Source: Parvibaculum sp. (GTDB lineage Bacteria > Pseudomonadota > Alphaproteobacteria > Parvibaculales > Parvibaculaceae). Taken from it: a stretch of DNA of 64,000 nucleotides. The position numbers were made by a program, and so were the translations under genes. The notes under the pieces are model-generated. The model searched no databases and had not been told where the DNA came from. It worked only from the letters and a program-made list of their open reading frames with translations. Position 1 is the first letter of the stretch. Each line of letters begins with the position of its first letter. The stretch covers positions 992,001 to 1,056,000 of the forward strand of contig JAUSMV010000030.1 of the NCBI GenBank assembly GCA_030645235.1, read 5' to 3'. Positions 1 to 64,000 of this stretch are shown piece after piece.

Positions 1-1892
1 CGCTGGATCGAAAGCGAGCGGCAATAGTAGAGGCTTTTGACGCCCTGCTTCCATGCCTGAATGTGCAGCTTATTCAAGTCGCGCTTGTGGACGTCGGCGG
101 CGAGGAACAAGTTGACGGACTGCGCCTGATCGATCATCGGGGCGCGGTCGCCGGCGTGTTCGATGACCCAGCGCTGGTCGAGTTCGAACGCGGTTTTGAA
201 CACGTCTTTTTCAACTTCGTCGAGGAAATCCAAATGCTGCACAGAGCCGCCGTTGGTCACGATGGATGACCATGTGTCATCGTCGTTGCGGCCTTTCTCC
301 TCAAGCAATTTCGTCAGGTGACGGTTGCGGACGTTGAAGGAGCCCGACAGCGTTTTATGCGTGAAGGAGTTGGCCGCAATCGGTTCGATGCCCGGCGAGG
401 TGCCGCCGGTGATGATCGAGATCGAGGCTGTCGGCGCGATTGCTGTTTTGTTGGAGAAGCGTTCGTGGAAGCCAAACATTTTGGCGTCGGGGCAAGCGCC
501 GCGCTCGGTGGCGAGTTTCTTTGAGGCCGCATTGACGCCCTCCTGAATCGCTTTGAACATGCGCTTGTTCCAGACCTTGGCCATGACGCCTTCAAACGGG
601 ATCATGTTGGCTTGCAGGAACGAATGATAGCCCATGACGCCGAGACCAACGGAGCGCTCTTGCGCGGCGGCATATTTGGCGCGGCTCATTTCGGCAGGTG
701 CACGGTCGATAAAGTCCTGCAGCACATTGTCGAGGAAGCGCATGCAATCTTCGATGATGGTTTCGTTGTTCTGCCACTCGAAATAGTTTTCGAGATTGAG
801 CGATGACAGGCAGCAAACGGCTGTGCGCTGTTCGCCATGCTGGTCGATGCCGGTGGGCAATGTGATTTCGGCGCAAAGGTTTGAGGTTTTCACTTCAAGG
901 CCCGCGAGCTTGTGATGCTCAGGGCGCGCGTTGTTCACGGTGTCTTTGTAGATGATGTAAGGCTCGCCGGTTTCGATGCGCGAGGTGAGCAAGCGAATCC
1001 AGAGCGAACGGGCTGAAATCGTCTTTTGGACGGTCTTGTCCTTCGGCGACAGCAAAGCCCAGTCAGCGTCAGCCTCGACGGCGCGCATGAAGGCGTCCGA
1101 CACGAGGATGCCGTGATGGAGGTTCAGCGCTTTGCGGTTCGGATCGCCACCTGTGGGGCGGCGCATTTCCATGAACTCTTCGACTTCGGGGTGATCGACC
1201 GGCAGGTAAACCGCCGCCGAGCCGCGACGGAGCGAGCCCTGCGAAATCGCCAGTGTCAGCGAATCCATGACGCGGATGAAGGGGATGATGCCTGACGTCT
1301 TGCCATTGCCGCCGACTGTTTCGCCGATGGAGCGCAGATTGCCCCAATAGGAACCGATGCCGCCGCCCTTGGCTGCGAGCCAGACGTTTTCGTTCCAGAG
1401 GCCCAAAATGCCTTCAAGGCTGTCGGTCGCTTCATTGAGGAAGCAGGAAATGGGCAGGCCGCGCTGGGTGCCGCCGTTCGACAAAACCGGCGTCGCGGGC
1501 ATGAACCAGAGCTTGGAAATATATTCGTAAAGACGCTGTGCATGGTCTTCGTCGTCGGCATAAAAGGACGCGACGCGGGCAAAAAGGTCCTGAAAGCTTT
1601 CGCCGGGCAGCAGATAGCGGTCGCGCAATGTCGCCTTGCCGAATTCGGTCAGCAGCGCATCGCGGCCATGATCGACATGGACGGCAAAGCTCTTCTTGCC
1701 CATGACGGACGGCACCATCTGGACAACCTGATCATTCTCGCCAAAGGGCATTTCAGGTTCGGCGGTCGCAACCATGTCCGCCCGGGGGCGATGCGCCCCT
1801 GAACGTGACGGTGCGCGCTCGCCTGTAATGATCGCGGAAACTGTGGCCTCTACTTCCGTCATATCGAGTACTTTCGACGTATTATTGAGCAT
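1..1892 (-). CDS. nrdA: Ribonucleoside-diphosphate reductase, class I large (alpha) subunit, 3' end outside window
   Basis: Reduces ribonucleoside diphosphates to deoxyribonucleotides together with a radical-bearing beta subunit in the cytosol. About 630 codons are present; the C-terminal tail with its redox-active cysteine pair lies beyond base 1. Visible active-site elements are C150 (ISCFLNE, equivalent to E. coli C225), N338-C340-E342 (SNLCAE, equivalent to N437/C439/E441), the PTAS phosphate loop, and a tyrosine pair (SLYYC) near the window edge that matches the radical-transfer tyrosines. The first 100 residues show no ATP-cone, which E. coli NrdA has. I chose ATG 1892; a second in-frame ATG at 1862 is possible. 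No beta-subunit gene is visible. The gene is divergent from the iminopeptidase at 2283. Confidence 0.93.
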   Translation of the reverse strand, partial: MLNNTSKVLDMTEVEATVSAIITGERAPSRSGAHRPRADMVATAEPEMPFGENDQVVQMVPSVMGKKSFAVHVDHGRDALLTEFGKATLRDRYLLPGESFQDLFARVASFYADDEDHAQRLYEYISKLWFMPATPVLSNGGTQRGLPISCFLNEATDSLEGILGLWNENVWLAAKGGGIGSYWGNLRSIGETVGGNGKTSGIIPFIRVMDSLTLAISQGSLRRGSAAVYLPVDHPEVEEFMEMRRPTGGDPNRKALNLHHGILVSDAFMRAVEADADWALLSPKDKTVQKTISARSLWIRLLTSRIETGEPYIIYKDTVNNARPEHHKLAGLEVKTSNLCAEITLPTGIDQHGEQRTAVCCLSSLNLENYFEWQNNETIIEDCMRFLDNVLQDFIDRAPAEMSRAKYAAAQERSVGLGVMGYHSFLQANMIPFEGVMAKVWNKRMFKAIQEGVNAASKKLATERGACPDAKMFGFHERFSNKTAIAPTASISIITGGTSPGIEPIAANSFTHKTLSGSFNVRNRHLTKLLEEKGRNDDDTWSSIVTNGGSVQHLDFLDEVEKDVFKTAFELDQRWVIEHAGDRAPMIDQAQSVNLFLAADVHKRDLNKLHIQAWKQGVKSLYYCRSLSIQ

Positions 1893-2282
1893 AAAAATCC
1901 CCTATTGGCCCCTTTGTGCCCGCTCCGCCGCCGCGAAAGACACAAAAATCCCCGTGCGGCGCATATAGGTTCGCCGCTAATCCACCCGGCATGGGCAGAA
2001 ATCTCTGATTCGATGATTGCGCGTCGCCCGATCAATAGTGTCACCGAAGCACCGCGCGTCTAGATATAGTAGCCAAGCTGTGACTCACGTCAACGAAACT
2101 ATGAACGGAAAGTGAAGAATATATTTTCCCACAGGTAGATTTCGGACTTGACGATAGGACAGATGACGCAAGGGCCGCACCCGTTTATTGAGACTTATCA
2201 ACAGCTTGATTCAGGGCGGGACGGCGGGCCTAATGGCACAAACGGCGGTCGGCAGCCGTCTTCTTAAAAGGTATGCATCCTC
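1893..2282. other. Divergent intergenic region between nrdA and the iminopeptidase
   Basis: This 390-bp stretch is the only gene-free interval longer than 300 bases. It separates two divergent genes and holds the candidate nrdA promoter. On the plus strand an AAAAGG sequence about 15 bases before ATG 2283 could serve as ribosome-binding site for the iminopeptidase. I see no RNA gene, convincing small ORF or repeat in it. Confidence 0.6.
2064..2093 (-). promoter_or_regulatory. Candidate housekeeping promoter of nrdA
   Basis: On the minus strand a TTGACG -35 (2088-2093) and a CTATAT -10 (2064-2069) are separated by 18 bp. The context GGCTACTATATC resembles the alphaproteobacterial TTGAC...GCTANAWC promoter. 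It would give a leader of about 165 nt before ATG 1892. No paired NrdR boxes at the usual spacing were found, although AT-rich ATATAT cores occur here and near 2123. Based on sequence match only. Confidence 0.42.
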
Positions 2283-3248
2283 ATGTTTGATACGTCGGCG
2301 CGGCGCACGCTTTTTCCCGAAATTGAGCCCTATCGGACCGGTTTTTTGCAGGTTTCGGCCCTTCATCGCCTCTATTTTGAAGAATGCGGCAATCCGAACG
2401 GCAAGCCCGTCATCATCATTCATGGCGGACCGGGGGGCGGCTCGAACCCCACGATGCGGCGCACGCATGACGGGACGCGCTACCGAATCATCCTGTTTGA
2501 TCAGCGCGGCTGCGGGCGCTCGACGCCTCATGCCGAATTGGACGGCAACACGACATGGGATCTGGTCGCCGACATGGAGAAGCTCCGCGAGCACCTCAAA
2601 ATCGAACGCTGGCAGTTGTGCGGCGGGTCATGGGGCTCGACGCTGGCGCTCGCCTATGCCGAGACGCATCCCAACCGCGTTAGCGAAATCATCCTGCGCG
2701 GGATTTTCACACTGCGGAAGCGCGAGCTTGACCATTTCTATCAGGAGGGGACGGACGCGATGTTCCCCGATGCGTGGGAAAAGTTCATTGAACCGATCCC
2801 CGTCGCCGAGCGCGGCAATCTGATGAGCGCCTATTATAAGCGGCTCACAGGGACGAATGAGGCCGAAAAGATCGCTTGCGCCAAGGCCTGGAGCATCTGG
2901 GAGGGGACGACGCTGTCGCTCTATTCCGATCCCGAACGCATCGCGCGCTTTGCCGACGGGCATTTCGCTTTGGCCTTCGCCCGGATCGAATGCCATTACT
3001 TTATGAACAAGGGCTGGTTTGAACCGCAGGATCAGTTGATCCGCAATGCCGGACTGCTGAAGGGCATTCCCGGTGTGATCGCGCAAGGCCGCTACGATGT
3101 GGTGACGCCGATGTTCACAGCCTGGGATCTCGCCAAGGCATGGCCCGATGCGGAACTCAACATTGTGCCGGACGCGGGACACACGGCGACGGAGCCGGGG
3201 ATTGTCGATGTGATGGTGCGGGCGAGCGACCGGTTTGCGAGCGCCTGA
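2283..3248 (+). CDS. pip: Proline iminopeptidase (alpha/beta hydrolase, S33 family)
   Basis: Cytosolic aminopeptidase that removes N-terminal proline from peptides. The 321-residue protein has the full family pattern: oxyanion-hole HGGPGGG (about residues 47-53), DQRGCGRS (73-80), nucleophile elbow GGSWGS with Ser116, an acidic residue in QGRYDVVTP near 268, and the catalytic His in DAGHTATEPG near 296. The length is normal for the family. The stop lies 4 nt before the ATG of the amidotransferase-like gene, so the two are probably co-transcribed. No anomalies seen. Confidence 0.93.
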   Translation: MFDTSARRTLFPEIEPYRTGFLQVSALHRLYFEECGNPNGKPVIIIHGGPGGGSNPTMRRTHDGTRYRIILFDQRGCGRSTPHAELDGNTTWDLVADMEKLREHLKIERWQLCGGSWGSTLALAYAETHPNRVSEIILRGIFTLRKRELDHFYQEGTDAMFPDAWEKFIEPIPVAERGNLMSAYYKRLTGTNEAEKIACAKAWSIWEGTTLSLYSDPERIARFADGHFALAFARIECHYFMNKGWFEPQDQLIRNAGLLKGIPGVIAQGRYDVVTPMFTAWDLAKAWPDAELNIVPDAGHTATEPGIVDVMVRASDRFASA

Positions 3249-3252
3249 CACG

Positions 3253-3939
3253 ATGCACATTCTCTATCTCGTCAATGAACCCAATTCCGGTCCCGGTGTT
3301 TTGCTCGAAGAAGCGACGCGGCTGGGGGCGAGCCATGAGATTGTCGCCACATATGAAGGCGGCGAAGTGCCCTCCTCTCATGCGGACTATGACGGGCTCG
3401 TCGTCATGGGCGGGATCATGGGCGTTTATGAGGACGCTGCGCATCCGTTCATTGAGCACACGCGGGCACTCATTCGCGCGTTTCATCACGCGGACAAGCC
3501 TGTGATGGGCGTCTGTCTCGGCGCGCAGATGCTGGCAAGCGCATTCGGCGGGCGCGTTTATAAAATGGGATATGACGAGTGGGGGTTTCTGGCGCAGACA
3601 TGGGAACCCGCTGCGAAGGATGATCCGCTGCTGCATGATGCGCCGGAGGCTTTGCGCATTCTGCACTGGCATGGCGATACGTTTGAACTGCCTGATGGCG
3701 CTGTGCGGCTTTCGACGCGGGAGACCTGTCCCAATCAGGCGTTCCGCGTGGGCGCAAAATCCTACGGGTTTCAGTTTCATCTGGAAGTGACGAAGGCGAC
3801 ACTTGATCACTGGATCGACTGGCGCGCGCGGGACAAGAGCGCGGCGGCGGCCGACGTGCGGGCGCTGAGCAATGTCGAGGCGCTCGCGGAGGCGCAGGTT
3901 TTTGCGCGGGATGTGATGGCAAGGTGGATGGAGCTTTAA
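3253..3939 (+). CDS. Class I glutamine amidotransferase-like protein
   Basis: A 228-residue stand-alone GATase1 domain of the GMP-synthase/YfeJ-like type. The triad is visible: Cys88 in the elbow GVCLGAQ, and His176 and Glu178 in FQFHLEV. Such free-standing proteins hydrolyse glutamine or gamma-glutamyl compounds; the partner and substrate cannot be told from sequence. ATG 3253 was chosen over an upstream TTG (3235) that would overlap the iminopeptidase. It is the second gene of a likely two-gene operon, which suggests, as inference only, a role in peptide or amino-acid scavenging. Confidence 0.85.
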   Translation: MHILYLVNEPNSGPGVLLEEATRLGASHEIVATYEGGEVPSSHADYDGLVVMGGIMGVYEDAAHPFIEHTRALIRAFHHADKPVMGVCLGAQMLASAFGGRVYKMGYDEWGFLAQTWEPAAKDDPLLHDAPEALRILHWHGDTFELPDGAVRLSTRETCPNQAFRVGAKSYGFQFHLEVTKATLDHWIDWRARDKSAAAADVRALSNVEALAEAQVFARDVMARWMEL

Positions 3940-3953
3940 GAAAGCCCCTCACC

Positions 3954-3996
3954 CGAAACGCAAGAGCGTTTCGACCTCTCCCAGAGGGAGAGGTCG
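3954..3996. repeat. Double-hairpin intergenic element between convergent genes
   Basis: Two adjoining perfect stem-loops: an 8-bp stem CGAAACGC/GCGTTTCG (3954-3961 with 3966-3973) and an 11-bp stem beginning CGACCTCTCCC (3972-3982 with 3986-3996). They sit between the convergent amidotransferase and SDR genes, where they could act as a bidirectional terminator. The CCTCTCCC...GGGAGAGG motif is the kind of palindrome repeated many times in alphaproteobacterial genomes. Confidence 0.7.
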
Positions 3997-4003
3997 AGAA
4001 AGA

Positions 4004-4774
4004 TCAGAAATTCACGCGGCTTGTCAGGGCGCCGTCAACGACCATGTTGATGCCGCTGGTGAAGGATGAGTTGGGCGACGACAGAAAGACCGTCGCGTTG
4101 GCGATATCCTGCGGGGTGGCCATGCGACCCATCGGGTTGCGAGCCATTGTGGCTTTGAACAGGTCGGGCATGTGTTCTTCGACCATGCCCCAGACGCCGC
4201 CTTTGAAATAGACCGTGCCGGGCGAGACGATATTGTAGCGGATGTGTTTGCCCGCGTGCTCTTTGGCGAGGCCTTTCGCAAGATGGATTTGCGACGCTTT
4301 CATCGCGCCGTAAGCGTTGCCGTTTGATGTTTCAGCCGCCGAAATCGACGAGATGATAACCACCGAAGCATCGCCGTGTTTGGCCGCTGATTTTTCGAGG
4401 AACGGAAAGGCCGCCTCGCAAACGCGCTGGGCGCCCATGACGTCAATTTCAAAACAAGCGCGCCATGCGTCTTCCTTGTTGCCTTGCGCAAGCGCCGAAG
4501 CATTGTTGACGACAATGTCGAGGCCGCCCATGGCGGTCGCCGTATCAACAATCCATTTTTGCAGAGCCGGACCGTCGGCAATATCGACAACGCCGCCGAT
4601 GACATTGGTGCCGGATTTTTTCAACGCCGCGACGGCCTCTTCGACCTGATCTTTGTTGCGCGCGCAAATGGCGATGTCAGCGCCTTCAGCGGCCAAAGTT
4701 TCGGCGATGGCGCGACCGATGCCGCGTGTGGCACCCGTGATGATCGCCTTTTTGCTCTTGAGTTTGAGATCCAT
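4004..4774 (-). CDS. Short-chain dehydrogenase/reductase
   Basis: A 256-residue classical SDR (FabG-like), predicted to oxidise or reduce a hydroxy/keto group with NAD(P)H; the substrate is unknown. It shows the nucleotide-binding TGATRGIG (residues 14-21), NNAS after the fourth strand, a catalytic Ser in the IISSIS region, and the YGAMK catalytic Tyr/Lys pair. The C-terminal region SSPNSSFTSG...VDGA is typical. An AGGGAGA ribosome-binding site precedes the ATG. It begins 30 nt after the antiporter gene on the same strand, so the two may share a transcript. Confidence 0.88.
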   Translation of the reverse strand: MDLKLKSKKAIITGATRGIGRAIAETLAAEGADIAICARNKDQVEEAVAALKKSGTNVIGGVVDIADGPALQKWIVDTATAMGGLDIVVNNASALAQGNKEDAWRACFEIDVMGAQRVCEAAFPFLEKSAAKHGDASVVIISSISAAETSNGNAYGAMKASQIHLAKGLAKEHAGKHIRYNIVSPGTVYFKGGVWGMVEEHMPDLFKATMARNPMGRMATPQDIANATVFLSSPNSSFTSGINMVVDGALTSRVNF

Positions 4775-4804
4775 TTTTTAAGTCTCCCTGTTTTGGTTTC
4801 TAAA

Positions 4805-6646
4805 TCAGTGGTTCGGATCGGTGAGGAAAAGCTCGCGGATCGAGCGCGAGACTTCTTCAAGGCGGACGCGCAACCTTGTGGAGAAGCGCAGCGGCGGCGG
4901 CGGATCAAGATCGAGACCGATCATTTTGGGCGTGTCGTCTTCGCCGGTACTGAGTGCCACAAGATCAACCGTGCCGGCGCGGACGCGCGCGCCATCGGCA
5001 ATGGCAGAGCCAAGCCGCGCATGCATGACGGCGGCGAGCGTCAGGTCGCGCTCATGCGGCGTCACGAGGAAGCCATACATGTCAGCGACTTCGCCTGCAT
5101 TGGCGTCCGAACTCAGCGTGAAATCGACGGAGCCGATGTCCATCGATTTGGGGCGTGCTTTGCGCGCAGCAAAGAGACGATCGAGCGAGGCGAGATCGGC
5201 TGTGCTGGTGACGAGCATGACGACATCACCTGCGCGCATGCCGTCGGACGGCACCTTGTTCATGGTCTGACCGTCGCGCATCACGGAGATGACTTCGGTG
5301 CCCGATACGGAGAGCGGCATGCGGGCAAGACGACGCCGCGCGATGAGGCTCATCGGATCGACCGTATAGGCCACGACTGAACGGTCGAGACCGGCGGGGA
5401 TTGCCAGTTCCACACGGGCGCGCGCTTTGGGGCGCGGCGGCAGCTCAACATCGGTCAATTTCGCAGCGACCGAAATCGTCCAGCCCTGCACGACGAGCGA
5501 GGCCAGCACAGCGATGAAGGCGATGCCGAAGATCGTTTCGGCATGATCAATGCGGCCGATGACAGGGATGGTCGCCAAAAAGATAGGCACAGCTCCGCGG
5601 AGACCCACCCATGAGATGAACGCAACCTCGCCGCGTTTGAACTTCAACGGCAGGATCGAGGCATAGACCGCGATAGGGCGGGCGACAAAGATAAGAACCG
5701 CAGCGATGAGAAGCGCGGGGCCAATGATGGGCACGAGCTTCGACGGCGTGGCAAGCAGGCCCATCATCAGGAACATGCCGATCTGGGCGAGCCATGAGAG
5801 ACCATCGAGGAAGCGGCTGATCTCGGTGGTGGCGCGGTGGGGGTTGTTGCCCAGGGTCGTACCGACGAGATAGATCGCGAGAAAGCCCGACGCCTGCGCG
5901 GCCTGCGCCGTGGCGAAGACAACGAGGGCCAGTGCGAGCGCAAAAATCGGATAGATACCCGGCGAAAATTTGAGACGGTTCACCGCGCGCAGCACAACAT
6001 GGCCGCCGACAAGACCGAAAAGAATGCCGCCGCCCATCTGCCAGATGAAATCTGCCGTGAGCTGAAGGGCTAATTCCAAAGTGACCTCGCCCAGGTCGCC
6101 TTTGGGCAGGCCCGTGACGATCAACCCGACGATGGCCATGGTGAGGAAAATCGACATCGGGTCATTGATGCCGGACTCGATTTCGAGCGTGTCGCTGACA
6201 CGGGGGCGGAGCCGCAACCCACGCAGATGCAGCAGCAGGAAGACGGCGGCGGCGTCGGTCGGGCCGACAATCGCGCCGATCAGCAACGAATGGAGCCAGT
6301 CATAGCCCAAAACATAATGCGCAGCCGCACCCGTTATGGCCGTTGTGAGGAAGACGCCCAAAGTGGCGAGCAACAAGGCGGGCATGAGCGCACGGCCAAA
6401 GGCATCGCGGGTGGTGCGCAGGCCACCGTCAAACAGGATAACGGCAAGGGAGACGGAGCCGACGAGATAGACAAGCCGGTAATCAGAAAAGACGATGCCG
6501 CCCGGTCCATCTTCGCCCGCCAGCATGCCGAAAGCGAGAAAGACGAGCAGCAAAGGGGCACCGATGCGGGACGACAGGACGCCCGCAAAAATCGCGAAAG
6601 TGATCAGCGCGGCACTGACAAGGATGATCTGGTTGGCTAAATCCAT
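4805..6646 (-). CDS. CvrA/NhaP2-type potassium(cation)/proton antiporter
   Basis: Inner-membrane monovalent cation:proton antiporter of the CPA1/CPA2 group with a regulatory cytoplasmic tail. The first ~390 residues hold 12-13 hydrophobic segments with the conserved GPTDAAAV and ESGINDP exchanger motifs and WVGLRGAVPIFLA. The remaining ~220 residues match a TrkA-C/RCK_C-like domain (SVSGTEVISVMRDG..., ending near VTSTADL) followed by a CorC/HlyC-like transporter-associated domain, the order found in CvrA. ATG 6646 places the first membrane helix at the N-terminus; an upstream in-frame ATG at 6730 would add 28 non-hydrophobic residues. It precedes the SDR gene and is divergent from the acyl-CoA dehydrogenase at 6842. 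Confidence 0.88.
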   Translation of the reverse strand: MDLANQIILVSAALITFAIFAGVLSSRIGAPLLLVFLAFGMLAGEDGPGGIVFSDYRLVYLVGSVSLAVILFDGGLRTTRDAFGRALMPALLLATLGVFLTTAITGAAAHYVLGYDWLHSLLIGAIVGPTDAAAVFLLLHLRGLRLRPRVSDTLEIESGINDPMSIFLTMAIVGLIVTGLPKGDLGEVTLELALQLTADFIWQMGGGILFGLVGGHVVLRAVNRLKFSPGIYPIFALALALVVFATAQAAQASGFLAIYLVGTTLGNNPHRATTEISRFLDGLSWLAQIGMFLMMGLLATPSKLVPIIGPALLIAAVLIFVARPIAVYASILPLKFKRGEVAFISWVGLRGAVPIFLATIPVIGRIDHAETIFGIAFIAVLASLVVQGWTISVAAKLTDVELPPRPKARARVELAIPAGLDRSVVAYTVDPMSLIARRRLARMPLSVSGTEVISVMRDGQTMNKVPSDGMRAGDVVMLVTSTADLASLDRLFAARKARPKSMDIGSVDFTLSSDANAGEVADMYGFLVTPHERDLTLAAVMHARLGSAIADGARVRAGTVDLVALSTGEDDTPKMIGLDLDPPPPLRFSTRLRVRLEEVSRSIRELFLTDPNH

Positions 6647-6841
6647 GAAACGGGGGAGTTCTTTCGGGGTTTCGAGCAAAAAGGAAGCGGCCCGCAAACG
6701 GAAGCAGGGTTTGCGGGAATGAACGGGCAATGGTCATAGACCGAGGGACGGACGCCGCTATAGTGTAGAGCAAAGCCCTAACGGGGCATCAAAAATAACG
6801 GCGCAATCTGAAGCGTCTCGCGCTTTTTTCGGGAGGAAAAT

Positions 6842-8050
6842 ATGGACCTGGCCATGCGGGCGGAGGATGTCGCATTTCGTGACGAAGTGCGGGCCTTTCT
6901 CAAAGACAATCTCAGCGAAGACCTGAAAGCCCATGCGCGGCTGACGCCCGGCATTCTGTCGGATCAGGATTTGCGCGTTGAATGGCTGAAGCGGCTTAAC
7001 GCGCGCGGCTGGGCGGCCCCGAGCTGGCCCAAGCAGTTTGGTGGTCCGGGTTGGACTGTGATGCAGCGTTTCCTCTTTTCGTCGGAATGTGCCTCTGCCG
7101 GTGCGCCTGCGGGCTCCAATATGGGGCTTGCGATGGTCGGGCCGACACTGATGGGCCACGGCACGAAAGAGCAGCAGGACTATTACCTGCCGCGCATTCT
7201 CAGCGGTGAAGACTGGTGGTGTCAGGGCTATTCAGAACCGGGCTCGGGTTCCGATCTTGCCTCCCTCCAGTGCAAGGCTGTGGCCGATGGCGACGACTAT
7301 GTCATCAACGGTACGAAGCTCTGGACCACGGGCGCGCATCAGTCGAACAAGATGTTCTGCCTTGTCCGCACGGATTCGTCCGCCAAGCCGCAGGAAGGTA
7401 TTTCCTTCATTCTCATTGATGACTTCCACGCCAAGGGCATCAAGGTTGATCCGATCCTGACGCTGGCGGGCGACCATGAAGTCAATCAGGTGTTCTTTGA
7501 CGATGTGCGCGTGCCGAAAAAGAATCTCGTCGGCGCAGAAAACAACGGCTGGACGGTCGCGAAGTACCTCTTGGAATTTGAACGCGGCGGCGCGGCGCAT
7601 GGCGCGGGCTTGCGCAGCGCCCTCAATAAGCTCCGTGTGATTGCAGGCACCGAGCATAGCGGCGATGGCTCAAAGCTCATCGACGATCCGGCCTTCCGCC
7701 GCAAGGTGGAAGAAACCGAAGTGCAGGTGACAGCGGTTGAGTTCACCGAGCACCGCATCATGTCGGCGCTCTCGAGCGGACAGAATCCCGGCGCGGCGGC
7801 ATCGATGATCAAGCTCACAGGGGCTGACACCAACCAGCGCATCACGGAACTCGCGGTTGAAGCGATATCCTATTACGCGCAACCCGATGTGATGGAAGCC
7901 CGCACATGGGGTTCCAACGTCGCGCCGGTCGGTCAGCCGCATACGCTGATGGTGATGCCTAAATATCTCAACACCCGCGCGCAGACGATTTTCGGCGGGT
8001 CGAATGAGGTGCAGCACAACATCATGGCAAAGGCTGTGCTGGGGCTCTAA
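6842..8050 (+). CDS. Acyl-CoA dehydrogenase family protein (FadE17/PimC-like)
   Basis: A 402-residue flavoenzyme expected to introduce an alpha,beta double bond into an acyl-CoA. It contains the FAD/substrate motif CQGYSEPGSGSDLASLQ (near residues 124-140), the LEFERGG stretch carrying a Glu-Arg at the position used as catalytic base in LCAD/IVD-type enzymes, and the C-terminal FGGSNEVQHNIMAKAVLGL. A GGGAGGAAA ribosome-binding site precedes ATG 6842. A close paralogue lies at 9818-11020. Members of this branch often act on branched, cyclic or dicarboxylic acyl-CoAs, but the substrate here is unknown. Confidence 0.9.
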   Translation: MDLAMRAEDVAFRDEVRAFLKDNLSEDLKAHARLTPGILSDQDLRVEWLKRLNARGWAAPSWPKQFGGPGWTVMQRFLFSSECASAGAPAGSNMGLAMVGPTLMGHGTKEQQDYYLPRILSGEDWWCQGYSEPGSGSDLASLQCKAVADGDDYVINGTKLWTTGAHQSNKMFCLVRTDSSAKPQEGISFILIDDFHAKGIKVDPILTLAGDHEVNQVFFDDVRVPKKNLVGAENNGWTVAKYLLEFERGGAAHGAGLRSALNKLRVIAGTEHSGDGSKLIDDPAFRRKVEETEVQVTAVEFTEHRIMSALSSGQNPGAAASMIKLTGADTNQRITELAVEAISYYAQPDVMEARTWGSNVAPVGQPHTLMVMPKYLNTRAQTIFGGSNEVQHNIMAKAVLGL

Positions 8051-8079
8051 GCGCTTCTGCGCCTTTCATATAAACACGC

Positions 8080-8108
8080 AAATGGCCGGGCATCATGTCC
8101 GGCCATTT
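8080..8108. terminator. Bidirectional intrinsic terminator
   Basis: A perfect 10-bp stem AAATGGCCGG/CCGGCCATTT with a short loop lies between the stop of the plus-strand acyl-CoA dehydrogenase and the stop of the minus-strand TetR gene. T-rich sequence follows on the plus strand, and A/T-rich sequence flanks it on the other side. It can serve both convergent genes. Confidence 0.75.
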
Positions 8109-8113
8109 TCATT

Positions 8114-8740
8114 TCACCCCGCTTCGGGATCGCGGCCCACGGCCATGCGGTAGGTGAGGCGGGCCAATTCGCGCGTGAGAACGGCGCGGGTGGCGGCGTC
8201 CGTGTTGCGGAAGGCGATTTCTAAAATGGCGTTGCTGAGCATCTGTGAGATCAACCATGCGTCCATTTCGGGCGCGGGGAGATTGAGCACATCTGCCGAG
8301 CGGACGCGGATCATTTGCGTAAAGTCAGTCATGGCGGCACGCGAGGCGCGCACCGCCGGCAGTTGCCGCACGAAGGGGATCTGGCGCAGCAGCGCGTGAT
8401 AGACGTCGCGCTCGGCAACCATGGTCGCGACGGCACTCTCCAAAATATGGGCAACGCCTTCCCACGGGCGCATGGACGAGGCGGGGATGAGCGCGTTTTG
8501 CATCACGGTGACAAGCGCCTGCATGCGCCGCTCGGCAAGGATCGCGATGATTGTCTCTTTGTTGGAGAAAAACTCATAGAGCGTGCCGATCGACACCCCG
8601 GCCCGTTGAGCGATGTGGTTCGTCGTCAGCGCCTCATAGGTGCCGCCTGATAAAAGCTGAGCAGAGGCCTCGATAATGGCATCAAAACTCGCCCTGGAAC
8701 GGGCCTGTTTTGGAAGCTTTTTCGGTGTGAAATCAATCAT
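8114..8740 (-). CDS. TetR/AcrR family transcriptional regulator
   Basis: A 208-residue TetR-type repressor. Residues 13-60 form the HTH domain (RASFDAIIEAS... TTNHIAQRAGVSIGTLYEFFSNKETI). The remaining helical part is the ligand-binding and dimerisation domain. The gene is divergent from the DUF2236 gene with 111 bp between their starts, and an inverted repeat there (8779-8809) could be its operator. It probably controls the DUF2236 gene and perhaps the flanking acyl-CoA dehydrogenases. The inducer is unknown; an acyl-CoA or lipid is a reasonable guess from context. Confidence 0.9.
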   Translation of the reverse strand: MIDFTPKKLPKQARSRASFDAIIEASAQLLSGGTYEALTTNHIAQRAGVSIGTLYEFFSNKETIIAILAERRMQALVTVMQNALIPASSMRPWEGVAHILESAVATMVAERDVYHALLRQIPFVRQLPAVRASRAAMTDFTQMIRVRSADVLNLPAPEMDAWLISQMLSNAILEIAFRNTDAATRAVLTRELARLTYRMAVGRDPEAG

Positions 8741-8778
8741 TTAAGGTTCCCCCGCGGGGTGCCGTTATGGGAAGGGCC

Positions 8779-8809
8779 AATCCGAGTATTCCGAGTAATT
8801 GCTTGGATT
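8779..8809. promoter_or_regulatory. Candidate TetR operator between divergent genes
   Basis: Imperfect inverted repeat AATCCGAG (8779-8786) and CTTGGATT (8802-8809), matching at 7 of 8 positions, with an internal direct repeat CCGAGTA-TT-CCGAGTA. It sits between the divergent TetR and DUF2236 genes, where autoregulating TetR proteins commonly bind. Binding is inferred. Confidence 0.4.
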
Positions 8810-8851
8810 ACAATGGCTGACCGATATTCAGTGCCCGAAAGGCCCGACGAC

Positions 8852-9760
8852 ATGAATGTGCAAGCTCAAGGCTTCCAAGCCTCTTCTGGGGGGAAGACGG
8901 CGGGGGGCTCGCGCGGGCTTCAGATGAATTTTCTGGAGCCCGCCGGCGATGCCGGTCTGTCGGGTCCGGGTTCGCCGGCCTGGAAAGTCTTTCACAACCC
9001 ACTCGCCATTGCGGCAGGCGGCATCGCCGCTGTGATCCTTGAGCTTGCCGAACCTGCCGTGCGCGCGGGCGTGTGGGATCACTCGACATTCAAGGTTGAT
9101 CCGATCAAGCGGATGCAGAACACCGGCAACGCCGCCATGGCTGTGACGTTTGGTTCGACGAAACTCGCGCAGACGACCTTTGACCGCGTCACCCGCATGC
9201 ATGAGCGCGTCACCGGCGAGACGCATGAGGGCAAGGCTTACAAGGCGATGGACCCTGAGCTTCTGACATGGGTGCATGTGACCGCCGCATGGGGTTTCCT
9301 GCAGGCCTATATCCGCTACGCCGAACCCGATATGAGCCGCGAAGATCAGGACCGCTATTATCGCGAGGGCGCGGCCAAGGGCTATGGCTTCGGCGCGAAA
9401 TGGGTGCCGCAATCGGTTGATGAGGTTGAGGCCTATATGACGGAGAAGCTCAAGACGCTTTACGTCAATGACACGGTGCAGGAATTTATCAAAATCGTCG
9501 GCGATGCCACGCCGATGGGCAAGGCCGCGCAGCCCGTGCAGCGGCTGATGGCGCAGGCGGGTATTGATCTGTTGACGGACGACATGCAAAAAGTCTGCGG
9601 CGTGAAAGTGACCCATCCGCTCGGACGTCGCGGTGTGCGCGCAGTTGTCGGTGCGCTTGCTGCCACCGCGCGTTTTGTGCAGAAGCGCCGTGGTGACGGT
9701 CCCGCTGAACAGGCTTGCCGTCGCATGGGTGTTTCGACAGACTGCCTTTATGCAAAGTAA
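8852..9760 (+). CDS. DUF2236 (MpaB/latex-clearing-protein-like) oxygenase family protein
   Basis: A 302-residue protein with the DUF2236 hallmarks: a hydrophobic segment ILELAEPAVRAGVW, the region TGNAAMAVTFGSTKLA...RVTRMHERV, and the histidine-containing TWVHVTAAWGFLQAYI. Related proteins include fungal MpaB oxygenase and the haem b enzyme Lcp, so an oxidative role on a lipid is plausible but unproven. ATG 8852 is preceded by GAAAGG at suitable distance and leaves room for the shared promoter; ATG 8813 and GTG 8759 are alternatives. It is followed 57 nt later by an acyl-CoA dehydrogenase, a likely operon partner. Confidence 0.8.
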   Translation: MNVQAQGFQASSGGKTAGGSRGLQMNFLEPAGDAGLSGPGSPAWKVFHNPLAIAAGGIAAVILELAEPAVRAGVWDHSTFKVDPIKRMQNTGNAAMAVTFGSTKLAQTTFDRVTRMHERVTGETHEGKAYKAMDPELLTWVHVTAAWGFLQAYIRYAEPDMSREDQDRYYREGAAKGYGFGAKWVPQSVDEVEAYMTEKLKTLYVNDTVQEFIKIVGDATPMGKAAQPVQRLMAQAGIDLLTDDMQKVCGVKVTHPLGRRGVRAVVGALAATARFVQKRRGDGPAEQACRRMGVSTDCLYAK

Positions 9761-9817
9761 GAGCAGCACACGCGCGGTTGACGCAGCGTTTGCTTGATAA
9801 AGACATAGGGCAGAAAC

Positions 9818-11020
9818 ATGGATCTTCATTTCACGGGCGCAGATGCGGCCTTTCGCGACGAAGTGCGCGCCTTCCTCGACGAAAATCTGACGCCGGAACT
9901 GAAGGATGCGGGACAACTCACCACCAGCGTTTTCACGGATAAAGAGTGGAACCTGAAGTGGCAGAAAATCCTTTTCAAAAAAGGCTGGGTCGCGCCGAGC
10001 TGGCCGGTCGAGTATGGCGGCACCGGCTGGACCGACATGCAGAAATATATCTGGGCGTCGGAATGTTCGCGCTACGGCACGCCGAACCTGAGCCCCATGG
10101 GCCTTCGCATGTGCGCACCCGTGCTAATGAAATACGGCACGCAGGAGCAGAAGGATTTTTATCTGCCGCGCATGCTCGCCGGTGAAGACTATTGGTGTCA
10201 GGGATACTCCGAGCCGGGTTCAGGCTCTGACCTTGCCTCACTGCAGCTCCGCGCCGTGTCGGACGGCGACGATTATGTGCTCAACGGTTCCAAGATCTGG
10301 ACGACACATGCGCATTTTGCCAATCGCATGTTCTGTCTTGTGCGCACCGACGCCACAGGCAAGCCGCAACAGGGCATCACCTTCATTCTGCTTGAGATGG
10401 ATACGCCCGGCATCAAGGTCGAGCCCATCATCACGCTCGCGGGTGAGCATGAAGTGAACCAGGTGTTCTTTGACGATGTGCGCGTGCCCAAAGCCAATCG
10501 CGTCGGCGCCGAAAATGACGGCTGGACGGTGGCAAAATACCTCCTCGAATTTGAACGCGGCGGCGCTTTTGCGGCAGCGCTTGCCGTCGGCATCGAAAAA
10601 GTGCGCGCCATGGCGAGCCATGAGCGGGCAGATACGGGCACACGTCTGATTGACGATCCTGATTTCCGCTCAAAGCTCATTGACGCTGAGATTTCCGTCA
10701 AAGCGATGGAAGTGACCGAGCATCGCGTGATGGCGGAAATCGCGCGCGTCGGCAATCCCGGACCGGCGTCGTCGATGCTGAAAACACGCGGTACGGAAAT
10801 GACGCAGGCGATTGACGAACTGGCGATTGAGAGCCTTGCCTATTACGCCCATGTCGATCAGATGCCCGCGCGCACCCCGGGCTCCAACGTCGCGCCCGTC
10901 GGCCCGCGCTATGGCCTCACCGCCATGCCGCGCTATCTCAACAACCGCGCCGCCTCGATCTATGGCGGCTCGAACGAAATCCAGCGCGGCATCATGGCGA
11001 AGCTGGTGCTGGGGCTTTAG
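9818..11020 (+). CDS. Acyl-CoA dehydrogenase family protein, paralogue of the 6842 gene
   Basis: A 400-residue acyl-CoA dehydrogenase, closely similar along its whole length to the protein at 6842-8050: identical CQGYSEPGSGSDLASLQ, LAGEHEVNQVFFDDVRVP versus LAGDHEVNQVFFDDVRVP, and shared KYLLEFERGG. It ends with YGGSNEIQRGIMAKLVLGL. It should bind FAD and oxidise an acyl-CoA. It lies 57 nt downstream of the DUF2236 gene on the same strand. The duplication flanking TetR/DUF2236 suggests one pathway in which two related substrates, or two subunits of a heteromer, are handled; both are inferences. Confidence 0.9.
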   Translation: MDLHFTGADAAFRDEVRAFLDENLTPELKDAGQLTTSVFTDKEWNLKWQKILFKKGWVAPSWPVEYGGTGWTDMQKYIWASECSRYGTPNLSPMGLRMCAPVLMKYGTQEQKDFYLPRMLAGEDYWCQGYSEPGSGSDLASLQLRAVSDGDDYVLNGSKIWTTHAHFANRMFCLVRTDATGKPQQGITFILLEMDTPGIKVEPIITLAGEHEVNQVFFDDVRVPKANRVGAENDGWTVAKYLLEFERGGAFAAALAVGIEKVRAMASHERADTGTRLIDDPDFRSKLIDAEISVKAMEVTEHRVMAEIARVGNPGPASSMLKTRGTEMTQAIDELAIESLAYYAHVDQMPARTPGSNVAPVGPRYGLTAMPRYLNNRAASIYGGSNEIQRGIMAKLVLGL

Positions 11021-11050
11021 ATTTAAGCAGGACGGAACGCAGCTGGCCTA

Positions 11051-12559
11051 TTATTTGCCATGACATTTCTTGAATTTTAAACCGCTCCCACACGGACACG
11101 GCTTGTTCCGACCAACTTTGGCATTCTTTGGCTTAGTCTCTGAGGACGCCTGCGCAAATTGAATTTCGATGGTCTCAGGATATTCATCTTCATGGAAATC
11201 TGTCATTCGGGGGGTTTGCATGAACCCGAAGTCATGCACCAATTTTTCCGCATATTCCTGATGGTCTGAGGTCCAATTGCTCACATCGAGATAAGCAAGA
11301 TCCTCTGACCTACCATCCGACATCAGCGATTCGGTCGCAATTCCAACAATATACTTAGCTTCCGGCAACTTTAATTTGGCTACGTGACAGTACGCGTTTA
11401 TCAGTTGAATACGGAAATCCCTATATTCTTTATACGCCCTATCTATCGGCTTTTGAAGGCTGACAAATGCGTAAGCAACATCTTCACGCTGCTTCGAAAC
11501 GACAAACCTTGCCGCGCGCCCGTCTCTGTCGGCTCGCTCCAAAACATCTCCGAAAGCCTTGCTAAGCGCTCGACGCTCAATTCTTCCCTCTGCCGCTAAG
11601 ATGCGCAAACCACGTTCAACGTCTGATACCTCCGCGTCGCTTCCGGGCTCCAAAGTACCGCCCGCTAGATTTTTCGCAAAAGACTCGATCAGCGAATCCC
11701 ACAATTTGCTAATGCGATCAGCTTGTTTTTTGTGAACGTATTGAGGGTTTCTCGTAACGCTTGACCACGCCTCTTCCTCGAAATGCACCTCGGTGGTTGT
11801 TTCTGGAAAGATAAAATCATGTTCTCCAGTGATGTCGTTCATTTTTGTAATATAATGCGCGACTAACTCCTCTTCTCCAGCGGCACTGACTAGCTTACGA
11901 GATTTTATTAAGTGCTCCTTCGCTTGCAGATAGCTTGTGAAATCGCGAATTGTATCCAATTCCTTCAGTACTAACGGCAACGTAAATTCGTCAAATACGT
12001 GAATATATCCTCGGTCTGGATCAACGTTCCCGATAGTAAATGGAATTAAAAAATGTTGCTCGCCCACAACATCAGAGCGAACCAACAGACTGCCGCTAGC
12101 CTTACCGCCAAAATGACTTTTGCAAGGCTGGGACGCATTCAACGCGACCACAACACGATGAAACCTAATTTCTTCCGGCGAAGGAAATTTGAATGGGAAC
12201 AGCTTTTGACACAGCGAGTCTAAATAGATTTTCTCTGGCGATGTCTTTATGAAACGTTCGGCTCCATATATCTGATCCGCCGATTTTTGAATTGCCCTTT
12301 TGTACCACCGGCTCCAATTCACGGACTTATCTGATGAATCAGGGTACTGACAAGATTTGTCAGAAAAAAGGACAACATCATTCCCAAATACGACCACTAG
12401 GTCGCACAGCTCCTTACCATCCCCCTTTCCTCCTTTTCGACCTTGATCGCGAAATAGATTTGGATAACTCCATAAACTCAAGAATGTATTTTCACAGAGG
12501 TCTGCCAACAGGCGCTCAGAAGGCGTCAATCCGCTTGATTTTTTAATGACCCCAATCAT
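11051..12559 (-). CDS. SEC-C motif protein with possible N-terminal nuclease-like fold; AT-rich, probably acquired
   Basis: A 502-residue protein of unknown function. Its last 20 residues are a SEC-C zinc-binding motif (VGRNKPCPCGSGLKFKKCHG). The N-terminus has SERLLADLCENTFLSLW followed by CDLVVVFGNDVVLFSDKS, a pattern of alternating strands with Glu, Asp and Lys that resembles a PD-(D/E)XK restriction-nuclease fold, although Ser replaces the usual acidic residue two before Lys. The middle part is unrecognised. Base composition is unlike its neighbours: 27/60 and 22/60 G+C in two sampled lines (11761, 12001) against 36/60 at 10501. AAGGA precedes ATG 12559. It lies 47 nt after the MaoC gene on the same strand. 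Defence or stress function is only a hypothesis. Confidence 0.8.
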   Translation of the reverse strand: MIGVIKKSSGLTPSERLLADLCENTFLSLWSYPNLFRDQGRKGGKGDGKELCDLVVVFGNDVVLFSDKSCQYPDSSDKSVNWSRWYKRAIQKSADQIYGAERFIKTSPEKIYLDSLCQKLFPFKFPSPEEIRFHRVVVALNASQPCKSHFGGKASGSLLVRSDVVGEQHFLIPFTIGNVDPDRGYIHVFDEFTLPLVLKELDTIRDFTSYLQAKEHLIKSRKLVSAAGEEELVAHYITKMNDITGEHDFIFPETTTEVHFEEEAWSSVTRNPQYVHKKQADRISKLWDSLIESFAKNLAGGTLEPGSDAEVSDVERGLRILAAEGRIERRALSKAFGDVLERADRDGRAARFVVSKQREDVAYAFVSLQKPIDRAYKEYRDFRIQLINAYCHVAKLKLPEAKYIVGIATESLMSDGRSEDLAYLDVSNWTSDHQEYAEKLVHDFGFMQTPRMTDFHEDEYPETIEIQFAQASSETKPKNAKVGRNKPCPCGSGLKFKKCHGK

Positions 12560-12606
12560 GTATTTTCCTTGAAGAAGAGCCTTCCACTCTCACGCAAACG
12601 CCAAAA

Positions 12607-13047
12607 TTATGACTTGCGCTTAATCAGCAATGTCGTTGTCTGCGTGAAGATCACTTCGTCATCCTGATTCATCAGGATGTGACGGTTTTTAACAACGCCG
12701 CGGTCGGGCTTTGATGCGGATGGTTTTGTCTCAATACATTCGATGACGAGGCGCAGCGTGTCGTGGAGCTTCGCGGCTTTATGGAAGCGGACTTCATCAT
12801 AACCAAGCGCCCCCAGCACATTGGTTTCTTCCGGCAGACGCGCGGCGAGGAAGAGCACGACAGCTTGTATGTGAGTGCCGCAGGCGGTGAGCGTCCCGTA
12901 GATCGATTTGGCGGCGGCGTCCTTGTTGATGTGGAAGGGCTGCGGGTCCCACTTCGTTGCAAACGAGACGATTTCGGATTCGCTCATCTCATAGCGGGCG
13001 GGAATGTCGTGGCGTTCACCCACGATGAAGTCGTCGAAGTGGCGCAT
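12607..13047 (-). CDS. MaoC-like (R)-specific enoyl-CoA hydratase
   Basis: A 146-residue single-hotdog protein. The hydratase-2 motif is visible as WDPQPFHIN (Asp34, His39) followed by YGTLTACGTH. Enzymes of this family hydrate trans-2-enoyl-CoA to (R)-3-hydroxyacyl-CoA, often for polyhydroxyalkanoate supply or side-chain degradation. AGGAG precedes ATG 13047. Upstream on the same strand is a thiolase, but a terminator-like hairpin (13066-13093) lies between, so the gene depends on read-through or on a promoter overlapping the hairpin. The AT-rich SEC-C gene follows 47 nt downstream. Confidence 0.85.
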   Translation of the reverse strand: MRHFDDFIVGERHDIPARYEMSESEIVSFATKWDPQPFHINKDAAAKSIYGTLTACGTHIQAVVLFLAARLPEETNVLGALGYDEVRFHKAAKLHDTLRLVIECIETKPSASKPDRGVVKNRHILMNQDDEVIFTQTTTLLIKRKS

Positions 13048-13065
13048 GAAATGCTCCTAAAACAA

Positions 13066-13093
13066 AAGGCCCGTGAGTTTCCTCACGGGCCTT
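13066..13093 (-). terminator. Intrinsic terminator of the thiolase gene
   Basis: A perfect 12-bp stem AAGGCCCGTGAG/CTCACGGGCCTT with a 4-nt loop. On the minus strand it is followed by TTGTTTT. It lies just after the thiolase stop and only 19 nt before the MaoC start codon, so it could also attenuate MaoC expression. Confidence 0.82.
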
Positions 13094-13114
13094 GAGCTTA
13101 ACAGGTGAATTGGC

Positions 13115-14317
13115 TTACGCGAATTCGAACAGGCCGGCAGCACCCATGCCGCCGCCGATGCACATGGTCACGACGCCGTATTTCAGCTTCTGGCCAGCGG
13201 CCTTGCGACGCTGGGCTTCAAGCAGCATGTGGCCTGTGCAGCGTGTGCCCGTCATGCCGAAGGGATGGCCGATGGAGATCGAGCCGCCATTGACATTGTA
13301 CTTGTCGGGGTCGATGCCGAGACGGTCGCGCGAGTAGAGGCACTGGCTGGCGAACGCTTCGTTCAATTCCCAAAGGTCGATGTCCTGAACCTTGAGACCA
13401 TGACGCTCAAGAAGACGCGGCACGGCGAAGACGGGACCGATGCCCATTTCGTCGGGTTCGCAACCGGCAACCGCGAAGCCGCGGAAAATGCCCAAGGGCG
13501 CGAGGTTGCGTTTTTCAGCTTCTTTGCGTTCCATGATGACGACAGCGGCGGCACCGTCTGAAAGCTGCGAAGCGTTACCGGCGGTCACAAAGTTACCTTC
13601 GCCGCGCACGGGCTTCAGCGACTTCAGGCCGTCGAGTGTTGTTTCAGGACGGTTGCATTCGTCACGATCGACAACGTAATCAACGAGCGACTCTTCTTTC
13701 GTTTCTTTGTTGACGGTTTTCATCTTCGTCTTCATCGGCACGATTTCGTCTTTGTACAAGCCTGCGGCCTGCGCAGCGGCTGTCAGCTGCTGGCTGCGGA
13801 GCGAGTATTCGTCCTGATAGTCGCGGCTGATATTGTAGCGCTTGGCCACGATGTCGGCTGTTTCGATCATCGGCATCCAAAGAGCGGGATATTCGCCCAG
13901 CAGTTTTTCTTCCGTGATGTTCTTGAGGTTTGTGCCGCCCATTGAAACGAGCGAGATCGATTCAACGCCTGCGCCAACCATGATCGGCACGCCTTCGTTG
14001 ACGACACGGCCCGCCGCGATGGCGATGGAGTTGAGACCCGACGAGCAGAAACGGTTCAGCGTTGTGCCCGATGTGGTGACGGGGCAACCGGCCCAAAGCG
14101 CGGCGAGACGGCCTGTGTTCATGCCGGTGGCGCCTTCAGGATTGCCGCAACCCATGATGACGTCTTCGATTTCGCCGGGCTCAACGCCCGCACGCGCGAT
14201 GGCGTGCTGAATGGCGTGACCGCCCATGGCGGCGCCATGCGTGTTGTTGAAACCACCACGACCGGCCTTGGCAAGACCTGTACGGGCTGTGGATACGATG
14301 ACTGCTTCTCTCGACAT
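13115..14317 (-). CDS. Acetyl-CoA C-acyltransferase (thiolase)
   Basis: A 400-residue thiolase that cleaves 3-ketoacyl-CoA, or condenses acyl-CoAs. The acyl-accepting Cys91 is in NRFCSSGL, the catalytic His is in SIGHPFGMTG (near 353) and the second Cys is in CIGGGMG (near 383). The ELNEAFA motif is present. The length is normal. It forms its own transcription unit with a strong terminator at 13066-13093. This is a second thiolase in the window, distinct from that in the operon at 39537-40742. The unusually long charged loop around KTKMKTVNKETKEE is within family variation. Confidence 0.93.
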   Translation of the reverse strand: MSREAVIVSTARTGLAKAGRGGFNNTHGAAMGGHAIQHAIARAGVEPGEIEDVIMGCGNPEGATGMNTGRLAALWAGCPVTTSGTTLNRFCSSGLNSIAIAAGRVVNEGVPIMVGAGVESISLVSMGGTNLKNITEEKLLGEYPALWMPMIETADIVAKRYNISRDYQDEYSLRSQQLTAAAQAAGLYKDEIVPMKTKMKTVNKETKEESLVDYVVDRDECNRPETTLDGLKSLKPVRGEGNFVTAGNASQLSDGAAAVVIMERKEAEKRNLAPLGIFRGFAVAGCEPDEMGIGPVFAVPRLLERHGLKVQDIDLWELNEAFASQCLYSRDRLGIDPDKYNVNGGSISIGHPFGMTGTRCTGHMLLEAQRRKAAGQKLKYGVVTMCIGGGMGAAGLFEFA

Positions 14318-14600
14318 GACGTCCTCCGGGAGCGTTTTTGAAACTCTGACCGCCTTATTCCCCTAATGCCTTTATGGCCTTTGGCGAGGCGGGATAGCGT
14401 TGGGGCGCACCATAAACGGGCGGGGTGGGCTTCGGAAAGCGGAATCTCCAAGCTGCCCTTGCGTTTGTGGCCCTCCCCCTGATCGGAAATGCACAAGCCC
14501 CCCTTTTGTGTTTGCCGGACGGACGAGGGCTTGATCGCGTCAGGGCGTGGCTTTAGACAGAGGCACACTTGATCCCTCCCCCTGTTTTGATGAGTGACCC

Positions 14601-15023
14601 ATGACCGCCTCCCCCTTCCCTGCCGGATTTACACAGGTTCAAACCGAGGGTTTTGGCGGCTTTGCCGGTCCTGTGATGGGCGGCACGGACGATAAAGGTC
14701 CGCTCTTCCTCATGGATATTGCCTATCAACACCTCAACGGGGCGGATCGTTTGCATGGCGGCATGATGATGAGCCTGATGTCGATTGTGATGGGCGAAGT
14801 CGCCGCCGCGACCGCGAAGGTCAAAGACGCCTCTGCTGTCACGCGGCCCTTATCGTTGAACTGCGATTTTGTCAGCGCGGGCGAGACGGATGAGCGCATT
14901 GAAGGCCGCGCCGAAGTCACGCGCGCGACGCGCTCTGTGATGTTCATTTCAGGCACGCTCGCGGTCGGCCCGCGCGTGTTGATGACGGCGACGGGCGTTT
15001 ATGCAATCAAGGCCGCAGAATAA
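14601..15023 (+). CDS. PaaI-type hotdog thioesterase
   Basis: A 140-residue single-hotdog protein predicted to hydrolyse acyl-CoA or aryl-CoA thioesters. The central-helix motif NGADRLHGGMMMSLMSIVMGEVA corresponds to the PaaI HGG segment. TRPLSLNCDFVSAGETDERIEGRAEV forms the following strands. The stop codon overlaps the ATG of the next gene (TAATG), so the two homologous thioesterases are translationally coupled. The upstream 283 bp separates it from the divergent thiolase and holds nothing I could identify. The substrate is unknown. Confidence 0.82.
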   Translation: MTASPFPAGFTQVQTEGFGGFAGPVMGGTDDKGPLFLMDIAYQHLNGADRLHGGMMMSLMSIVMGEVAAATAKVKDASAVTRPLSLNCDFVSAGETDERIEGRAEVTRATRSVMFISGTLAVGPRVLMTATGVYAIKAAE

Positions 15024-15493
15024 TGACTGAAAGCGATGTGACCCACCCGCTGCACGGACGGACGCCCCTGACATGTCCGCGCGATGTGACACCGCCCGCA
15101 GGCTTTGTCTCGCAGGAGCTGCACGATCCGTTTGAAGCCCATATGGGACCACTGTTTGAACAGATCAACGCGGACGGCTCACGCGTTTTTGCTTTCATTG
15201 CCGATGAGCGCCATCTGCGCGCCGATGGCTCCGTGCATGAAGGTATGATGATGACCTTTGCTGACGCCTTCTTAGGTGGTGCCGCATGGCGCGGATCGGG
15301 CGGGAAACCCTGCGTCACAATGAGTTTGCAGGCGAGTTTTCTCGCCGATGCCAAACAGGGCGACGTGATCGAGTGCCGCACCAAAGTTGAAAAGCAAACG
15401 CGCTCGGTGATGTTTGTCTCGGCCTCCTTCACTGTCAAAGGCGAGCCGGTGATGACGGCCACGAGCTTGTGGAAGGTGCTTGGCGAGCGTTGA
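15023..15493 (+). CDS. PaaI-type hotdog thioesterase, coupled paralogue
   Basis: A 156-residue hotdog thioesterase similar to its upstream neighbour: HEGMMMTFADAFLGGAAW aligns with the HGGMMMSL segment of the first protein, and RSVMFVSASFTVKGEPVMTAT aligns with RSVMFISGTLAVGPRVLMTAT. The overlap of stop and start codons suggests that the two polypeptides are made in fixed ratio and might form a hetero-oligomer (inference). In this copy Glu replaces the first Gly of HGG. It is followed 45 nt later by a GFA-family gene. Confidence 0.82.
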   Translation: MTESDVTHPLHGRTPLTCPRDVTPPAGFVSQELHDPFEAHMGPLFEQINADGSRVFAFIADERHLRADGSVHEGMMMTFADAFLGGAAWRGSGGKPCVTMSLQASFLADAKQGDVIECRTKVEKQTRSVMFVSASFTVKGEPVMTATSLWKVLGER

Positions 15494-15537
15494 GCCAGGC
15501 TCTAGTCTTCTCCCAACAATAATCGGGAGGAGCAAAT

Positions 15538-15948
15538 ATGACTGACAAAATGACCGGTGGATGTCTGTGCGGCGCGGTGCGCTATGAAGCCACGGGGCCT
15601 GTGATGGGCAACGCGCTTTGCCATTGCCGCGATTGCCAATATGTATCGGGCGGCGAACCGGCCTCACTCGTGATCGTGGGCCGCGATGCGCTCAAGATCA
15701 CCAAAGGCGCGCTCAAGGATTACACGAAGCAGGGCGACAGCGGCAAGAACGTGACGCGCAAGTTCTGCGAAAGTTGCGGCACACAGGTTTTGTCCGACGT
15801 TGAAAGCGCACCGCAAATCTGGGTCATCAAAACCGGCACGCTCGACAGCTCCAAAGATTTCAAACCCGGCATTGTTCTCTACACATCATCCGCGCAGCCC
15901 TGGGCGCATATGCCGGACGGCGTGCCGCAAATGCCGAAGGGAATGTGA
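15538..15948 (+). CDS. GFA (glutathione-dependent formaldehyde-activating enzyme-like) family zinc protein
   Basis: A 136-residue CENP-V/GFA-fold protein. All seven family cysteines are visible: C9 and C11 (GCLCG), C28, C30 and C33 (CHCRDC), C77 and C80 (CESC), which bind two zinc ions. Some members catalyse S-hydroxymethylglutathione formation, but most have no known substrate, so detoxification is only a guess. A GGGAGGAG ribosome-binding site precedes ATG 15538. The stop is separated by a single base from the ATG of the MaoC gene at 15950. Confidence 0.9.
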   Translation: MTDKMTGGCLCGAVRYEATGPVMGNALCHCRDCQYVSGGEPASLVIVGRDALKITKGALKDYTKQGDSGKNVTRKFCESCGTQVLSDVESAPQIWVIKTGTLDSSKDFKPGIVLYTSSAQPWAHMPDGVPQMPKGM

Positions 15949-15949
15949 A

Positions 15950-16807
15950 ATGGCGATCAATTACGAACAACTGATGGCGTCGAAATCGTCGGGGCAGGAA
16001 TTTACCTATACCGACCGCGAGACGATGCTTTATGCGCTTGGCATCGGCTTTGGCCGCGATCCGATGAACACGAAGGAACTTCCCTTTGTGTATGAAAAAA
16101 ATCTCGTCACCGTGCCCACCATGTCGAGCGTCATCTCATGGGGCGCGGGTAATATGCGCGACAGCGGCATCAATTATCTGATGGTGGTGCATGGTGAGCA
16201 GAAGCTTGTGATGCACAAGCCGCTGCCGGTCGCCACGACGATCAGCGTCGACACGCGCGTTGTCGGCGTCTGGGACAAGGGCGCGGATAAAGGCGCGATT
16301 GTTGTGAGCGAGACGAATATCTCGGACAAGAAAACCGGCGACAAGCTCTGCACCATGACGGGCACGACATTTGCGCGCGGCGACGGCGGCTTTGGCGGTC
16401 CGCGCGAAGGTGCACCTGTGCCGCATGTGATGCCTGAGCGCCAGCCCGACATGACGGTGGAAGTGGATACACGTCCCGATCAGGCCTTGCTTTATCGTCT
16501 GTCCGGCGACCGCAATCCGCTGCATTCAGATCCTGATATTGCCAAAGCGGCAGGCTTCCCACGTCCGATCCTGCACGGGCTTTGCACCTATGGTTCATGC
16601 TGCCGCGCGATCATCTCGTCGCCCGTTTGCGACTATGATCCGACAAAGATCACAGGCTTCGATGTGCGTTTCTCCTCGCCCGTGTTTCCCGGCGAGACGA
16701 TTGCTGTCGATATCTGGAAAGACGGCAACATCGTGTCCTTCCGCGCCCGCGTGAAGGAACGCGACGTGGTTGTCATCAACAATGGTAAGGCAACGCTGCG
16801 CGCCTGA
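15950..16807 (+). CDS. MaoC-domain 2-enoyl-CoA hydratase (MFE-2/hydratase-2 type)
   Basis: A 285-residue double-hotdog hydratase like the hydratase part of peroxisomal multifunctional enzyme 2. The N-terminal hotdog is non-catalytic (about residues 1-150). The C-terminal hotdog carries the hydratase-2 motif YRLSGDRNPLHSDP, followed by AGFPRPILHGLCTYG. It converts trans-2-enoyl-CoA to (R)-3-hydroxyacyl-CoA. The ATG at 15950 was chosen because it follows the GFA stop by one base and starts the family N-terminus MAINYEQL; longer reading in this frame runs into the GFA gene. Confidence 0.9.
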   Translation: MAINYEQLMASKSSGQEFTYTDRETMLYALGIGFGRDPMNTKELPFVYEKNLVTVPTMSSVISWGAGNMRDSGINYLMVVHGEQKLVMHKPLPVATTISVDTRVVGVWDKGADKGAIVVSETNISDKKTGDKLCTMTGTTFARGDGGFGGPREGAPVPHVMPERQPDMTVEVDTRPDQALLYRLSGDRNPLHSDPDIAKAAGFPRPILHGLCTYGSCCRAIISSPVCDYDPTKITGFDVRFSSPVFPGETIAVDIWKDGNIVSFRARVKERDVVVINNGKATLRA

Positions 16808-16910
16808 TCGTCTGATGGCTGTGCAAAACGAGCGCCGGTCCCTGAAATGGGACTGGCGTTTTTTTTATGTTTTAGCGCAGACTGACGGCAGAAACGGGGG
16901 GAGAAAACAA

Positions 16911-17357
16911 ATGGATAAACGGGTTCAGGCTTTGCTGATTGTGAACGGCGCGCTGGTTCTGCTCGCAGGTTACATTTCGGGTTTTCCTTACGGCACGGCG
17001 GTCGCCGAACAGATCGCCAGCGGCACAGACGGGATCGTCGCCTCAGTGCGCGCATGGCATATGGCGCATCTCGAAGGCGTGCTGAACGGCATGCTGATGA
17101 TCGCGGTCGCCGCCGTCGCCGTCCAACTCGCGATGACGAAGCTCATCGAGAAGGTGATCTTTTGGGGGCTCGTCGTCGCGGGCTGGACCAATGTGGTCGC
17201 CTCGAACCTCTCAGCGCTCACAGGCGGGCGCGGCACGGGCGTGACGGGCCTCGACTGGAACACGTTTAACTTCGTCGTGTTCATGGCAGGCGTCATCGGT
17301 GCTTTTGCCGCTGCCATTGCGCTGGCCTTGGCCGCGTGGCGGGCAGCGAAACGGTAA
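16911..17357 (+). CDS. Styrene-oxide-isomerase-like (StyC family) membrane protein
   Basis: A 148-residue protein with four hydrophobic segments (about 7-24, 59-75, 83-100, 118-142). It resembles styrene oxide isomerase, a trimeric haem-b membrane enzyme that rearranges epoxides to aldehydes: AHLEGVLNGMLMIAVA matches AHSGPALNGMMVIAVA, including the presumed haem-ligand His53 and Asn59 at the same spacing, and GWTNV matches GWANV. From memory of the published StyC structure, the active-site Asp95 and Tyr103 correspond here to Ala90 and Ser98, so activity may differ. GGGGGGAGA precedes ATG 16911. No styrene genes are nearby; the preceding MaoC gene may be co-transcribed. Confidence 0.65.
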   Translation: MDKRVQALLIVNGALVLLAGYISGFPYGTAVAEQIASGTDGIVASVRAWHMAHLEGVLNGMLMIAVAAVAVQLAMTKLIEKVIFWGLVVAGWTNVVASNLSALTGGRGTGVTGLDWNTFNFVVFMAGVIGAFAAAIALALAAWRAAKR

Positions 17358-17378
17358 CTAGAAGCGACTGTTCCTTCC

Positions 17379-17494
17379 CCCTCCCCCCTTGAGGGGGAGG
17401 AGGGAACGCGAAGCGTTCCGGGAGGGGGGTAAACCGCAAATTCTGCACTTGCCGCTTACCCCCCTCCCTAACCCTCCCCCTCAAGGGGGGAGGG
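17379..17494. repeat. Nested inverted-repeat intergenic element
   Basis: Two arms form an inverted repeat. A 22-bp block at 17379-17400 (CCCTCCCCCC-TTGA-GGGGGAGG) recurs inverted at 17473-17494, and a block GGAGGGGGGTAA at 17421-17432 recurs inverted at 17456-17467. Each 22-bp block is itself a hairpin. The left arm carries an extra small palindrome AACGC-GAA-GCGTT (17405-17417) where the right arm has five bases. The element fills the gap between the SOI-like gene and the AraC gene. It looks like a dispersed palindromic repeat and may terminate transcription. Confidence 0.8.
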
Positions 17495-17566
17495 AAATAA
17501 CACTTTGGCAGAAAATGCTTCTTCTTTGGCATTTCTGCCATGAGGCGGCGGGGTTAGGCTTGGGCC

Positions 17567-18622
17567 ATGAACATTCATGCGCCCGATCACTCCCCCGCCC
17601 CGCCTGCCCCGCCCCTGCGGGTGATGATGCTCGGCTTTGACGACGCGCAGATCCTCGACATTGCGGGGCCGGTGCAGCTTTTCACCGCCGCCTTGCGCGC
17701 CGACGAGACGCCGCATTACGCCGTCGAGCTCATCGCCAAAGTGAAGGGGCCGATGGTGACGACGAGCGGTCTCACGCTTTATGCGGCGCGTGGTTTTGAC
17801 GAGATCAGCGACGATGATCTCGCAGGTCTCGATACGTTTCTCATCTCAGGCGGACAGGGTACGCGGGCACTTCAGCATGACGAGGCGACGCTCGCTTTCA
17901 TCAGACGGGTCCACGCCCGTGCCCGGCGCACGGCGTCGATTTGCACCGGCGCTATTTTGCTCGCCGCTGCCGGTCTCCTTGACGGCAAGTCCGCAACAAC
18001 GCATTGGGCCTATGCGCCAAAGCTTGCGCGCGACTATCCGAACGTGCAGGTCGATGGCGATGCGATTTTCACGCGCGCGGGAAATATGTTCACCTCGGCG
18101 GGCGTTACCGCAGGCATGGACCTTGCGCTGGCGCTCATCGAAGATGATCTTGGCCGCGACACGGCGCTCGCCATCGCGCGCTATCATGTGATGTATCTGA
18201 TGCGACCGGGCGGGCAATCGCAATATTCAGCACAGCTTGCCGCGCAGGCGGTTGACGATGAACGCATTGCGCAAGTGTGCTCCTACATTATCGACAATCC
18301 GCGCGCTGATCTCACCGTGCCGCATCTGGCCGGCATCGCCCGCATGTCGGAGCGCAACTTTGCACGGCGCTTTGCCGAGAATGCCGCGATGACACCTGCG
18401 CTCTTTGTCGAGCGTGCAAGGCTTGATGAGGCCCGCCGTCGCTTGTCGGATGCCCGTGTGCCGCTCGAACGTGTGGCGCATGAAGCGGGCTTCGGACAGG
18501 CCGAACGGATGCGCCGCGCTTTCCTGAAACATCTCGGCGTCACGCCCAACCGCTACCGCGAACGCTTTCGCACCACACGCCGCCCCACAACGCTTTTGCA
18601 GGACATGAGCCATGACATCTAA
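17567..18622 (+). CDS. GlxA family AraC-type regulator with DJ-1/PfpI N-terminal domain
   Basis: A 351-residue transcription factor. Residues ~18-200 form a DJ-1/PfpI (GATase1-like) ligand-binding domain with Cys126 in the elbow SICTGAILLA. Residues ~240-335 form two AraC HTH motifs (LTVPHLAGIARMSERNFARRF and VPLERVAHEAGFGQAERMRRAF). GlxA-type regulators sense metabolites, and several control catabolism of amino acids, nitriles or betaines. Its 3' end overlaps by 11 nt the start of a homologous stand-alone DJ-1/PfpI gene, implying a common function and translational coupling. The target genes are unknown; the downstream hydrolase/hotdog cluster is a candidate. Confidence 0.9.
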   Translation: MNIHAPDHSPAPPAPPLRVMMLGFDDAQILDIAGPVQLFTAALRADETPHYAVELIAKVKGPMVTTSGLTLYAARGFDEISDDDLAGLDTFLISGGQGTRALQHDEATLAFIRRVHARARRTASICTGAILLAAAGLLDGKSATTHWAYAPKLARDYPNVQVDGDAIFTRAGNMFTSAGVTAGMDLALALIEDDLGRDTALAIARYHVMYLMRPGGQSQYSAQLAAQAVDDERIAQVCSYIIDNPRADLTVPHLAGIARMSERNFARRFAENAAMTPALFVERARLDEARRRLSDARVPLERVAHEAGFGQAERMRRAFLKHLGVTPNRYRERFRTTRRPTTLLQDMSHDI

Positions 18623-19247
18623 GCCCCACACAGCCGAACGCACCATTGGCATTTTGCTTTTTGATGATGCGGAGGAATTGGATTTCGTCGGGCCTTATGA
18701 GGTCTTCACGATGTCGAATGAAATGTATGGCTATGCGGGCTCAAAGCAGCGTGACAAGGTGGTGCTGATTTCCGAGACGGGCGCAACCGTCACCTGCGCC
18801 AAGGGCATGCGCGTTGAAGCCCATTGCTCATTTGAGAACGCGCCGAAGCTCGACGTGCTGCTCATTCCCGGCGGTCAGGGCACGCGGGCCGAGATCAATA
18901 ACAAGCCTTTGATGGACTGGGTTGTGAAAGTCGCCGCCACCTGCGAATGGGTGACGAGCGTTTGCACCGGCTCGCTCATTCTCACCGCTGCCGGTCCCGC
19001 CAAGGGCAAGCGCGTCACCACGCATTGGGCCTTCATCGATACGCTGCGCGCGCGCAATGAAGCCTCCAAAGTGCTCGACAAGGTGCGTTATGTGCGCGAC
19101 GGCAATGTGCTCACCGCTGCCGGTGTCTCGGCCGGTATCGACATGGCGCTGTGGCTCACAGGACAATTGCATGGCGAGGATCACGCGCGCACGACGCAAC
19201 TCGGCATGCAATATGACCCCGCCCCGCCTTATGCGGCAGCGGTCTGA
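18612..19247 (+). CDS. DJ-1/PfpI family protein (isonitrile hydratase-like)
   Basis: A 211-residue DJ-1/PfpI domain protein with a conserved acidic residue in EELDFVGP (near residue 17) and the nucleophilic Cys in SVCTGSLILTAAG (near 119). This set resembles isonitrile hydratase (InhA), which hydrates isonitriles to N-substituted formamides using Asp17 and Cys101. It is also similar to the ligand domain of the overlapping upstream AraC regulator, suggesting that enzyme and sensor arose by duplication and recognise related molecules. The true substrate is unknown; glyoxalase III- or amidase-like activity is an alternative. Confidence 0.8.
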   Translation: MTSKPHTAERTIGILLFDDAEELDFVGPYEVFTMSNEMYGYAGSKQRDKVVLISETGATVTCAKGMRVEAHCSFENAPKLDVLLIPGGQGTRAEINNKPLMDWVVKVAATCEWVTSVCTGSLILTAAGPAKGKRVTTHWAFIDTLRARNEASKVLDKVRYVRDGNVLTAAGVSAGIDMALWLTGQLHGEDHARTTQLGMQYDPAPPYAAAV

Positions 19248-19322
19248 TACAGGCAACATGCATTAGACGGCGCGGGGAAAATCCGGTCTAATCCGCGGCA
19301 AAACCCATTGGGAGAGCCCGCG

Positions 19323-20285
19323 ATGACCAAGACCCCGTTTGACCCTGCCCTGTTTCGTGCCGATGCCATATCGGCTGAAACCAACGGCATCAACAATGCA
19401 ATCATGCAAATGATGGCCGGTGCACCTGAATGGTGGGACGCAGGCGCCGCTGCCGCACGCAAGGACCGCGCCGAGGGCAAGGGCCCGTTTCCGGCACCCG
19501 TTCTCTCGCCTGACGCGCGCACCATCGAAATCGCGGGCGTCGGCGGCGTCAAAGTGCCCTTGCGCATCATCGCGCCGAAAAACCCGACAGGCGTCTATCT
19601 CCATTGCCATGGCGGCGGCTGGGTGCTGGGGGCGGCAAACCAGCAGGACCCGATGCTGGAACGCATCATCAAACATACAGGCATGGCCTGTGTCAGCGTT
19701 GAATATCGCCTGGCACCCGAACATCCCTATCCCGCCGGACCCGATGATTGCGAGGCGGCGGCCCTTTGGCTCGTCAAAAATGCGAAAGCGGAATTCGGCA
19801 CGGACATTCTCACCATCGGCGGCGAAAGTGCGGGCGGGCATCTTGCCGCCGTCACGATCCTGCGGATGCGCGACAAGCACAATTACAAAGGCTTCAAAGG
19901 CGCCAACCTTGTCTTTGGTGCGTTTGATCTTTCGATGACGCCGAGCCAGAAGCATTTTGGTAACGAACGTCTTGTGCTGCGCACGGTTGACATGGAAAAA
20001 TTCTACGACGCGTTTCTGGGCGACAAGGTCAAACGCCGCGACCCTGATGTGTCACCGCTTTATGCCCGCCTCCACGACATGCCGCCTGCGCTTTTCACCA
20101 TCGGCACACGCGACGCGCTGATGGATGATTCACTCTTCATGTATGCGCGCTGGATCGCGGCGGGCAACGAAGCCGAGCTTGGCGTCTATCCCGGCGGCGC
20201 GCACGGGTTTGTGGCTTTCCCCGGTGATCTGTCACGCGCGGCCAATGCGGCGCAGGATGCGTTCCTCAAGCGCGTCATTGGTTGA
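19323..20285 (+). CDS. Alpha/beta hydrolase, hormone-sensitive-lipase type
   Basis: A 320-residue esterase/lipase of bacterial family IV. It has the oxyanion-hole CHGGGWVLG, the catalytic Ser in GGESAGGHL, an acidic residue in [10 protein letters not shown], and His in GGAHGF. It hydrolyses carboxylic esters of unknown identity. ATG 19323 was preferred over a TTG at 19308 because GGGAGAG stands just upstream. The stop is 4 nt before the first of three double-hotdog genes, so the hydrolase and thioesterases probably form one operon, perhaps acting in sequence on an ester and its CoA derivative. Confidence 0.88.
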
Positions 20286-20289
20286 TCCG

Positions 20290-21228
20290 ATGCCGCTCGA
20301 CAAGGATGGATATTTTCCGAGCTTTCGCGGCTCGGTCAATACATGGGAATGCGACGACAATGCCCATATGAATGTGCAGTTCTATGTCGCGCGCGCGTCG
20401 GATGGTGCGTTCTTTTTGCGCCATGAGCTGGGCCTTGCGCCATCGGCGATCCGCGCCTCAAACCGCACGATGATTGCGCTCGAAGAGCATTATCGCTTTC
20501 ACCGAGAGCTTTTTGCAGGCGACATGATTTCGATGCGCACGCGCCTGATCGACATGCGCGAGAAAACTTTGGTCGTGTTGCATGAGCTGGTGAATGAAGG
20601 CACAGGAGAGCTCTCGGCCAGCGTGGTCGCGGTCAGCGCCTCTTTCGACACTGAGACGCGCAGGCTCGTGCCATGGGAGGCGGACACGCTCGCCAAGGGT
20701 CGTGCGCTGATCGGCCCGCTGCCGGACTATGCCGAAGCGCGGTCGGTGAAGCGCGAGACGCGGCTGGCGGACCTCACGCTGGCCGAGGCTGAGGCGCGCG
20801 GCTTTATCGAGATTTATCGCGGCGCGGTCCATCCCCAGCATTGCGACCAGTTCGGCCATATGGGCACGCAGCATTATATTGCGCGCTATTCGGACGGGTC
20901 AGGCCATCTCTGGCAGGGTCTGGGGCTGGAAAAGAGCCGCCTCATTGCCGAGCGGCGCGGCAGCGTGGTGCTCGAACAGCGGTTGAACTATATTCGCGAG
21001 GTCCTGTCGGGCGATATTCTGATCGTGAAATCGGCGCTGATCGAAGTGGCCCCCAAGACGATCCGCATGTGTCATTTCATGTTCAACGGCGAGACAGGTT
21101 TGCTCGCCGCCACCAGCGAAGTCATCGCCGTGCTGCTCGATCTCGATACACGCCGCGCGGTGAATTTTTCAGACGCCGAGCGCGCGCGGCTTGAAACCCA
21201 TATCCGTTCGGTTGCGAAAGTAGCGTGA
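20290..21228 (+). CDS. Double-hotdog acyl-CoA thioesterase-like protein, copy 1
   Basis: A 312-residue protein made of two 4HBT-type hotdog halves. Each half starts with the family motif around a catalytic Asp: N-half ECDDNAHMNVQFYVARASDG (near residue 20) and C-half CDQFGHMGTQHYIARYSDG (near 187). Each continues with an LEEHYRFHREL or LEQRLNYIREV strand and a C-terminal strand. It likely cleaves acyl-CoA or acts on a 4-hydroxybenzoyl-CoA-like thioester; the substrate is unknown. Its stop codon overlaps the next start (TGATG). It is the first of three tandem homologous genes behind an HSL-type hydrolase. Confidence 0.83.
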   Translation: MPLDKDGYFPSFRGSVNTWECDDNAHMNVQFYVARASDGAFFLRHELGLAPSAIRASNRTMIALEEHYRFHRELFAGDMISMRTRLIDMREKTLVVLHELVNEGTGELSASVVAVSASFDTETRRLVPWEADTLAKGRALIGPLPDYAEARSVKRETRLADLTLAEAEARGFIEIYRGAVHPQHCDQFGHMGTQHYIARYSDGSGHLWQGLGLEKSRLIAERRGSVVLEQRLNYIREVLSGDILIVKSALIEVAPKTIRMCHFMFNGETGLLAATSEVIAVLLDLDTRRAVNFSDAERARLETHIRSVAKVA

Positions 21229-22133
21229 TGACAACCAATATGATCGATACGTTTCGCGGCTATGTCTCGGTGCAGGAATGCGACGAGATGGGGCATATGA
21301 ACATTCAGCATTATATCGCCAAGACATCGGACTCGTCCTTTCATCTGCGCGATGCGCTGGGCCTCTCGGCGTCGGATCAGGTGACAAGCGGGCTTGGCTA
21401 TGTCGCGCTTGAACATCACATCCGTTTTCACCGTGAGCTGCGCGTCAGTGATCTCGTCGGCGTGCGCGCCGGCATTGTCGAGACGGGCAACAGGACGCTC
21501 ATCAAATATCAGGAAATGCGCGAGCTGCTGGATGACCGGCTCGCGGCCACCTTTGTTGTCACTTGCGGCTGTCTTGACCTCAATACGCGAAGGCTTACCC
21601 CATGGCCCGATGCGGCGCAGGCGAAGATGGCGGAGATCACAACTGCATTGCCCGACTATGCGCAACCGCGCGGGCTGCCGCCCGCCGCGATGGCGCGCAA
21701 TGTCTCACGTGAGCGCGCTGATGCCGACAATATGTTTGAGAGCAACCGCTCGGCTGTGAACCCGTGGGAATGTGATACCAACGATCACATGAATGCGCGC
21801 TTCATCATGTCGCGTTTTTCCGATGCGCAGGGACATATGTGGGCCGCCGCCGGTCTCGGCCGTCATGATCAGGCGGCGCTGGGGCTTGCGACCGCAACGG
21901 TTGAAATGCGGTTGATCTATTTCAGCGAGCTCAATGCGGGCGATACGCTTTATGTGCGCACGGGGCTTGTCGAAGCAGCGGAGAAAACGCTGCGCTATCG
22001 CCACTGGATGTTTAATGCCAAAACCCATGCGCCGGTTTGCGCCGCTGAAGGTTTGGGCCTTTTGTTCAGCCGTGAAACGCGCAAGGCGGTCGCGATCCCC
22101 GCGCAGGTCGCCAAGCGTTTCCGTGCTGTTTGA
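21228..22133 (+). CDS. Double-hotdog acyl-CoA thioesterase-like protein, copy 2
   Basis: A 301-residue protein homologous to copies 1 and 3, again with two 4HBT halves. The N-half motif is ECDEMGHMNIQHYIAKTSD (near 19) and the C-half motif is ECDTNDHMNARFIMSRFSD (near 179). Both halves keep the Asp...His-Met-Asn pattern and so may be active. ATG 21228 overlaps the stop of copy 1; a GTG three bases upstream is less likely. The halves are about as different from each other as from the other copies, so duplication within the gene preceded duplication of the gene (inference). Confidence 0.83.
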   Translation: MTTNMIDTFRGYVSVQECDEMGHMNIQHYIAKTSDSSFHLRDALGLSASDQVTSGLGYVALEHHIRFHRELRVSDLVGVRAGIVETGNRTLIKYQEMRELLDDRLAATFVVTCGCLDLNTRRLTPWPDAAQAKMAEITTALPDYAQPRGLPPAAMARNVSRERADADNMFESNRSAVNPWECDTNDHMNARFIMSRFSDAQGHMWAAAGLGRHDQAALGLATATVEMRLIYFSELNAGDTLYVRTGLVEAAEKTLRYRHWMFNAKTHAPVCAAEGLGLLFSRETRKAVAIPAQVAKRFRAV

Positions 22134-22159
22134 TTTTGTTTTTGATTTGAGGATTTCCG

Positions 22160-23080
22160 ATGGCTGAGATGATTGATGTGGCGCGCTCCAGCGTACAGAC
22201 GTGGCAGTCCGACCAGATGGGGCACATGAATGTGCAATTCTATCTGGAACAGGCAACGCACGGCCTCGCCGCGCTTGCCGTGCATCTCGGGCTGGGCCCG
22301 CGTTTCATCGCAGCGGAAAACGTCAAACTCCTTGCGCGCGAGCATCATGTGCGGTTTCTGCGTGAGCAGCGCCCCGGTGCGCCGATCACGGTGCGCGCGG
22401 GTGTGCTGACGGTGCAGGATTATGGCCTGCGTGCTTATTTTGAGATGTACAACACAGTCTCGGAAGAAGTCGCGGCGACCTTTGCCGTCGATGTTGAATT
22501 GCTCGACGTCGATAGCCGCGAGACAAAGCCGATCCCCGCCCGCGCCAAGGCGGCGGCGAAAGCCCTCATTATCGAATTGCCCGCGCATGGCGCACCGCGC
22601 GGGCTCGAGATTTATCCGCCGCGCGAGGCACCGACGCTCAGTGAAGCCGAAGCGATGAAACTCGTTTTCACATGGCAGGGCGAAGTGCTGGCCGATCAAT
22701 GCGACGAGCAGGGCTTCCTCCTGCCGCGTCATTTCATGGGCTATGTGTCGGACGCCATTCCCAATCTGCTCGGCAAAACACGCGGCGACGACCGTTCGCA
22801 AAATTCAAAGGTCGGCGGCGCGGCGCTCGAATATCGTTTTCATTATCACGCCTATCCCAAAGCCGGTGACGTGCTGACGCTCAGGAGCGGTCTGAAGATG
22901 GTGGGACCGAAGACTTATATTTGGGGCCATTGGCTCTTTGATCTTGAAACCGGCAAGTCGGTGGCCACCGCCGAAGCCGTGGCGATTGCGCTTGATCTCG
23001 AAACGCGCAAAGCCATTCCCATTCCCGAAGAGATGCGCCTACGGCTTGAAGCGATGGTCGCGCCGGGTCTCGGCGTCTGA
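22160..23080 (+). CDS. Double-hotdog acyl-CoA thioesterase-like protein, copy 3 with degenerate C-terminal half
   Basis: A 306-residue homologue of the two preceding proteins. The N-half has the intact motif QSDQMGHMNVQFYLEQ (near 18). In the C-half the motif reads QCDEQGFLLPRHFMGY (near 180), where the His-Met-Asn triplet is replaced by Phe-Leu-Leu, so this half is probably structural. A GAGGAT ribosome-binding site precedes ATG 22160, 26 nt after copy 2. It is the last gene of the cluster and is followed by a palindromic element at 23108-23200. Confidence 0.8.
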   Translation: MAEMIDVARSSVQTWQSDQMGHMNVQFYLEQATHGLAALAVHLGLGPRFIAAENVKLLAREHHVRFLREQRPGAPITVRAGVLTVQDYGLRAYFEMYNTVSEEVAATFAVDVELLDVDSRETKPIPARAKAAAKALIIELPAHGAPRGLEIYPPREAPTLSEAEAMKLVFTWQGEVLADQCDEQGFLLPRHFMGYVSDAIPNLLGKTRGDDRSQNSKVGGAALEYRFHYHAYPKAGDVLTLRSGLKMVGPKTYIWGHWLFDLETGKSVATAEAVAIALDLETRKAIPIPEEMRLRLEAMVAPGLGV

Positions 23081-23107
23081 GTTCCGCGCTCCCCGCATCC
23101 CCCCTAT

Positions 23108-23200
23108 CCGTCATGGCCGGACTTGATCCGGCCATCCACGTCTTTGGTGTCTGAGATTAGGGCAAGACGTGGATACGCGGGTCAAGCCCGCGCATGACGG
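23108..23200. repeat. Cruciform intergenic repeat (Rhizobiales-type palindrome)
   Basis: A 93-bp element with outer ends CCGTCATG/CATGACGG, an inner stem CATCCACGTCTT/AAGACGTGGAT, and two side hairpins GCCGGACTTGATCCGGC and CGCGGGTCAAGCCCGCG. This arrangement matches the common 'CGTCATGGCCGG...CATGACG' intergenic repeats of Rhizobiales and relatives. It lies between the convergent copy-3 thioesterase and the 89-residue unknown gene and may terminate both. Confidence 0.85.
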
Positions 23201-23203
23201 CAA

Positions 23204-23473
23204 TTATAATGCCTGCTTCGCATTGAGCCGCCTTGCCCGGATGATGAACCCGCGCGCGCCGGTTATGCGCTGCAAGGTCTTCATGCCGCGCACCAGCGGG
23301 TAAATCCGCTCCATGTCATGCAGCTTATGCGCTTCTGAGGCGGCGGCGCGGGTCACATTGTAAAGCGCCAGCAATTCCTCATTGCTCATCGCGTGCAAGG
23401 TCTCTTCCTTGGCGGCGCGGTTCGCGTCAGGATCGTCGAAAGTCAGGGGCTGTTGCGGTTCAGGCTTTTGCAT
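23204..23473 (-). CDS. Hypothetical protein, 89 aa
   Basis: A small, charged, soluble protein that I do not recognise. It has an acidic N-terminus (FDDPDANRAAKEETLHAMSNEELLALYN), a predicted helical centre, and a basic C-terminus (RGFIIRARRLNAKQAL). No signal peptide or membrane segment is seen. Codon use is like the neighbours. It diverges from the acyl-CoA dehydrogenase at 23515 by only 41 bp and is convergent with the thioesterase cluster. It may be real because its composition and length are coherent, but no function can be assigned. Confidence 0.55.
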   Translation of the reverse strand: MQKPEPQQPLTFDDPDANRAAKEETLHAMSNEELLALYNVTRAAASEAHKLHDMERIYPLVRGMKTLQRITGARGFIIRARRLNAKQAL

Positions 23474-23514
23474 GGTGAGCTAGATTAGCGACAAAAGAAT
23501 TTTGGGGAAACCAA

Positions 23515-24681
23515 ATGACCGGCTTTCTTGATCCTTACCTCAAAGACGATGAACGCGCGGTGCTTGACCGCGCGCGAGGCTTTGGCCAGCGCGTGATGCG
23601 ACCCAATGCGGACCATTGGGAAAGAGGCATGAGTGTGATCGAGGGCATGCACGCGGCGGCGCATGAAGGCCTGCTGCGCCTCGAAGTGCCCCATTCTTTG
23701 GGCGGGCTCGGACATCGTTATCTTTTGAAGCTCGCCATGACCGAAGCCCTGTCGCGTATCGACATGGCTTTCACCTTCGCGATGATCAACACGCAGAATG
23801 TCGCCGCACGGCTCTCGTATAGCAAGACGCGCGCGCATCTTGAAACTCTGGTGCCGGCCCTCACACGTGGCGATCTCTTCGGCGCGACGGCCTTGAGCGA
23901 ACCCAATGCCGGATCAGATTTCGCGGGCATCAAAACTTCCGCGACGAAGGTTGACGGCGGCTGGGTGCTCAATGGTGAGAAGGGCTGGATCACCAATGCG
24001 ACGATTGCCGACCTGTTCATTACCTATGTGCAGACAGATCCATCGGCGGGCTGGCGCGGCATTGCCTGTTTTCTGGTTGATGGCCGCAAGGCGGGTTTCA
24101 CGCGTGTGGCCCCCTATGATATTTTCGGCGGACGTGCGATCGGCGTCGGCGGTTTCAAGCTCGACAATTATTTTGCGGGTGAGGATGATCTCCTCGCGCC
24201 CGCGGGTGAGGCCTTCAAACTCGCGATGCAGGGCGTCAACGGCGCGCGCGTTTATGTGGCCGCCATGTGCGCCGGTCTTCTCGCCGCGAGCCTTGAGACA
24301 GCGGTGGATTACGGGGCAGAGCGTCAGGCCTTCGGCAAGGCGCTCATCAAGCATCAGGGATTGGCGTGGTCGCTCAGTGATGTGGCGACGGACCTCACGG
24401 CCCTGCGCGCATTGACACGGGATGCGGGACTGCTGATTGATGCGCAAAAAGACGCGGTGATGGCGGCAGCGCAGGCAAAATCATTCTCCGGTCGCGTGAG
24501 CGTGGCAGGCGTCACAGCCTGCATTCAGGCGATGGGCGCAGCGGGTCTGCGCACAGAGCATGGGCTTGGACGGCATCTCAGCGCGGCGAAAATTGCAGCC
24601 TTCACCGATGGCTCAAGCGAAATGATGAGCGAGCGCATTGCGGCGGGGCTCACCGCCTCGTTCGGCTCTACTCGCTCGTAA
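23515..24681 (+). CDS. Acyl-CoA dehydrogenase family protein with altered catalytic-base positions
   Basis: A 388-residue acyl-CoA dehydrogenase fold: N-terminal helices to ~120, FAD motif ATALSEPNAGSDFAGIKT (~120-137), LNGEKGWITNA, and C-terminal helices with YGAERQAFGKAL. At the MCAD-type base position (normally Tyr-Glu-Gly-Thr) it has TDGS, i.e. Asp for Glu, and at the LCAD/IVD-type position (normally Glu-Arg) it has GAR. The usual catalytic Glu is therefore missing, and Asp may replace it. The last 14 bases overlap the 3' end of the convergent hydrolase gene. Confidence 0.85.
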   Translation: MTGFLDPYLKDDERAVLDRARGFGQRVMRPNADHWERGMSVIEGMHAAAHEGLLRLEVPHSLGGLGHRYLLKLAMTEALSRIDMAFTFAMINTQNVAARLSYSKTRAHLETLVPALTRGDLFGATALSEPNAGSDFAGIKTSATKVDGGWVLNGEKGWITNATIADLFITYVQTDPSAGWRGIACFLVDGRKAGFTRVAPYDIFGGRAIGVGGFKLDNYFAGEDDLLAPAGEAFKLAMQGVNGARVYVAAMCAGLLAASLETAVDYGAERQAFGKALIKHQGLAWSLSDVATDLTALRALTRDAGLLIDAQKDAVMAAAQAKSFSGRVSVAGVTACIQAMGAAGLRTEHGLGRHLSAAKIAAFTDGSSEMMSERIAAGLTASFGSTRS

Positions 24682-25600
24682 GTCTGGCATCAAGCGCCAG
24701 CATTTCGCGCCGCACGACATCGGGAAATTCCATCGGCAGAAAATGCGTGGCCTGCCCCAAACGCAAGAGTGTCGCCTCAGGGTCGCGCTCGCCCATGATT
24801 TGCGGCGCAGGTGCACGACAGGTCGAGCCGTGGCCTGCATAAATCAACGTCAGCGGCACTTTGAGTTTGTCGAGCGCTTCCCAAATGTCATGGCCCTGCG
24901 CGCGAAAGTTGGCGGCCTCCCAGGCGGGTGCGCAGGACAACTCGATCTGTCCGTCGTCGCGGTTCACCGTGCCGCCCTCGATATAATCGGCAATCATGTC
25001 GTCGGGCCATGTGCGAAACGCACCGCGTCCCTTATAGGCTTTGGCCATCACGGTGCGGTCGGCAAAGACGGCGCGGCGGCGATCGGCCCCATCGGCAAGC
25101 GCCATCGGTCCGCCTTTTTTGCCCATGAGTTTGGCAAGCAGCATCAGGTAACGCGCGAAACGCGGCACCATCACAGGATCAACAAGAATAAGACCGCGCA
25201 CAAGATCGGGACGTTCGGCCGCGACCATCAGGCTCGTCGCGCCCCCCATCGAATGACCGGCAAGCAGCACAGGGCCGCCGGTCTCGGCAACGAGCGGCTC
25301 CAGAAACGCGATGAGATCATCGCGATAAATATACCAGTTGGCATGCGATGCGGGATCGGCAGGCAGACGCGAGAGCCCGTGGCCGCGCGCGTCCCAGGCC
25401 CGGATGTGGAAATGCTTGGCGAGCGGCGACAGAAGCTGGCGATAGGTCATGCCATTAAAGCCATTGGCATGGGCGAAATGAAGCACAGGCTTTTTGTGCT
25501 CGTCCTTCCATTCGAGGAAAGACACCGCCCCGTCGCTCAGCATCAGGCTGCGGCGCACAGGGGCCACATCGGACAATTTAATCGTTGCTGCTGTCGTCAC
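24668..25600 (-). CDS. Alpha/beta hydrolase
   Basis: A 310-residue alpha/beta hydrolase. It has HANGFNG at the oxyanion strand, DARGHGLS, the nucleophile elbow GHSMGG (Ser near 117), and the catalytic His in QATHFLPME. The strand normally ending in the catalytic Asp reads LIYAGHGSTCRAP, with no acid at the expected place, so the third triad member is unclear. It is a soluble esterase or lipase of unknown substrate. It follows the larger hydrolase gene at 25637-26818 by 36 nt on the same strand and is likely part of the same operon with the isomerase gene. Confidence 0.82.
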   Translation of the reverse strand: MTTAATIKLSDVAPVRRSLMLSDGAVSFLEWKDEHKKPVLHFAHANGFNGMTYRQLLSPLAKHFHIRAWDARGHGLSRLPADPASHANWYIYRDDLIAFLEPLVAETGGPVLLAGHSMGGATSLMVAAERPDLVRGLILVDPVMVPRFARYLMLLAKLMGKKGGPMALADGADRRRAVFADRTVMAKAYKGRGAFRTWPDDMIADYIEGGTVNRDDGQIELSCAPAWEAANFRAQGHDIWEALDKLKVPLTLIYAGHGSTCRAPAPQIMGERDPEATLLRLGQATHFLPMEFPDVVRREMLALDARLTSE

Positions 25601-25636
25601 GCTTCACACTCTCAGCGATGAGGCGCTCACCCGTCA

Positions 25637-26818
25637 TTAAAGCTGGGCAAGCAAACCCTTTTTGGTCAGCCATGTTTTCACGATGCCGACGGCTTCGGCC
25701 ATCTTGTCAGGCTGACCGATATAATAATGCGTTGCGCCCTTCACCTCATGAAATTCTTTGTCATTGTGTTTTACACCGGCGAACAGGCGGGCGGCATGGC
25801 TCGGCGTGCAGGCATCATCCGCGCTGTTTTGAATGACGAGAACCGGCACGGATATGTCACCGGCGCATTTCGGGCCGTCCGCGCGGCTTTCAGCGTAGGA
25901 CCATTGCGACAGCCAGGCGCGGAGCGAGCAGAAGCGGGCAAGTCCGGCAGGCATCATATTGACGATTTTAGGCTCGCCCATGAAACACCAGTTCGGCCCT
26001 TTGCGGTCATTGGGTTCGATCGACGGGTCCATCCAGCGCGGATCGGCCATGGTGCCATGGACCACGAAGCCAAATTCCTCATTGGTGCGGCCCTGACGTT
26101 TCAGGCTGCCGAGTTTCTCTTTGACCCAATTGTCGATTTTCAGCGAGCGCGCAATCTGCGCCGCACGGAAATGGGCCACATAGTCATCGGCAAATTTCGG
26201 CTTGTTCGGGTTCTTCGGATCGTAAAGATCGAGTTCCACAATGCGGTCATCGGGGTTCATCTCATCGCGGATCGACGGGTCGAGCCATTCGGTCAGCGTA
26301 ATCGCGCGGCTGACATGCGCGGCAAGCTGCAACACGGCATCGGCCTTGATGAGTTTCGCACCGACAACATCCACCGCGTCGCCCGCAGGTGTCGCCGTGA
26401 TCCAGGGCTTTTCGGCTTGCGACTGATAGAACATCGAGAGCGAGCCGCCACCGGACCAACCGGCAAGGATCACTTTTTCAAAGCCGAGTTTCTCTTTGGC
26501 ATATTTGATGTACTGACCCAGATCAAGGATCACTTTTTCCATGATCAGCGCGCTGTCATTATGCGGATAGCGGCTCGCGCATGTGAGACAGGGAATACCA
26601 GCCGCCGCAAGCGCATTGGGCATGGGCAGCAGGTTCATCGTGCCGGTCGGATGCATAAAAACAAGAATGGTTTTCGATGTCGAGCCGACAGGTTTCAGAA
26701 ACTGACCTTCAACCACGATCTGATTGAGAGCGCCTGCATAGGTCTCTTTGAAGGCGGCTTGTTCCTGCCAATGCAAATGAAACGGAATGCGCTCAACGGC
26801 GTAGGTGGGCGCGCTCAT
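25637..26818 (-). CDS. Large alpha/beta hydrolase
   Basis: A 393-residue alpha/beta hydrolase with FMHPTGTMNLLP at the oxyanion hole, nucleophile elbow GWSGGGS (Ser near 120), acidic residues in QNSADDACTPSH, and the catalytic His in GATHYYIG. An insertion of roughly 150 residues after the elbow forms a large lid. No signal peptide is seen, so it is cytosolic. The start codon overlaps the stop of the upstream enoyl-CoA isomerase-like gene (ATGA), showing translational coupling; it may act on an acyl-CoA or ester intermediate of that pathway (inference). Confidence 0.82.
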   Translation of the reverse strand: MSAPTYAVERIPFHLHWQEQAAFKETYAGALNQIVVEGQFLKPVGSTSKTILVFMHPTGTMNLLPMPNALAAAGIPCLTCASRYPHNDSALIMEKVILDLGQYIKYAKEKLGFEKVILAGWSGGGSLSMFYQSQAEKPWITATPAGDAVDVVGAKLIKADAVLQLAAHVSRAITLTEWLDPSIRDEMNPDDRIVELDLYDPKNPNKPKFADDYVAHFRAAQIARSLKIDNWVKEKLGSLKRQGRTNEEFGFVVHGTMADPRWMDPSIEPNDRKGPNWCFMGEPKIVNMMPAGLARFCSLRAWLSQWSYAESRADGPKCAGDISVPVLVIQNSADDACTPSHAARLFAGVKHNDKEFHEVKGATHYYIGQPDKMAEAVGIVKTWLTKKGLLAQL

Positions 26819-27627
26819 GCCGAGACCTTTTTGAAATCGGGTTTGCGTTTGTTGAGGAAGGCATCAACCGCCTCGTGATGTTCGGGCGTGGTCCAGCATT
26901 CTTTCAGCGCATCGGTCTCGCGCTTCTGAGCAAGATTAAGGTCTGTGGTGCAGGCATTCTCGGTGAGCAAGGCCTTGGTCATGCGAAGCTGACGCGAAGG
27001 ATTATCAGCAATGAGATTGCCAAGTTCAAAAGCCTTGGTCAGAAGCTCGGCCTGCGGCACGACATATTCGCAGAGGCCTTTGGCTTTCGCTTCGGCAGCG
27101 GGATAAAGGCGGCCTGTCAGCATCATTTCGCTCGCCTGCCCCCAGCCCATGCGGCTCACGAGGAAATGCGACGAGGCAAGTTCCGGCACGATGCCCATTT
27201 TGACAAAGACCAAACCAAAGCGTGCTTCTTCGGCCGCGACGATAATATCAAAGGGCAGGATCATCGTAACGCCGATACCGACCGCGACGCCGTTGACCGC
27301 TGCAATCAAAGGCTTTGAGGAGCGCGTGAGTTTGATCCAGTCAACATTCGCTGGCATGCCGCCGGAGCCGCCTGCCGTGTTCTCGCCGGGGTCTCGGCCA
27401 TCAACGCGGGTTTTGAAAACAGCGTCCACGTCAGCACCGGCGCAGAAACCACGGCCCGACCCCGTCATCACAATCGCGCCGATGTCGCGGTCAGCATTGG
27501 CGTCTTCAATCGCGTGGGCGAGTTCGCCCGCCATATGCGGTGTCCATGCGTTGAGCTTGTCGGGGCGCATCAATGTGATGAGCGCGACCGCACCCTTTTT
27601 TTCAAAGGCGATTTGCTGGTAGGCCAT
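26815..27627 (-). CDS. Enoyl-CoA hydratase/isomerase family protein, probable delta3-delta2-enoyl-CoA isomerase
   Basis: A 270-residue crotonase-fold protein with FCAGADVDAVF as CoA/oxyanion motif. The two Glu of true hydratases are absent: the position in GGGCE is Thr121 (VGIGVTM) and that in GQPE is Phe141 (FGLVF). Instead Glu149 in GIVPELASSHF aligns with the catalytic Glu of peroxisomal-type enoyl-CoA isomerases (SPEGCSS). It therefore likely shifts 3-enoyl-CoA double bonds to position 2 for beta-oxidation of unsaturated acids. ATG 27627 has GGGGAGGGA just upstream; longer reading adds no domain. It is first in a likely three-gene operon with two hydrolases. Confidence 0.85.
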   Translation of the reverse strand: MAYQQIAFEKKGAVALITLMRPDKLNAWTPHMAGELAHAIEDANADRDIGAIVMTGSGRGFCAGADVDAVFKTRVDGRDPGENTAGGSGGMPANVDWIKLTRSSKPLIAAVNGVAVGIGVTMILPFDIIVAAEEARFGLVFVKMGIVPELASSHFLVSRMGWGQASEMMLTGRLYPAAEAKAKGLCEYVVPQAELLTKAFELGNLIADNPSRQLRMTKALLTENACTTDLNLAQKRETDALKECWTTPEHHEAVDAFLNKRKPDFKKVSA

Positions 27628-27767
27628 TTGTCCCTCCCCGGAGATTTTTTGTTGGTTCAAGTCTAGGCCGGAGGTGAACCATGCGACAAGCAGGCATAGA
27701 AGGCTTGACGCTGCGTCGGCCTTGGCCTGCAATGGCACCCATAAAATCATTTCGGGGAAAGAAGCTC

Positions 27768-28556
27768 ATGGATCTGCATCTCAAAGGGAAAACAGTCTTC
27801 ATCGCAGGTGCGAGCCGTGGCATCGGCCTTGGCATCGCGCGGGCTTTTGCCAAAGAAGGCGCGAAAGTGGCCCTGACCGGACGCGGTGAGGCGTCGCTTG
27901 ATGCCGCTCAGGCGCTCATCGTGGCGGAGGGCGCCGACAAGAACAACATCATCACCATTGCGGGCGACATGACCGCTTCGGCGGTGATTGCCGAGGCGCT
28001 TGATGCGACGGAGAAAAAACTTGGCCCCGTCCATTGCGCCATCGGCAATGTCGGGCTTGGCCGCGCGCCTTTGGGCTTTGATGTGTCGGACGAAGATTGG
28101 GAAGCCGACGTCAAACAAAATCTGCTCGGCGGCGTCTATCTCGCACGCGAAGCCCTGAAACGGATTCTCGCGCGACCGGCGGAACAACGCGAGGGCGCGA
28201 ACCTCATTCTCATTTCGTCCATTGCCGGTGTCGATGCTCTTGGTACACCGCTTACATATTCCGCGACAAAATCCGCGATCAATCACACGACGAAGTCACT
28301 CGCCAAAATCGTCGGCAAAGAAAATGTGCGCGTCAACGCGATTGCGCCGGGCAACATCATCTTTGAAGGCGGCGACTGGCAGGCGCGTGTGGATGAGCGG
28401 CCCGACGCATGGGGCCGCTGGATCAAACGCGAAGTGGCGCTCCGCCGCTTCGGCAAGGTGGAAGAAATTGCGGACGCCGCTTTGTTCCTTGCCAGTTCGC
28501 GGGCGAGCTTTATCACCGGCGAAATTTTTGTCGTCGATGGCGGTCAGGTCCGCTGA
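27768..28556 (+). CDS. Short-chain dehydrogenase/reductase
   Basis: A 262-residue classical SDR: nucleotide motif AGASRGIGLGIA (~12-23), ISSIAG with the catalytic Ser, and YSATK with Tyr and Lys. The C-terminal SSRASFITGEIFVVDGG is typical. The substrate is unknown. ATG 27768 starts the family N-terminus MDLHLKGKTVFIAG; an upstream in-frame start at 27681 would overlap the divergent isomerase promoter. The intergenic space to the divergent gene at 27627 is 140 bp and should hold both promoters. Confidence 0.88.
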   Translation: MDLHLKGKTVFIAGASRGIGLGIARAFAKEGAKVALTGRGEASLDAAQALIVAEGADKNNIITIAGDMTASAVIAEALDATEKKLGPVHCAIGNVGLGRAPLGFDVSDEDWEADVKQNLLGGVYLAREALKRILARPAEQREGANLILISSIAGVDALGTPLTYSATKSAINHTTKSLAKIVGKENVRVNAIAPGNIIFEGGDWQARVDERPDAWGRWIKREVALRRFGKVEEIADAALFLASSRASFITGEIFVVDGGQVR

Positions 28557-28594
28557 AGTCAGGGCGTCAAGGGGGGATATTTTATTTTTCCCGC

Positions 28595-28616
28595 CCTATC
28601 CCCGCCTGGGGATAGG
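28595..28616. repeat. Perfect hairpin in the SDR-GST convergent gap
   Basis: A 9-bp perfect stem CCTATCCCC/GGGGATAGG with a 4-nt loop lies 38 bp after the SDR stop. No T-run follows on either strand, so it is not a classical terminator, although a T-rich stretch (28579-28589) lies just before it. The rest of the 216-bp gap to 28772 contains a small ORF-like stretch that I did not accept as a gene. Confidence 0.5.
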
Positions 28617-28772
28617 CGCGCGCGCCCGCGAATGTGACACTCGACGAACAGAACAGCGATCTCTGCATGGAAACACTCGATCTCTTGCAAGAAATGCTAA
28701 CTGCTTCGAGGTCGCTCAGGGTCCGAAATTTCTTATCCCCGCCCCGTGAGAGAGGGTGGAGAGTGAAATTCG

Positions 28773-29876
28773 TCAGGCCAAAACCAGCCTGAAATTCTTT
28801 CGTGTGAGACGCGGAAAGGCCGGAAATTCCATCAGCGTTTCACCGCCGGATTGACGCAAAAGATCAGCCGCGCGCAGCTTGTCGTCTTCTTCAAGCGAGG
28901 CGATAAAATCAAGCGGACGCTGAAGCATCCAAAGTTCAAACGGAAAAATTGCACGTTGCTCTTTGACATTACCGAGTGTGAATTCATGCATGCCAAGTGC
29001 GCGCGGCACATCAGCACCGGACTCAAGAGCCGCATTGTCGGCACGCCAATGCACCAGCTTGTGTGCGGTATCAACAAGCACAGGCATCATCTCGCGCATC
29101 ATGCGCGCGAGAACAGGAATGAGTGTTTCAGGAATTTCATCGCGCGGCAGAAACTCACCACCTTTCGGATGCGGTGGTGTCATCATGCGCTCAACCCATT
29201 TAGCGACATGCGGCGCGCGCGCTTTCATCAGCTCGCCGGATGCGGGATCGCGATATTGATGCGCGTAGAGCGGACCGACAAGTCCGAAGTCGCCGATGGA
29301 AGGACGCGTACCGAATAAGAACTCATGCGCTTTGAAATGCACATCCAGCTCATCAAGCAGACCTTCATAAGACTGCTCAATCGCGGCTTCTGTGTTGGGT
29401 GTCACACCGAGAAAAGGAAGCGCACCGGCAAAGGGTTTTGAGATTTTGAGACCCGCTTCGCGTTGCAACTCAGCGGGTTTTCCGGGCAGGCTCATCTTGC
29501 CGAACTCGGCAATGGCGAAATCATAATTGCGGTTCCAGCGATAATGCATCGCCGTAATTTTCAGCCATTCATCGCCATAGACCTCAAGCAACAATGCGGC
29601 GAGGCGCTGGCGCACACCTGTCGGATAGATAGGTGCGGCGGGGAAGCGCTTTTCCAACTCGTCAATAATCTCGGTGGAGTCCTGCAGCGTCTCATCTTCC
29701 GGGGTGATCACAACAGGGATCACCGGCCAGCCGACGCGCGGCAGGATGACGTTGCGATAGACGTCAGGCGTGTTCAGAACTTCAGAAAAAGGGATGCGTT
29801 TGTAACGCAGATAGGCGCGAACCTTGCCGGAGAAATAGCTGACTTCTGATCCGTAAAGTGTGTAGCCGAGCGTCAT
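28773..29876 (-). CDS. Glutathione S-transferase family protein, extended
   Basis: A 367-residue protein with a thioredoxin-like GST N-domain (residues ~3-85; SYFSGKVRAYLRYK, VPVV-like WPVIPVVI, then DSTEIIDEL for glutathione binding) and an all-helical C-domain (GTRPSIGDFGLVGPLYAH is the N-capping region). It is longer than the usual 200-230 residues: about 130 extra C-terminal residues include FPFELWMLQRPLDF. It probably conjugates or isomerises a lipid or xenobiotic. GGGAGA precedes ATG 29876. It stands alone, convergent with the SDR. Confidence 0.87.
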   Translation of the reverse strand: MTLGYTLYGSEVSYFSGKVRAYLRYKRIPFSEVLNTPDVYRNVILPRVGWPVIPVVITPEDETLQDSTEIIDELEKRFPAAPIYPTGVRQRLAALLLEVYGDEWLKITAMHYRWNRNYDFAIAEFGKMSLPGKPAELQREAGLKISKPFAGALPFLGVTPNTEAAIEQSYEGLLDELDVHFKAHEFLFGTRPSIGDFGLVGPLYAHQYRDPASGELMKARAPHVAKWVERMMTPPHPKGGEFLPRDEIPETLIPVLARMMREMMPVLVDTAHKLVHWRADNAALESGADVPRALGMHEFTLGNVKEQRAIFPFELWMLQRPLDFIASLEEDDKLRAADLLRQSGGETLMEFPAFPRLTRKNFRLVLA

Positions 29877-29954
29877 AGCTCTTATGTCTCCCGATAGCGT
29901 CCCTCTGTGACAGGTCTTTTAGCCCTTGGAAGGGGGCCGTGTCCAATCATGCGG

Positions 29955-31460
29955 TCAATCGCGATTGACGAGACGCAAAAAGGGGAGTTCAGGGGCGGCA
30001 TTGTGATCTTCACCCATCAGAGGCACACAGCGCGAAGCCGGCAAAAGGAATGTAACCGATGTGCCGTGGCCGAGGCGGCTTTCAATACTGAGACTGCCGC
30101 CATGCGCTTCGAGTAGGTGCTTGGCAATCGGCAGGCCAAGACCCGCACCATTGGCGCGCGAGATGAGCGGATCACCCAGACGCACAAAGGGCTCCTGACA
30201 GAACGCGATTTCGTCAGCTGCGATACCGACGCCTGTATCCGTCACCGTGAGGCAGAAGCCTTCGTTGGCATAGCTCAGGTCGAGCGTAATGCGGCCACCC
30301 GCGCACGTGTAGTTCAGCGCGTTCGATATGAGATTGTGCAGCACCTGCCGGATTTTGGTGCGGTCGGCATAGAGGCCGGTGCCCGGATGGCGGATATTGA
30401 TGTTGATGATGATACCCGCCTCTGTCGCCGCGGTGGTAAATTCCCGCACCAGTTCATGCGCGAGTATCACGGGATCAAAGCGCGATTCCGCCAGTGTCAT
30501 TTCACCCGTGCGGGCGCGCGAGACTTCCAGAATGCTGTCAATGAGCGCCAATGCCTCGTTGCCGCTGCTGTGAATGGATTGTGCATAGTCGAGATAACGG
30601 GGCGAGAGAGCGCCGAACATTTGCTGGCGCATCATGTCGGAAAAACCAAGCACCGCATTCATCGGCGTGCGCAACTCATGACTCAGGTGCGCGAAGCTCA
30701 CCCATTTGGAACGCATGGCGGCTTCGGTTGCGGCTTCGGCAACCGCTAGGCTGTCGGCCAGCAATTCATTCTTGGCGCGCTGACGCAACGCCGAAAGAAC
30801 GCTGCGATTGAACGTCAGCACGTTGACGACAAGGGCGATGCCATAAAGAGCGATCAAAAACGCATAAAGCCTGCCATTGGGTGAGGCCTGTATGAAATTG
30901 GCATAGATCAATGCCGTCAGCGTGGTGAGAAAAAAACCAAAGAAAACCGGGAGACTTGGCCCAATGGCTGAGAGGGTGCCGCTGATGCAGCCGATAACGA
31001 TCAGAGAGACAATGACAAGGCTTCCACTGGACAGGGTGGGTCCGAAACAGACGATGAAGACACCCCAGACGAGGCCAAGCGCAGCAGCAAAGACAGCATG
31101 TTCATTGAGGCGGTGTGTGATGACATCCAGTGAAAGGCGCTCGCTTGTGTTTTGCTTCTTGTGCCATTTCACACGCGCAAAGAGGCCCCAGGAAACGACA
31201 GCCAGTCCGGCGAGCCACACAGCCAAAACGACCGGGGTCACTTCATGTCGAATTATAAAGGCAACGACGATCCCGGCAAAAAAATTACCAAAGATGGTTT
31301 TAGCGGCTGCGTCCAGGAGATCCAGTTGCCCGCGGCGCATGCGTGTTGTCACGTCAAGGCGTCTTGCATGATCAATCCGTCTTTCCTGTCCGTAATCCGA
31401 ACGCACATCGCCCACGGCAAAGGCCGCGCGCAGTCGCTCAAGAATTGAAAATGCAGACAT
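29955..31460 (-). CDS. Membrane-bound sensor histidine kinase
   Basis: A 501-residue histidine kinase. About five to six hydrophobic segments lie between residues 55 and 215. They are followed by a HisKA domain with the phosphorylated His in FAHLSHELRTPMNAVLGFSD, and a HATPase domain with HNLISNALNYT (N box), DTGVGIA (G1) and GAGLGLPIAKHLLEAHGG (G2). No PAS, HAMP or receiver domain is visible, and no response-regulator gene is adjacent, so it is an orphan resembling PleC/DivJ-like output kinases in layout. ATG 31460 begins just before the cytoplasmic region; ATG 31514 would add 18 basic residues. The signal is unknown. Confidence 0.9.
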   Translation of the reverse strand: MSAFSILERLRAAFAVGDVRSDYGQERRIDHARRLDVTTRMRRGQLDLLDAAAKTIFGNFFAGIVVAFIIRHEVTPVVLAVWLAGLAVVSWGLFARVKWHKKQNTSERLSLDVITHRLNEHAVFAAALGLVWGVFIVCFGPTLSSGSLVIVSLIVIGCISGTLSAIGPSLPVFFGFFLTTLTALIYANFIQASPNGRLYAFLIALYGIALVVNVLTFNRSVLSALRQRAKNELLADSLAVAEAATEAAMRSKWVSFAHLSHELRTPMNAVLGFSDMMRQQMFGALSPRYLDYAQSIHSSGNEALALIDSILEVSRARTGEMTLAESRFDPVILAHELVREFTTAATEAGIIININIRHPGTGLYADRTKIRQVLHNLISNALNYTCAGGRITLDLSYANEGFCLTVTDTGVGIAADEIAFCQEPFVRLGDPLISRANGAGLGLPIAKHLLEAHGGSLSIESRLGHGTSVTFLLPASRCVPLMGEDHNAAPELPFLRLVNRD

Positions 31461-31535
31461 GACGACACCGATGAACAACCTCCGGCGACGGAACGCCAAA
31501 GGGGATTTCCTCAATGTCCATTGCTACTGTGCCGC

Positions 31536-31555
31536 GATGTAGGAACACCTACATC
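31536..31555. promoter_or_regulatory. Perfect palindrome upstream of the histidine kinase gene
   Basis: GATGTAGG (31536-31543) and CCTACATC (31548-31555) form a perfect 8-bp inverted repeat with a 4-nt spacer, 76 bp upstream of the kinase ATG and 45 bp after the ArfB stop. It could be an operator or the ArfB terminator, but no T-run follows on the minus strand. Confidence 0.4.
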
Positions 31556-31599
31556 ACGCCATAATCTTCGTTCACACTTTTCTAGGGATAAAACTCGCA

Positions 31600-32025
31600 C
31601 TAATCCAAGGCCGGCGACGCCTTACCACGCAATTGTTTCACTGATCCGCGCTTGGTTTTCTCGTCCACACGACGTTTCTTAACAGTTTTTGACAATTTGG
31701 TGGGCACACGGAATTTGGGGCGATGGGCAGCAGCCTTGATGAGCGCGACAAGCCGGGCGATGGCATCTTTGCGATTGGCATCCTGCGTACGATAGGACGA
31801 TGCGGTCAGCACAATGACGCCGTCCACGGTGAGGCGCGAACCTGCAAGCTTGGCGAGGCGCATCTTGACGGGTTCGGGCAACGAGGGCGAGCGCAACACA
31901 TCAAAACGCAGTTGCACGGCGGTTGCGACTTTGTTGACGTTCTGACCGCCCGGTCCGCCCGCGCGGATGAAGCTCAACTCGATCTCGGCAGGCGAGATCG
32001 ACAGGCTTTGATTGATCTGGATCAT
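31600..32025 (-). CDS. arfB: Alternative ribosome-rescue factor ArfB (peptidyl-tRNA hydrolase)
   Basis: A 141-residue protein of the YaeJ/ICT1 family that releases peptides from ribosomes stalled without a stop codon. The catalytic GGQ is in RAGGPGGQNVNKVATAV (near residues 26-28). The basic tail (KLSKTVKKRRVDEKTKRGSVKQLRGK) is the part that inserts into the empty mRNA channel. The length is normal. It starts 27 nt after the secreted unknown protein gene on the same strand, so the two are probably co-transcribed. Confidence 0.93.
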   Translation of the reverse strand: MIQINQSLSISPAEIELSFIRAGGPGGQNVNKVATAVQLRFDVLRSPSLPEPVKMRLAKLAGSRLTVDGVIVLTASSYRTQDANRKDAIARLVALIKAAAHRPKFRVPTKLSKTVKKRRVDEKTKRGSVKQLRGKASPALD

Positions 32026-32052
32026 CGTGGTGGCCGGCGTCCCGAAAGGTGC

Positions 32053-32823
32053 TCAGGGTTTGGCGAGCCGCGCCTGAGCCTCATCATTGTTCAGGACATC
32101 AACAAGCAACATTTGGCGGCAGGCATCAATACAAATGAGAGCGGCCCGCGGGAGATTGTCGCTGACATAGAAGTAAATGTTGTAGCGCATATCATAGATG
32201 CTGCTGACCGCATCAAGCTGATAGACGCGCTCGACATCGGCCCCCGCCAGCACCGCGCCGGGCCTGGACTGGGCGGCATCCAACATGCTTACAGCCCGCT
32301 CGCGCTTTTTGCCCGTGGCTTCGGAAGCGTAAATATGTTTGAAGCGCACATTGTAAGAGGGATTGTAATCAACGGTGCGCGGCATGGCGGCAATGCCCGG
32401 TGGTAGAGCCAGAACCGACACAGGCTCTTTGGTGCCATGGGCGAACCAGACCATGCCTTCGATCGGCACAAGTGCCTGAGCCTGCGGCGCGCAGACGAGG
32501 ACCATCCAGAACTTGAACGGCGCGGGCACGGACGGGACGGTATTGGCCGGTGCGTGGGCACACAGGAGATCATTGCCATCGGTTTTGGGGCGGATGGAAC
32601 TTGTTACTTCGTGGGTCGGTGCTTCGGGTGCCGGAACGACGGCGTCCGTCTTGTCGGAACCAAAGGAGTAGGAACCCGACGTGAAAACATCCGGGTCGAC
32701 AGGAGCGGAAGCCGGAATTTCATCATCGTCAGCAATCGGAGCCATGACCGCTCCGGCCCGCGCCGGCGCGACCGCAAGCAGAGACAAAAACAGGAATAAA
32801 GGCAGACGAAGCGCGGGGGGCAT
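32053..32823 (-). CDS. Secreted or periplasmic protein of unknown function
   Basis: A 256-residue protein with a Sec signal peptide (hydrophobic residues 5-20, cleavage likely after PARA at 23). The mature part begins with an acidic low-complexity stretch (ADDDEIPASAPVDPD) and then a compact domain with three cysteines (LLCAH, VLVCAP, LICIDACRQM). I do not recognise the family. The central part (VWFAHGTKEPVSVLALPPG) suggests beta structure. It precedes arfB by 27 nt. A role at the envelope is inferred only from the signal peptide. Confidence 0.7.
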   Translation of the reverse strand: MPPALRLPLFLFLSLLAVAPARAGAVMAPIADDDEIPASAPVDPDVFTSGSYSFGSDKTDAVVPAPEAPTHEVTSSIRPKTDGNDLLCAHAPANTVPSVPAPFKFWMVLVCAPQAQALVPIEGMVWFAHGTKEPVSVLALPPGIAAMPRTVDYNPSYNVRFKHIYASEATGKKRERAVSMLDAAQSRPGAVLAGADVERVYQLDAVSSIYDMRYNIYFYVSDNLPRAALICIDACRQMLLVDVLNNDEAQARLAKP

Positions 32824-32910
32824 GCTTACTCACTGCGAGACGAAGGGCAGGTGTGCAGTCTAGCAGGTGATTCCTGATTGACGCCATTAAATCGGACCAC
32901 AAACGACAAC

Positions 32911-32931
32911 GCCCGGAAAAGATGTCCGGGC
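32911..32931 (-). terminator. Probable terminator of the autotransporter gene
   Basis: A 7-bp stem GCCCGGA/TCCGGGC with a 7-nt loop, 48 bp beyond the autotransporter stop; on the minus strand a T-rich stretch (GTTGTCGTTTGT) follows. The T-run is weak, so efficiency is uncertain. Confidence 0.5.
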
Positions 32932-32978
32932 ATTGCTGATTTTATGTATCACCTGAAAGAATGATTATGCGGTGGCTT

Positions 32979-35900
32979 TCACCAATGAAGGCGCAGCTTC
33001 ACGGCGAGGCCGTAATTTTCGGCGTTCTCACGCAGGTCGGCTGACGCAACAACGGAGAGATCGACTGCCTTGTTCAAGCTTGCATCAAGGCCCGCATCAA
33101 TCAGCGCCGCGTCGCGATCCGGCGTGTTGGAATTGACGCCGAAGGTCGAGTTGGCAAGACCGGCAAAGGCATAGCTCAGTGCTCCGTCGGGCTGCACGAT
33201 GTCGTGACCCCAGCGTAAACCGAGCGAGGGGGTGACCGGACCGCCGTTGAGCGTGGCGGCCACGCCGACGGTTGAGCGCAGCAGATATTCGGTACGCGCA
33301 TCCTGCGTGAGGTTGAAGCCCGGTGCGCCGATTTCTGTGTAAGCATCACTCTGAAGCCGCAACCCGTCGAGACCGACGACGGGGCGCAAGGCGACATCGC
33401 CATAGGTCAGCGTGTAGCCCGCCTCAAACCGGGCCGAGAGCGTGTAGCCGTCGAAGTCGGAGGCGGCAGCCACGTTGGTCGCCGGCAAGATCACGATGCG
33501 GCGCGAGGCGTGATAATCGTTATGGGTGTAACCGAGCTGAGCCGCGAGATCGGCAGCGCCCATTTGTGTTGCTGCATAGAGACCGAGCGAATAGCTCGTC
33601 ACATCGCTTGATGCGCTGATGCGGTCGGGATCATTGAGGATACGGGCATAACCAGCCGACAGGCCGACAATCGTTTCCTCACCGACCAGAGTATCAAAAC
33701 CGCCATCGATGCCGCCGCCTTTATAGCTCAGGCCGTTGGCGAGACCCGATTGTGCATCGAGACTGCCTTTGAGGCCGAAGGCACGACCCCAGAGGCCGAA
33801 ACGAACGGTGTCCGGCGCGGCGCTGCTGACGAGCGAGGCTGTGAGATCGCCCGCCGTCTGACCGCCCAAGGCCAGCCGCGCTCCGCCGCGCGAAGCGGCA
33901 ACGGTGGATTGCAATGACGCAATGCGGTCACTCGTCTGATTGTGGAAAGTCAGGACCGTTTGCGTTGTGCCGTTTGTCGGCGCATCGGATTGTTCCGGCG
34001 TCATTTGATCGAGCGCCTTGCCTGCATCCTCTTCGGACATGTTGCTTATGTCGTTCAGAGCCTGTGTCAGCTCCGGCCCTGCGCCCGTTGCGTGAAAGAG
34101 CGCCTCAGCAACGGAGGAACCGCCTGCGCTGTCGGCAATCGGATTGATGAGAAGCAGCACATCATTCGCGGTGTAATCGAGCGTGGCGCGCACGAAAGGC
34201 GAGAGATAAGGCACAAGCGTATCAAAGGTGCCGCTGATGCCGCCGTTGGCGGTCAGGACCGTGTAGGTCTTTTTCGTGATCGAATTGAGGGCTGTGACTT
34301 CAACCGCACCGGCGAGTGTCGCCGCGCCCGAAATGTCGAGCAGGTCGTTTGCGGTGTCGCTGAATTTCACGACATAGGTTGCGCCCGCATCATTTTCAAA
34401 ATCACCATCGATCGCGAGCGTTCCCGTGCCGGAGACTGAGCCTACAACAAGCGTGCCCTGATTTTGAAACGAGGCGGTTTTGACTGCGCCGCTGCCGACA
34501 AAAGCTGCGTCCGATCCGATGGTGAAAGCTGTTGTGCTCTCATAATTTCCGGTGAGCGTCACCGTGCCTGAATTGAGATTGGTGGTTTCAAAATGAAGCC
34601 AGTTTGTGCCGGTCAGCGTGTAGCCGGTGGCTGCGCCGCGATCAATGTTCAAAATATCGTCGCCATCTTCCGCATCGACGATGCCTGTGACCGAACCCGC
34701 GAAATTGTTGAACGTATCGTCGCCGTCGCCGAGTTCAACGGCCGTTGTATCCGTGGTGCTGATGGCGCCGTAATTCGTCAGCGTGTTGTCGAAGTCGCCG
34801 GAGAATGTCACTGCCACACCGGTCACGGAAACCGAGCCGGTGCTTGCGATTTCGATATTGGCTTCGTCAGCACCGGTGATACCGCCTTCATTGGTGAGTT
34901 CGCCTGCAAAGGTCAGCACATTGTCTGCGCTGAGACCTGAAACCGTGACCTGCCCCGTGCCGGAGACGTCTTTAGAAAGCGTGCCGGAATCTGTTTGATT
35001 GAAGGCCAGCGTTCCGTTGGCGACGAAGGAAGACCCAGAAATGGTCGCGAGCGTGCCTTGCAGTGTCGCCCCATCGTTGATGGTGGTGACGCCTGTCCAA
35101 TTGTTGAGGCTGTTGGTAAGAATGATCGTTCCCGCGCCGCCGATGGTGAGCGGCTGGTCGGTGTCACCATCGCCGCGCGTTATCGCGCCGCTCAGGGTTG
35201 CCGTGACGCCGCTATCGGCGGAAAGGGTCGTCGGGTCATCGGACGCAGGTGCTGCAACTTCGAGCGAGATGTCATTTGTGTAAGTGCCGGTCGCGCCGAA
35301 CTCAATCGTCGGGTCGATGGCGTGGATGGTACCGGTGCCGAAAGCGCCCACCGTCTTTGCGCGGATCGTCGCGCCGTTGACGTTGATCTCATTGTCGACG
35401 TCGGCGGTTCCGTCGAAAATCAGCGTGCCTGCTGCCGTGCCGGTGCCTGCATTGATTGTCGCATATTCGAGCGTGCCGGAACCTGTCAGCGTCCAGTCAC
35501 CCGTGCCCGCCTTTGTCAGGTTTTCAAAGCCGAGAATGTCGGCGATGCCGATGCTGCCGTCAGCGCCGTCGCTGTCACCATCCAGCGTCAGCGTGTCGTC
35601 ACCGTCACCGCCATAGAGACTGTCATGGACGGCACCTGCCTTGACCAACACGGTGTCATCGCCGTCGCCCATCGCCACGTAGCCGATGGTTGTCGATTCC
35701 GAATTGAGCGTGAGGCTGTCATCTGTCTCTTCCCACATATAGATCGCCCAATCGCCGCCGGCTTCAAGCGTGCCAGAATTGGTGATGGTCGTATTGCCGC
35801 CGCCATAACTGACAATGGCGAAATCTTCGCCGTAGATGGTGCCGGTATTGTCGATGACCATGCCGTCAGCGGTCGCATCAAGAATCCAAATGCCATAGGC

Positions 35901-37046
35901 GTCGCCATTGGTGGCGGTGATCGTACCCGTGGCCTGATTGGTCACCGAACCGCCCTTGTTGAGCCAGATACCGTCGCCGCCGGTCATGGTGCCGGCGTTG
36001 TCGATGTCGGCCGTATTGTAAAGTTCGATCAGGGCGAGGCCGCTGGTGATGGTACCGCCCGCTTCATTCATGACGGAGGTCGTGCCGCTGCTTCCGGTGG
36101 CGTATATAGCGGATGAGGTCCCATCTGTGTTGATCGTGCCGCCGTCGCGGTTGGTGATCGTGCCCGTGTCATGGAGCCGGATGGCGACATCGAAAGAGGA
36201 GACGGTGCCCGAATTGTCGAGCTGGAGATCGCCCCGGACGACAATGCCGCTGGCGGTGCTGCTGAGAATTTGACCGTCGGCACGGTTGTTGATCGTGCCG
36301 CCGTGCGAAAGATAGATCGCATCGCTCACGGCGGTGATCGTGCCGCTATTGCCGATCGTGCCTTCGACATCGGCATTGACCGCGCTGCTCACGCCGTTAT
36401 GCGTCAGTGTGCCTGCATTATCGAGGCTTGATCCGGCCTCTTTGAGCAGAACGGTGGACGCGGTGCCGCCGACTGTGATCGATCCGGTATCACTGATTTT
36501 GATGTGCCCGTCGGATCCGGCCATTAGACCCGTCGCGATGGTGATCGTGCCGGTGAATGTGATGGCTTCGTCTTCATCGAGGCCCGACACCCATGCGGTG
36601 CCGTCACCCGAAATATCATGCGCGAAATTGCCGCTGCCGGACTGGACCAGATCAAGCGTGCCGAATTCATTGACGATGAACGACGAGCCCGCAATGGTGT
36701 CCGTGCTGCCGCGCAGCGTGCCGTCGCGCAGGATCGTGGTCGTGCCCGTCCAGTCGTTAAGATTGTTGTCGAAAACGACGACACCGGGACCGTCGATGCT
36801 CAAGGCTTGCCCACCGGTGACCTGGCCCGTCACGGTTGCGGTGACGCCGGTATTAGCCTTCAGTGTGGTCGGCGCGCTGAGGACGACATTGCCGGGATAG
36901 TCGCCCGTTGTGGCGTAAGTGTCGGCGAAAGCGGGCTGCGCAAGAACAACGCCTGCCAGCACGGTCGCACCGACTAAACCCGTTTTTGCTGCACAGAAAA
37001 AACAAAGCCGAGCACGCGAAAGCGTGCGCCCCACCACTTTAAACAC
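32979..37046 (-). CDS. Type V (autotransporter) outer-membrane protein
   Basis: A 1355-residue autotransporter. Residues 1-42 form an extended signal peptide ending AQPAFA. Residues ~43-1050 are a passenger rich in Gly, Thr, Asn and Asp with repeated 'G-T-I/L-x-N' turns, expected to form a beta-helix on the cell surface. The last ~280 residues are the beta-barrel, ending in LRLHW with an aromatic C-terminus. Two passenger blocks (about 95-190 and 660-770) are clearly homologous: LNDWTGTTTI...IAGSSFIVNE versus LNNWTGVTTI...ISGSSFVANG. The start is GTG 37046; no ATG in frame gives a signal peptide. Adhesion or biofilm function is inferred. Confidence 0.92.
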   Translation of the reverse strand: MFKVVGRTLSRARLCFFCAAKTGLVGATVLAGVVLAQPAFADTYATTGDYPGNVVLSAPTTLKANTGVTATVTGQVTGGQALSIDGPGVVVFDNNLNDWTGTTTILRDGTLRGSTDTIAGSSFIVNEFGTLDLVQSGSGNFAHDISGDGTAWVSGLDEDEAITFTGTITIATGLMAGSDGHIKISDTGSITVGGTASTVLLKEAGSSLDNAGTLTHNGVSSAVNADVEGTIGNSGTITAVSDAIYLSHGGTINNRADGQILSSTASGIVVRGDLQLDNSGTVSSFDVAIRLHDTGTITNRDGGTINTDGTSSAIYATGSSGTTSVMNEAGGTITSGLALIELYNTADIDNAGTMTGGDGIWLNKGGSVTNQATGTITATNGDAYGIWILDATADGMVIDNTGTIYGEDFAIVSYGGGNTTITNSGTLEAGGDWAIYMWEETDDSLTLNSESTTIGYVAMGDGDDTVLVKAGAVHDSLYGGDGDDTLTLDGDSDGADGSIGIADILGFENLTKAGTGDWTLTGSGTLEYATINAGTGTAAGTLIFDGTADVDNEINVNGATIRAKTVGAFGTGTIHAIDPTIEFGATGTYTNDISLEVAAPASDDPTTLSADSGVTATLSGAITRGDGDTDQPLTIGGAGTIILTNSLNNWTGVTTINDGATLQGTLATISGSSFVANGTLAFNQTDSGTLSKDVSGTGQVTVSGLSADNVLTFAGELTNEGGITGADEANIEIASTGSVSVTGVAVTFSGDFDNTLTNYGAISTTDTTAVELGDGDDTFNNFAGSVTGIVDAEDGDDILNIDRGAATGYTLTGTNWLHFETTNLNSGTVTLTGNYESTTAFTIGSDAAFVGSGAVKTASFQNQGTLVVGSVSGTGTLAIDGDFENDAGATYVVKFSDTANDLLDISGAATLAGAVEVTALNSITKKTYTVLTANGGISGTFDTLVPYLSPFVRATLDYTANDVLLLINPIADSAGGSSVAEALFHATGAGPELTQALNDISNMSEEDAGKALDQMTPEQSDAPTNGTTQTVLTFHNQTSDRIASLQSTVAASRGGARLALGGQTAGDLTASLVSSAAPDTVRFGLWGRAFGLKGSLDAQSGLANGLSYKGGGIDGGFDTLVGEETIVGLSAGYARILNDPDRISASSDVTSYSLGLYAATQMGAADLAAQLGYTHNDYHASRRIVILPATNVAAASDFDGYTLSARFEAGYTLTYGDVALRPVVGLDGLRLQSDAYTEIGAPGFNLTQDARTEYLLRSTVGVAATLNGGPVTPSLGLRWGHDIVQPDGALSYAFAGLANSTFGVNSNTPDRDAALIDAGLDASLNKAVDLSVVASADLRENAENYGLAVKLRLHW

Positions 37047-37226
37047 CGATGCCCCCGAGCAATCCGGCGTCTAATGGCCCTCACGGAGCATCCGAAACCG
37101 AAAAATAATCCGGCCATCCTAAGCTGCGGCCTGCAACAGAGTCTCCGGCAAAACATCAAGAAGTGATGATTTCCATTAAAATTCCGGAACTAAGGGTGAA
37201 GACCGTTGTTACTAAGCAACAATGCA

Positions 37227-37253
37227 AAAGCCCGGACGCAAGGTCCGGGCTTT
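37227..37253 (-). terminator. Intrinsic terminator of the beta-oxidation operon
   Basis: An 11-bp perfect stem AAAGCCCGGAC/GTCCGGGCTTT with a 5-nt loop lies 26 bp after the FadB-like stop. On the minus strand it is followed by TGCATTGTTG. It marks the 3' end of the merR-acad-acad-thiolase-fadB operon. Confidence 0.78.
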
Positions 37254-37279
37254 CAACTCAACACAATTTGAACATGCAA

Positions 37280-39526
37280 TCAGGCTGCGGCTTTTTCAGG
37301 GGCGAAGCGGTCGTAGAACGTGTCGCCCTTCTCGGCCATGTCGCGCAGGAGCTTGTTGGGCTTGAAGCGTTCGCCGTATTTCTGCGCCAGCGTATCGCAG
37401 GTTTCGACAAAGGTTTTGGTGCCAACCATGTCAATCAATGAAAGCGGGCCACCGGACCAGGGCGCGAAACCCCAGCCGATGATCGCGCCGACATCGGCAT
37501 CGCGCACGTCTGTCACCACGCCCTCTTCAAAGCAACGCGCGGCTTCGAGCGCTTGAATGTAGAGGAAGCGGTTTTTCAGCTCCTGCACATCGACATCATC
37601 AATGTCTTTATGCGTGTGGGCGAGTTCGGACAGGCCTGTCCAAAGCTTCTTCTTGCCGTCGGCAGGATAGTCGTAAAAACCCTTGCCCGCTTTTTTTCCG
37701 ACGCGGCCAAGCTCGACGACCATCTTTTCAATGAGTGCGTCTGCCGGACCCGACACGTATTTGTCGCCCAGATCCTTTTTCGTTTGCTGGCGCACTTTAT
37801 AGGCAAGGTCCAATGAGACTTCATCGTTAAGTGCGAGAGGCGCGACCGGCATGCCGGTCATGCGGCCGACGTTTTCGATGATCGCGGGCTTGATGCCTTC
37901 GGCAAGCATCGCGAGGCCTTCGCCAACGTAAGTGCCGAAGCAGCGCGAGGTGTAAAAACCACGGCTATCGTTGACCACGATGGGTGTCTTGCGGATCTGC
38001 TTGACGTAATCCATCGCTTTGGCGAGCGTCTCCTGAGACGTGCGCTGGCCCATGATGATTTCGACAAGTTGCATTTTATCGACGGGCGAGAAGAAGTGGA
38101 TGCCGATAAAGTCTTCGGGCTTCTTGGCAGCTTCCGCCAAGCCTGTGATGGGCAGCGTCGAGGTGTTCGAGCCATAGACGCCACCGGCGGCGAGTTGCGG
38201 CTCGGCCTGTTTCGTCACCTGCGCTTTGATCTCGCGGCTTTCAAAGACCGCTTCGATCACAAGGTCTGCACCTTTCAGATCATCATAGCTTGTTGTCGGT
38301 TTGATGCGGGCGAGAAGCGCGTCGGCTTTCTCTTTCGTCATCTTACCTTTTTCAATCGACTTCGCGAGAAGCTTTTCAGAATACGCCTTGCCCTTTTCAG
38401 CATTCGCCTGATCGGTGTCGAGGAGCACAACGTCCATGCCAGCTTGGGCCGACACATAAGCAATGCCTGCGCCCATCATGCCTGCGCCGAGGATGCCGAG
38501 CTTCTTCACGGTGAAGGGCGTAACGCCTTTGGGACGGCGCGCGCCTTTGCCGAGTTCCTGCATGGAGAGAAACAGCGAACGGATCATCGCTTTGGAGCGC
38601 GGGTCCATCAGCAGTTTGGTGAAGTAGCGCGTCTCGATGCGAAGACCGGCTTCCATCGGCACCTGCAAGCCTTCATAGACGCAGGAGAGAATATATTTCT
38701 GCGCCGGAAAATTGCCATGCGTGGACTTGTGGAGCATGGCATTGCTCATCGTGAAGGTGGAGCCGCCCGACTTGTCATGCGGTCCGCCGCCGGGGATGCG
38801 ATAGCCTTCGCGGTCCCAGGGCTGAATGGCGATGGCGTAAACTTCCGGACCCTTTTTGCCAAATTTGACTTTCGGCTGGGCAAGACCTTCTTTGAGCCAT
38901 GCTTTGGCAGCGCTGACGAGTTCGCTCGCGGGCACAACGGCGTGGACAATGCCAGCTTTGAGCGCGCCCTTCGGATCAAGTGACGTGCCCTGAAGGATGA
39001 TGGGCAAGGCGGCCGCCGCACCGATCAAACGCGGCAGGCGCTGTGTGCCGCCGCCGCCGGGAAGGAGGCCGACTTTGGCTTCGGGCAGACCCAACTGGAT
39101 TTTCGGATTGTCAGCGACAACGCGGTAGTGGCAGGCAAGCGTGACTTCCAAGCCGCCGCCGAGCGCAACGCCGTTGATCGCCGCTGCAATCGGTTTGCCG
39201 CAGGTTTCCAAGCGACGCAGCAGCATATTGAAATGGAGGTTGCCTTCATACATCGCTTTGACGCGATCTTCTTTGGAACCCGCACCGCTGCCGCCTGCCT
39301 GACCGCCCATCATGGAGAGATCAGCACCGGCGCAGAAGGCGTCTTTACCCGATGTGAGGACAGCGCCTTTGATCTTGTCGTCGGACATAATCGTTTCGAT
39401 GATCGAGGCGATGTCGGCCATTGAGCTTTGCGACAGTACGTTCATGGAACGGCCCGGCATGTCCCAGACGGCGAGCGCGATGCCATCGGCATCGACGTCG
39501 AATTTGAAGTTTTCGTAAGTTGTCAT
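37280..39526 (-). CDS. Fatty-acid oxidation complex alpha subunit (enoyl-CoA hydratase / 3-hydroxyacyl-CoA dehydrogenase)
   Basis: A 748-residue bifunctional FadB/FadJ-type protein carrying out the second and third steps of beta-oxidation. The N-terminal crotonase domain keeps both hydratase Glu residues (E127 in GGGLEV, E149 in GLPEAK) and the FCAGADLS oxyanion motif. From residue ~345 the dehydrogenase begins with the NAD motif GILGAGMMGAGIAY; FIGIHFFSPVDKMQLVEII and a C-terminal 3HCDH repeat follow. ATG 39526, 10 nt after the thiolase stop, was chosen; longer reading would run into that gene. It is last in the operon and presumably pairs with the adjacent thiolase. Confidence 0.94.
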   Translation of the reverse strand: MTTYENFKFDVDADGIALAVWDMPGRSMNVLSQSSMADIASIIETIMSDDKIKGAVLTSGKDAFCAGADLSMMGGQAGGSGAGSKEDRVKAMYEGNLHFNMLLRRLETCGKPIAAAINGVALGGGLEVTLACHYRVVADNPKIQLGLPEAKVGLLPGGGGTQRLPRLIGAAAALPIILQGTSLDPKGALKAGIVHAVVPASELVSAAKAWLKEGLAQPKVKFGKKGPEVYAIAIQPWDREGYRIPGGGPHDKSGGSTFTMSNAMLHKSTHGNFPAQKYILSCVYEGLQVPMEAGLRIETRYFTKLLMDPRSKAMIRSLFLSMQELGKGARRPKGVTPFTVKKLGILGAGMMGAGIAYVSAQAGMDVVLLDTDQANAEKGKAYSEKLLAKSIEKGKMTKEKADALLARIKPTTSYDDLKGADLVIEAVFESREIKAQVTKQAEPQLAAGGVYGSNTSTLPITGLAEAAKKPEDFIGIHFFSPVDKMQLVEIIMGQRTSQETLAKAMDYVKQIRKTPIVVNDSRGFYTSRCFGTYVGEGLAMLAEGIKPAIIENVGRMTGMPVAPLALNDEVSLDLAYKVRQQTKKDLGDKYVSGPADALIEKMVVELGRVGKKAGKGFYDYPADGKKKLWTGLSELAHTHKDIDDVDVQELKNRFLYIQALEAARCFEEGVVTDVRDADVGAIIGWGFAPWSGGPLSLIDMVGTKTFVETCDTLAQKYGERFKPNKLLRDMAEKGDTFYDRFAPEKAAA

Positions 39527-39536
39527 TTTCTCTGCC

Positions 39537-40742
39537 TCACACGCGCTCAATGATGGTGGCTGTGCCCATACCTGCGCCGACGCAGAGCGTGACCAGACCT
39601 GTGCTGAGATTGCGGCGCTCAAGTTCGTCGAGCACCGTTCCAAGGATCATGCCGCCGGTTGCGCCGAGCGGATGGCCCATGGCAATCGCACCACCATTGA
39701 CGTTCATTTTGTCATGCGGGATGTCGAGCGCCTGCATCATGCGGAGCACGACGGAGGCGAAAGCTTCATTGAGTTCATAAAGATCAATGTCGTCGGGGTT
39801 CATGCCAGCTTTTTTCAGAACCTTGCGCGACACGTCAGCGGGACCTGTCAGCATGATCGAGGGTTCGGAACCGATGGAACCCATCGCGCGGATGCGGGCG
39901 CGGGGCGTGAGGCCCAGTGCGCGACCGGTTTCGAGATTGCCAACGAGGACGCCCGACGCGCCATCGACGATGCCCGACGAATTGCCCGCGTGATGGACGT
40001 GGATGATTTCTTCGATTTCGGGATAACGCTCAAGGGCGACACCGTCGAAAGCAAATTCGCCGAGACCCTGAAAGGACGCAGCAAGCGCACCCATCGACTG
40101 CATTGATGCGTCGGGGCGCATGTGTTCGTCGTGATCGAGAATCGTGAGGCCGTTAATATCGCGGACGGGGATCACGGAATTTTTGAAGTAACCGCTCTTC
40201 CATGCGTTGGCCGCTCGCTTCTGACTTTCGACCGCGTAGGCGTCAACGTCGGCGCGGGAGAAACCGTATTTTGTGGCGATCAGGTCAGCGCCGATGCCTT
40301 GCGGTGTGAAATAGGATTTGAAGGCAACCGACGGATCGGATGACCATGCACCGCCCGATGCGCCCATACCGACGCGTGACATGGACTCGACGCCGCCGCC
40401 GATGGCCATGTCGGCTTCACCGGACATGACTTTGGCGACCGCCATGTTGGTGGCTTCCAAGCCTGAGGCGCAGAAACGATTGATCTGCACGCCCGCGACG
40501 GTCTGCGCGTAGTCCGCGTTCAGCACTGCGATGCGGGCAATGTCGCCGCCTTGCTCGCCGACGGGATCGACGCAGCCAAAGACGACATCATCAACGCGGC
40601 TGGTGTCGAGATTGTTGCGGTCGCGGAGCGCTTGCAGCACCTGCGTGCCGAGTTCGAGGGCTGTCACTTCATGGAGTGAGCCGTCTTTCTTACCTTTACC
40701 GCGCGGCGTGCGCACGGTGTCGAAAATATAGGCGTCTGTCAT
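39537..40742 (-). CDS. Acetyl-CoA C-acetyltransferase / 3-ketoacyl-CoA thiolase (FadA-like)
   Basis: A 401-residue thiolase for the last beta-oxidation step. The nucleophilic Cys is in [10 protein letters not shown] (near residue 90), the ELNEAFA motif is near 317, catalytic His is in [11 protein letters not shown], and the second Cys is in CVGAGMG. The ATG is followed by [17 protein letters not shown], the normal family start. It lies 10 nt upstream of the FadB-like gene and 43 nt downstream of an acyl-CoA dehydrogenase in the same operon. The two-subunit trifunctional arrangement is typical. Confidence 0.94.
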
Positions 40743-40785
40743 TTTGGTCTCCCTGATGGAGGTTTCATTTGGTCGCAGCGCTTCG

Positions 40786-41943
40786 TTAGAGTGTGCGCGC
40801 GATCAGCATTTTCATGATTTCGTTGGTGCCGCCGTAGATCTTCTGAATACGCGCGTCCTGATACATCTGGCCAATCGGGTATTCGAGCATGTAGCCGTAA
40901 CCACCGAAGAACTGGAGGCAGGTGTCAACGATCTGGCATTGCTTCTCCGTCGTCCACCATTTCGCCATTGCCGCTGTTGTCGCATCAAGCTTGCCGTCGA
41001 GGAGTTTCACAGCGCAATCATCAACGAAGACGCGGGCGATTGCGGCTTCGGTTTTGCATTCGGCCAATTTGAACTGGGTGTTCTGGAAGTCGAGAATGCG
41101 CTGGCCGAAAGCCTTGCGTTCTTTCACGTAGTCGGCGGTGAGCGTCACGGCGCGTTCCATGGCGACACAGGCCTGCACGGCAATGATGAGACGCTCTTGG
41201 GGCAACTGCTGCATCAGCTGAAAAAAACCTTTGCCTTCTTCGGTGCCGAGAAGGTTCGACGTCGGGATTTTCACATCGTCGAAAAAGAGTTCGGATGTGT
41301 CCTGCGCGTGCATGCCAACCTTGTTGAGGTTGCGGCCACGGCGGAAGCCTTCGACTTCATCCGTTTCAACCATCACGAGCGATGTGCCCTTCGCGCCGCC
41401 TGCCGGATCGGTTTTTGCGACAACACAAATGAGCGTTGATTGCTGGCCATTGGTGATGAAGGTCTTTTGACCGTTAATCACATATTGATTGCCGACTTTT
41501 TTCGCGGTCGTTTTCACACCCTGCAAATCGGAGCCGGTGCCAGGTTCGGTCATCGCAATCGCGCCGACCATTTCGCCCGACGCCATTTTCGGCAGCCATT
41601 TTTTCTTTTGTTCTTCAGTGCCGTAGGACTGGATGTAATGCGCGACGATGCCGGAATGAACGGAATTGCCGAAGCCTGAGACGCCTGCACGCGACTGTTC
41701 CTGCGTGATGACCATTTCATGCGCAAAGGTGCCGCCGCCGCCGCCGTATTCCTCTTTGATCGAGGCGCAGAGGAGGCCTGCTTCGCCGGCTTTGGTCCAT
41801 GCTTCACGATCAACATAACCCTGCTCGTTCCATTTGTCGTTCAGCGGGGTAAATTCCTTTTGATAGAATTTGCTCACCGCGTCTTGCAGGATCTCAAGTT
41901 CTTCGTTCAGCCATGGCGATTTGTAGCCGGCAATCATCGTCAT
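40786..41943 (-). CDS. Acyl-CoA dehydrogenase, long-chain (LCAD-like) type
   Basis: A 385-residue flavoprotein catalysing the first beta-oxidation step. It resembles mammalian [13 protein letters not shown] (E250 as catalytic base, as in LCAD/IVD), the FAD motif [18 protein letters not shown] (~130-147), [10 protein letters not shown], and the C-terminal PIYGG-type motif [18 protein letters not shown], where Gly replaces the MCAD Glu. It is the third gene of the operon. In the 63-bp gap upstream, an ACCGCC...GGCGGT hairpin and a TATAAA sequence could give an internal promoter or processing site. Confidence 0.93.
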
Positions 41944-42006
41944 TATTCGGTAGCTCCCGTTAGACCGCCTTGTTTTTTGTGGCGGTTTTATAGTGATTGA
42001 CAGAAA

Positions 42007-43794
42007 TTAAAATTCGTCAGCGGAGAACGCCATCAAGGGCGCGGCACCGACGCGGACGCGCGCGAGATGCGTTGCGGTTTCGGGCACGACGCGGTCCATG
42101 TAATAGCGCGCGGTTTTGAGTTTGGTTTCGTAGAACGCTTTGTCGCCCTGACCTGAGGCGAGACCGGCAAACGCGGCTTTCGCCATCAGCACCCACATAT
42201 AGGCAATGGCTGTGACGCCGAAGAGCTGCATGTAATCGGTGGAGCCAGCGCCTGCATTGTCAGGATTTTGCAGCGCGTTTTCCATGAACCAGAGCGTTGC
42301 GGTTTCAAGGTCTTTGCGCGCGTTGACGAGCGCCCCGAGATAAGGCGTCAGCTTTTCGTTTTTATTGGCGGCAACGAAATCATCAATTAGTTTAAAAAAG
42401 GCGAAGACGCCGCGACCACCGTTTGACGCCAGTTTGCGGCCAACAAGATCGAGCGCCTGCACGCCGTTGGCCCCTTCGTAAATCATGGCGATGCGGGCAT
42501 CGCGCACGAACTGGCCCATGCCCTGCTCGTCAATATAGCCATGGCCGCCATAAACCTGCTGGGCTTCGACCGCATTGGCAAAGCCACGATCGGTCAGGTA
42601 GCCTTTCACGACGGGTGTGAGCAGCGCCATCATATCGTCGCCAAGCTCGCGCGTAGCGGCGTCATCAGACGCGTGAGATAAGTCACCATGCAGCGCCGTC
42701 CAGACGAGAAGCGCACGGGCACCTTCGTTGAACGATTTTGCGTTGAGCAACATGCGGCGGATGTCGGGATGAACAAGCAGCGGATCGGCGGGCTTGGATG
42801 CTTCTTTGGGACCGGTGAGCGAGCGGCCCTGCAAGCGGTCTTTTGCGTAAGCAATAGCGTTTTGCAGCGCGACTTCTGATTGCGACAGGCCTTGCAGGCC
42901 AACGCCAAGGCGCGCTTCGTTCATCATCGTGAACATGGCGCGCATGCCTTTTTCGCGCTCGCCGACGATCCAGCCGACGGCTTCATCGTAATTCAGGACA
43001 GCGGTCGCGTTGCCGTGAATACCCATCTTGTGTTCGAGCGCACCGCAGGACACGCCGTTACGCGCACCAAGCGAGCCGTCATCTCTGACGAGATATTTGG
43101 GCACGATGAAAAGCGAAATGCCTTTGATGCCCGGTGTGTCGCCTTCGATGCGGGCGAGCACGAGATGCAGGATGTTTTCAGCGAGATCATGTTCACCCGC
43201 GGAAATGAAAATCTTGGTACCAGTGATTTTGTAGGAGCCGTCGCCCACGGGCACGGCCTTGGTGCGGATGAGGCCTAAATCCGTGCCGCATTGCGGCTCG
43301 GTGAGGTTCATCGTGCCGGTCCACTCGCCGGTGACGAGCTTTGGCAAATATTTGTCGCGCAAATCCTGCGCGCCGTGATGAAGGAGCGCCGAGTATGCAC
43401 CATGGCTCAGGCCCGGATACATACCGAAAGCCATGTTGGCGGATGAGACCATTTCATTGAACAGAACGCCCAATGTGTTAGGAAGGCCTTGTCCGCCATA
43501 GGCAGGATCGGCGACCAGCGCAGGCCAGCCGCCGTCCACGAGCGTTTTGTAAGCTTCTTTGAAACCCGGCGGCGTGGTGACGACGCCGTTCTCCAATTTA
43601 CATCCGACCTTATCGCCCACCATGTTCAGCGGCTGTAGCACTTCTTCGGAAAGTTTCGCCGCTTCATCAAAAATCTGATCGACAATATCCATCGGCGCAT
43701 CGGCAAAGCCCTTAAGCTTTGCATACTGAGCCATGTTGAATGTGTCGTTCAGAAGAAAGCGATATTCCTGCAGCGGTGCTTTGTAGCTGGGCAT
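42007..43794 (-). CDS. Acyl-CoA dehydrogenase, long form (DmdC/FadE-like)
   Basis: A 595-residue acyl-CoA dehydrogenase with an extra C-terminal helical domain, as in DmdC, FadE5 and related enzymes. The FAD motif is MNLTEPQCGTDLGLIRTKA (~160-178). The catalytic Glu is in MIYEGANGVQALDLVGRK (~440-457). The final ~110 residues form the AcylCoA_DH_C domain (AAPLMAFSADEF end). Broad or medium/long-chain specificity is likely. It lies 64 nt after merR and is the second gene of the operon; having two dehydrogenases gives different chain-length ranges (inference). Confidence 0.92.
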   Translation of the reverse strand: MPSYKAPLQEYRFLLNDTFNMAQYAKLKGFADAPMDIVDQIFDEAAKLSEEVLQPLNMVGDKVGCKLENGVVTTPPGFKEAYKTLVDGGWPALVADPAYGGQGLPNTLGVLFNEMVSSANMAFGMYPGLSHGAYSALLHHGAQDLRDKYLPKLVTGEWTGTMNLTEPQCGTDLGLIRTKAVPVGDGSYKITGTKIFISAGEHDLAENILHLVLARIEGDTPGIKGISLFIVPKYLVRDDGSLGARNGVSCGALEHKMGIHGNATAVLNYDEAVGWIVGEREKGMRAMFTMMNEARLGVGLQGLSQSEVALQNAIAYAKDRLQGRSLTGPKEASKPADPLLVHPDIRRMLLNAKSFNEGARALLVWTALHGDLSHASDDAATRELGDDMMALLTPVVKGYLTDRGFANAVEAQQVYGGHGYIDEQGMGQFVRDARIAMIYEGANGVQALDLVGRKLASNGGRGVFAFFKLIDDFVAANKNEKLTPYLGALVNARKDLETATLWFMENALQNPDNAGAGSTDYMQLFGVTAIAYMWVLMAKAAFAGLASGQGDKAFYETKLKTARYYMDRVVPETATHLARVRVGAAPLMAFSADEF

Positions 43795-43858
43795 GGTGGG
43801 TCTCTTCTTTTCTTGAGGACCGGATTTTATGCTTACTCAGTACCATTATTGCGCCGGA

Positions 43859-44392
43859 TCAGGCAGCGGCGTTCGCCGATGCCATTTTCGGTGCGGCCGT
43901 CTTTACCCGCTTCTTCGTGTCAGCTGCAGGTTTTGCCATCAGGCTTTCAGCGATCTGGCCCTCAAGTTGATGCTCCAGCGCCGAGCAGCTATCTTTGAGC
44001 GTTGAAATTTGGAGTTCGATTTCATTGCGCTGCTGTTCGAGGCTGGCGATGCGGCGACGGAATTTATCAATCGCCACGCGATTCTGGGTTTCGCAACCGT
44101 CACGCAGATCATAGAGGCTCAGAATTTCTTTGATCTCTGACAGAGCGAGGCCAACATTCTTGCCGCGGACGATCAAAATGAGACGGGCGCGGTCGCGGGG
44201 ATGATAGATGCGCGTCTGGCCCTGACGTTCGGGCTTCAGGAGCGACTTGTCTTCATAGAAGCGGATCGCGCGGGTTGTGAGACCGAATTCTTCGGCGAGT
44301 TGTGTAATCGAATAGGTGATCAGCTTGCCGTTGATATGGGTCGCCTCAGTATGGCTGTCGTTGACGGCATGCGATTTTGTTTGCTGGTCCAT
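43859..44392 (-). CDS. MerR family regulator of the beta-oxidation operon
   Basis: A 177-residue MerR-type factor. Residues ~27-95 form the winged HTH (YSITQLAEEFGLTTRAIRFYEDKSLLKPER). Residues ~110-145 form the dimerising coiled coil (DKFRRRIASLEQQRNEIELQISTLKDS). The tail is Ala/Lys-rich without metal-binding Cys pairs, so an organic effector is likely. It is the first gene of the operon. The near-palindromic sequence at 44524-44545 upstream resembles sites bound by LiuR-type MerR regulators of branched-chain and fatty-acid catabolism, suggesting autoregulation of the whole operon. Confidence 0.88.
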   Translation of the reverse strand: MDQQTKSHAVNDSHTEATHINGKLITYSITQLAEEFGLTTRAIRFYEDKSLLKPERQGQTRIYHPRDRARLILIVRGKNVGLALSEIKEILSLYDLRDGCETQNRVAIDKFRRRIASLEQQRNEIELQISTLKDSCSALEHQLEGQIAESLMAKPAADTKKRVKTAAPKMASANAAA

Positions 44393-44523
44393 CAGTTTTT
44401 AGCTCCCTGTTCGCTGGACTTCGGTCTATTTTTATTTCGAGGCGGTCTTTGCCGCTTTGCGCCCGATTGTCCGGTCGATGTGTGAATGTTCGTTGTTTGC
44501 GATTTTTGGTGGGCGCACGCTAT

Positions 44524-44545
44524 TTGACGTTGACGTAAACGTCAA
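44524..44545. promoter_or_regulatory. Candidate MerR (LiuR-like) operator
   Basis: A 22-bp near-perfect palindrome with half-sites TTGACGTT and AACGTCAA around GACGTA, one mismatched base pair. It lies 132 bp upstream of merR. On the minus strand TTGACG could double as a -35 element. The form TTGACGTT-N-AACGTCAA resembles reported LiuR-type motifs (from memory). It lies 93 bp upstream of the divergent CAP lipoprotein gene too. Confidence 0.6.
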
Positions 44546-44637
44546 TAGCCCTGACCGAGGGTCAAGATAAACGTCTGTTGCAATTTGATGTCCGTGCTGC
44601 CCTGATGAGGTGTAATTGAAAAAGGGAGAGAAAAATC

Positions 44638-45201
44638 ATGGACTTAGCTCTGCGGATTGTCAGCCTTGCGGGTCTTGCGCTGTTGCTGGCGGCTTGCGCC
44701 TCCGGCCCCGCTTATGTGCCCCCACCTGCCGCCATCAGCGTGAGTTCGGTGCCTCAGGCCGCAAGCGCCGCCGCAAGCGAAGACGCCTATAGCCGCGCCA
44801 TTTTGCAGGCTGTGAACACGGAGCGCAGCGGACGCGGCATCGCACCCTTAGGCTTCAGCAGCCAATTGCAACGCGCCGCCGCGATCCACAGCGCCGATAT
44901 GGCCGCACGCGGCTTTGTGGGAGATTTCAACCCCGATGCGCAGGGACCCGACGAGCGCGTAAAGGCGGTATGGCCTGAGTTTAAAGGCAGTGTGGGCGAG
45001 AATATCTCGGTCAATGAAGGGGTGCTCGCGAATGAAAGCAGTACATCGCCTGACGTCCTGGCCGCTGCCATTGTCCAGCGTTGGGCCGCCACATTGCAAA
45101 TGCGCAAGAACATGCGCAATGCCGCATTTACCCTCGGCGGCATCGGCATTACGCGGTCAGGCGATAAAATCTTCGTGACGGGCGTCTTTGCCGCGCCCTG
45201 A
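44638..45201 (+). CDS. CAP (SCP/PR-1) domain lipoprotein
   Basis: A 187-residue secreted lipoprotein. The N-terminus has a signal with lipobox LLAAC (Cys20). The mature part is a CAP domain beginning AILQAVNTERSGRGIAPLGFSSQLQRAAAIHSADMAARGF, with His in AIHSADMA and SVGENIS corresponding to CAP1/CAP2 motifs. Bacterial CAP proteins are envelope-associated and their biochemistry is poorly known. GGGAGAG precedes ATG 44638. It is divergent from merR and followed by the Sel1 protein gene after 249 bp. Confidence 0.88.
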   Translation: MDLALRIVSLAGLALLLAACASGPAYVPPPAAISVSSVPQAASAAASEDAYSRAILQAVNTERSGRGIAPLGFSSQLQRAAAIHSADMAARGFVGDFNPDAQGPDERVKAVWPEFKGSVGENISVNEGVLANESSTSPDVLAAAIVQRWAATLQMRKNMRNAAFTLGGIGITRSGDKIFVTGVFAAP

Positions 45202-45245
45202 AGTGCGATGCCCTGACATTGAAGGTCATGGTTTTTCAACACTCG

Positions 45246-45261
45246 TTAACGCGAAATTTAC
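45246..45261. promoter_or_regulatory. CtrA-box-like sequence upstream of the Sel1/PodJ-like gene
   Basis: TTAA-N7-TTTAC, one mismatch from the CtrA full site TTAA-N7-TTAAC, about 190 bp upstream of the start. Two GANTC (CcrM methylation) sites follow at 45315-45319 and 45444-45448. Together they hint at cell-cycle control in alphaproteobacteria, but single-site matches can occur by chance. Confidence 0.35.
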
Positions 45262-45450
45262 CTTCAATAGCGTTTCATGCTGGGGCAGTTCACGACCGGT
45301 GGGACATGCTTTTTGAGTCTTTGGGCCAATATTCGGGTAACCAGGGCCAAGACACAGCGCGTCGGTCTCCGGAATTGAGTACGCTACACCCTCTTAAAGC
45401 AAGATGATGTGGCCTATACTCGTCGAAACGTTTAACGGGCAGTGATTCGT

Positions 45451-48400
45451 ATGAGGTCGGGTGTTCCATGGAGCGTGAAGGGCATTGAGCCCGAAGCGCG
45501 CGAAGCCGCGAAGCAAGCCGCGCGCCGTGCGGGTGTGACCCTTGGTGCCTGGCTCAATCAGGTCATTATGGACGGCGGCACCGATGAAGTCGGTATGCCA
45601 GATTTGGACCTGCCTCCGCATGCGCAACCAGCCACCTTCGCCCCGCAAACACCGTCCTCGCCTGCCGTCACTTATGGGCATGCAGCGCCACAACAAAATT
45701 ACGCGCCACAGCAGCAACCTCAGGTCGAACGTGTCGCTATCGACATGGCTCCCGTCGCAGAAGCCGTGCGCGATATTGTTTCGCGCGTTGAGCAGAGCGA
45801 ACGTCGCACACAGGATCTTGCGCGTCGTATGGAACAGTCGGTCGGCATGATCGCTGAGCGACTTGAGCAATCCGAGCGCCATGTTTCCGAGAGATTGGCG
45901 ACAGAGCGCCAGATAGAAGATGCTATGCCCGATCCCCGCACCTTCGATCCGCTTGAACGCAAAATCGCGCAACTTGCCGAACGTCTTGAAGTGGCCGAGC
46001 GCGGTCGCGCTGCGATGGGCCGCAAAGGCTTTGACGATTACAAGACGCAAATTCAAACGCTTGAAAAGGCCGTGAACGCGGTGGTTGATCATCTGGAAGC
46101 GGCTGAACGGCGCTCCGATGAATCACTTTTGGAAATCCGCCAAACACTGAGCGCCGTTGCCGGTCGCGTGGATGATCGCGAACAGCAGGAAGCACGCGAA
46201 GAAGCGGCTGCCCGTGCGCGCGCCATGGACGAAACGATGCTGATGCTCGCACAGCGTCTGGAAAAGATGGAATCATCCGTCTCCAATGTTGGCGGTCAGG
46301 CCGTTGACGCTGCACTGAAAGCCATTGCCGAAAAGAACGATGCCGAACGTCACAAGCAGACACTCGATAGTCTCCAGCATCACCTCACCGAAATCACACA
46401 TCGTCTGGAACGCGCCGAGAAGCGCACCGACGATACGCTGAAGACATTTGAGATCACGGTGACGGGCATTGCCCGCAAGCTTGAGGAGCTTGACCATAAT
46501 CAGGATCAGCAACTCGCGCATGAAGTTGATGCGCGACTTGAGGAAATGGCCAATCGTCTGCATCAGTCGGAAGAAATATCAATGAGCGCGACGCAAACGA
46601 TTGAGCGTGCCATTGCAGGTATGTCAGATAGCCTCAACTTGTCCGAGAACCGTTCACGCGAGACGATCGACAATCTCAATGTCATGCTTGAACGCATGAC
46701 TGACCGCCTTGGCCGCATTGAACGCGAAACCAAAGCAACACGCAGCTCTGTGACACAGACTATAGCCTCGGGCGTTTTGTCGCCACAGCTCGGCGCAGGC
46801 CTGCCGATTGGCGGTTTGGGGGGCGGTGCCGGTTATGTACCCGGCGGACAGACATTCCCTATCCCGAATTTTGATGCGCCCTCTTTGGGCGGCGGCTACA
46901 ACCCCATCGGTGAGTTTCGTTCACCGGATGCGGGAGAACCCTATCGCGCCGAGTATGATGCGCCGATGTCGCATGTGAACGCGGCGGCTGATAGCGGTGC
47001 CGATGGCACACCACCGCCGCCACCCTTCGCGCCGTCTGACGAAGGTGACCGCATTGAGCCGCGCCTGAGCGGTGGTTCGCATAATGACGACGAAGTCGTC
47101 GATGTCGAAGAACTTGTGACCGCACATAGCGAAGGCACAGCGCGCGCTGCCAATGATTTCATGGCCGCCGCCCGCCGCGCCGCGCAGGCCGCTTCCATTT
47201 CCGGTCGCAATGGGCCCCAACCCGTGCTTGGACCCAATGGCTATGCCGCAGGCTACGCCGGTGCGTCTCGCTACAATGCAGCTGAGGAAGCCCAGGCCCG
47301 CAAAAAGAAAATCCTTTTCGGTGCGCTTGCTGCCGTCGTTACTGCCGTCATCGCAATTGGCGCTGTGCGGATGTTGAACGAAGAACCGCAGATCGTTTCA
47401 GTGGCGCCTGTGACCGTTACGGAAACACCAGGCACCAACGATGCCGCCCCTGCCGATATGGGTGCGAGCACGGAAGTCACGTCAACAGCACCTGTTTCAA
47501 CAACAGTTCCCGCCGGTCCGTCGCGTCCTGAAGAGACAACGGCGGCTGCAATATCCAAAACTCCGGAGGCCACACCGGAAGGCGCTGACACAAAGCCTGA
47601 GGCTGTCGCGTCAGCGCCTGACACCTCCTCGCCCGCAACCTCTGCTACGGCAACACCGGTTGCGCGTCCGAAACCCGCCAAGCAGTCCAACATTGTCACT
47701 GACGGCCCTGCGATCACGCCAGGCCCGACCGTGAACTCCGCCCCAACAAAACCTGTGGCTTCTGCACCTGTCACTTCCGCTGCGCCCGGCGCTGAACGCG
47801 ACCTGCGCGCGGCAGCTGTTGCAGGTAATGCAGCGGCTCAATATGAAGTCGGCCAGCGTTACGCCAATGGCGAGAATGTGCCGCAGGATCTCGCACAGGC
47901 CGCCTATTGGTATGGTCTCAGCGCCGACCAGGGTCTGGCGATCTCGCAGTATCGATTAGCCGCCCTTTACGAAAAGGGTCGTGGTGTCACACAAGACAAT
48001 GCCAAAGCGCGCGACCTTTACGAAAAGGCCGCTAAGAAAGGCAACGTCAAAGCGATGCATAATCTCGCGGTCATCTATGCCGAAGGTCGCGGCACCGGTC
48101 AGGACTTCACCATGGCGGCGCGCTGGTTCACTGCGGCGGCGGATTACGGTCTCGGTGACAGCCAGTATAATCTCGCCATCCTGCAGGAGCGCGGGCTTGG
48201 CGTCACCCAAGATCTCGTACTTGCCTATAAGTGGCTCGCGATTGCCGCAGCAGGTGGCGACAAGGGCGCCGCTCAAAAGCGTGATGAGATCGCCTCAAAG
48301 CTTGATGCCGCCAAACTCGCTCGCGCGAAAGTTGCCGTCGAAACATGGTCGGCCAAACACCCAGATCCCGTCGCAAATGGCGATCTGAGCGGTATGGGTA

Positions 48401-48663
48401 GTTGGGCAAGTTCCACCATCAGCGATGACGGCGAGATCACAGCGAGCATCGCGCCCGCCACATCAGCTGTCGTCGCCCGCAACGACATCGGCCGCGCACA
48501 GGCCATGCTTATCAAACTCGGTTATGCGCCCGGCTCGTCTGACGGACTGATGGGCCCGCGCACGCGCGACGCCATTGTCCAGTATCAGCGCTCCGCTGGC
48601 CTCGACCAAACCGGCAGCGTCAATCCGGCGCTGCTGAAGTCACTTGAGATCGCTACACACTAA
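45451..48663 (+). CDS. PodJ-like Sel1-repeat and peptidoglycan-binding membrane protein
   Basis: A 1070-residue protein. The first ~35 residues (SGVPWSVKGIEPEAREAAKQAARRAG) are a conserved alphaproteobacterial signature with MTLG-like WLNQ. Residues ~90-440 are a long coiled coil. A low-complexity Pro/Gly stretch follows to ~600, then a membrane span (ILFGALAAVVTAVIAIGAV, ~615-635), a Pro/Thr/Ala-rich periplasmic linker, about four Sel1 repeats (~785-930), and a C-terminal PG-binding-1 domain (RAQAMLIKLGYAPGSSDGLMGPRTRDAI). This order matches polar-organising proteins of the PodJ type, linking cytoplasm to cell wall. ATG 45451 was preferred over GTG 45442. Confidence 0.9.
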   Translation: MRSGVPWSVKGIEPEAREAAKQAARRAGVTLGAWLNQVIMDGGTDEVGMPDLDLPPHAQPATFAPQTPSSPAVTYGHAAPQQNYAPQQQPQVERVAIDMAPVAEAVRDIVSRVEQSERRTQDLARRMEQSVGMIAERLEQSERHVSERLATERQIEDAMPDPRTFDPLERKIAQLAERLEVAERGRAAMGRKGFDDYKTQIQTLEKAVNAVVDHLEAAERRSDESLLEIRQTLSAVAGRVDDREQQEAREEAAARARAMDETMLMLAQRLEKMESSVSNVGGQAVDAALKAIAEKNDAERHKQTLDSLQHHLTEITHRLERAEKRTDDTLKTFEITVTGIARKLEELDHNQDQQLAHEVDARLEEMANRLHQSEEISMSATQTIERAIAGMSDSLNLSENRSRETIDNLNVMLERMTDRLGRIERETKATRSSVTQTIASGVLSPQLGAGLPIGGLGGGAGYVPGGQTFPIPNFDAPSLGGGYNPIGEFRSPDAGEPYRAEYDAPMSHVNAAADSGADGTPPPPPFAPSDEGDRIEPRLSGGSHNDDEVVDVEELVTAHSEGTARAANDFMAAARRAAQAASISGRNGPQPVLGPNGYAAGYAGASRYNAAEEAQARKKKILFGALAAVVTAVIAIGAVRMLNEEPQIVSVAPVTVTETPGTNDAAPADMGASTEVTSTAPVSTTVPAGPSRPEETTAAAISKTPEATPEGADTKPEAVASAPDTSSPATSATATPVARPKPAKQSNIVTDGPAITPGPTVNSAPTKPVASAPVTSAAPGAERDLRAAAVAGNAAAQYEVGQRYANGENVPQDLAQAAYWYGLSADQGLAISQYRLAALYEKGRGVTQDNAKARDLYEKAAKKGNVKAMHNLAVIYAEGRGTGQDFTMAARWFTAAADYGLGDSQYNLAILQERGLGVTQDLVLAYKWLAIAAAGGDKGAAQKRDEIASKLDAAKLARAKVAVETWSAKHPDPVANGDLSGMGSWASSTISDDGEITASIAPATSAVVARNDIGRAQAMLIKLGYAPGSSDGLMGPRTRDAIVQYQRSAGLDQTGSVNPALLKSLEIATH

Positions 48664-48802
48664 GGCGCAGCTATCCTTTTCTGGCAATTCCCCTTTTCGC
48701 GCTCACATTGGAGGGTTACGCTTACCGCGTGACCCTCAGTGCATTTCTGACTTAAGGACGCAACAGAACGGGCACAAAGTCGACGGAGTCCTAAAACCCC
48801 TT

Positions 48803-49729
48803 ATGCAGATTTACCTGCCTATCGCTGAATTGCCTGTCAATGTGTTCGTGATCCTTGCGATGGGTCTCGCAGTTGGCTTTTTGTCGGGCATGTTCGGTGT
48901 CGGCGGCGGGTTTCTTATGACCCCGTTGCTGATCTTCCTCGGTATCCCGCCCGCAGTCGCCGTCGGCACGCAGTCGACGCAAGTGGTTGCTTCATCTGTC
49001 ACCGGCGCGCTCGCCCATTGGCGCAACTCTTCCATCGACTTCAAGATGGGCGGGGTGATGCTCGTCGGTGGCGTGTTTGGGTCCTTTGCCGGTATCGCCA
49101 TATTCCGTGTTCTGACCAAAATCGGTCAGGTCGATCTCATGATCTCGCTGGTTTATGTGGTCTTTCTCTCGATCATCGGCGCGATGATGCTCACCGAAAG
49201 CCTGCGCGCGATCCTTGCGGCGCGGCGCGGCATACCGATGCCGGCCAATCGCGGCGGGCAACACAACTGGTTGCACGGCCTGCCCTTCAAGATGCGCTTT
49301 CGCCGTTCCAAACTTTACATCAGCGTCATTCCGCCCATCGCCATTGGTTTTTTCGTCGGCATGTTGTCTGCCATCATGGGTGTCGGCGGCGGCTTTATCA
49401 TGGTGCCCGCCATGATCTATCTGCTACGTATGCCCACATCTGTCGTCATCGGCACGTCGCTTTTTCAGATCGTCTTTGTCAGCGGTCTTACCGGCGTCAT
49501 GCATTCGGTAGAAAACCAGACGGTTGATGCCATGCTCGGATTGCTGCTCGTCGTTGGCGGTGTGATCGGCGCGCAATACGGCGTGCGTGCGGCGAGCAAG
49601 CTGCAAGGCGAACAATTGCGCGCGATGCTCGCTATCATCGTGCTGCTTATGGGATTGCGCCTTGGCTTTGATCTTGTGACAACACCTGCCGATCTTTTCT
49701 CCATCACTGACGCGGTGCCGCACTCATGA
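48803..49729 (+). CDS. TauE/SafE (TSUP) family sulfite/anion exporter
   Basis: A 308-residue inner-membrane permease with eight hydrophobic segments and the duplicated TSUP motif: GFLSGMFGVGGGFLMTPLL (~25-43) and GMLSAIMGVGGGFIMVPAMI (~190-209). TSUP proteins move sulfite, sulfoacetate, taurine-derived or other organic anions. ATG 48803 starts the family N-terminus before the first helix; longer reading has no membrane features. Its stop overlaps the start of the TIGR02186 gene (ATGA), the standard alphaproteobacterial pair. Confidence 0.9.
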   Translation: MQIYLPIAELPVNVFVILAMGLAVGFLSGMFGVGGGFLMTPLLIFLGIPPAVAVGTQSTQVVASSVTGALAHWRNSSIDFKMGGVMLVGGVFGSFAGIAIFRVLTKIGQVDLMISLVYVVFLSIIGAMMLTESLRAILAARRGIPMPANRGGQHNWLHGLPFKMRFRRSKLYISVIPPIAIGFFVGMLSAIMGVGGGFIMVPAMIYLLRMPTSVVIGTSLFQIVFVSGLTGVMHSVENQTVDAMLGLLLVVGGVIGAQYGVRAASKLQGEQLRAMLAIIVLLMGLRLGFDLVTTPADLFSITDAVPHS

Positions 49730-50523
49730 GCCTGCACCGGTTTCATGCGTTTGCGTTTCTTGCACTGGCTTTCATGCAGGTGACATCGGCCCATGCGGCG
49801 CAACTCGTCACGGATTTGTCCGAACATCAGGTGCGCATCCGTTCAAACTTTACCGGTACACAAATTCTTTTGTTCGGCGCCATCGAAGTCAACAATGCCA
49901 ATGAACGCTCCGCCGACCGCGATGTGGTCGTCGTCGTCACCGGCCCTGTGCAGCCTGTCACTGTGCGGCGCAAAGAACGGCTTGCGGGCATCTGGATCAA
50001 TAATGATGCGCTGACCTTCCCCAAGGTACCGGGCTATTACGCTGTTGCCAGTTCACGTCCGCTGGAAGTGACGGCGGACATTGCGCTTTTGAAGCGCGAA
50101 CAAATCGGCATCGACAACGTGAATTTCGGTACGCCCGTCGCGCGCGGGCTTGATGGCGACCCGAAAATCCTGTCGGTTGATGACGAAAAGAACTTCGCCA
50201 AAGCCCTCATCCGCAATAAAAAGCGTGAGAAACTCTACAACGCAGACCCTGGCGGCATTGTCTTTCTGGGCCAGACGCTCTTTCGCGCCACAGTGGAAAT
50301 TCCCGCCAACGTCCCCGTGGGGCTCTATACAGCCACGGTATTTCTCATCTCGGACGGCAAGGTGGTTGATGCGATTGCAACGCCGCTATACATCGACAAA
50401 AGCGGTCTTGAACGCTTCCTCTATCGTTTCGCGCATAATGACGCATTGCTTTATGGCCTCATCGCCGTGTTAGGTGCAGCACTTGCGGGTTGGCTCGGCT
50501 CAGCTGTGTTGAGACAGAGATAG
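49726..50523 (+). CDS. TIGR02186-family TSUP-associated membrane-anchored protein
   Basis: A 265-residue protein with a signal peptide (residues 5-25, cleavage after HAA), a periplasmic beta-rich domain beginning LVTDLSEHQVRIRSNFTGTQILLFGAI, and one C-terminal membrane span (LYGLIAVLGAALAGWLGSAVL). It is the conserved partner of TSUP permeases in alphaproteobacteria and may act as a periplasmic accessory or sensor subunit of the exporter. It is translationally coupled upstream (ATGA) and abuts the thioesterase gene, whose ATG follows the stop directly. Confidence 0.88.
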   Translation: MSLHRFHAFAFLALAFMQVTSAHAAQLVTDLSEHQVRIRSNFTGTQILLFGAIEVNNANERSADRDVVVVVTGPVQPVTVRRKERLAGIWINNDALTFPKVPGYYAVASSRPLEVTADIALLKREQIGIDNVNFGTPVARGLDGDPKILSVDDEKNFAKALIRNKKREKLYNADPGGIVFLGQTLFRATVEIPANVPVGLYTATVFLISDGKVVDAIATPLYIDKSGLERFLYRFAHNDALLYGLIAVLGAALAGWLGSAVLRQR

Positions 50524-50958
50524 ATGGGAAATGACATGACGGCGGAACGCGTAAAAAGTCTCAATGAATTTGCGTCCAAAAAACATCCGGGGCTTGTCGG
50601 CGTGAAGCTTGATATTTGCGAGGCGGAACTTGTCACCGGCCATATGATCGTGAGCGAGCATGTGATTGCAGGCACAGGCTTTCTCTGGGCTCCTGTGGTT
50701 ATCACACTCGCCGATTGGCTCTGCGCTGCCGGCATGTCGCCCAATCTGCCCGAAGGTGCGAGCTTCACCACTGTTGAGCTTAAAACAAATTTTCTCGGCT
50801 CGGCCAGAGAAGGTGAGCTTGTCACCGGTCGCGCGACACCTGCGCATCGCGGCAAGAGCACACATGTATGGGACGTTGAAGTGCGCAACGAAACGGCGGG
50901 TCGCGTCATCGCGCTGTTTCGCTGCACGCAGATGATCCTCTATCCGAAAGCCAAATGA
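50524..50958 (+). CDS. PaaI-type hotdog thioesterase
   Basis: A 144-residue hotdog protein with AGTGFLWAPVVITLADWLCAAG at the central helix and TTVELKTNFLGSAREGELVTGRATPAHRGKSTHVWDVEV forming the strands. It should hydrolyse acyl-CoA. The usual HGG is replaced by GFL/WAP, so active-site details differ from classical PaaI. It begins immediately after the TIGR02186 stop codon and its 3' end overlaps the CcdA start (ATGATG), so this hydrolase is embedded in the TSUP operon. Confidence 0.8.
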   Translation: MGNDMTAERVKSLNEFASKKHPGLVGVKLDICEAELVTGHMIVSEHVIAGTGFLWAPVVITLADWLCAAGMSPNLPEGASFTTVELKTNFLGSAREGELVTGRATPAHRGKSTHVWDVEVRNETAGRVIALFRCTQMILYPKAK

Positions 50959-51737
50959 TGGCAGGCTTTGATATTTCCTATGCGGCGGCGGCGGCGGGCG
51001 GCTTGCTGAGTTTTCTGTCGCCTTGTGTGTTGCCACTGGTGCCTGCTTATCTCTGCTTCATCGCGGGCACGTCATTTGAAGAACTGACACGCGAAGACGC
51101 GCGCGGCGAGACGCTGGGAGGGACAAAGCTCACGCGTCGCGTCGCGCTCGGCGCTGTCGGATTTGTGCTGGGGTTCAGCACGGTGTTTATCGCGCTCGGC
51201 GCGAGCGCGTCGGCGATCAATCCGCTCATTCTCGCCAACAAAGATATTCTTGGCCGCATCGCCGGTCTCATCATCATTATTTTCGGCCTGCACTATGTCG
51301 GCCTTTTTCGCATTGCTTTCCTCAACCGCGAGGCGCGCTTTCAGCCTGATCATCTGGGCGACGTCTCAGACAATCTCGTGCTGCAATTTATCAGTCCCTA
51401 TGTGCTCGGTCTCGCCTTTGCCTTTGGCTGGACGCCCTGCATCGGGCCGATCCTTGCGACGATACTCGCCATTGCGGCGGCGCAAGAAAGCCTCACATCG
51501 GGTGTGTTGCTGCTCGCGACCTATTCACTTGGCCTTGGTATTCCCTTTCTTCTCGCCGCTTTTGCGATCAGAGGCTTTCTGAGTTTTGCGGGGAAAATCC
51601 GCCATCACATGGGAAAAATCGAAATGGCGGCGGGGCTTTTGCTGGTCGGCACCGGCATGCTGATGGCACTCGGCTCATTTGAACGCATCGCCATTCTGCT
51701 GCTCAACACATTTCCATTCCTCGGAAAACTCGGCTAA
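50955..51737 (+). CDS. Cytochrome c biogenesis protein CcdA (thiol-disulfide membrane transporter)
   Basis: A 260-residue inner-membrane protein with six membrane helices that carries electrons from cytoplasmic thioredoxin to periplasmic thiol proteins. The two redox cysteines are in SPCVLPLVP (near 24) and TPCIGPILAT (near 160). The C-terminal segment is short, as in CcdA rather than DsbD. The start codon overlaps the preceding thioesterase stop. No dedicated periplasmic partner or haem-lyase gene is adjacent. Confidence 0.9.
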   Translation: MMAGFDISYAAAAAGGLLSFLSPCVLPLVPAYLCFIAGTSFEELTREDARGETLGGTKLTRRVALGAVGFVLGFSTVFIALGASASAINPLILANKDILGRIAGLIIIIFGLHYVGLFRIAFLNREARFQPDHLGDVSDNLVLQFISPYVLGLAFAFGWTPCIGPILATILAIAAAQESLTSGVLLLATYSLGLGIPFLLAAFAIRGFLSFAGKIRHHMGKIEMAAGLLLVGTGMLMALGSFERIAILLLNTFPFLGKLG

Positions 51738-51770
51738 ATAGCAACTCCCTGAGCAGAGCAATCAAATCCG

Positions 51771-52280
51771 ATGACCGTTGAGACCACCATCACCGACACA
51801 AAGACGCCGCCCGCCAAACCTGCGCGGGTGAGGAAGCCGCGCGCTGGCGCGACCAATGTACTGCTTGTCGGGTATGGCGTGCTTGTGCCGCTCGTTGCCA
51901 TGGCGATGGTCATCGTGATGACTTATCCCAACGCGGGCGCCGACGCTGTGCTCAAAGTCGAGATCACCTATGCGGCTACGTTGCTGTCATTCCTCGGCGG
52001 CATCCGCTGGGGCATTGCGCTGATGGCGGGACAAACGCATTTGCATTTTCGTCCGCTTGTCTTTGTCACGCTGGTGCTGCCGCTCGCATGGGCGATCTTG
52101 TTCATGTCACCCGTGATCGCACTGCCCGCTTTGATGGCGGGTTATATGCTCATCGCGTTTGGTGAACGCATGGGCAAGAAAAGCCCCGTGCCCGACTGGT
52201 ATCATCGCTTGCTCGTGCCTTTTACGGTGATGGTTGAAATCGCGCTGGGCCTTTCGCTGCTCGTCATTCTCGGTACTTAA
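51771..52280 (+). CDS. DUF3429 membrane protein
   Basis: A 169-residue protein with a basic N-terminus (TPPAKPARVRKPRAG) and about five membrane segments. The family signature is YAATLLSFLGGIRWGIAL followed by VLPLAWAIL. The function is unknown; members are small inner-membrane proteins widespread in proteobacteria. It starts 33 nt after ccdA in the same direction, so it may be the last gene of that run. Its stop overlaps by 4 nt the convergent PdeM-like gene. Confidence 0.82.
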   Translation: MTVETTITDTKTPPAKPARVRKPRAGATNVLLVGYGVLVPLVAMAMVIVMTYPNAGADAVLKVEITYAATLLSFLGGIRWGIALMAGQTHLHFRPLVFVTLVLPLAWAILFMSPVIALPALMAGYMLIAFGERMGKKSPVPDWYHRLLVPFTVMVEIALGLSLLVILGT

Positions 52281-53017
52281 TCGCCTTCGAGACGCGCGGC
52301 GGCGACGGGCACGACCGTATGCGCGCCCATCATCCAGGCATGAAAACCTGATCGCGGCATCAGCTCGTGATAGGCCTCGTCCAGCACATTCAATCCGCCC
52401 GCATAAGCGCCGAAAGCCGGCATGATCGCGCGCGTGCCGTCTGACATAACGCAGCGCCGCCGCAGACGCCGCCCGCGCACGCGCACGGCGGCGACGGGAT
52501 GAAGATGGCCCGCGATCTCGCCTGTTGCCGGCGCGACCTGCGGCTCATGGCGGAAGATGAGCGGACCTACGCTCAACTCTTCATGGACCGCGCTACCGAA
52601 ACGACGCGGCGGTACAGGGTCGTGATTGCCGGTGATCCAAATCCAGTCTGTGACCCGCGTCAGCGCGATAAGTGCCGCAGCATCCGCCTCATCCATCCGC
52701 GTCTCGGCGGCGCGGTCATGGAAACTGTCGCCCAATGCGATGAGGCGCTGTGGTTTCAATTTTGTAACGAGAACCTGCAACCGCCGGAGCGTCGCGCGCG
52801 TGTCGTAAGGCGGCAGTGCGATGCCGCGCGCGGCAAAGGACGAACCTTTTTCAAAGTGTAGGTCAGCAACGACAAGCATTTTTTCCTGCTCCCACCAGAC
52901 CGCACCTTCGGGCAAGACGGTGAGCGCCGCGCCGCAGAGGCGCAAGGTGGGCGAGGAGATGAGGCGGTCATCGCGACGTTGGGTGACGGTTTCAAACAAG
53001 ACGTGTTGCTTCCTCAA
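52277..53017 (-). CDS. Ligase-associated DNA-damage-response metallophosphoesterase (PdeM-like)
   Basis: A 246-residue calcineurin-like phosphoesterase predicted to act in the helicase-linked DNA repair set. The metal motifs are VADLHFEKGSSFAARG (D52/H54 region), GDSFHD (~96), GNHD (~131) and GHLHPV (~170). There is no ATG before residue 47, so the start is non-ATG: TTG 53017 (used here) overlaps the helicase stop by 26 nt, while TTG 52999 has GGAAG at good distance and is equally possible. It is co-transcribed with the helicase. Confidence 0.87.
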   Translation of the reverse strand: MRKQHVLFETVTQRRDDRLISSPTLRLCGAALTVLPEGAVWWEQEKMLVVADLHFEKGSSFAARGIALPPYDTRATLRRLQVLVTKLKPQRLIALGDSFHDRAAETRMDEADAAALIALTRVTDWIWITGNHDPVPPRRFGSAVHEELSVGPLIFRHEPQVAPATGEIAGHLHPVAAVRVRGRRLRRRCVMSDGTRAIMPAFGAYAGGLNVLDEAYHELMPRSGFHAWMMGAHTVVPVAAARLEGD

Positions 53018-55571
53018 TCAGATCGTCTGCTGCTTCACCAAGCAAAAATTCATTGGCATCGCTGCCGACGGCTTCCTTGCCGATGTCAAGCAGGACCGGC
53101 ACAGCCAAGGGCGAGACGCGGTCCAGTCGCTTGAGCGTAATACGATTCCTGACGCGCTTCAGCATATCGCCGAGACGGCCCACATCAAGCAGGCCCGTTG
53201 CCGCATCGGCCATTGTCGCCTGCAACAAGATATGATCCGGCTCGTGTTCGCGCAGAACATTGTAGATGAGGTCGGACGAGAACGTGACCTGACGGCCGGT
53301 TTTTTCCTGCCCGGGATAGCGTCGCTCGATAAGCCCTGAAATAATGGCGCAATCGCGGAAGGTGCGTTTGAGGAGGCTCGATTCAGCGAGCCATGCATCG
53401 AGGTCGTCACCCAGCATATCTTCACCATAGAGGTCTTCGAGCCGCAGCTCGTGGCGCTCGGCCATCAATCCGACATCACGCAGGCTCCAGATCGCCAGCG
53501 CATATTCGGACGCGATGAAGCCCATGGGCCGCGCACCTGCCCGCTCCATGCGCCGCGTCAGCAACATGCCAAGTGTTTGATGCGCGAGACGGCCCTCAAA
53601 GGGGTAGCAGACGAGATAAAACTTATCGCCGCGCGGGAATGTCTCGACGAGCAAGTCACCTTCACGCGGCAGGACAGAACGCCACTCCTGCATGCGGAGC
53701 CACGCGGCGACCTGATCGGGCAGCGCGGACCACTCCGCTTTGTGGCTCAGGATTTTGCGTACGCGTTCGGCCAGATAAGTCGAGAGCGGAAACTTGCCGC
53801 CATAGAAAGACGGGATCATCGGGGTGCCGCCTTCGGCGCGTGAGCAATAGGCCTCCGTCTCGACCATGCTTTCAAAACGCAGCAGGTGGCCTGCGAACAA
53901 GAACGTGTCACCCGGCGTCAGTTGGTCGATGAAATATTCCTCCACCTCACCGAGAAACCGTCCGCCATAATTACCGCGCGGACGACGCCCCGCTTTCACC
54001 ATGCGAACTTTCACCATTGCCGCTTCGACAATCGTGCCAACATTCATCCGGTATTGCTGCACCACTTGGGGCGAGGCCGCCCGCAGGCGCATGTCGCCGG
54101 TCATCGCAGACATGGGGCGCAGCCGCGCATAACGATCATATGATTTCAGCGCGTAGCCGCCTGTCGAGACGAAGTTCACCACGCGGTCAAATGTCTCGCG
54201 CGGGAGGTGACGATAAGGCGAGGCGGCGCGCACTTCGGCATAGAGATCGTCGGGCATGAAGGGTTCGGAGCAGGCACGACCCAATACGTGCTGTGCCAGC
54301 ACGTCCAATGCGCCTGCGCGATTTACCTGCCCGTCTTGTGCGCCTTCGGTGGCGGCGGCGCGGGCGGCTTCGCATTCCAGAACTTCAAAGCGGTTGGCGG
54401 GGACAAGCAGCGCGCGGCTTGGTTCGTCAAGCCGGTGATTGGCGCGGCCGATGCGCTGGGCCAGGCGGCTTGCGCCTTTTGGTGCGCCGACGCAGATCAC
54501 GAGATCGACCTCGCCCCAGTCGATGCCGAGATCGAGCGTGGAGGTACAGACCACACCGCGCAAACTATTCGCTGACATGGCCGCTTCGACTTTTCGGCGT
54601 TGCTCGGCGCTCAGCGAGCCGTGATGAAGCGCAATGGGCAGACTGTCTTCGTTGAGTTTCCACAATTCCTGAAAGACGAACTCGGCCTGTGAACGCGTGT
54701 TGACGAAAACAAGCACGGTCTTATGCGCCTTGATCGCATCGTAAATCGCGGGCAAAGCGTGGCGCGCGGAATGGCCTGACCACGGGATGCGCGGGCCTTC
54801 GCCTTCTTCGTGTTCGGGTTCCAGCGGCACGAGGATTTTTATTTCGGGCGTCGCGCCCGGCGGTGCCACAACAATGTCGGCGAGATTTTCTGCACCGTCA
54901 CTTTGCGGCATCAAATAGCGCGCCAATACTTGCGGGTCGGCAACGGTGGCGGACAGGCCGACACGGCGCATGTGGGGTGCGAGTGTTGCAAGCCGCGCGA
55001 GACCAAGCGACAAAAGATCGCCGCGTTTGGATTGTACCAACGCATGCAACTCGTCCAGCACGACGCATTGAAGGTTGCCGAAGAAATCGGCGGCATCGGG
55101 ATAAGACAGAAGCAGCGCCAATTGCTCCGGCGTTGTCATCAGAATGTCGGGCGGATCGCGGCGTTGGCGCATGCGGCGGTTTTGCGGTGTATCGCCGGTG
55201 CGCGTCTCGACGCGGATGTTGAGACCCATCTCGGAAACCGGCGTTTCGAGATTGCGTTTTACGTCAACGGCGAGTGCCTTGAGGGGTGAGATGTAAAGCG
55301 TGTGGAGCCGCTTCGCCCGTTCCGGCGTTTCACTTAAGGCCACGAGGCTTGGCAGAAATCCGGCCAGCGTCTTGCCCGCCCCTGTCGGTGCGATGAGGAG
55401 GCTTGAGCGCGCGGTCCGTGCATGATCGAGCAGCGCCAACTGATGCGCGCGGGGCGACCAGCCTTTGGCCGCAAACCAACAATTAAATGTGTCCGGCAAA
55501 GCGGTTTCGGGCACATTTGTGCCCTTTTCCGCTTTTAAATCTTTCTGTGCGCTTAGCTTTCCCCGTGCCAT
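52992..55571 (-). CDS. Ligase-associated DEXH-box helicase (Lhr-like)
   Basis: An 859-residue superfamily-2 helicase implicated in DNA repair. Motif I is APTGAGKT (~61-68), motif II DELH (~174), motif III SAT (~206), and motif VI QRIGRANH (~370). A winged-helix and Lhr-core C-terminal region follows from ~430, including VMVKAGRRPRG-type basic residues and FPRGDKFYLVCYPFEGR. The N-terminal 25 residues are a Lys-rich extension. It is followed by the phosphoesterase gene with overlap, but the DNA ligase and exonuclease genes usually in the set are not nearby. Confidence 0.92.
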   Translation of the reverse strand: MARGKLSAQKDLKAEKGTNVPETALPDTFNCWFAAKGWSPRAHQLALLDHARTARSSLLIAPTGAGKTLAGFLPSLVALSETPERAKRLHTLYISPLKALAVDVKRNLETPVSEMGLNIRVETRTGDTPQNRRMRQRRDPPDILMTTPEQLALLLSYPDAADFFGNLQCVVLDELHALVQSKRGDLLSLGLARLATLAPHMRRVGLSATVADPQVLARYLMPQSDGAENLADIVVAPPGATPEIKILVPLEPEHEEGEGPRIPWSGHSARHALPAIYDAIKAHKTVLVFVNTRSQAEFVFQELWKLNEDSLPIALHHGSLSAEQRRKVEAAMSANSLRGVVCTSTLDLGIDWGEVDLVICVGAPKGASRLAQRIGRANHRLDEPSRALLVPANRFEVLECEAARAAATEGAQDGQVNRAGALDVLAQHVLGRACSEPFMPDDLYAEVRAASPYRHLPRETFDRVVNFVSTGGYALKSYDRYARLRPMSAMTGDMRLRAASPQVVQQYRMNVGTIVEAAMVKVRMVKAGRRPRGNYGGRFLGEVEEYFIDQLTPGDTFLFAGHLLRFESMVETEAYCSRAEGGTPMIPSFYGGKFPLSTYLAERVRKILSHKAEWSALPDQVAAWLRMQEWRSVLPREGDLLVETFPRGDKFYLVCYPFEGRLAHQTLGMLLTRRMERAGARPMGFIASEYALAIWSLRDVGLMAERHELRLEDLYGEDMLGDDLDAWLAESSLLKRTFRDCAIISGLIERRYPGQEKTGRQVTFSSDLIYNVLREHEPDHILLQATMADAATGLLDVGRLGDMLKRVRNRITLKRLDRVSPLAVPVLLDIGKEAVGSDANEFLLGEAADDLIEEATRLV

Positions 55572-55650
55572 AACCCGACTATAAACCGTTCCTCCCCGTG
55601 CCTATCCATGTGAAAATACTAGGTACACTCACGTCACAAGGATATTCCCA

Positions 55651-56565
55651 TTGCCTTTGGCCGACATTTTTTCCAGCGACAAAATGCAACTGATTAACGA
55701 GCGCCTTGATGCCCTGTGGCCACTTCTTATGGCCTATGGCGTCAACCTTGTGTCGGCGATTGCCATTCTCATTTTCGGCATCTGGTTTGCTGCCCGTTCG
55801 CGCAAATGGGTGCGCGCCGTCGTCAACCGTGTTCCACATCTTGATTCATCGCTTGCCGGTTTCTTCGGTAATTTGTTGCGCTATCTCGTGTTGCTCATCA
55901 CCGCGCTTGCCGTACTAGGCAAGTTCGGCATTGATACAACGAGCCTTATCGCGGTCATCGGCGCGGCAGGTCTTGCCATCGGTTTGGCGCTGCAGGGCAC
56001 ATTGAGCAACGTTGCTGCCGGTGTCATGCTTCTCATCTTCCGCCCCTTCAAGACGAACGACTATGTTGAAGTCGCCGGAAACCTTGCTGGCACAATCAGA
56101 ACTCTGTCGCTTTTTTCCACTGAACTTGTCACCGTCGATAATCTCAGTCTCATCGTGCCGAACAACGCGATCTGGAGCCAGCCGATCAAGAATTTTAACC
56201 GCCAGGCAACGCGACGTCTCGATGTGCTGGTCGGTATTTCTTACGAAGACAATATCGGTCAGGCAATTGATGCGTTGCTCGCGGAAGCTGATGCGGACCA
56301 GAGCGTGCTGAGCGAACCTGCTCCTATGGCTGTCGTCAATTTGCTTGACGCAAGCTCCGTGCAGATATTGCTCCGCGTCTGGACAGCAACGCCTGATTAT
56401 TGGCCGGTGCGCTTTGCGCTTAACCGTCGCGTTAAAGAACGGCTTGACGAAGAAGGTATCACAATTCCCTATCCGACTTCGACACAGTATACATTTGACG
56501 GTCGTCGGCTTACGGATCGAACACAGGCGACGGACCAACCAAAACCGGAGACACCAAAGCCATGA
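55651..56565 (+). CDS. MscS-family mechanosensitive channel
   Basis: A 304-residue small-conductance mechanosensitive channel that opens under membrane tension during osmotic downshock. Three membrane helices occupy residues ~20-115. The pore-lining TM3 is recognisable as IGAAGLAIGLALQGTLSNVAAGVMLLIFRPF, followed by a beta domain (YVEVAGNLAGTI) and a C-terminal alpha/beta domain. The start is probably TTG 55651, because AAGGA lies 8 nt upstream; the first ATG (55684) has no site. Its stop overlaps the next start (ATGA), coupling it to the small DUF6460 gene. Confidence 0.9.
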   Translation: MPLADIFSSDKMQLINERLDALWPLLMAYGVNLVSAIAILIFGIWFAARSRKWVRAVVNRVPHLDSSLAGFFGNLLRYLVLLITALAVLGKFGIDTTSLIAVIGAAGLAIGLALQGTLSNVAAGVMLLIFRPFKTNDYVEVAGNLAGTIRTLSLFSTELVTVDNLSLIVPNNAIWSQPIKNFNRQATRRLDVLVGISYEDNIGQAIDALLAEADADQSVLSEPAPMAVVNLLDASSVQILLRVWTATPDYWPVRFALNRRVKERLDEEGITIPYPTSTQYTFDGRRLTDRTQATDQPKPETPKP

Positions 56566-56825
56566 ACGCACTATTCGGCGGACCCATTTTACCCACGCTT
56601 TTCAAGCTCGCCGTTGCCTCTGTCCTTGTCGGCATATTGCTGGCCGTTTTCGGCATTCAGCCCATTGATCTGTGGCGCAACTTCGCCGATACGGTCGCGC
56701 ATATCTGGCATATGGGTTTTGATGCCATCAACTGGTCGGTGCGTTACATCCTGCTCGGCGCTGTCGTTGTTATTCCGATCTGGATCGTCGTGCGTCTCTG
56801 GACTTATCTCGTTGAGCGCAAGTAG
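56562..56825 (+). CDS. DUF6460-like small membrane protein
   Basis: An 87-residue protein with two hydrophobic helices (about 12-30 and 60-80) joined by a soluble WRNFADTVAHIWHMGFDAINW segment. It matches the alphaproteobacterial DUF6460 pattern in length and topology (family recognised from memory). The start overlaps the MscS stop by four bases, so it is expressed with the channel and may modulate it, which is inference. No signal peptide is seen. Confidence 0.75.
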   Translation: MNALFGGPILPTLFKLAVASVLVGILLAVFGIQPIDLWRNFADTVAHIWHMGFDAINWSVRYILLGAVVVIPIWIVVRLWTYLVERK

Positions 56826-56960
56826 ACCCGATTAACGCTGCGTTCCGTTACGACAGTTAGTCGGCAGACGGGCGACAGGTGCAAATGTTTATGCGCCTGC
56901 TATTCTTCCTGCCAGACATTTCCGGCCAACCAAAATGAGCCGGCAAATCAGGGAGGCTAA

Positions 56961-57852
56961 AATGGCGACAATGTTTAAAGACGGTTTGCTCAAGGGCAAA
57001 CGCATTCTGGTGTCGGGTGGCGGCACGGGTCTGGGCCGCGAAATGGCCGAGGACTATCTGCGCCTCGGCGCGGAGGTTTACATCTGCGGCCGTCGCAAAA
57101 ACGTGCTGGATGAAACCGCCAAAGAATTGATGGGTCTGCATGGCGGCTCGGTGAAAACGCATTCGGTTGATATTCGCGTTGCCGCCGCTGTCGACGACAT
57201 GATTGGTGAAATCTGGGCCGATGGCGGGCCGCTCACGGGTCTCGTCAACAATGCGGCGGGCAATTTCATCAGCCCTACAAAAGACCTTACGCCCAAAGGC
57301 TTTGATGCCATTTCCGGTATTGTCTTTCACGGCTCGTTCTACATGACGCATGCTTGCGGCAAACGCTGGATTGAGGGCGGCCACAAGGGCAGCGTCATCT
57401 CGATCCTCACCACATGGATCTGGAACGGCGGCCCGTTCACTGTGCCATCTGCCATGTCGAAGGCGGGCGTCAACATCATGACGAAATCCCTGTCAGCCGA
57501 ATGGGGCCAATATGGCATCCGTCTCAACGCGATTGCGCCCGGACCCTTCCCGACCAAGGGCGCGTGGGAACGTCTCAGCCCCGGCCAATCAACAGACGGC
57601 GAAGGCTCGCGCGACGGCATTCCAATGGGCCGCGTCGGCGAAATGGATGAGTTGAAAAACCTCGCAACATTCCTGATGTCAGATGGTTGCGATTATCTGA
57701 CCGGTCAGACGATCGCGATTGACGGCGCGGGTTTCAACGCAGGCGGCGGCAATTTCTCACGCCTCAGCAAATTGACCGAAGAAGAATGGGACAAGATGCG
57801 CGACATGATCCGTTCGGCCAATGATAAAGACAAAGCCCAACGCAGCGTTTGA
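56961..57852 (+). CDS. 2,4-dienoyl-CoA reductase-like SDR
   Basis: A 296-residue SDR resembling animal/peroxisomal 2,4-dienoyl-CoA reductase, which removes double bonds during unsaturated fatty-acid oxidation using NADPH. It has SGGGTGLGREMA (~18-29), VNNAAGNFISP, PSAMSKAGVNIMTKSLSAEWGQYGIRLN, and NAIAPGPFPTKGAWERLSP, all signature regions of DECR. The classic YxxxK reads AMSK: the Tyr is replaced, as in DECR, where another Tyr serves. ATG 56961, after GGGAGG, was chosen over an in-frame ATG 26 bases upstream. Confidence 0.88.
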
Positions 57853-57878
57853 TAGATGATTTGGCCCGGGCCTGCGCT

Positions 57879-58436
57879 TTACGGTGCAGGCTCGCTGCCA
57901 TCCCAGAGCATGCCGGTCACGAGCCAATCGGTGAGCGCCGTTGCTGCGGGCATCTGTCCTTCCGCGGCGGGTACTGCTCCCTGAAACTCATAGATGATGT
58001 GGTTTGAACCTGCGCGCGGGCAGAAGACGCGGCCTGCTTTTTCACCACTGCCCAAACCGCAAGCCGACACATCGGCATCACCCATGGCTTGCGCAAAGGT
58101 TGAACCGATATGGATGCCCTTGTCGTCTTTGACGGACGCATCAAGCACCAGCGCGCTCTCAACTGTTTTGCCGCTGACTACCGGATAAAGCTCAATGACC
58201 GGTGTGGAGCCGTTGGAAATGCGGATCACCTGTTCACCGGGTTGCAGCGCTGACGACAAAGCGGCCTCAACCGTATAGCCCGGCAGCAACTTGCCGACTT
58301 CGGCCGGATCAAAGGCAGTCGCAAGCGTGATGGGACCAGCGCCCGTGTCGCTCACCGTAATCTCGGCAGGCTTTGAACAGGCGTAAAGCGCCACAGCAGC
58401 AAAACAAACCAAACCCGTTTTCAACAACCCGTTCAT
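57879..58436 (-). CDS. Putative lipoprotein of unknown function
   Basis: A 185-residue lipoprotein: hydrophobic segment LLKTGLVCFAAVALYAC with lipobox LYAC and an acceptor Cys at ~20. The mature domain shows four further short stretches with Gly (GAGPITLATAFDPAEVGKLLPGYTVE, SACGLGSGEKAGRVFCP) and two Cys that may be bonded. The family is unknown to me; the composition suggests a periplasmic beta-rich domain. ATG 58436 was used because it starts the signal; upstream reading adds 14 polar residues. It lies 10 nt after the quinone-oxidoreductase gene on the minus strand. Confidence 0.6.
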   Translation of the reverse strand: MNGLLKTGLVCFAAVALYACSKPAEITVSDTGAGPITLATAFDPAEVGKLLPGYTVEAALSSALQPGEQVIRISNGSTPVIELYPVVSGKTVESALVLDASVKDDKGIHIGSTFAQAMGDADVSACGLGSGEKAGRVFCPRAGSNHIIYEFQGAVPAAEGQMPAATALTDWLVTGMLWDGSEPAP

Positions 58437-58487
58437 CTGTCCGCTCCTGATGATTTCTGTGTGGCTACTATCGGCCAAAGTGGAAGC

Positions 58488-59465
58488 CTAATCCATCGTG
58501 ATGACGACTTTACCCACCGCTTGGCGATTTTGCAGCATGGCCATGGCCTCCACGGCCCGCTCTAACGGGAATGTGGCGCAGACATAGGGCTTGATCTTGC
58601 CCGTTGCGGCGAGCTTATCAATCGCCTGCAAATTGGCGCGACCTGCTTCGGGGTCACGACGGCCATATTCACCGGCGCGCACGCCGACGACCGAAAAACC
58701 TTTGATGAGCGGCATGTTGACCGAGACAGAGGGGATGCGCCCGCTGGTGAAACCGATGATGAGGAGACGTCCGTTCCAGGCGATGCAGCGCACGCTTTCG
58801 TCAAACACATCGCCGCCGACGGGATCATAAACAATGTCAGCGCCCTTGCCGCCAGTGAGTGCCTTCACCTCTTCGCGAAAACCGCGTGTGACATTGAGCA
58901 CATGATCGGCACCGCGCGCTTTGACAATTTGCAGTTTCTCATCAGACGCTGAGGTCGCGATGACGGTGGCACCGAGGAGCTTGCCCATGTCAACCGCCGC
59001 CATGCCAACGCCGCCGGTGCTGCCATGCACGAGCAGCGTCTCACCCGCTTTCAGATTGCCGCGAATGACGAGCGCAACATAAGCCGTGAGGTAAGCGGCG
59101 GGATAGGCAGCGGCTTGCACAAAGTCCATGCCCTTGGGAATGAGACGGCAGCCTTCGGCATTGGCGTTTGCCTCCTCGGCAAAGCCGCCGATGCGCAATC
59201 CGGCGACAACTTCATCACCGACTTTCAGATGCGTGACGCCTTCGCCAAGCGCCGTAACGATGCCGGAGCCTTCCATGCCCGGTGCGAAAGGCAATTCCGG
59301 TTTGAACTGATACTTACCCTGCACCATCAGAATGTCGGGGAAGTTGATGGAACAGGCTTTGAGGCGCAGACGCACTTCACCGGCGCGCGGCGGCGGCAAT
59401 GTCACGTCCTCCATTTTCAAGACCGAAATATCTTCCGACAATTCATGGACGCGCATCGACCGCAT
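58488..59465 (-). CDS. NADPH:quinone oxidoreductase family (zinc-free MDR)
   Basis: A 325-residue medium-chain reductase/dehydrogenase. The N-terminal GroES-like part has SINFPDILMVQGKYQFKPELPFAPGMEGSG. The Rossmann part has HGSTGGVGMAAVDMGKLLGA (~142-161) for NADPH. No structural or catalytic zinc Cys set is present, matching quinone or enoyl reductases. It may reduce quinones or an alpha,beta-enoyl thioester; the substrate is open. GGGGAG stands before ATG 59465, and a second ATG is at 59456. Confidence 0.88.
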   Translation of the reverse strand: MRSMRVHELSEDISVLKMEDVTLPPPRAGEVRLRLKACSINFPDILMVQGKYQFKPELPFAPGMEGSGIVTALGEGVTHLKVGDEVVAGLRIGGFAEEANANAEGCRLIPKGMDFVQAAAYPAAYLTAYVALVIRGNLKAGETLLVHGSTGGVGMAAVDMGKLLGATVIATSASDEKLQIVKARGADHVLNVTRGFREEVKALTGGKGADIVYDPVGGDVFDESVRCIAWNGRLLIIGFTSGRIPSVSVNMPLIKGFSVVGVRAGEYGRRDPEAGRANLQAIDKLAATGKIKPYVCATFPLERAVEAMAMLQNRQAVGKVVITMD

Positions 59466-59524
59466 TGGTCACTCCCCTGTCTCAATTTCTTTTGACAAAG
59501 CATAGGGGTGAAACAGGCGCAGGG

Positions 59525-60097
59525 CTATACCAGTCCTGCCGCTTCCAACAGCGACACTACGCCAAGCACAATGAAAATTGTGGCCGCTGTGCCGCGCACA
59601 AGCTGCATGGGCAGCGCCTTTGCCGCGACGTCACCGAGCAACACGGCAGGCACATTGGCGATCATCATGCCGATAGTCGTGCCAGCTGTCACTGCAATGA
59701 GATCGTGGAAACGCGCGGCGAGACCGATGGTGGCAAGTTGTGTCTTGTCGCCCATCTCGGCGAGGAAGAATGCAATCGTCGTCGTGACGAAAGGCCCGAA
59801 GCGCGAGATGGCGCTTTCATTGACGTCGTCGGCCTTGTCGGGAATGAGCATCCAGATGCCAGCGGCGACGAACGAGACGCCCAATATCCAACTCAGGATT
59901 TGCGGTGTGATCCAACCCGCAATCAGAATGCCGAGTTCAGCGGCCAGCGCATGATTGACGATGGTGGCGACAAAAATACCGGCGATAATCGGCAAAGGTT
60001 TGCGAAAGCGCGCAGCGAGCACAAGCGCCAAAAGCTGCGTCTTGTCGCCAATCTCAGCGACAGCGACCGCGGACAGGGAAATGAAAAAAGCGTCCAT
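59525..60097 (-). CDS. GDT1/TMEM165 (UPF0016) family manganese/cation transporter
   Basis: A 190-residue inner-membrane protein with six helices and two copies of the family motif E-x-G-D-K-T: EIGDKTQLLAL (~15) and EMGDKTQLATI (~113). Bacterial members such as MneA/MntX export Mn2+ or exchange cations. ATG 60097 is preceded by GAGGAA and starts MDAFFISLSAVA; reading further upstream would translate the riboswitch. A yybP-ykoY RNA in the leader (60166-60298) supports a manganese-efflux role and indicates Mn-induced expression. Confidence 0.92.
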   Translation of the reverse strand: MDAFFISLSAVAVAEIGDKTQLLALVLAARFRKPLPIIAGIFVATIVNHALAAELGILIAGWITPQILSWILGVSFVAAGIWMLIPDKADDVNESAISRFGPFVTTTIAFFLAEMGDKTQLATIGLAARFHDLIAVTAGTTIGMMIANVPAVLLGDVAAKALPMQLVRGTAATIFIVLGVVSLLEAAGLV

Positions 60098-60165
60098 GAG
60101 TTCCTCGGTGCCGGGCAGATAAACCAATGACCTGACAGCGCATCCCCCCGGCAGGCGGGCGCGCA

Positions 60166-60298
60166 TCAAGCCAAAGGTCTCGCCAATCAGCACGGACGAT
60201 CCGTACCCCGCACACGCCACGGTCTTAATCAAGACCGAGTCTGTTGACGCGCGCCCCTCTCAGTCTTGCGACGGAGGGCGGTTACTCCCCTAAGGACG
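60166..60298 (-). ncRNA. yybP-ykoY (manganese) riboswitch
   Basis: On the minus strand the leader of the GDT1 gene contains the conserved elements in order: TTAGGGGAGTAA (60284-60295), then a GC-rich helix, GTCAACAGACTC (60237-60248), then a helical arm (GGTCTTGATTAAGACC) and GGCGAGACCTTTGG (60171-60184). These match the L1 and L3 motifs of Rfam yybP-ykoY, where Mn2+ is bound. About 70 nt to the start codon contain a GC-rich hairpin that could sequester the ribosome-binding site (expression platform, inference). Confidence 0.85.
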
Positions 60299-60374
60299 AA
60301 TGAAGATAACATCACAGGTGCGACCCGACAAAGCCCGAAAGCGCGAGAATTGGTCGCATAGGCCACGACGCATC

Positions 60375-61400
60375 TTAGCCGCGAAGCGCGCTGTGGAGAT
60401 CACGCGCGATTTCTTCGCAGGCCCGTTTCGCCGCAGGCACCGCGCCGATCATGGCCGTGAAACCATGGGCGAGCCTGTCATAGCAACGGTCCGTCACTTT
60501 GACGCCTGCTTCTTTGAGCTTTTCGGCATAGGCCATGCCCTGATCGCGCAGCACATCGAAACCCGATGTGATGACAATGGCGGAGGCTACTTCTTCGAGA
60601 TCGCCCGCGCGCAGGGGTGAGACAAGAAGATCGTTCTTTTCATCATCGTTGTTCAGATAGGTGTCGATAAACCATTGCATGACTTCCTGCGTCAGCGGAT
60701 AGACGTCGGCGCATGTGTCCCACGAGCCGCCCTGCCAATCCATGTCGGTGACGGGATAGATCAATAGTTGCACTGACGGTGTTTCTTCGTCGCGGCGCAA
60801 AGTTTCCTGCGCCACAACGGCAGACAGATATCCGCCCGCGCTGTCACCGCCGACAGCGATGCGGTGGTTCATGCCGAGCGCCGCAGAGTTCTCGCAGGCA
60901 AAGCGGAAGGCAGCGAGCGCATCGTCAATGGCGGCGGGGAATTTGTGCTCAGGTGCCAGACGATAAGCAACCGACAGGACCACGCAGTCGGCAATCTCCG
61001 ACATCATGGTGCAGAACGTGTCGCAGGTATCGAGATCGCCGATGACGCAACCGCCAAAGTGAAAATAGACAATGCCGGGCAGCGGGCCAGTGGCGTTTTT
61101 TGGCGTGTAGAGCCGCGCATCAAGCGGGCCTACTGCACCGTCCACCTTCATGTCGCGCACATCGACATCAGGATCGCGCGCACCGTCGAGAAGCTTGAGA
61201 CCGGCGCTTGTGGCCGCGCGTCCTGCCACCGGATCAAGTGTGGTGAGCGAGGGAGCCTTTGCGCCTTGTGCCGCCAGAAACTGCGTCGTCACATCCAGCG
61301 TGCGCCCATCGATCTTCAGTGGCTGACCGCCTGACATGGCGAGCAGCACCGCATCGGGCAACTTCAACAAAGTGCGGACAATCAGCTTCTGAACGTTCAC
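60375..61400 (-). CDS. Alpha/beta hydrolase, hormone-sensitive-lipase type
   Basis: A 341-residue family-IV esterase. The oxyanion segment reads YFHFGGCVIG (HGGG changed to HFGG), the nucleophile elbow is GGDSAGGYL (Ser near 187), the acid is in SGFDVLRDQG, and His is in RLAHGFTAM. It hydrolyses an unknown ester. It lies 25 nt downstream of a TetR gene on the same strand, so the regulator probably controls it. The downstream end is about 75 bp from the riboswitch of the GDT1 gene. Confidence 0.88.
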   Translation of the reverse strand: MNVQKLIVRTLLKLPDAVLLAMSGGQPLKIDGRTLDVTTQFLAAQGAKAPSLTTLDPVAGRAATSAGLKLLDGARDPDVDVRDMKVDGAVGPLDARLYTPKNATGPLPGIVYFHFGGCVIGDLDTCDTFCTMMSEIADCVVLSVAYRLAPEHKFPAAIDDALAAFRFACENSAALGMNHRIAVGGDSAGGYLSAVVAQETLRRDEETPSVQLLIYPVTDMDWQGGSWDTCADVYPLTQEVMQWFIDTYLNNDDEKNDLLVSPLRAGDLEEVASAIVITSGFDVLRDQGMAYAEKLKEAGVKVTDRCYDRLAHGFTAMIGAVPAAKRACEEIARDLHSALRG

Positions 61401-61425
61401 TTGTGAACCTTAAAATGGTGGACGA

Positions 61426-62220
61426 TTATTTCTTGAGCGGCAGAGCTTCAAACCCTTTGAGGATCAGCGATGTCGCAAATTCGGCGGCCGCTTTCGGATC
61501 TAACTTCTGACGCAGGATCATGCGGTCGCCGATTTCGGTGGCGACGCCGACCACAGCGGCCATGAGGTACTCGCTGTCAACGGGCGGCAGATTGCCGTCG
61601 CGAATATCCTCTTCGATATATTCTTTGATCTCTTCAAGACCCGCCAGAATTTCCGGCGTGTCCATGCGCACACGGAACCAAGTCTGGTTGCCGCGCATCA
61701 TCTGGAATGTGTGACGATCGGACACGAGATAATCGAAATAAGTCGCATAAGCGTTGCGGATAAATTCTTCAAAATTGCGCGAGCGGATGCGGTCGGCTTT
61801 GAGGCGCGGACGGATGCGGCGCATGCCGTCATCCATGATGGCCTCGAAGACTTCTTCTTTGCTTTTGAAATAATTATAGAAGGTGCCAGACGCCAACCCT
61901 GTCTTGCGGATCACATCACGGACCGTCGTTGCGCCATAGCCCAACTCGGCGAAGACTTCGCGCGCCGAATTGAGGATCGCCTCACGGTTGTTGAGCTTGG
62001 TGAGTTCGCGCTTGCCCTTGGCCCGCGTATCGGGAGCACCCGCCGCAGGCTCATGCTTGGGCATGGCTTTGATAAGCGGAGACCGCGACGGCATTTCTTT
62101 GACGTCGCTCATGCGCGGACCGTCGCCCCGCACACTCTGCCGTATCGACACTCCACCCTTCACGTCTCCCATTTCGCGCACGCCTGACTTTGCGTGGCGC
62201 CTCGTCAACTTCGCGCTCAT
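61426..62220 (-). CDS. TetR family transcriptional regulator with long N-terminal extension
   Basis: A 264-residue TetR-type factor. The HTH domain begins near residue 75: NREAILNSAREVFAELGYGATTVRDVIRKTGLASGTFYNYFKSKEEVF. The C-terminal part is helical (FEEFIRNAYATYFDYLVSDRH). The first ~70 residues are low-complexity and basic (SGVREMGDVKGG...KGKRE), so the true start may be a later ATG, 62172, 62112 or 62067, and 62220 is only the longest choice. It precedes the HSL hydrolase by 25 nt and diverges from the thioesterase gene at 62472 across a 251-bp region. Confidence 0.85.
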   Translation of the reverse strand: MSAKLTRRHAKSGVREMGDVKGGVSIRQSVRGDGPRMSDVKEMPSRSPLIKAMPKHEPAAGAPDTRAKGKRELTKLNNREAILNSAREVFAELGYGATTVRDVIRKTGLASGTFYNYFKSKEEVFEAIMDDGMRRIRPRLKADRIRSRNFEEFIRNAYATYFDYLVSDRHTFQMMRGNQTWFRVRMDTPEILAGLEEIKEYIEEDIRDGNLPPVDSEYLMAAVVGVATEIGDRMILRQKLDPKAAAEFATSLILKGFEALPLKK

Positions 62221-62471
62221 TATTGCGCATTTGCGATCTAATCTAAACTAAGTCCCGAAAAGGTCAATTTAAGCCCTGCAACGTGCCCTAAAAAACAACG
62301 ACGGATCAAGGACTTGGGCCATATTTTGGGGTCTATCGCGGTTGCCCTTGCTGCGCCTTGAGCGGTCAAATGGCGGCGAAGCACCCCACAGCCCTCTTTG
62401 GGCATTACAAAAGCCAAAAGGCGGCGTTAGGGTGCGGGTCAGTCACCCCGAACCAGTAGTGATCGATTCTT

Positions 62472-62972
62472 ATGACCAACGACTTCCAGCTGACGCCCGA
62501 AAATATCCAGATGATGAAAGACGTGCTCATTGAGCATGTGCCGCATGCCCGCGCGCTAGGTCTCACCATACTGGACGCCAAACACGGCGAGAGCTGGCTC
62601 ACTGTGCCTTACGACAAAAAGCTCGTCGGCAATCTGGAAACAGGCGTTATTCACGGCGGCGTCATCACGGCCATGCTCGATAATGCCTGCGGCGTCGCTG
62701 TGCAACTCGCTTTGCCCGAACGCATCTCGATTGCGACGCTTGATCTGCGCATCGACTATATGAAACCAGCTACACCCGGCGAGACGCTGGTGGGCCACGC
62801 CCATTGCTACAAGGTCACGCGCAACATCGCCTTTGTGCGCGGCACGGCCTATCACACGGACCCGTTGGACCCTATCGCCACCTGCGTCGGCACATTCATG
62901 CTAGGGGCGAATCGCGCCGCGCCGATGCCTTTGGATGTCTCCGTTGATTTATTGAAAAAATTCGAGGGCTGA
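62472..62972 (+). CDS. PaaI-type hotdog thioesterase
   Basis: A 166-residue hotdog thioesterase. It has GVIHGGVITAMLDNACGVAVQL at the central helix, with intact HGG and Asp, then ATLDLRIDYMKPATPGETLVGHAHCYKVTRNIAFVRGTAYH for the strands. It is likely active on acyl-CoA or phenylacetyl-CoA-like thioesters. It starts at ATG 62472 and is followed by a second hotdog gene after only 3 nt, so the two may assemble together. It is divergent from the TetR regulator at 61426-62220. Confidence 0.86.
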   Translation: MTNDFQLTPENIQMMKDVLIEHVPHARALGLTILDAKHGESWLTVPYDKKLVGNLETGVIHGGVITAMLDNACGVAVQLALPERISIATLDLRIDYMKPATPGETLVGHAHCYKVTRNIAFVRGTAYHTDPLDPIATCVGTFMLGANRAAPMPLDVSVDLLKKFEG

Positions 62973-62975
62973 GCC

Positions 62976-63410
62976 ATGAGCGAGACACTCAAAAACCCGC
63001 CCGCCCCTGATCTCAACGCCTTTCTGGCTGCGATCCCCTATGCACAATTTCTCAATATCTCCATTGACCAAAAGGGTAATGAGATCACGACCGTTATGCG
63101 CTTTGAGCACAAGCTCATCGGCAATCCGGTTTTGCCTGCGCTTCACGGCGGGGCCATCGGCGCGTTTCTCGAAATGACGTCGATCATCCAACTGGCATTT
63201 GAAACCGGCATCACCTCTATCCCCAAGCCCATTGGTCTCACCATCGACTATCTGCGCTCCGGCAAACCGCAAGACCTCTACGGCCGCGCGCATATCACCA
63301 AGCAAGGCCGTCGCGTCGCCACTGTCCATGCCGAAGCCTGGCAGGATGACCGCGCCAAACCCGTTGCGGCGGCACATGGACATTTTCTGCTGAAGGCGGC
63401 AGAAGAATAA
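62976..63410 (+). CDS. PaaI-type hotdog thioesterase, second of pair
   Basis: A 144-residue hotdog protein. The central-helix segment is PALHGGAIGAFLEMTSIIQLAFETG, with HGG and Glu at the positions used by PaaI. GLTIDYLRSGKPQDLYGRAHITKQGRRVATVHAEAWQ forms the sheet. It starts 3 nt after the upstream thioesterase. The pair mirrors the coupled pair at 14601-15493, though sequences are only distantly similar. The substrate is unknown. Confidence 0.85.
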   Translation: MSETLKNPPAPDLNAFLAAIPYAQFLNISIDQKGNEITTVMRFEHKLIGNPVLPALHGGAIGAFLEMTSIIQLAFETGITSIPKPIGLTIDYLRSGKPQDLYGRAHITKQGRRVATVHAEAWQDDRAKPVAAAHGHFLLKAAEE

Positions 63411-63613
63411 GTTTCTCCGTGGACCGCACGAAATCATATATGGCTGCGTGCTATGCAATGCGCAATGCCATGGTACTATCGCCTTTCTCTTGAGTTAATG
63501 GTTTCTCACACCGCGCTTCGGCAATCATGATCGCTGAGCGGCTCTTGTCATCTTTTGCGTCGCGTGCAGTCTTACGCTGTAGCCTTTTTATGGGGCCGCC
63601 GCGCGCGCGTCGC

Positions 63614-63967
63614 TCAAAGATCAGTGAAGAGATCGAGTACGTCTTCGGGCGGACGACCGATGGCCGCGCGCTTGCCAAAGAAGACAACGGGACGCTCAAT
63701 CAGGATCGGGTTTGCAGCCATCGCAGCAATGAGCTTGTCTTCGCTCGCGCGCGCCAAGCCCAGCTCCCTGTAGATATCCTCGCCCTTGCGGATGAACTCG
63801 CTTGCTTTCAGATGCAGTTTTTTCAACGCGCCTTTAATCTCGTCGGCGCTGGGCGGCGTCTTCAGATACTCAATGACAATGGGTTGCAGCCCGTGTTCTT
63901 CGAGAAGCGACAGGGTCGCACGGGATTTCGTGCAACGCGGATTATGCCAGATGGTTACCGATGCCAT
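63614..63967 (-). CDS. ArsC/Spx family (YfgD-like) arsenate reductase-type protein
   Basis: A 117-residue thioredoxin-fold protein with the ArsC signature NPRCTKSRATL (Cys12) and the C-terminal LIERPVVFF, where Arg helps bind oxyanion. It is closer to YfgD-type than to plasmid arsenate reductase; no ars transporter or regulator is nearby, so arsenate reduction is uncertain. The 203 bp between it and the convergent thioesterase contain no gene I could support. Confidence 0.88.
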   Translation of the reverse strand: MASVTIWHNPRCTKSRATLSLLEEHGLQPIVIEYLKTPPSADEIKGALKKLHLKASEFIRKGEDIYRELGLARASEDKLIAAMAANPILIERPVVFFGKRAAIGRPPEDVLDLFTDL

Positions 63968-64000
63968 ACTGTCCTCACTTCACATCGACGCCAACGGCGT

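Follow-up and report, generated by a model that had tools for sequence, protein, structure and literature searches.

Thioesterases of the YbaW–YbgC type are single-hotdog members of the 4HBT_2 family (PF13279) with an aspartate in the first loop; the available part of PMC2698920 names Asp20 of a YbaW protein as catalytic, and describes double hotdogs as generally retaining one active site and accepting bulkier substrates. A double-hotdog pseudo-dimer fold is shared by acyl-ACP thioesterases (4gak, FatA) and mouse ACOT7. Carnitine 3-dehydrogenase provides a further point of comparison through its C-terminal part, which we take to be a betainyl-CoA thioesterase domain, as does the acyclic terpene utilisation (Atu) operon, with its geranyl-CoA carboxylase, at the level of the pathway.

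The locus described here lies in the window, the whole 64,000-nucleotide stretch of Parvibaculum sp. DNA that was analysed, and contains three consecutive genes, A, B and C. Their products resemble the YbaW–YbgC-type thioesterases in family and in the first-loop aspartate, but differ from them in having two fused domains, the second partly degenerate, and in being encoded by three tandem genes. The features of the region are as follows.

14601–15023 and 15023–15493, plus strand: two adjoining single-hotdog 4HBT genes, in the upstream part of the region
15950–16807, plus strand: MaoC/hydratase-2-type hydratase
17567–18622, plus strand: GATase1-type AraC regulator, FtrA/GbdR-like, scoring under the cut-offs for both
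18612–19247, plus strand: DJ-1/PfpI-domain protein, stand-alone and sensor-like, similar to the N-terminal part of AraC regulators of the GATase1 type
19323–20285, plus strand: HSL-family esterase (Abhydrolase_3)
20290–21228, plus strand: gene A, 312 aa, double hotdog with two 4HBT_2 domains, putative acyl-CoA thioesterase
21228–22133, plus strand: gene B, 301 aa, double-hotdog paralogue
22160–23080, plus strand: gene C, 306 aa, double-hotdog paralogue, more widely distributed than A and B
23204–23473, minus strand: small conserved protein, 89 aa, without a Pfam match
23515–24681, plus strand: acyl-CoA dehydrogenase, the next plus-strand gene past C
24668–25600, minus strand: alpha/beta hydrolase (ABH1), convergent
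25637–26818, minus strand: alpha/beta hydrolase, 393 aa, cluster-conserved
26815–27627, minus strand: enoyl-CoA hydratase/isomerase
27768–28556, plus strand: SDR oxidoreductase
28773–29876, minus strand: GST-domain protein, cluster-conserved
37280–39526, minus strand: FadB-type multifunctional protein
39537–40742, minus strand: thiolase

Organization of the gene triplet

PF13279 matched two stretches in each of the three proteins, with scores of 144.6 (A), 142.2 (B) and 98.3 bits (C) against a cut-off of 25.5, and six of the ten domain matches found by profile search in the whole genome fall inside these genes. Together with pairwise identities of 31–35%, this bears out the original prediction of three homologues with two 4HBT domains each. 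The open reading frames also confirm the tight packing that it had described: A and B meet in a TGATG at 21226–21230, where the stop codon of A (TGA, 21226–21228) and the start codon of B (ATG, 21228) share one base, C follows B after 26 nt, and the esterase ends 4 nt before A, a spacing of operon type, with the AraC and DJ-1/PfpI genes upstream as claimed. An alternative GTG start is possible for B, 3 nt upstream of the ATG. No RNA families were found at positions 17000–24000, promoter and terminator scans remained near shuffle levels, and a palindrome located 3' of gene C occurs in a single copy within the window.

Compared with two relatives, A, B and C each display dN/dS ratios of 0.07–0.23. 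These ratios, together with the presence in other genera of the same gene order A-B-C and of an equally close A/B junction (−4 to +30 nt), indicate that the arrangement is more than chance.

Conservation of the triplet and of its neighbourhood

The three genes fall into separate clades, one each for A, B and C, and their order is conserved. Across 40 Parvibaculaceae genomes the genes are neither kept nor lost as a set: 20 genomes have three matches, 13 have two, four have one and three have none. A is missing from 14 of the 27 same-genus genomes, 11 of which retain B and C (one B copy being partial), B is also missing from some genomes, less often than A, and only a single copy is present in both g2 genomes and in one same-genus genome. 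Gene C is found alone across Proteobacteria, its solo homologues in Gammaproteobacteria having unrelated gene surroundings. The triplet was not found in the class and phylum samples, where homologues are mostly single. Homologues that are usually single and scattered, without conserved co-occurrence, had been named as the outcome that would speak against a catabolic system; this pattern is true of most other families, but not of Parvibaculaceae, whose conserved co-occurrence supports the prediction of a conserved, uncharacterised and probably catabolic cluster. Among the literature matches listed there was no paper on this triple-hotdog module.

Neighbours were counted over 80 loci (33 + 25 + 22), including two (L116 and L143) without a detected hotdog gene, and the counts are lower bounds because many loci stop at contig ends. 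As the gene finder was incomplete at some loci, overlooking among others A, B or C at L066, L069, L072 and L079, family counts were taken from homologue searches instead; minus-strand reference proteins from the gene lists are trimmed by one codon at the protein start. The HSL-family esterase is present in at least 21 and the ABH1 hydrolase in at least 24 of the 33 close C loci, the latter also in several single-copy relatives. In 13 of 20 loci from the same genus, a TetR gene is the immediate 5' neighbour of A or B, and homologues of the FadB-type protein and of the thiolase adjoin the double-hotdog gene in several relatives.

Two functional ideas had accompanied the original prediction. The first was a hetero-oligomer, which in its strict form would be one enzyme needing all of A, B and C. 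The A/B stop–start overlap and the conserved order are in keeping with it, and association is also hinted at by a gene fusion: L209 (family f93) encodes a three-hotdog protein, the first domain of which is the reciprocal best match of the single-hotdog gene of the L207 operon, and the third that of the second half of the L207 double-hotdog gene. However, many genomes lack A or, less often, B, and C also stands alone, which makes an obligate complex unlikely; in addition, A and C are each modelled as a complete pseudo-dimer. The second idea, that the proteins handle successive thioesters after ester cleavage, found no direct support in the gene content: none of the cluster genes scanned was identified as an acyl-CoA ligase, and the partners that recur are acyl-CoA dehydrogenases and hydratases, joined in relatives by a geranyl-CoA-type carboxylase (GCC).

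Predicted fold and active site

AlphaFold2 predicts a complete pseudo-dimer for A and for C, and the nearest folds are those of acyl-ACP thioesterases. Alignment with the acyl-ACP thioesterase 4gak gave Z 25.6 for A (rmsd 2.5, 242 aligned) and Z 24.7 for C (rmsd 3.0, 247 aligned), and across acyl-ACP thioesterases and ACOT7 the Z-scores were 23–26, at sequence identities of about 8–16% in the structural alignments. The first hotdog retains an Asp-x3-His-x-Asn motif in the alignments of all three proteins. Residues H26, N28, H67, R69 and E73 of this hotdog (A numbering) are conserved in every row (A 11/11, B 13/13 and C 45/45), as is D22 save for one gap (11/11, 13/13 and 44/45, respectively). 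The second hotdog has decayed at D186, H190 and N192, most strongly in C, where the motif is degenerate.

The same fold could in principle serve another chemistry, with A, B and C being non-thioesterases that use the double hotdog for hydration, acyl transfer or LnmK-like decarboxylation. LnmK, an acyltransferase/decarboxylase according to its PDB title, shares the fold of the models at Z 20.7 (A) and 20.4 (C), and hydratase-2 enzymes reach about 16–17; both are outscored by acyl-ACP thioesterases and ACOT7, and the sequence profile search matches YbaW/YbgC-type thioesterases, the closest solved chain being 2hlj, of unknown function. We consider such a departure from thioester hydrolysis quite improbable.

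Still less probable is a role for the cluster in breaking down a compound like carnitine or betaine, by means of a GATase1-AraC sensor and betainyl-CoA-type thioesterases. The C-terminal part of carnitine 3-dehydrogenase (NF005716) is the best NCBIfam match and the nearest curated sequence model of all three proteins, the nearby regulator resembles GbdR/FtrA, members of the GATase1-AraC group govern carnitine and betaine genes according to the available part of PMC5806209, so that both systems have such a regulator nearby, and at locus L093 a beta-keto acid cleavage enzyme lies inside the hotdog operon. On the other hand, the NF005716 scores of 73.4 (A), 83.7 (B) and 61.6 bits (C) are far under the cut-off of 592, A, B and C lack the dehydrogenase domain, and their neighbours are instead an acyl-CoA dehydrogenase, hydratases and alpha/beta hydrolases. 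No carnitine 3-dehydrogenase over the cut-off was found in the genome, in which a separate single-domain gene on contig C55 is a nearer match. With the enzyme not found and the scores low, a carnitine pathway was rejected.

That A, B and C are acyl-ACP thioesterases making free fatty acids, like FatA/FatB, is very improbable. In its favour are the nearest folds and PF01643 scores just over the cut-off of 23.7 for B (26.4) and C (23.8); against it, PF01643 is unreported for A at E 0.1, and the neighbourhood is CoA-dependent and catabolic rather than one of fatty acid synthesis.

Association of relatives with geranyl-CoA-type carboxylase operons

Thirteen of the sampled class genomes have both a double-hotdog gene and a gene for a GCC-type carboxylase. 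In six of them the two are no more than 7 kb apart; in the other seven they are far apart or on different contigs. Such proximity is far from chance, by a probability calculated for a uniform genome of 4 Mb, which is a rough guide only. The identity line for GCC type, 61%, was chosen after seeing the search results, and Fisher's test treats the genomes as unrelated, several GCC genomes sharing families. GCC is distinguished by the absence of a three-residue insertion and by Gly instead of Phe (PMC4673880), a signature present in the L158, L093 and L207 carboxylases; those of L158 and L093 score 686.7 and 792.5 bits with 5ikl versus 503.6 and 546 with MCC 3u9r.

The operons of these relatives run SDR-GCCbeta-ACAD-(ECH)-GCCalpha-ACAD-(ECH)-TetR-hotdogs, and many Parvibaculum clusters retain the TetR gene but not the carboxylase. 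The likeness to the Atu operon is that relatives of A, B and C close operons with a GCC-type carboxylase, acyl-CoA dehydrogenases, a hydratase and a TetR gene; the difference is a thioesterase step, to which the hotdog link points and which is absent from the Pseudomonas gene list in the available part of PMC4847356. AtuA is found in all six GCC-linked relatives' genomes, though outside these operons. The window's genome differs from the Atu pathway in both respects: it has no match to AtuA (PF07287) and no GCC-type carboxylase (none at E 1e-165), the best match, at about 48%, being of MCC type with the MCC insertion and Phe. A complete acyclic terpene pathway in this genome was therefore rejected, and the link to branched substrates, which rests on relatives, may not carry over to it.

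Proposed function

On the basis of sequence and models, we tentatively propose that the paralogues A, B and C are thioesterases that release CoA from bulky or methyl-branched acyl-CoAs and divide the substrates among themselves, an assignment that is quite possibly correct. The three would be ancient duplicates within the 4HBT_2 hotdog type. Each would form a pseudo-dimer from one covalent chain, in which probably only the N-terminal hotdog has a working active site, and this would leave room in the binding tunnel for a bulky acyl chain. They may be made together, behind the esterase and the GATase1-type AraC regulator, in a cluster of beta-oxidation type. Their job would be to remove CoA from acyl-CoAs poorly handled by ordinary beta-oxidation (methyl-branched, isoprenoid-like or ring-bearing), the three copies sharing out substrates by size or branching; CoA would be returned and the acid excreted or re-used.

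Members of Parvibaculum live on oil and detergents and are known for partial oxidation; they carry out the initial step in degrading detergents and leave chain-shortened acids to other bacteria, so that some activity must free those acids from CoA. For this release the conserved triple module of putative thioesterases is a concrete and testable candidate. For P. lavamentivorans, the available parts of PMC3368416 and PMC3746432 describe a shortening of alkyl chains and the excretion of about 50 acids. The link to sulfophenyl acids belongs to the physiology of one species and is not a property of these genes.

A broader scenario, which we regard as unlikely, is that the GCC-type operons of Alphaproteobacteria carry a modular hotdog array dedicated to freeing CoA from methyl-branched or isoprenoid acyl-CoAs, and that Parvibaculaceae, having lost the carboxylase, switched from carboxylating branched acyl-CoAs to hydrolysing them and excreting the acids, which would account for the partial oxidation typical of Parvibaculum. 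In this scenario the array takes several forms, namely a double hotdog, a single plus a double (the f41 type), a fused triple, two doubles and three doubles, and Parvibaculaceae have as many as six hotdogs, spread over three proteins.

Organization of the gene cluster

The open reading frames of the window include three tandem double-hotdog genes, here A, B and C, at the positions originally predicted.
20290-21228, + strand: A
21228-22133, + strand: B
22160-23080, + strand: C
14601-15493: two single-hotdog 4HBT genes, touching at 15023

Each protein of the triplet comprises two PF13279 domains, in agreement with the two 4HBT domains claimed for it, and an HSL esterase, a DJ-1/PfpI-domain protein and an AraC regulator, here classed as GATase1-type, are present upstream as reported. 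The window's genome contains ten PF13279 domain matches, six of which form the pairs of A, B and C, the remaining four lying singly in four separate places. Farther upstream of the AraC gene, the touching pair brings the number of thioesterase-like genes within 8.5 kb to five. The DJ-1/PfpI protein (18612-19247) is a stand-alone domain, the adjoining AraC regulator having the same kind of N-terminal domain, and many relatives carry two stand-alone DJ-1/PfpI genes. The esterase (19323-20285) is very close to the solved esterases 8q03 (ORF30) and 5jd5 (MGS-MilE3), the substrate data of which could narrow the pathway of the cluster. A GC-rich palindrome, found once in the window, lies directly 3' of C (23115-23140), and a 1327-residue open frame (32979-36962) has a start resembling that of a secreted repetitive or autotransporter-like protein.

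Predicted structure and active site

The AlphaFold2 models of A and C have mean pLDDT values of 96.6 and 95.4 (alignments of 69 and 56 sequences, respectively), and the best structural matches of both are acyl-ACP thioesterases, with 4gak at Z 25.6, rmsd 2.5 over 242 aligned residues for A and Z 24.7, rmsd 3.0 over 247 for C. Mouse ACOT7 (Z 23.7 and 23.1) and LnmK (Z 20.7 and 20.4) follow, while a sequence profile ranks 2hlj, 5eo2 and YbaW highest among solved chains. Asp22, His26, Asn28, His67, Arg69 and Glu73 of the first hotdog are conserved in nearly all aligned rows (11 of A, 13 of B and 45 of C); in the same alignment the counterpart of this motif in the second hotdog has decayed, most severely in C, and Glu229, His262 and Arg288 are invariant. 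According to PMC2698920, proteins with a double hotdog generally retain a single active site and accept bulkier substrates; the pattern of motif retention and decay seen in the alignment would fit such a one-site pseudo-dimer.

Distribution and history of the triplet

Of 40 genomes of the family, 20 have three matches to the C profile, 13 have two, four have one and three have none, the matches within a genome lying side by side by coordinates except at contig breaks (G009, G021). At loci with all three genes called, A and B are separated by -4 to +30 nt, and B and C by 26 to 99 nt. Three matches occur in all seven genomes of genus g3 and in one of two of g5, A is present in 13 of 27 same-genus genomes, and one genome (G013) has B and C and lacks A. 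In the class sample of 385 genomes, 44 have a match, and 39 of these, all outside the family, have no triplet; adjacent pairs occur by coordinates in four (G087, G156, G259, G344). In the phylum sample, the window's own genome aside, a match at 1e-40 is found in eight of 398 genomes, single each time. The conserved adjacency looked for thus recurs within one family, to which the triplet belongs, whereas elsewhere the genes are mostly single and widely scattered.

In a tree of 95 double-hotdog proteins A, B and C form three separate groups, A and B being nearer each other and C grouping with relatives from Gammaproteobacteria and other Alphaproteobacteria. The three proteins of a g5 locus (L144) fall into the respective groups, which makes the triplet an old one. 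Loss is the best reading of its patchy spread, with A most often absent, followed by B. All three genes are under purifying selection, with dN/dS against two relatives of 0.07-0.23, rough values given a dS near or above 1.

Neighbourhood and link to carboxylase operons

At 33 loci with a C at least 57% identical, where all counts are lower bounds, an alpha/beta hydrolase (24668-25600 in the window) accompanies C in at least 24, the esterase in at least 21, B in at least 19, AraC and DJ-1 in at least 16 each, a second hydrolase and an acyl-CoA dehydrogenase (ACAD) in at least 15 each and A in at least ten. A TetR gene (TetR_N) lies directly 5' of A or B in 13 of 20 same-genus loci, preceded in 11 of them by an enoyl-CoA hydratase (ECH); neither precedes A or B in the window or its nearest relatives.

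In several relatives a biotin-dependent carboxylase shares an operon with a double-hotdog gene. The beta subunits at loci L158 and L093 score 686.7 and 792.5 bits against geranyl-CoA carboxylase (GCC; 5ikl) versus 503.6 and 546 against methylcrotonyl-CoA carboxylase (MCC; 3u9r), and these enzymes and that of L207 are of GCC type by the rule in PMC4673880, having neither the three-residue insertion nor the Phe. Taking at least 61% identity to the L093 beta subunit as the definition, 25 of 385 class genomes carry the GCC type; a double-hotdog gene is present in 13 of these versus 31 of the 360 remaining genomes (p = 1.9e-7 by Fisher's test, uncorrected for kinship) and lies within 7 kb of the GCC beta gene in six of the 13, from four families (f2, f4, f41, f44).

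The operon at L207, L215 and L216 runs SDR-GCCbeta-ACAD-GCCalpha-ACAD-ECH-TetR-single hotdog-double hotdog, the single hotdog of L215 and L216 being a match over 128-129 residues with no called gene. In L093 and L217 an ECH stands between ACAD and GCCalpha, TetR having none in front of it, and the L218 operon is reduced. From these orders, the ECH-TetR-hotdog end is the part that many Parvibaculum clusters keep. In the L093 operon a beta-keto acid cleavage enzyme (12495-13361; KCE-like, below cut-offs) lies beside the double-hotdog gene, and the two could act in place of a thiolase step.

AtuA is present in all six genomes with a hotdog-linked GCC-type carboxylase, and none was seen inside their hotdog operons. 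At the two loci examined (L219, L220) its neighbourhood holds a second carboxylase, so either enzyme may be the one that handles geranyl-CoA, and 'GCC type' here denotes a sequence signature only. This second enzyme is more divergent and GCC-like, that of L219 being nearer GCC than MCC, yet weaker (571.6 bits); as the same genomes also carry the hotdog-linked one, these bacteria may have two GCC-like systems. A search of the window's own genome returned one MCC-type and one more distant carboxylase, with no GCC-type enzyme and no AtuA.

Proposed function

A, B and C are very likely to be acyl-thioester hydrolases; that their substrates are bulky or branched acyl-CoAs is put forward far more tentatively. 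The three thioesterases would release CoA from such substrates, probably serving as a relief valve and acid-release step in partial oxidation. The nearest physiology is that of P. lavamentivorans, which, according to passages of PMC3368416 and PMC3746432 that do not name the three genes, trims alkyl chains and releases the short-chain intermediates, about 50 sulfophenylcarboxylates and related compounds; the tie to acid excretion is an inference. The fold and superfamily are already known and the triple arrangement is unusual; the link to GCC-type operons was not found among the papers listed by the literature searches.

An apparent hotdog fusion

A longer hotdog gene occurs in genome G328 of family f93.
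L209, 9720-11075: triple-hotdog gene, 451 codons

Its first domain and the single-hotdog protein of L207 are reciprocal best matches, as are its third domain and the C-terminal half of the double hotdog at that locus (identities of 35-37% in a small comparison set), so that the protein looks like a fusion of the two L207 genes. This hints that neighbouring hotdog proteins are able to associate, perhaps in a loose, non-obligate form of the hetero-oligomer originally suggested. Genome G405 has overlapping hotdog matches in one 468-codon open frame, probably a triple hotdog of the same kind.
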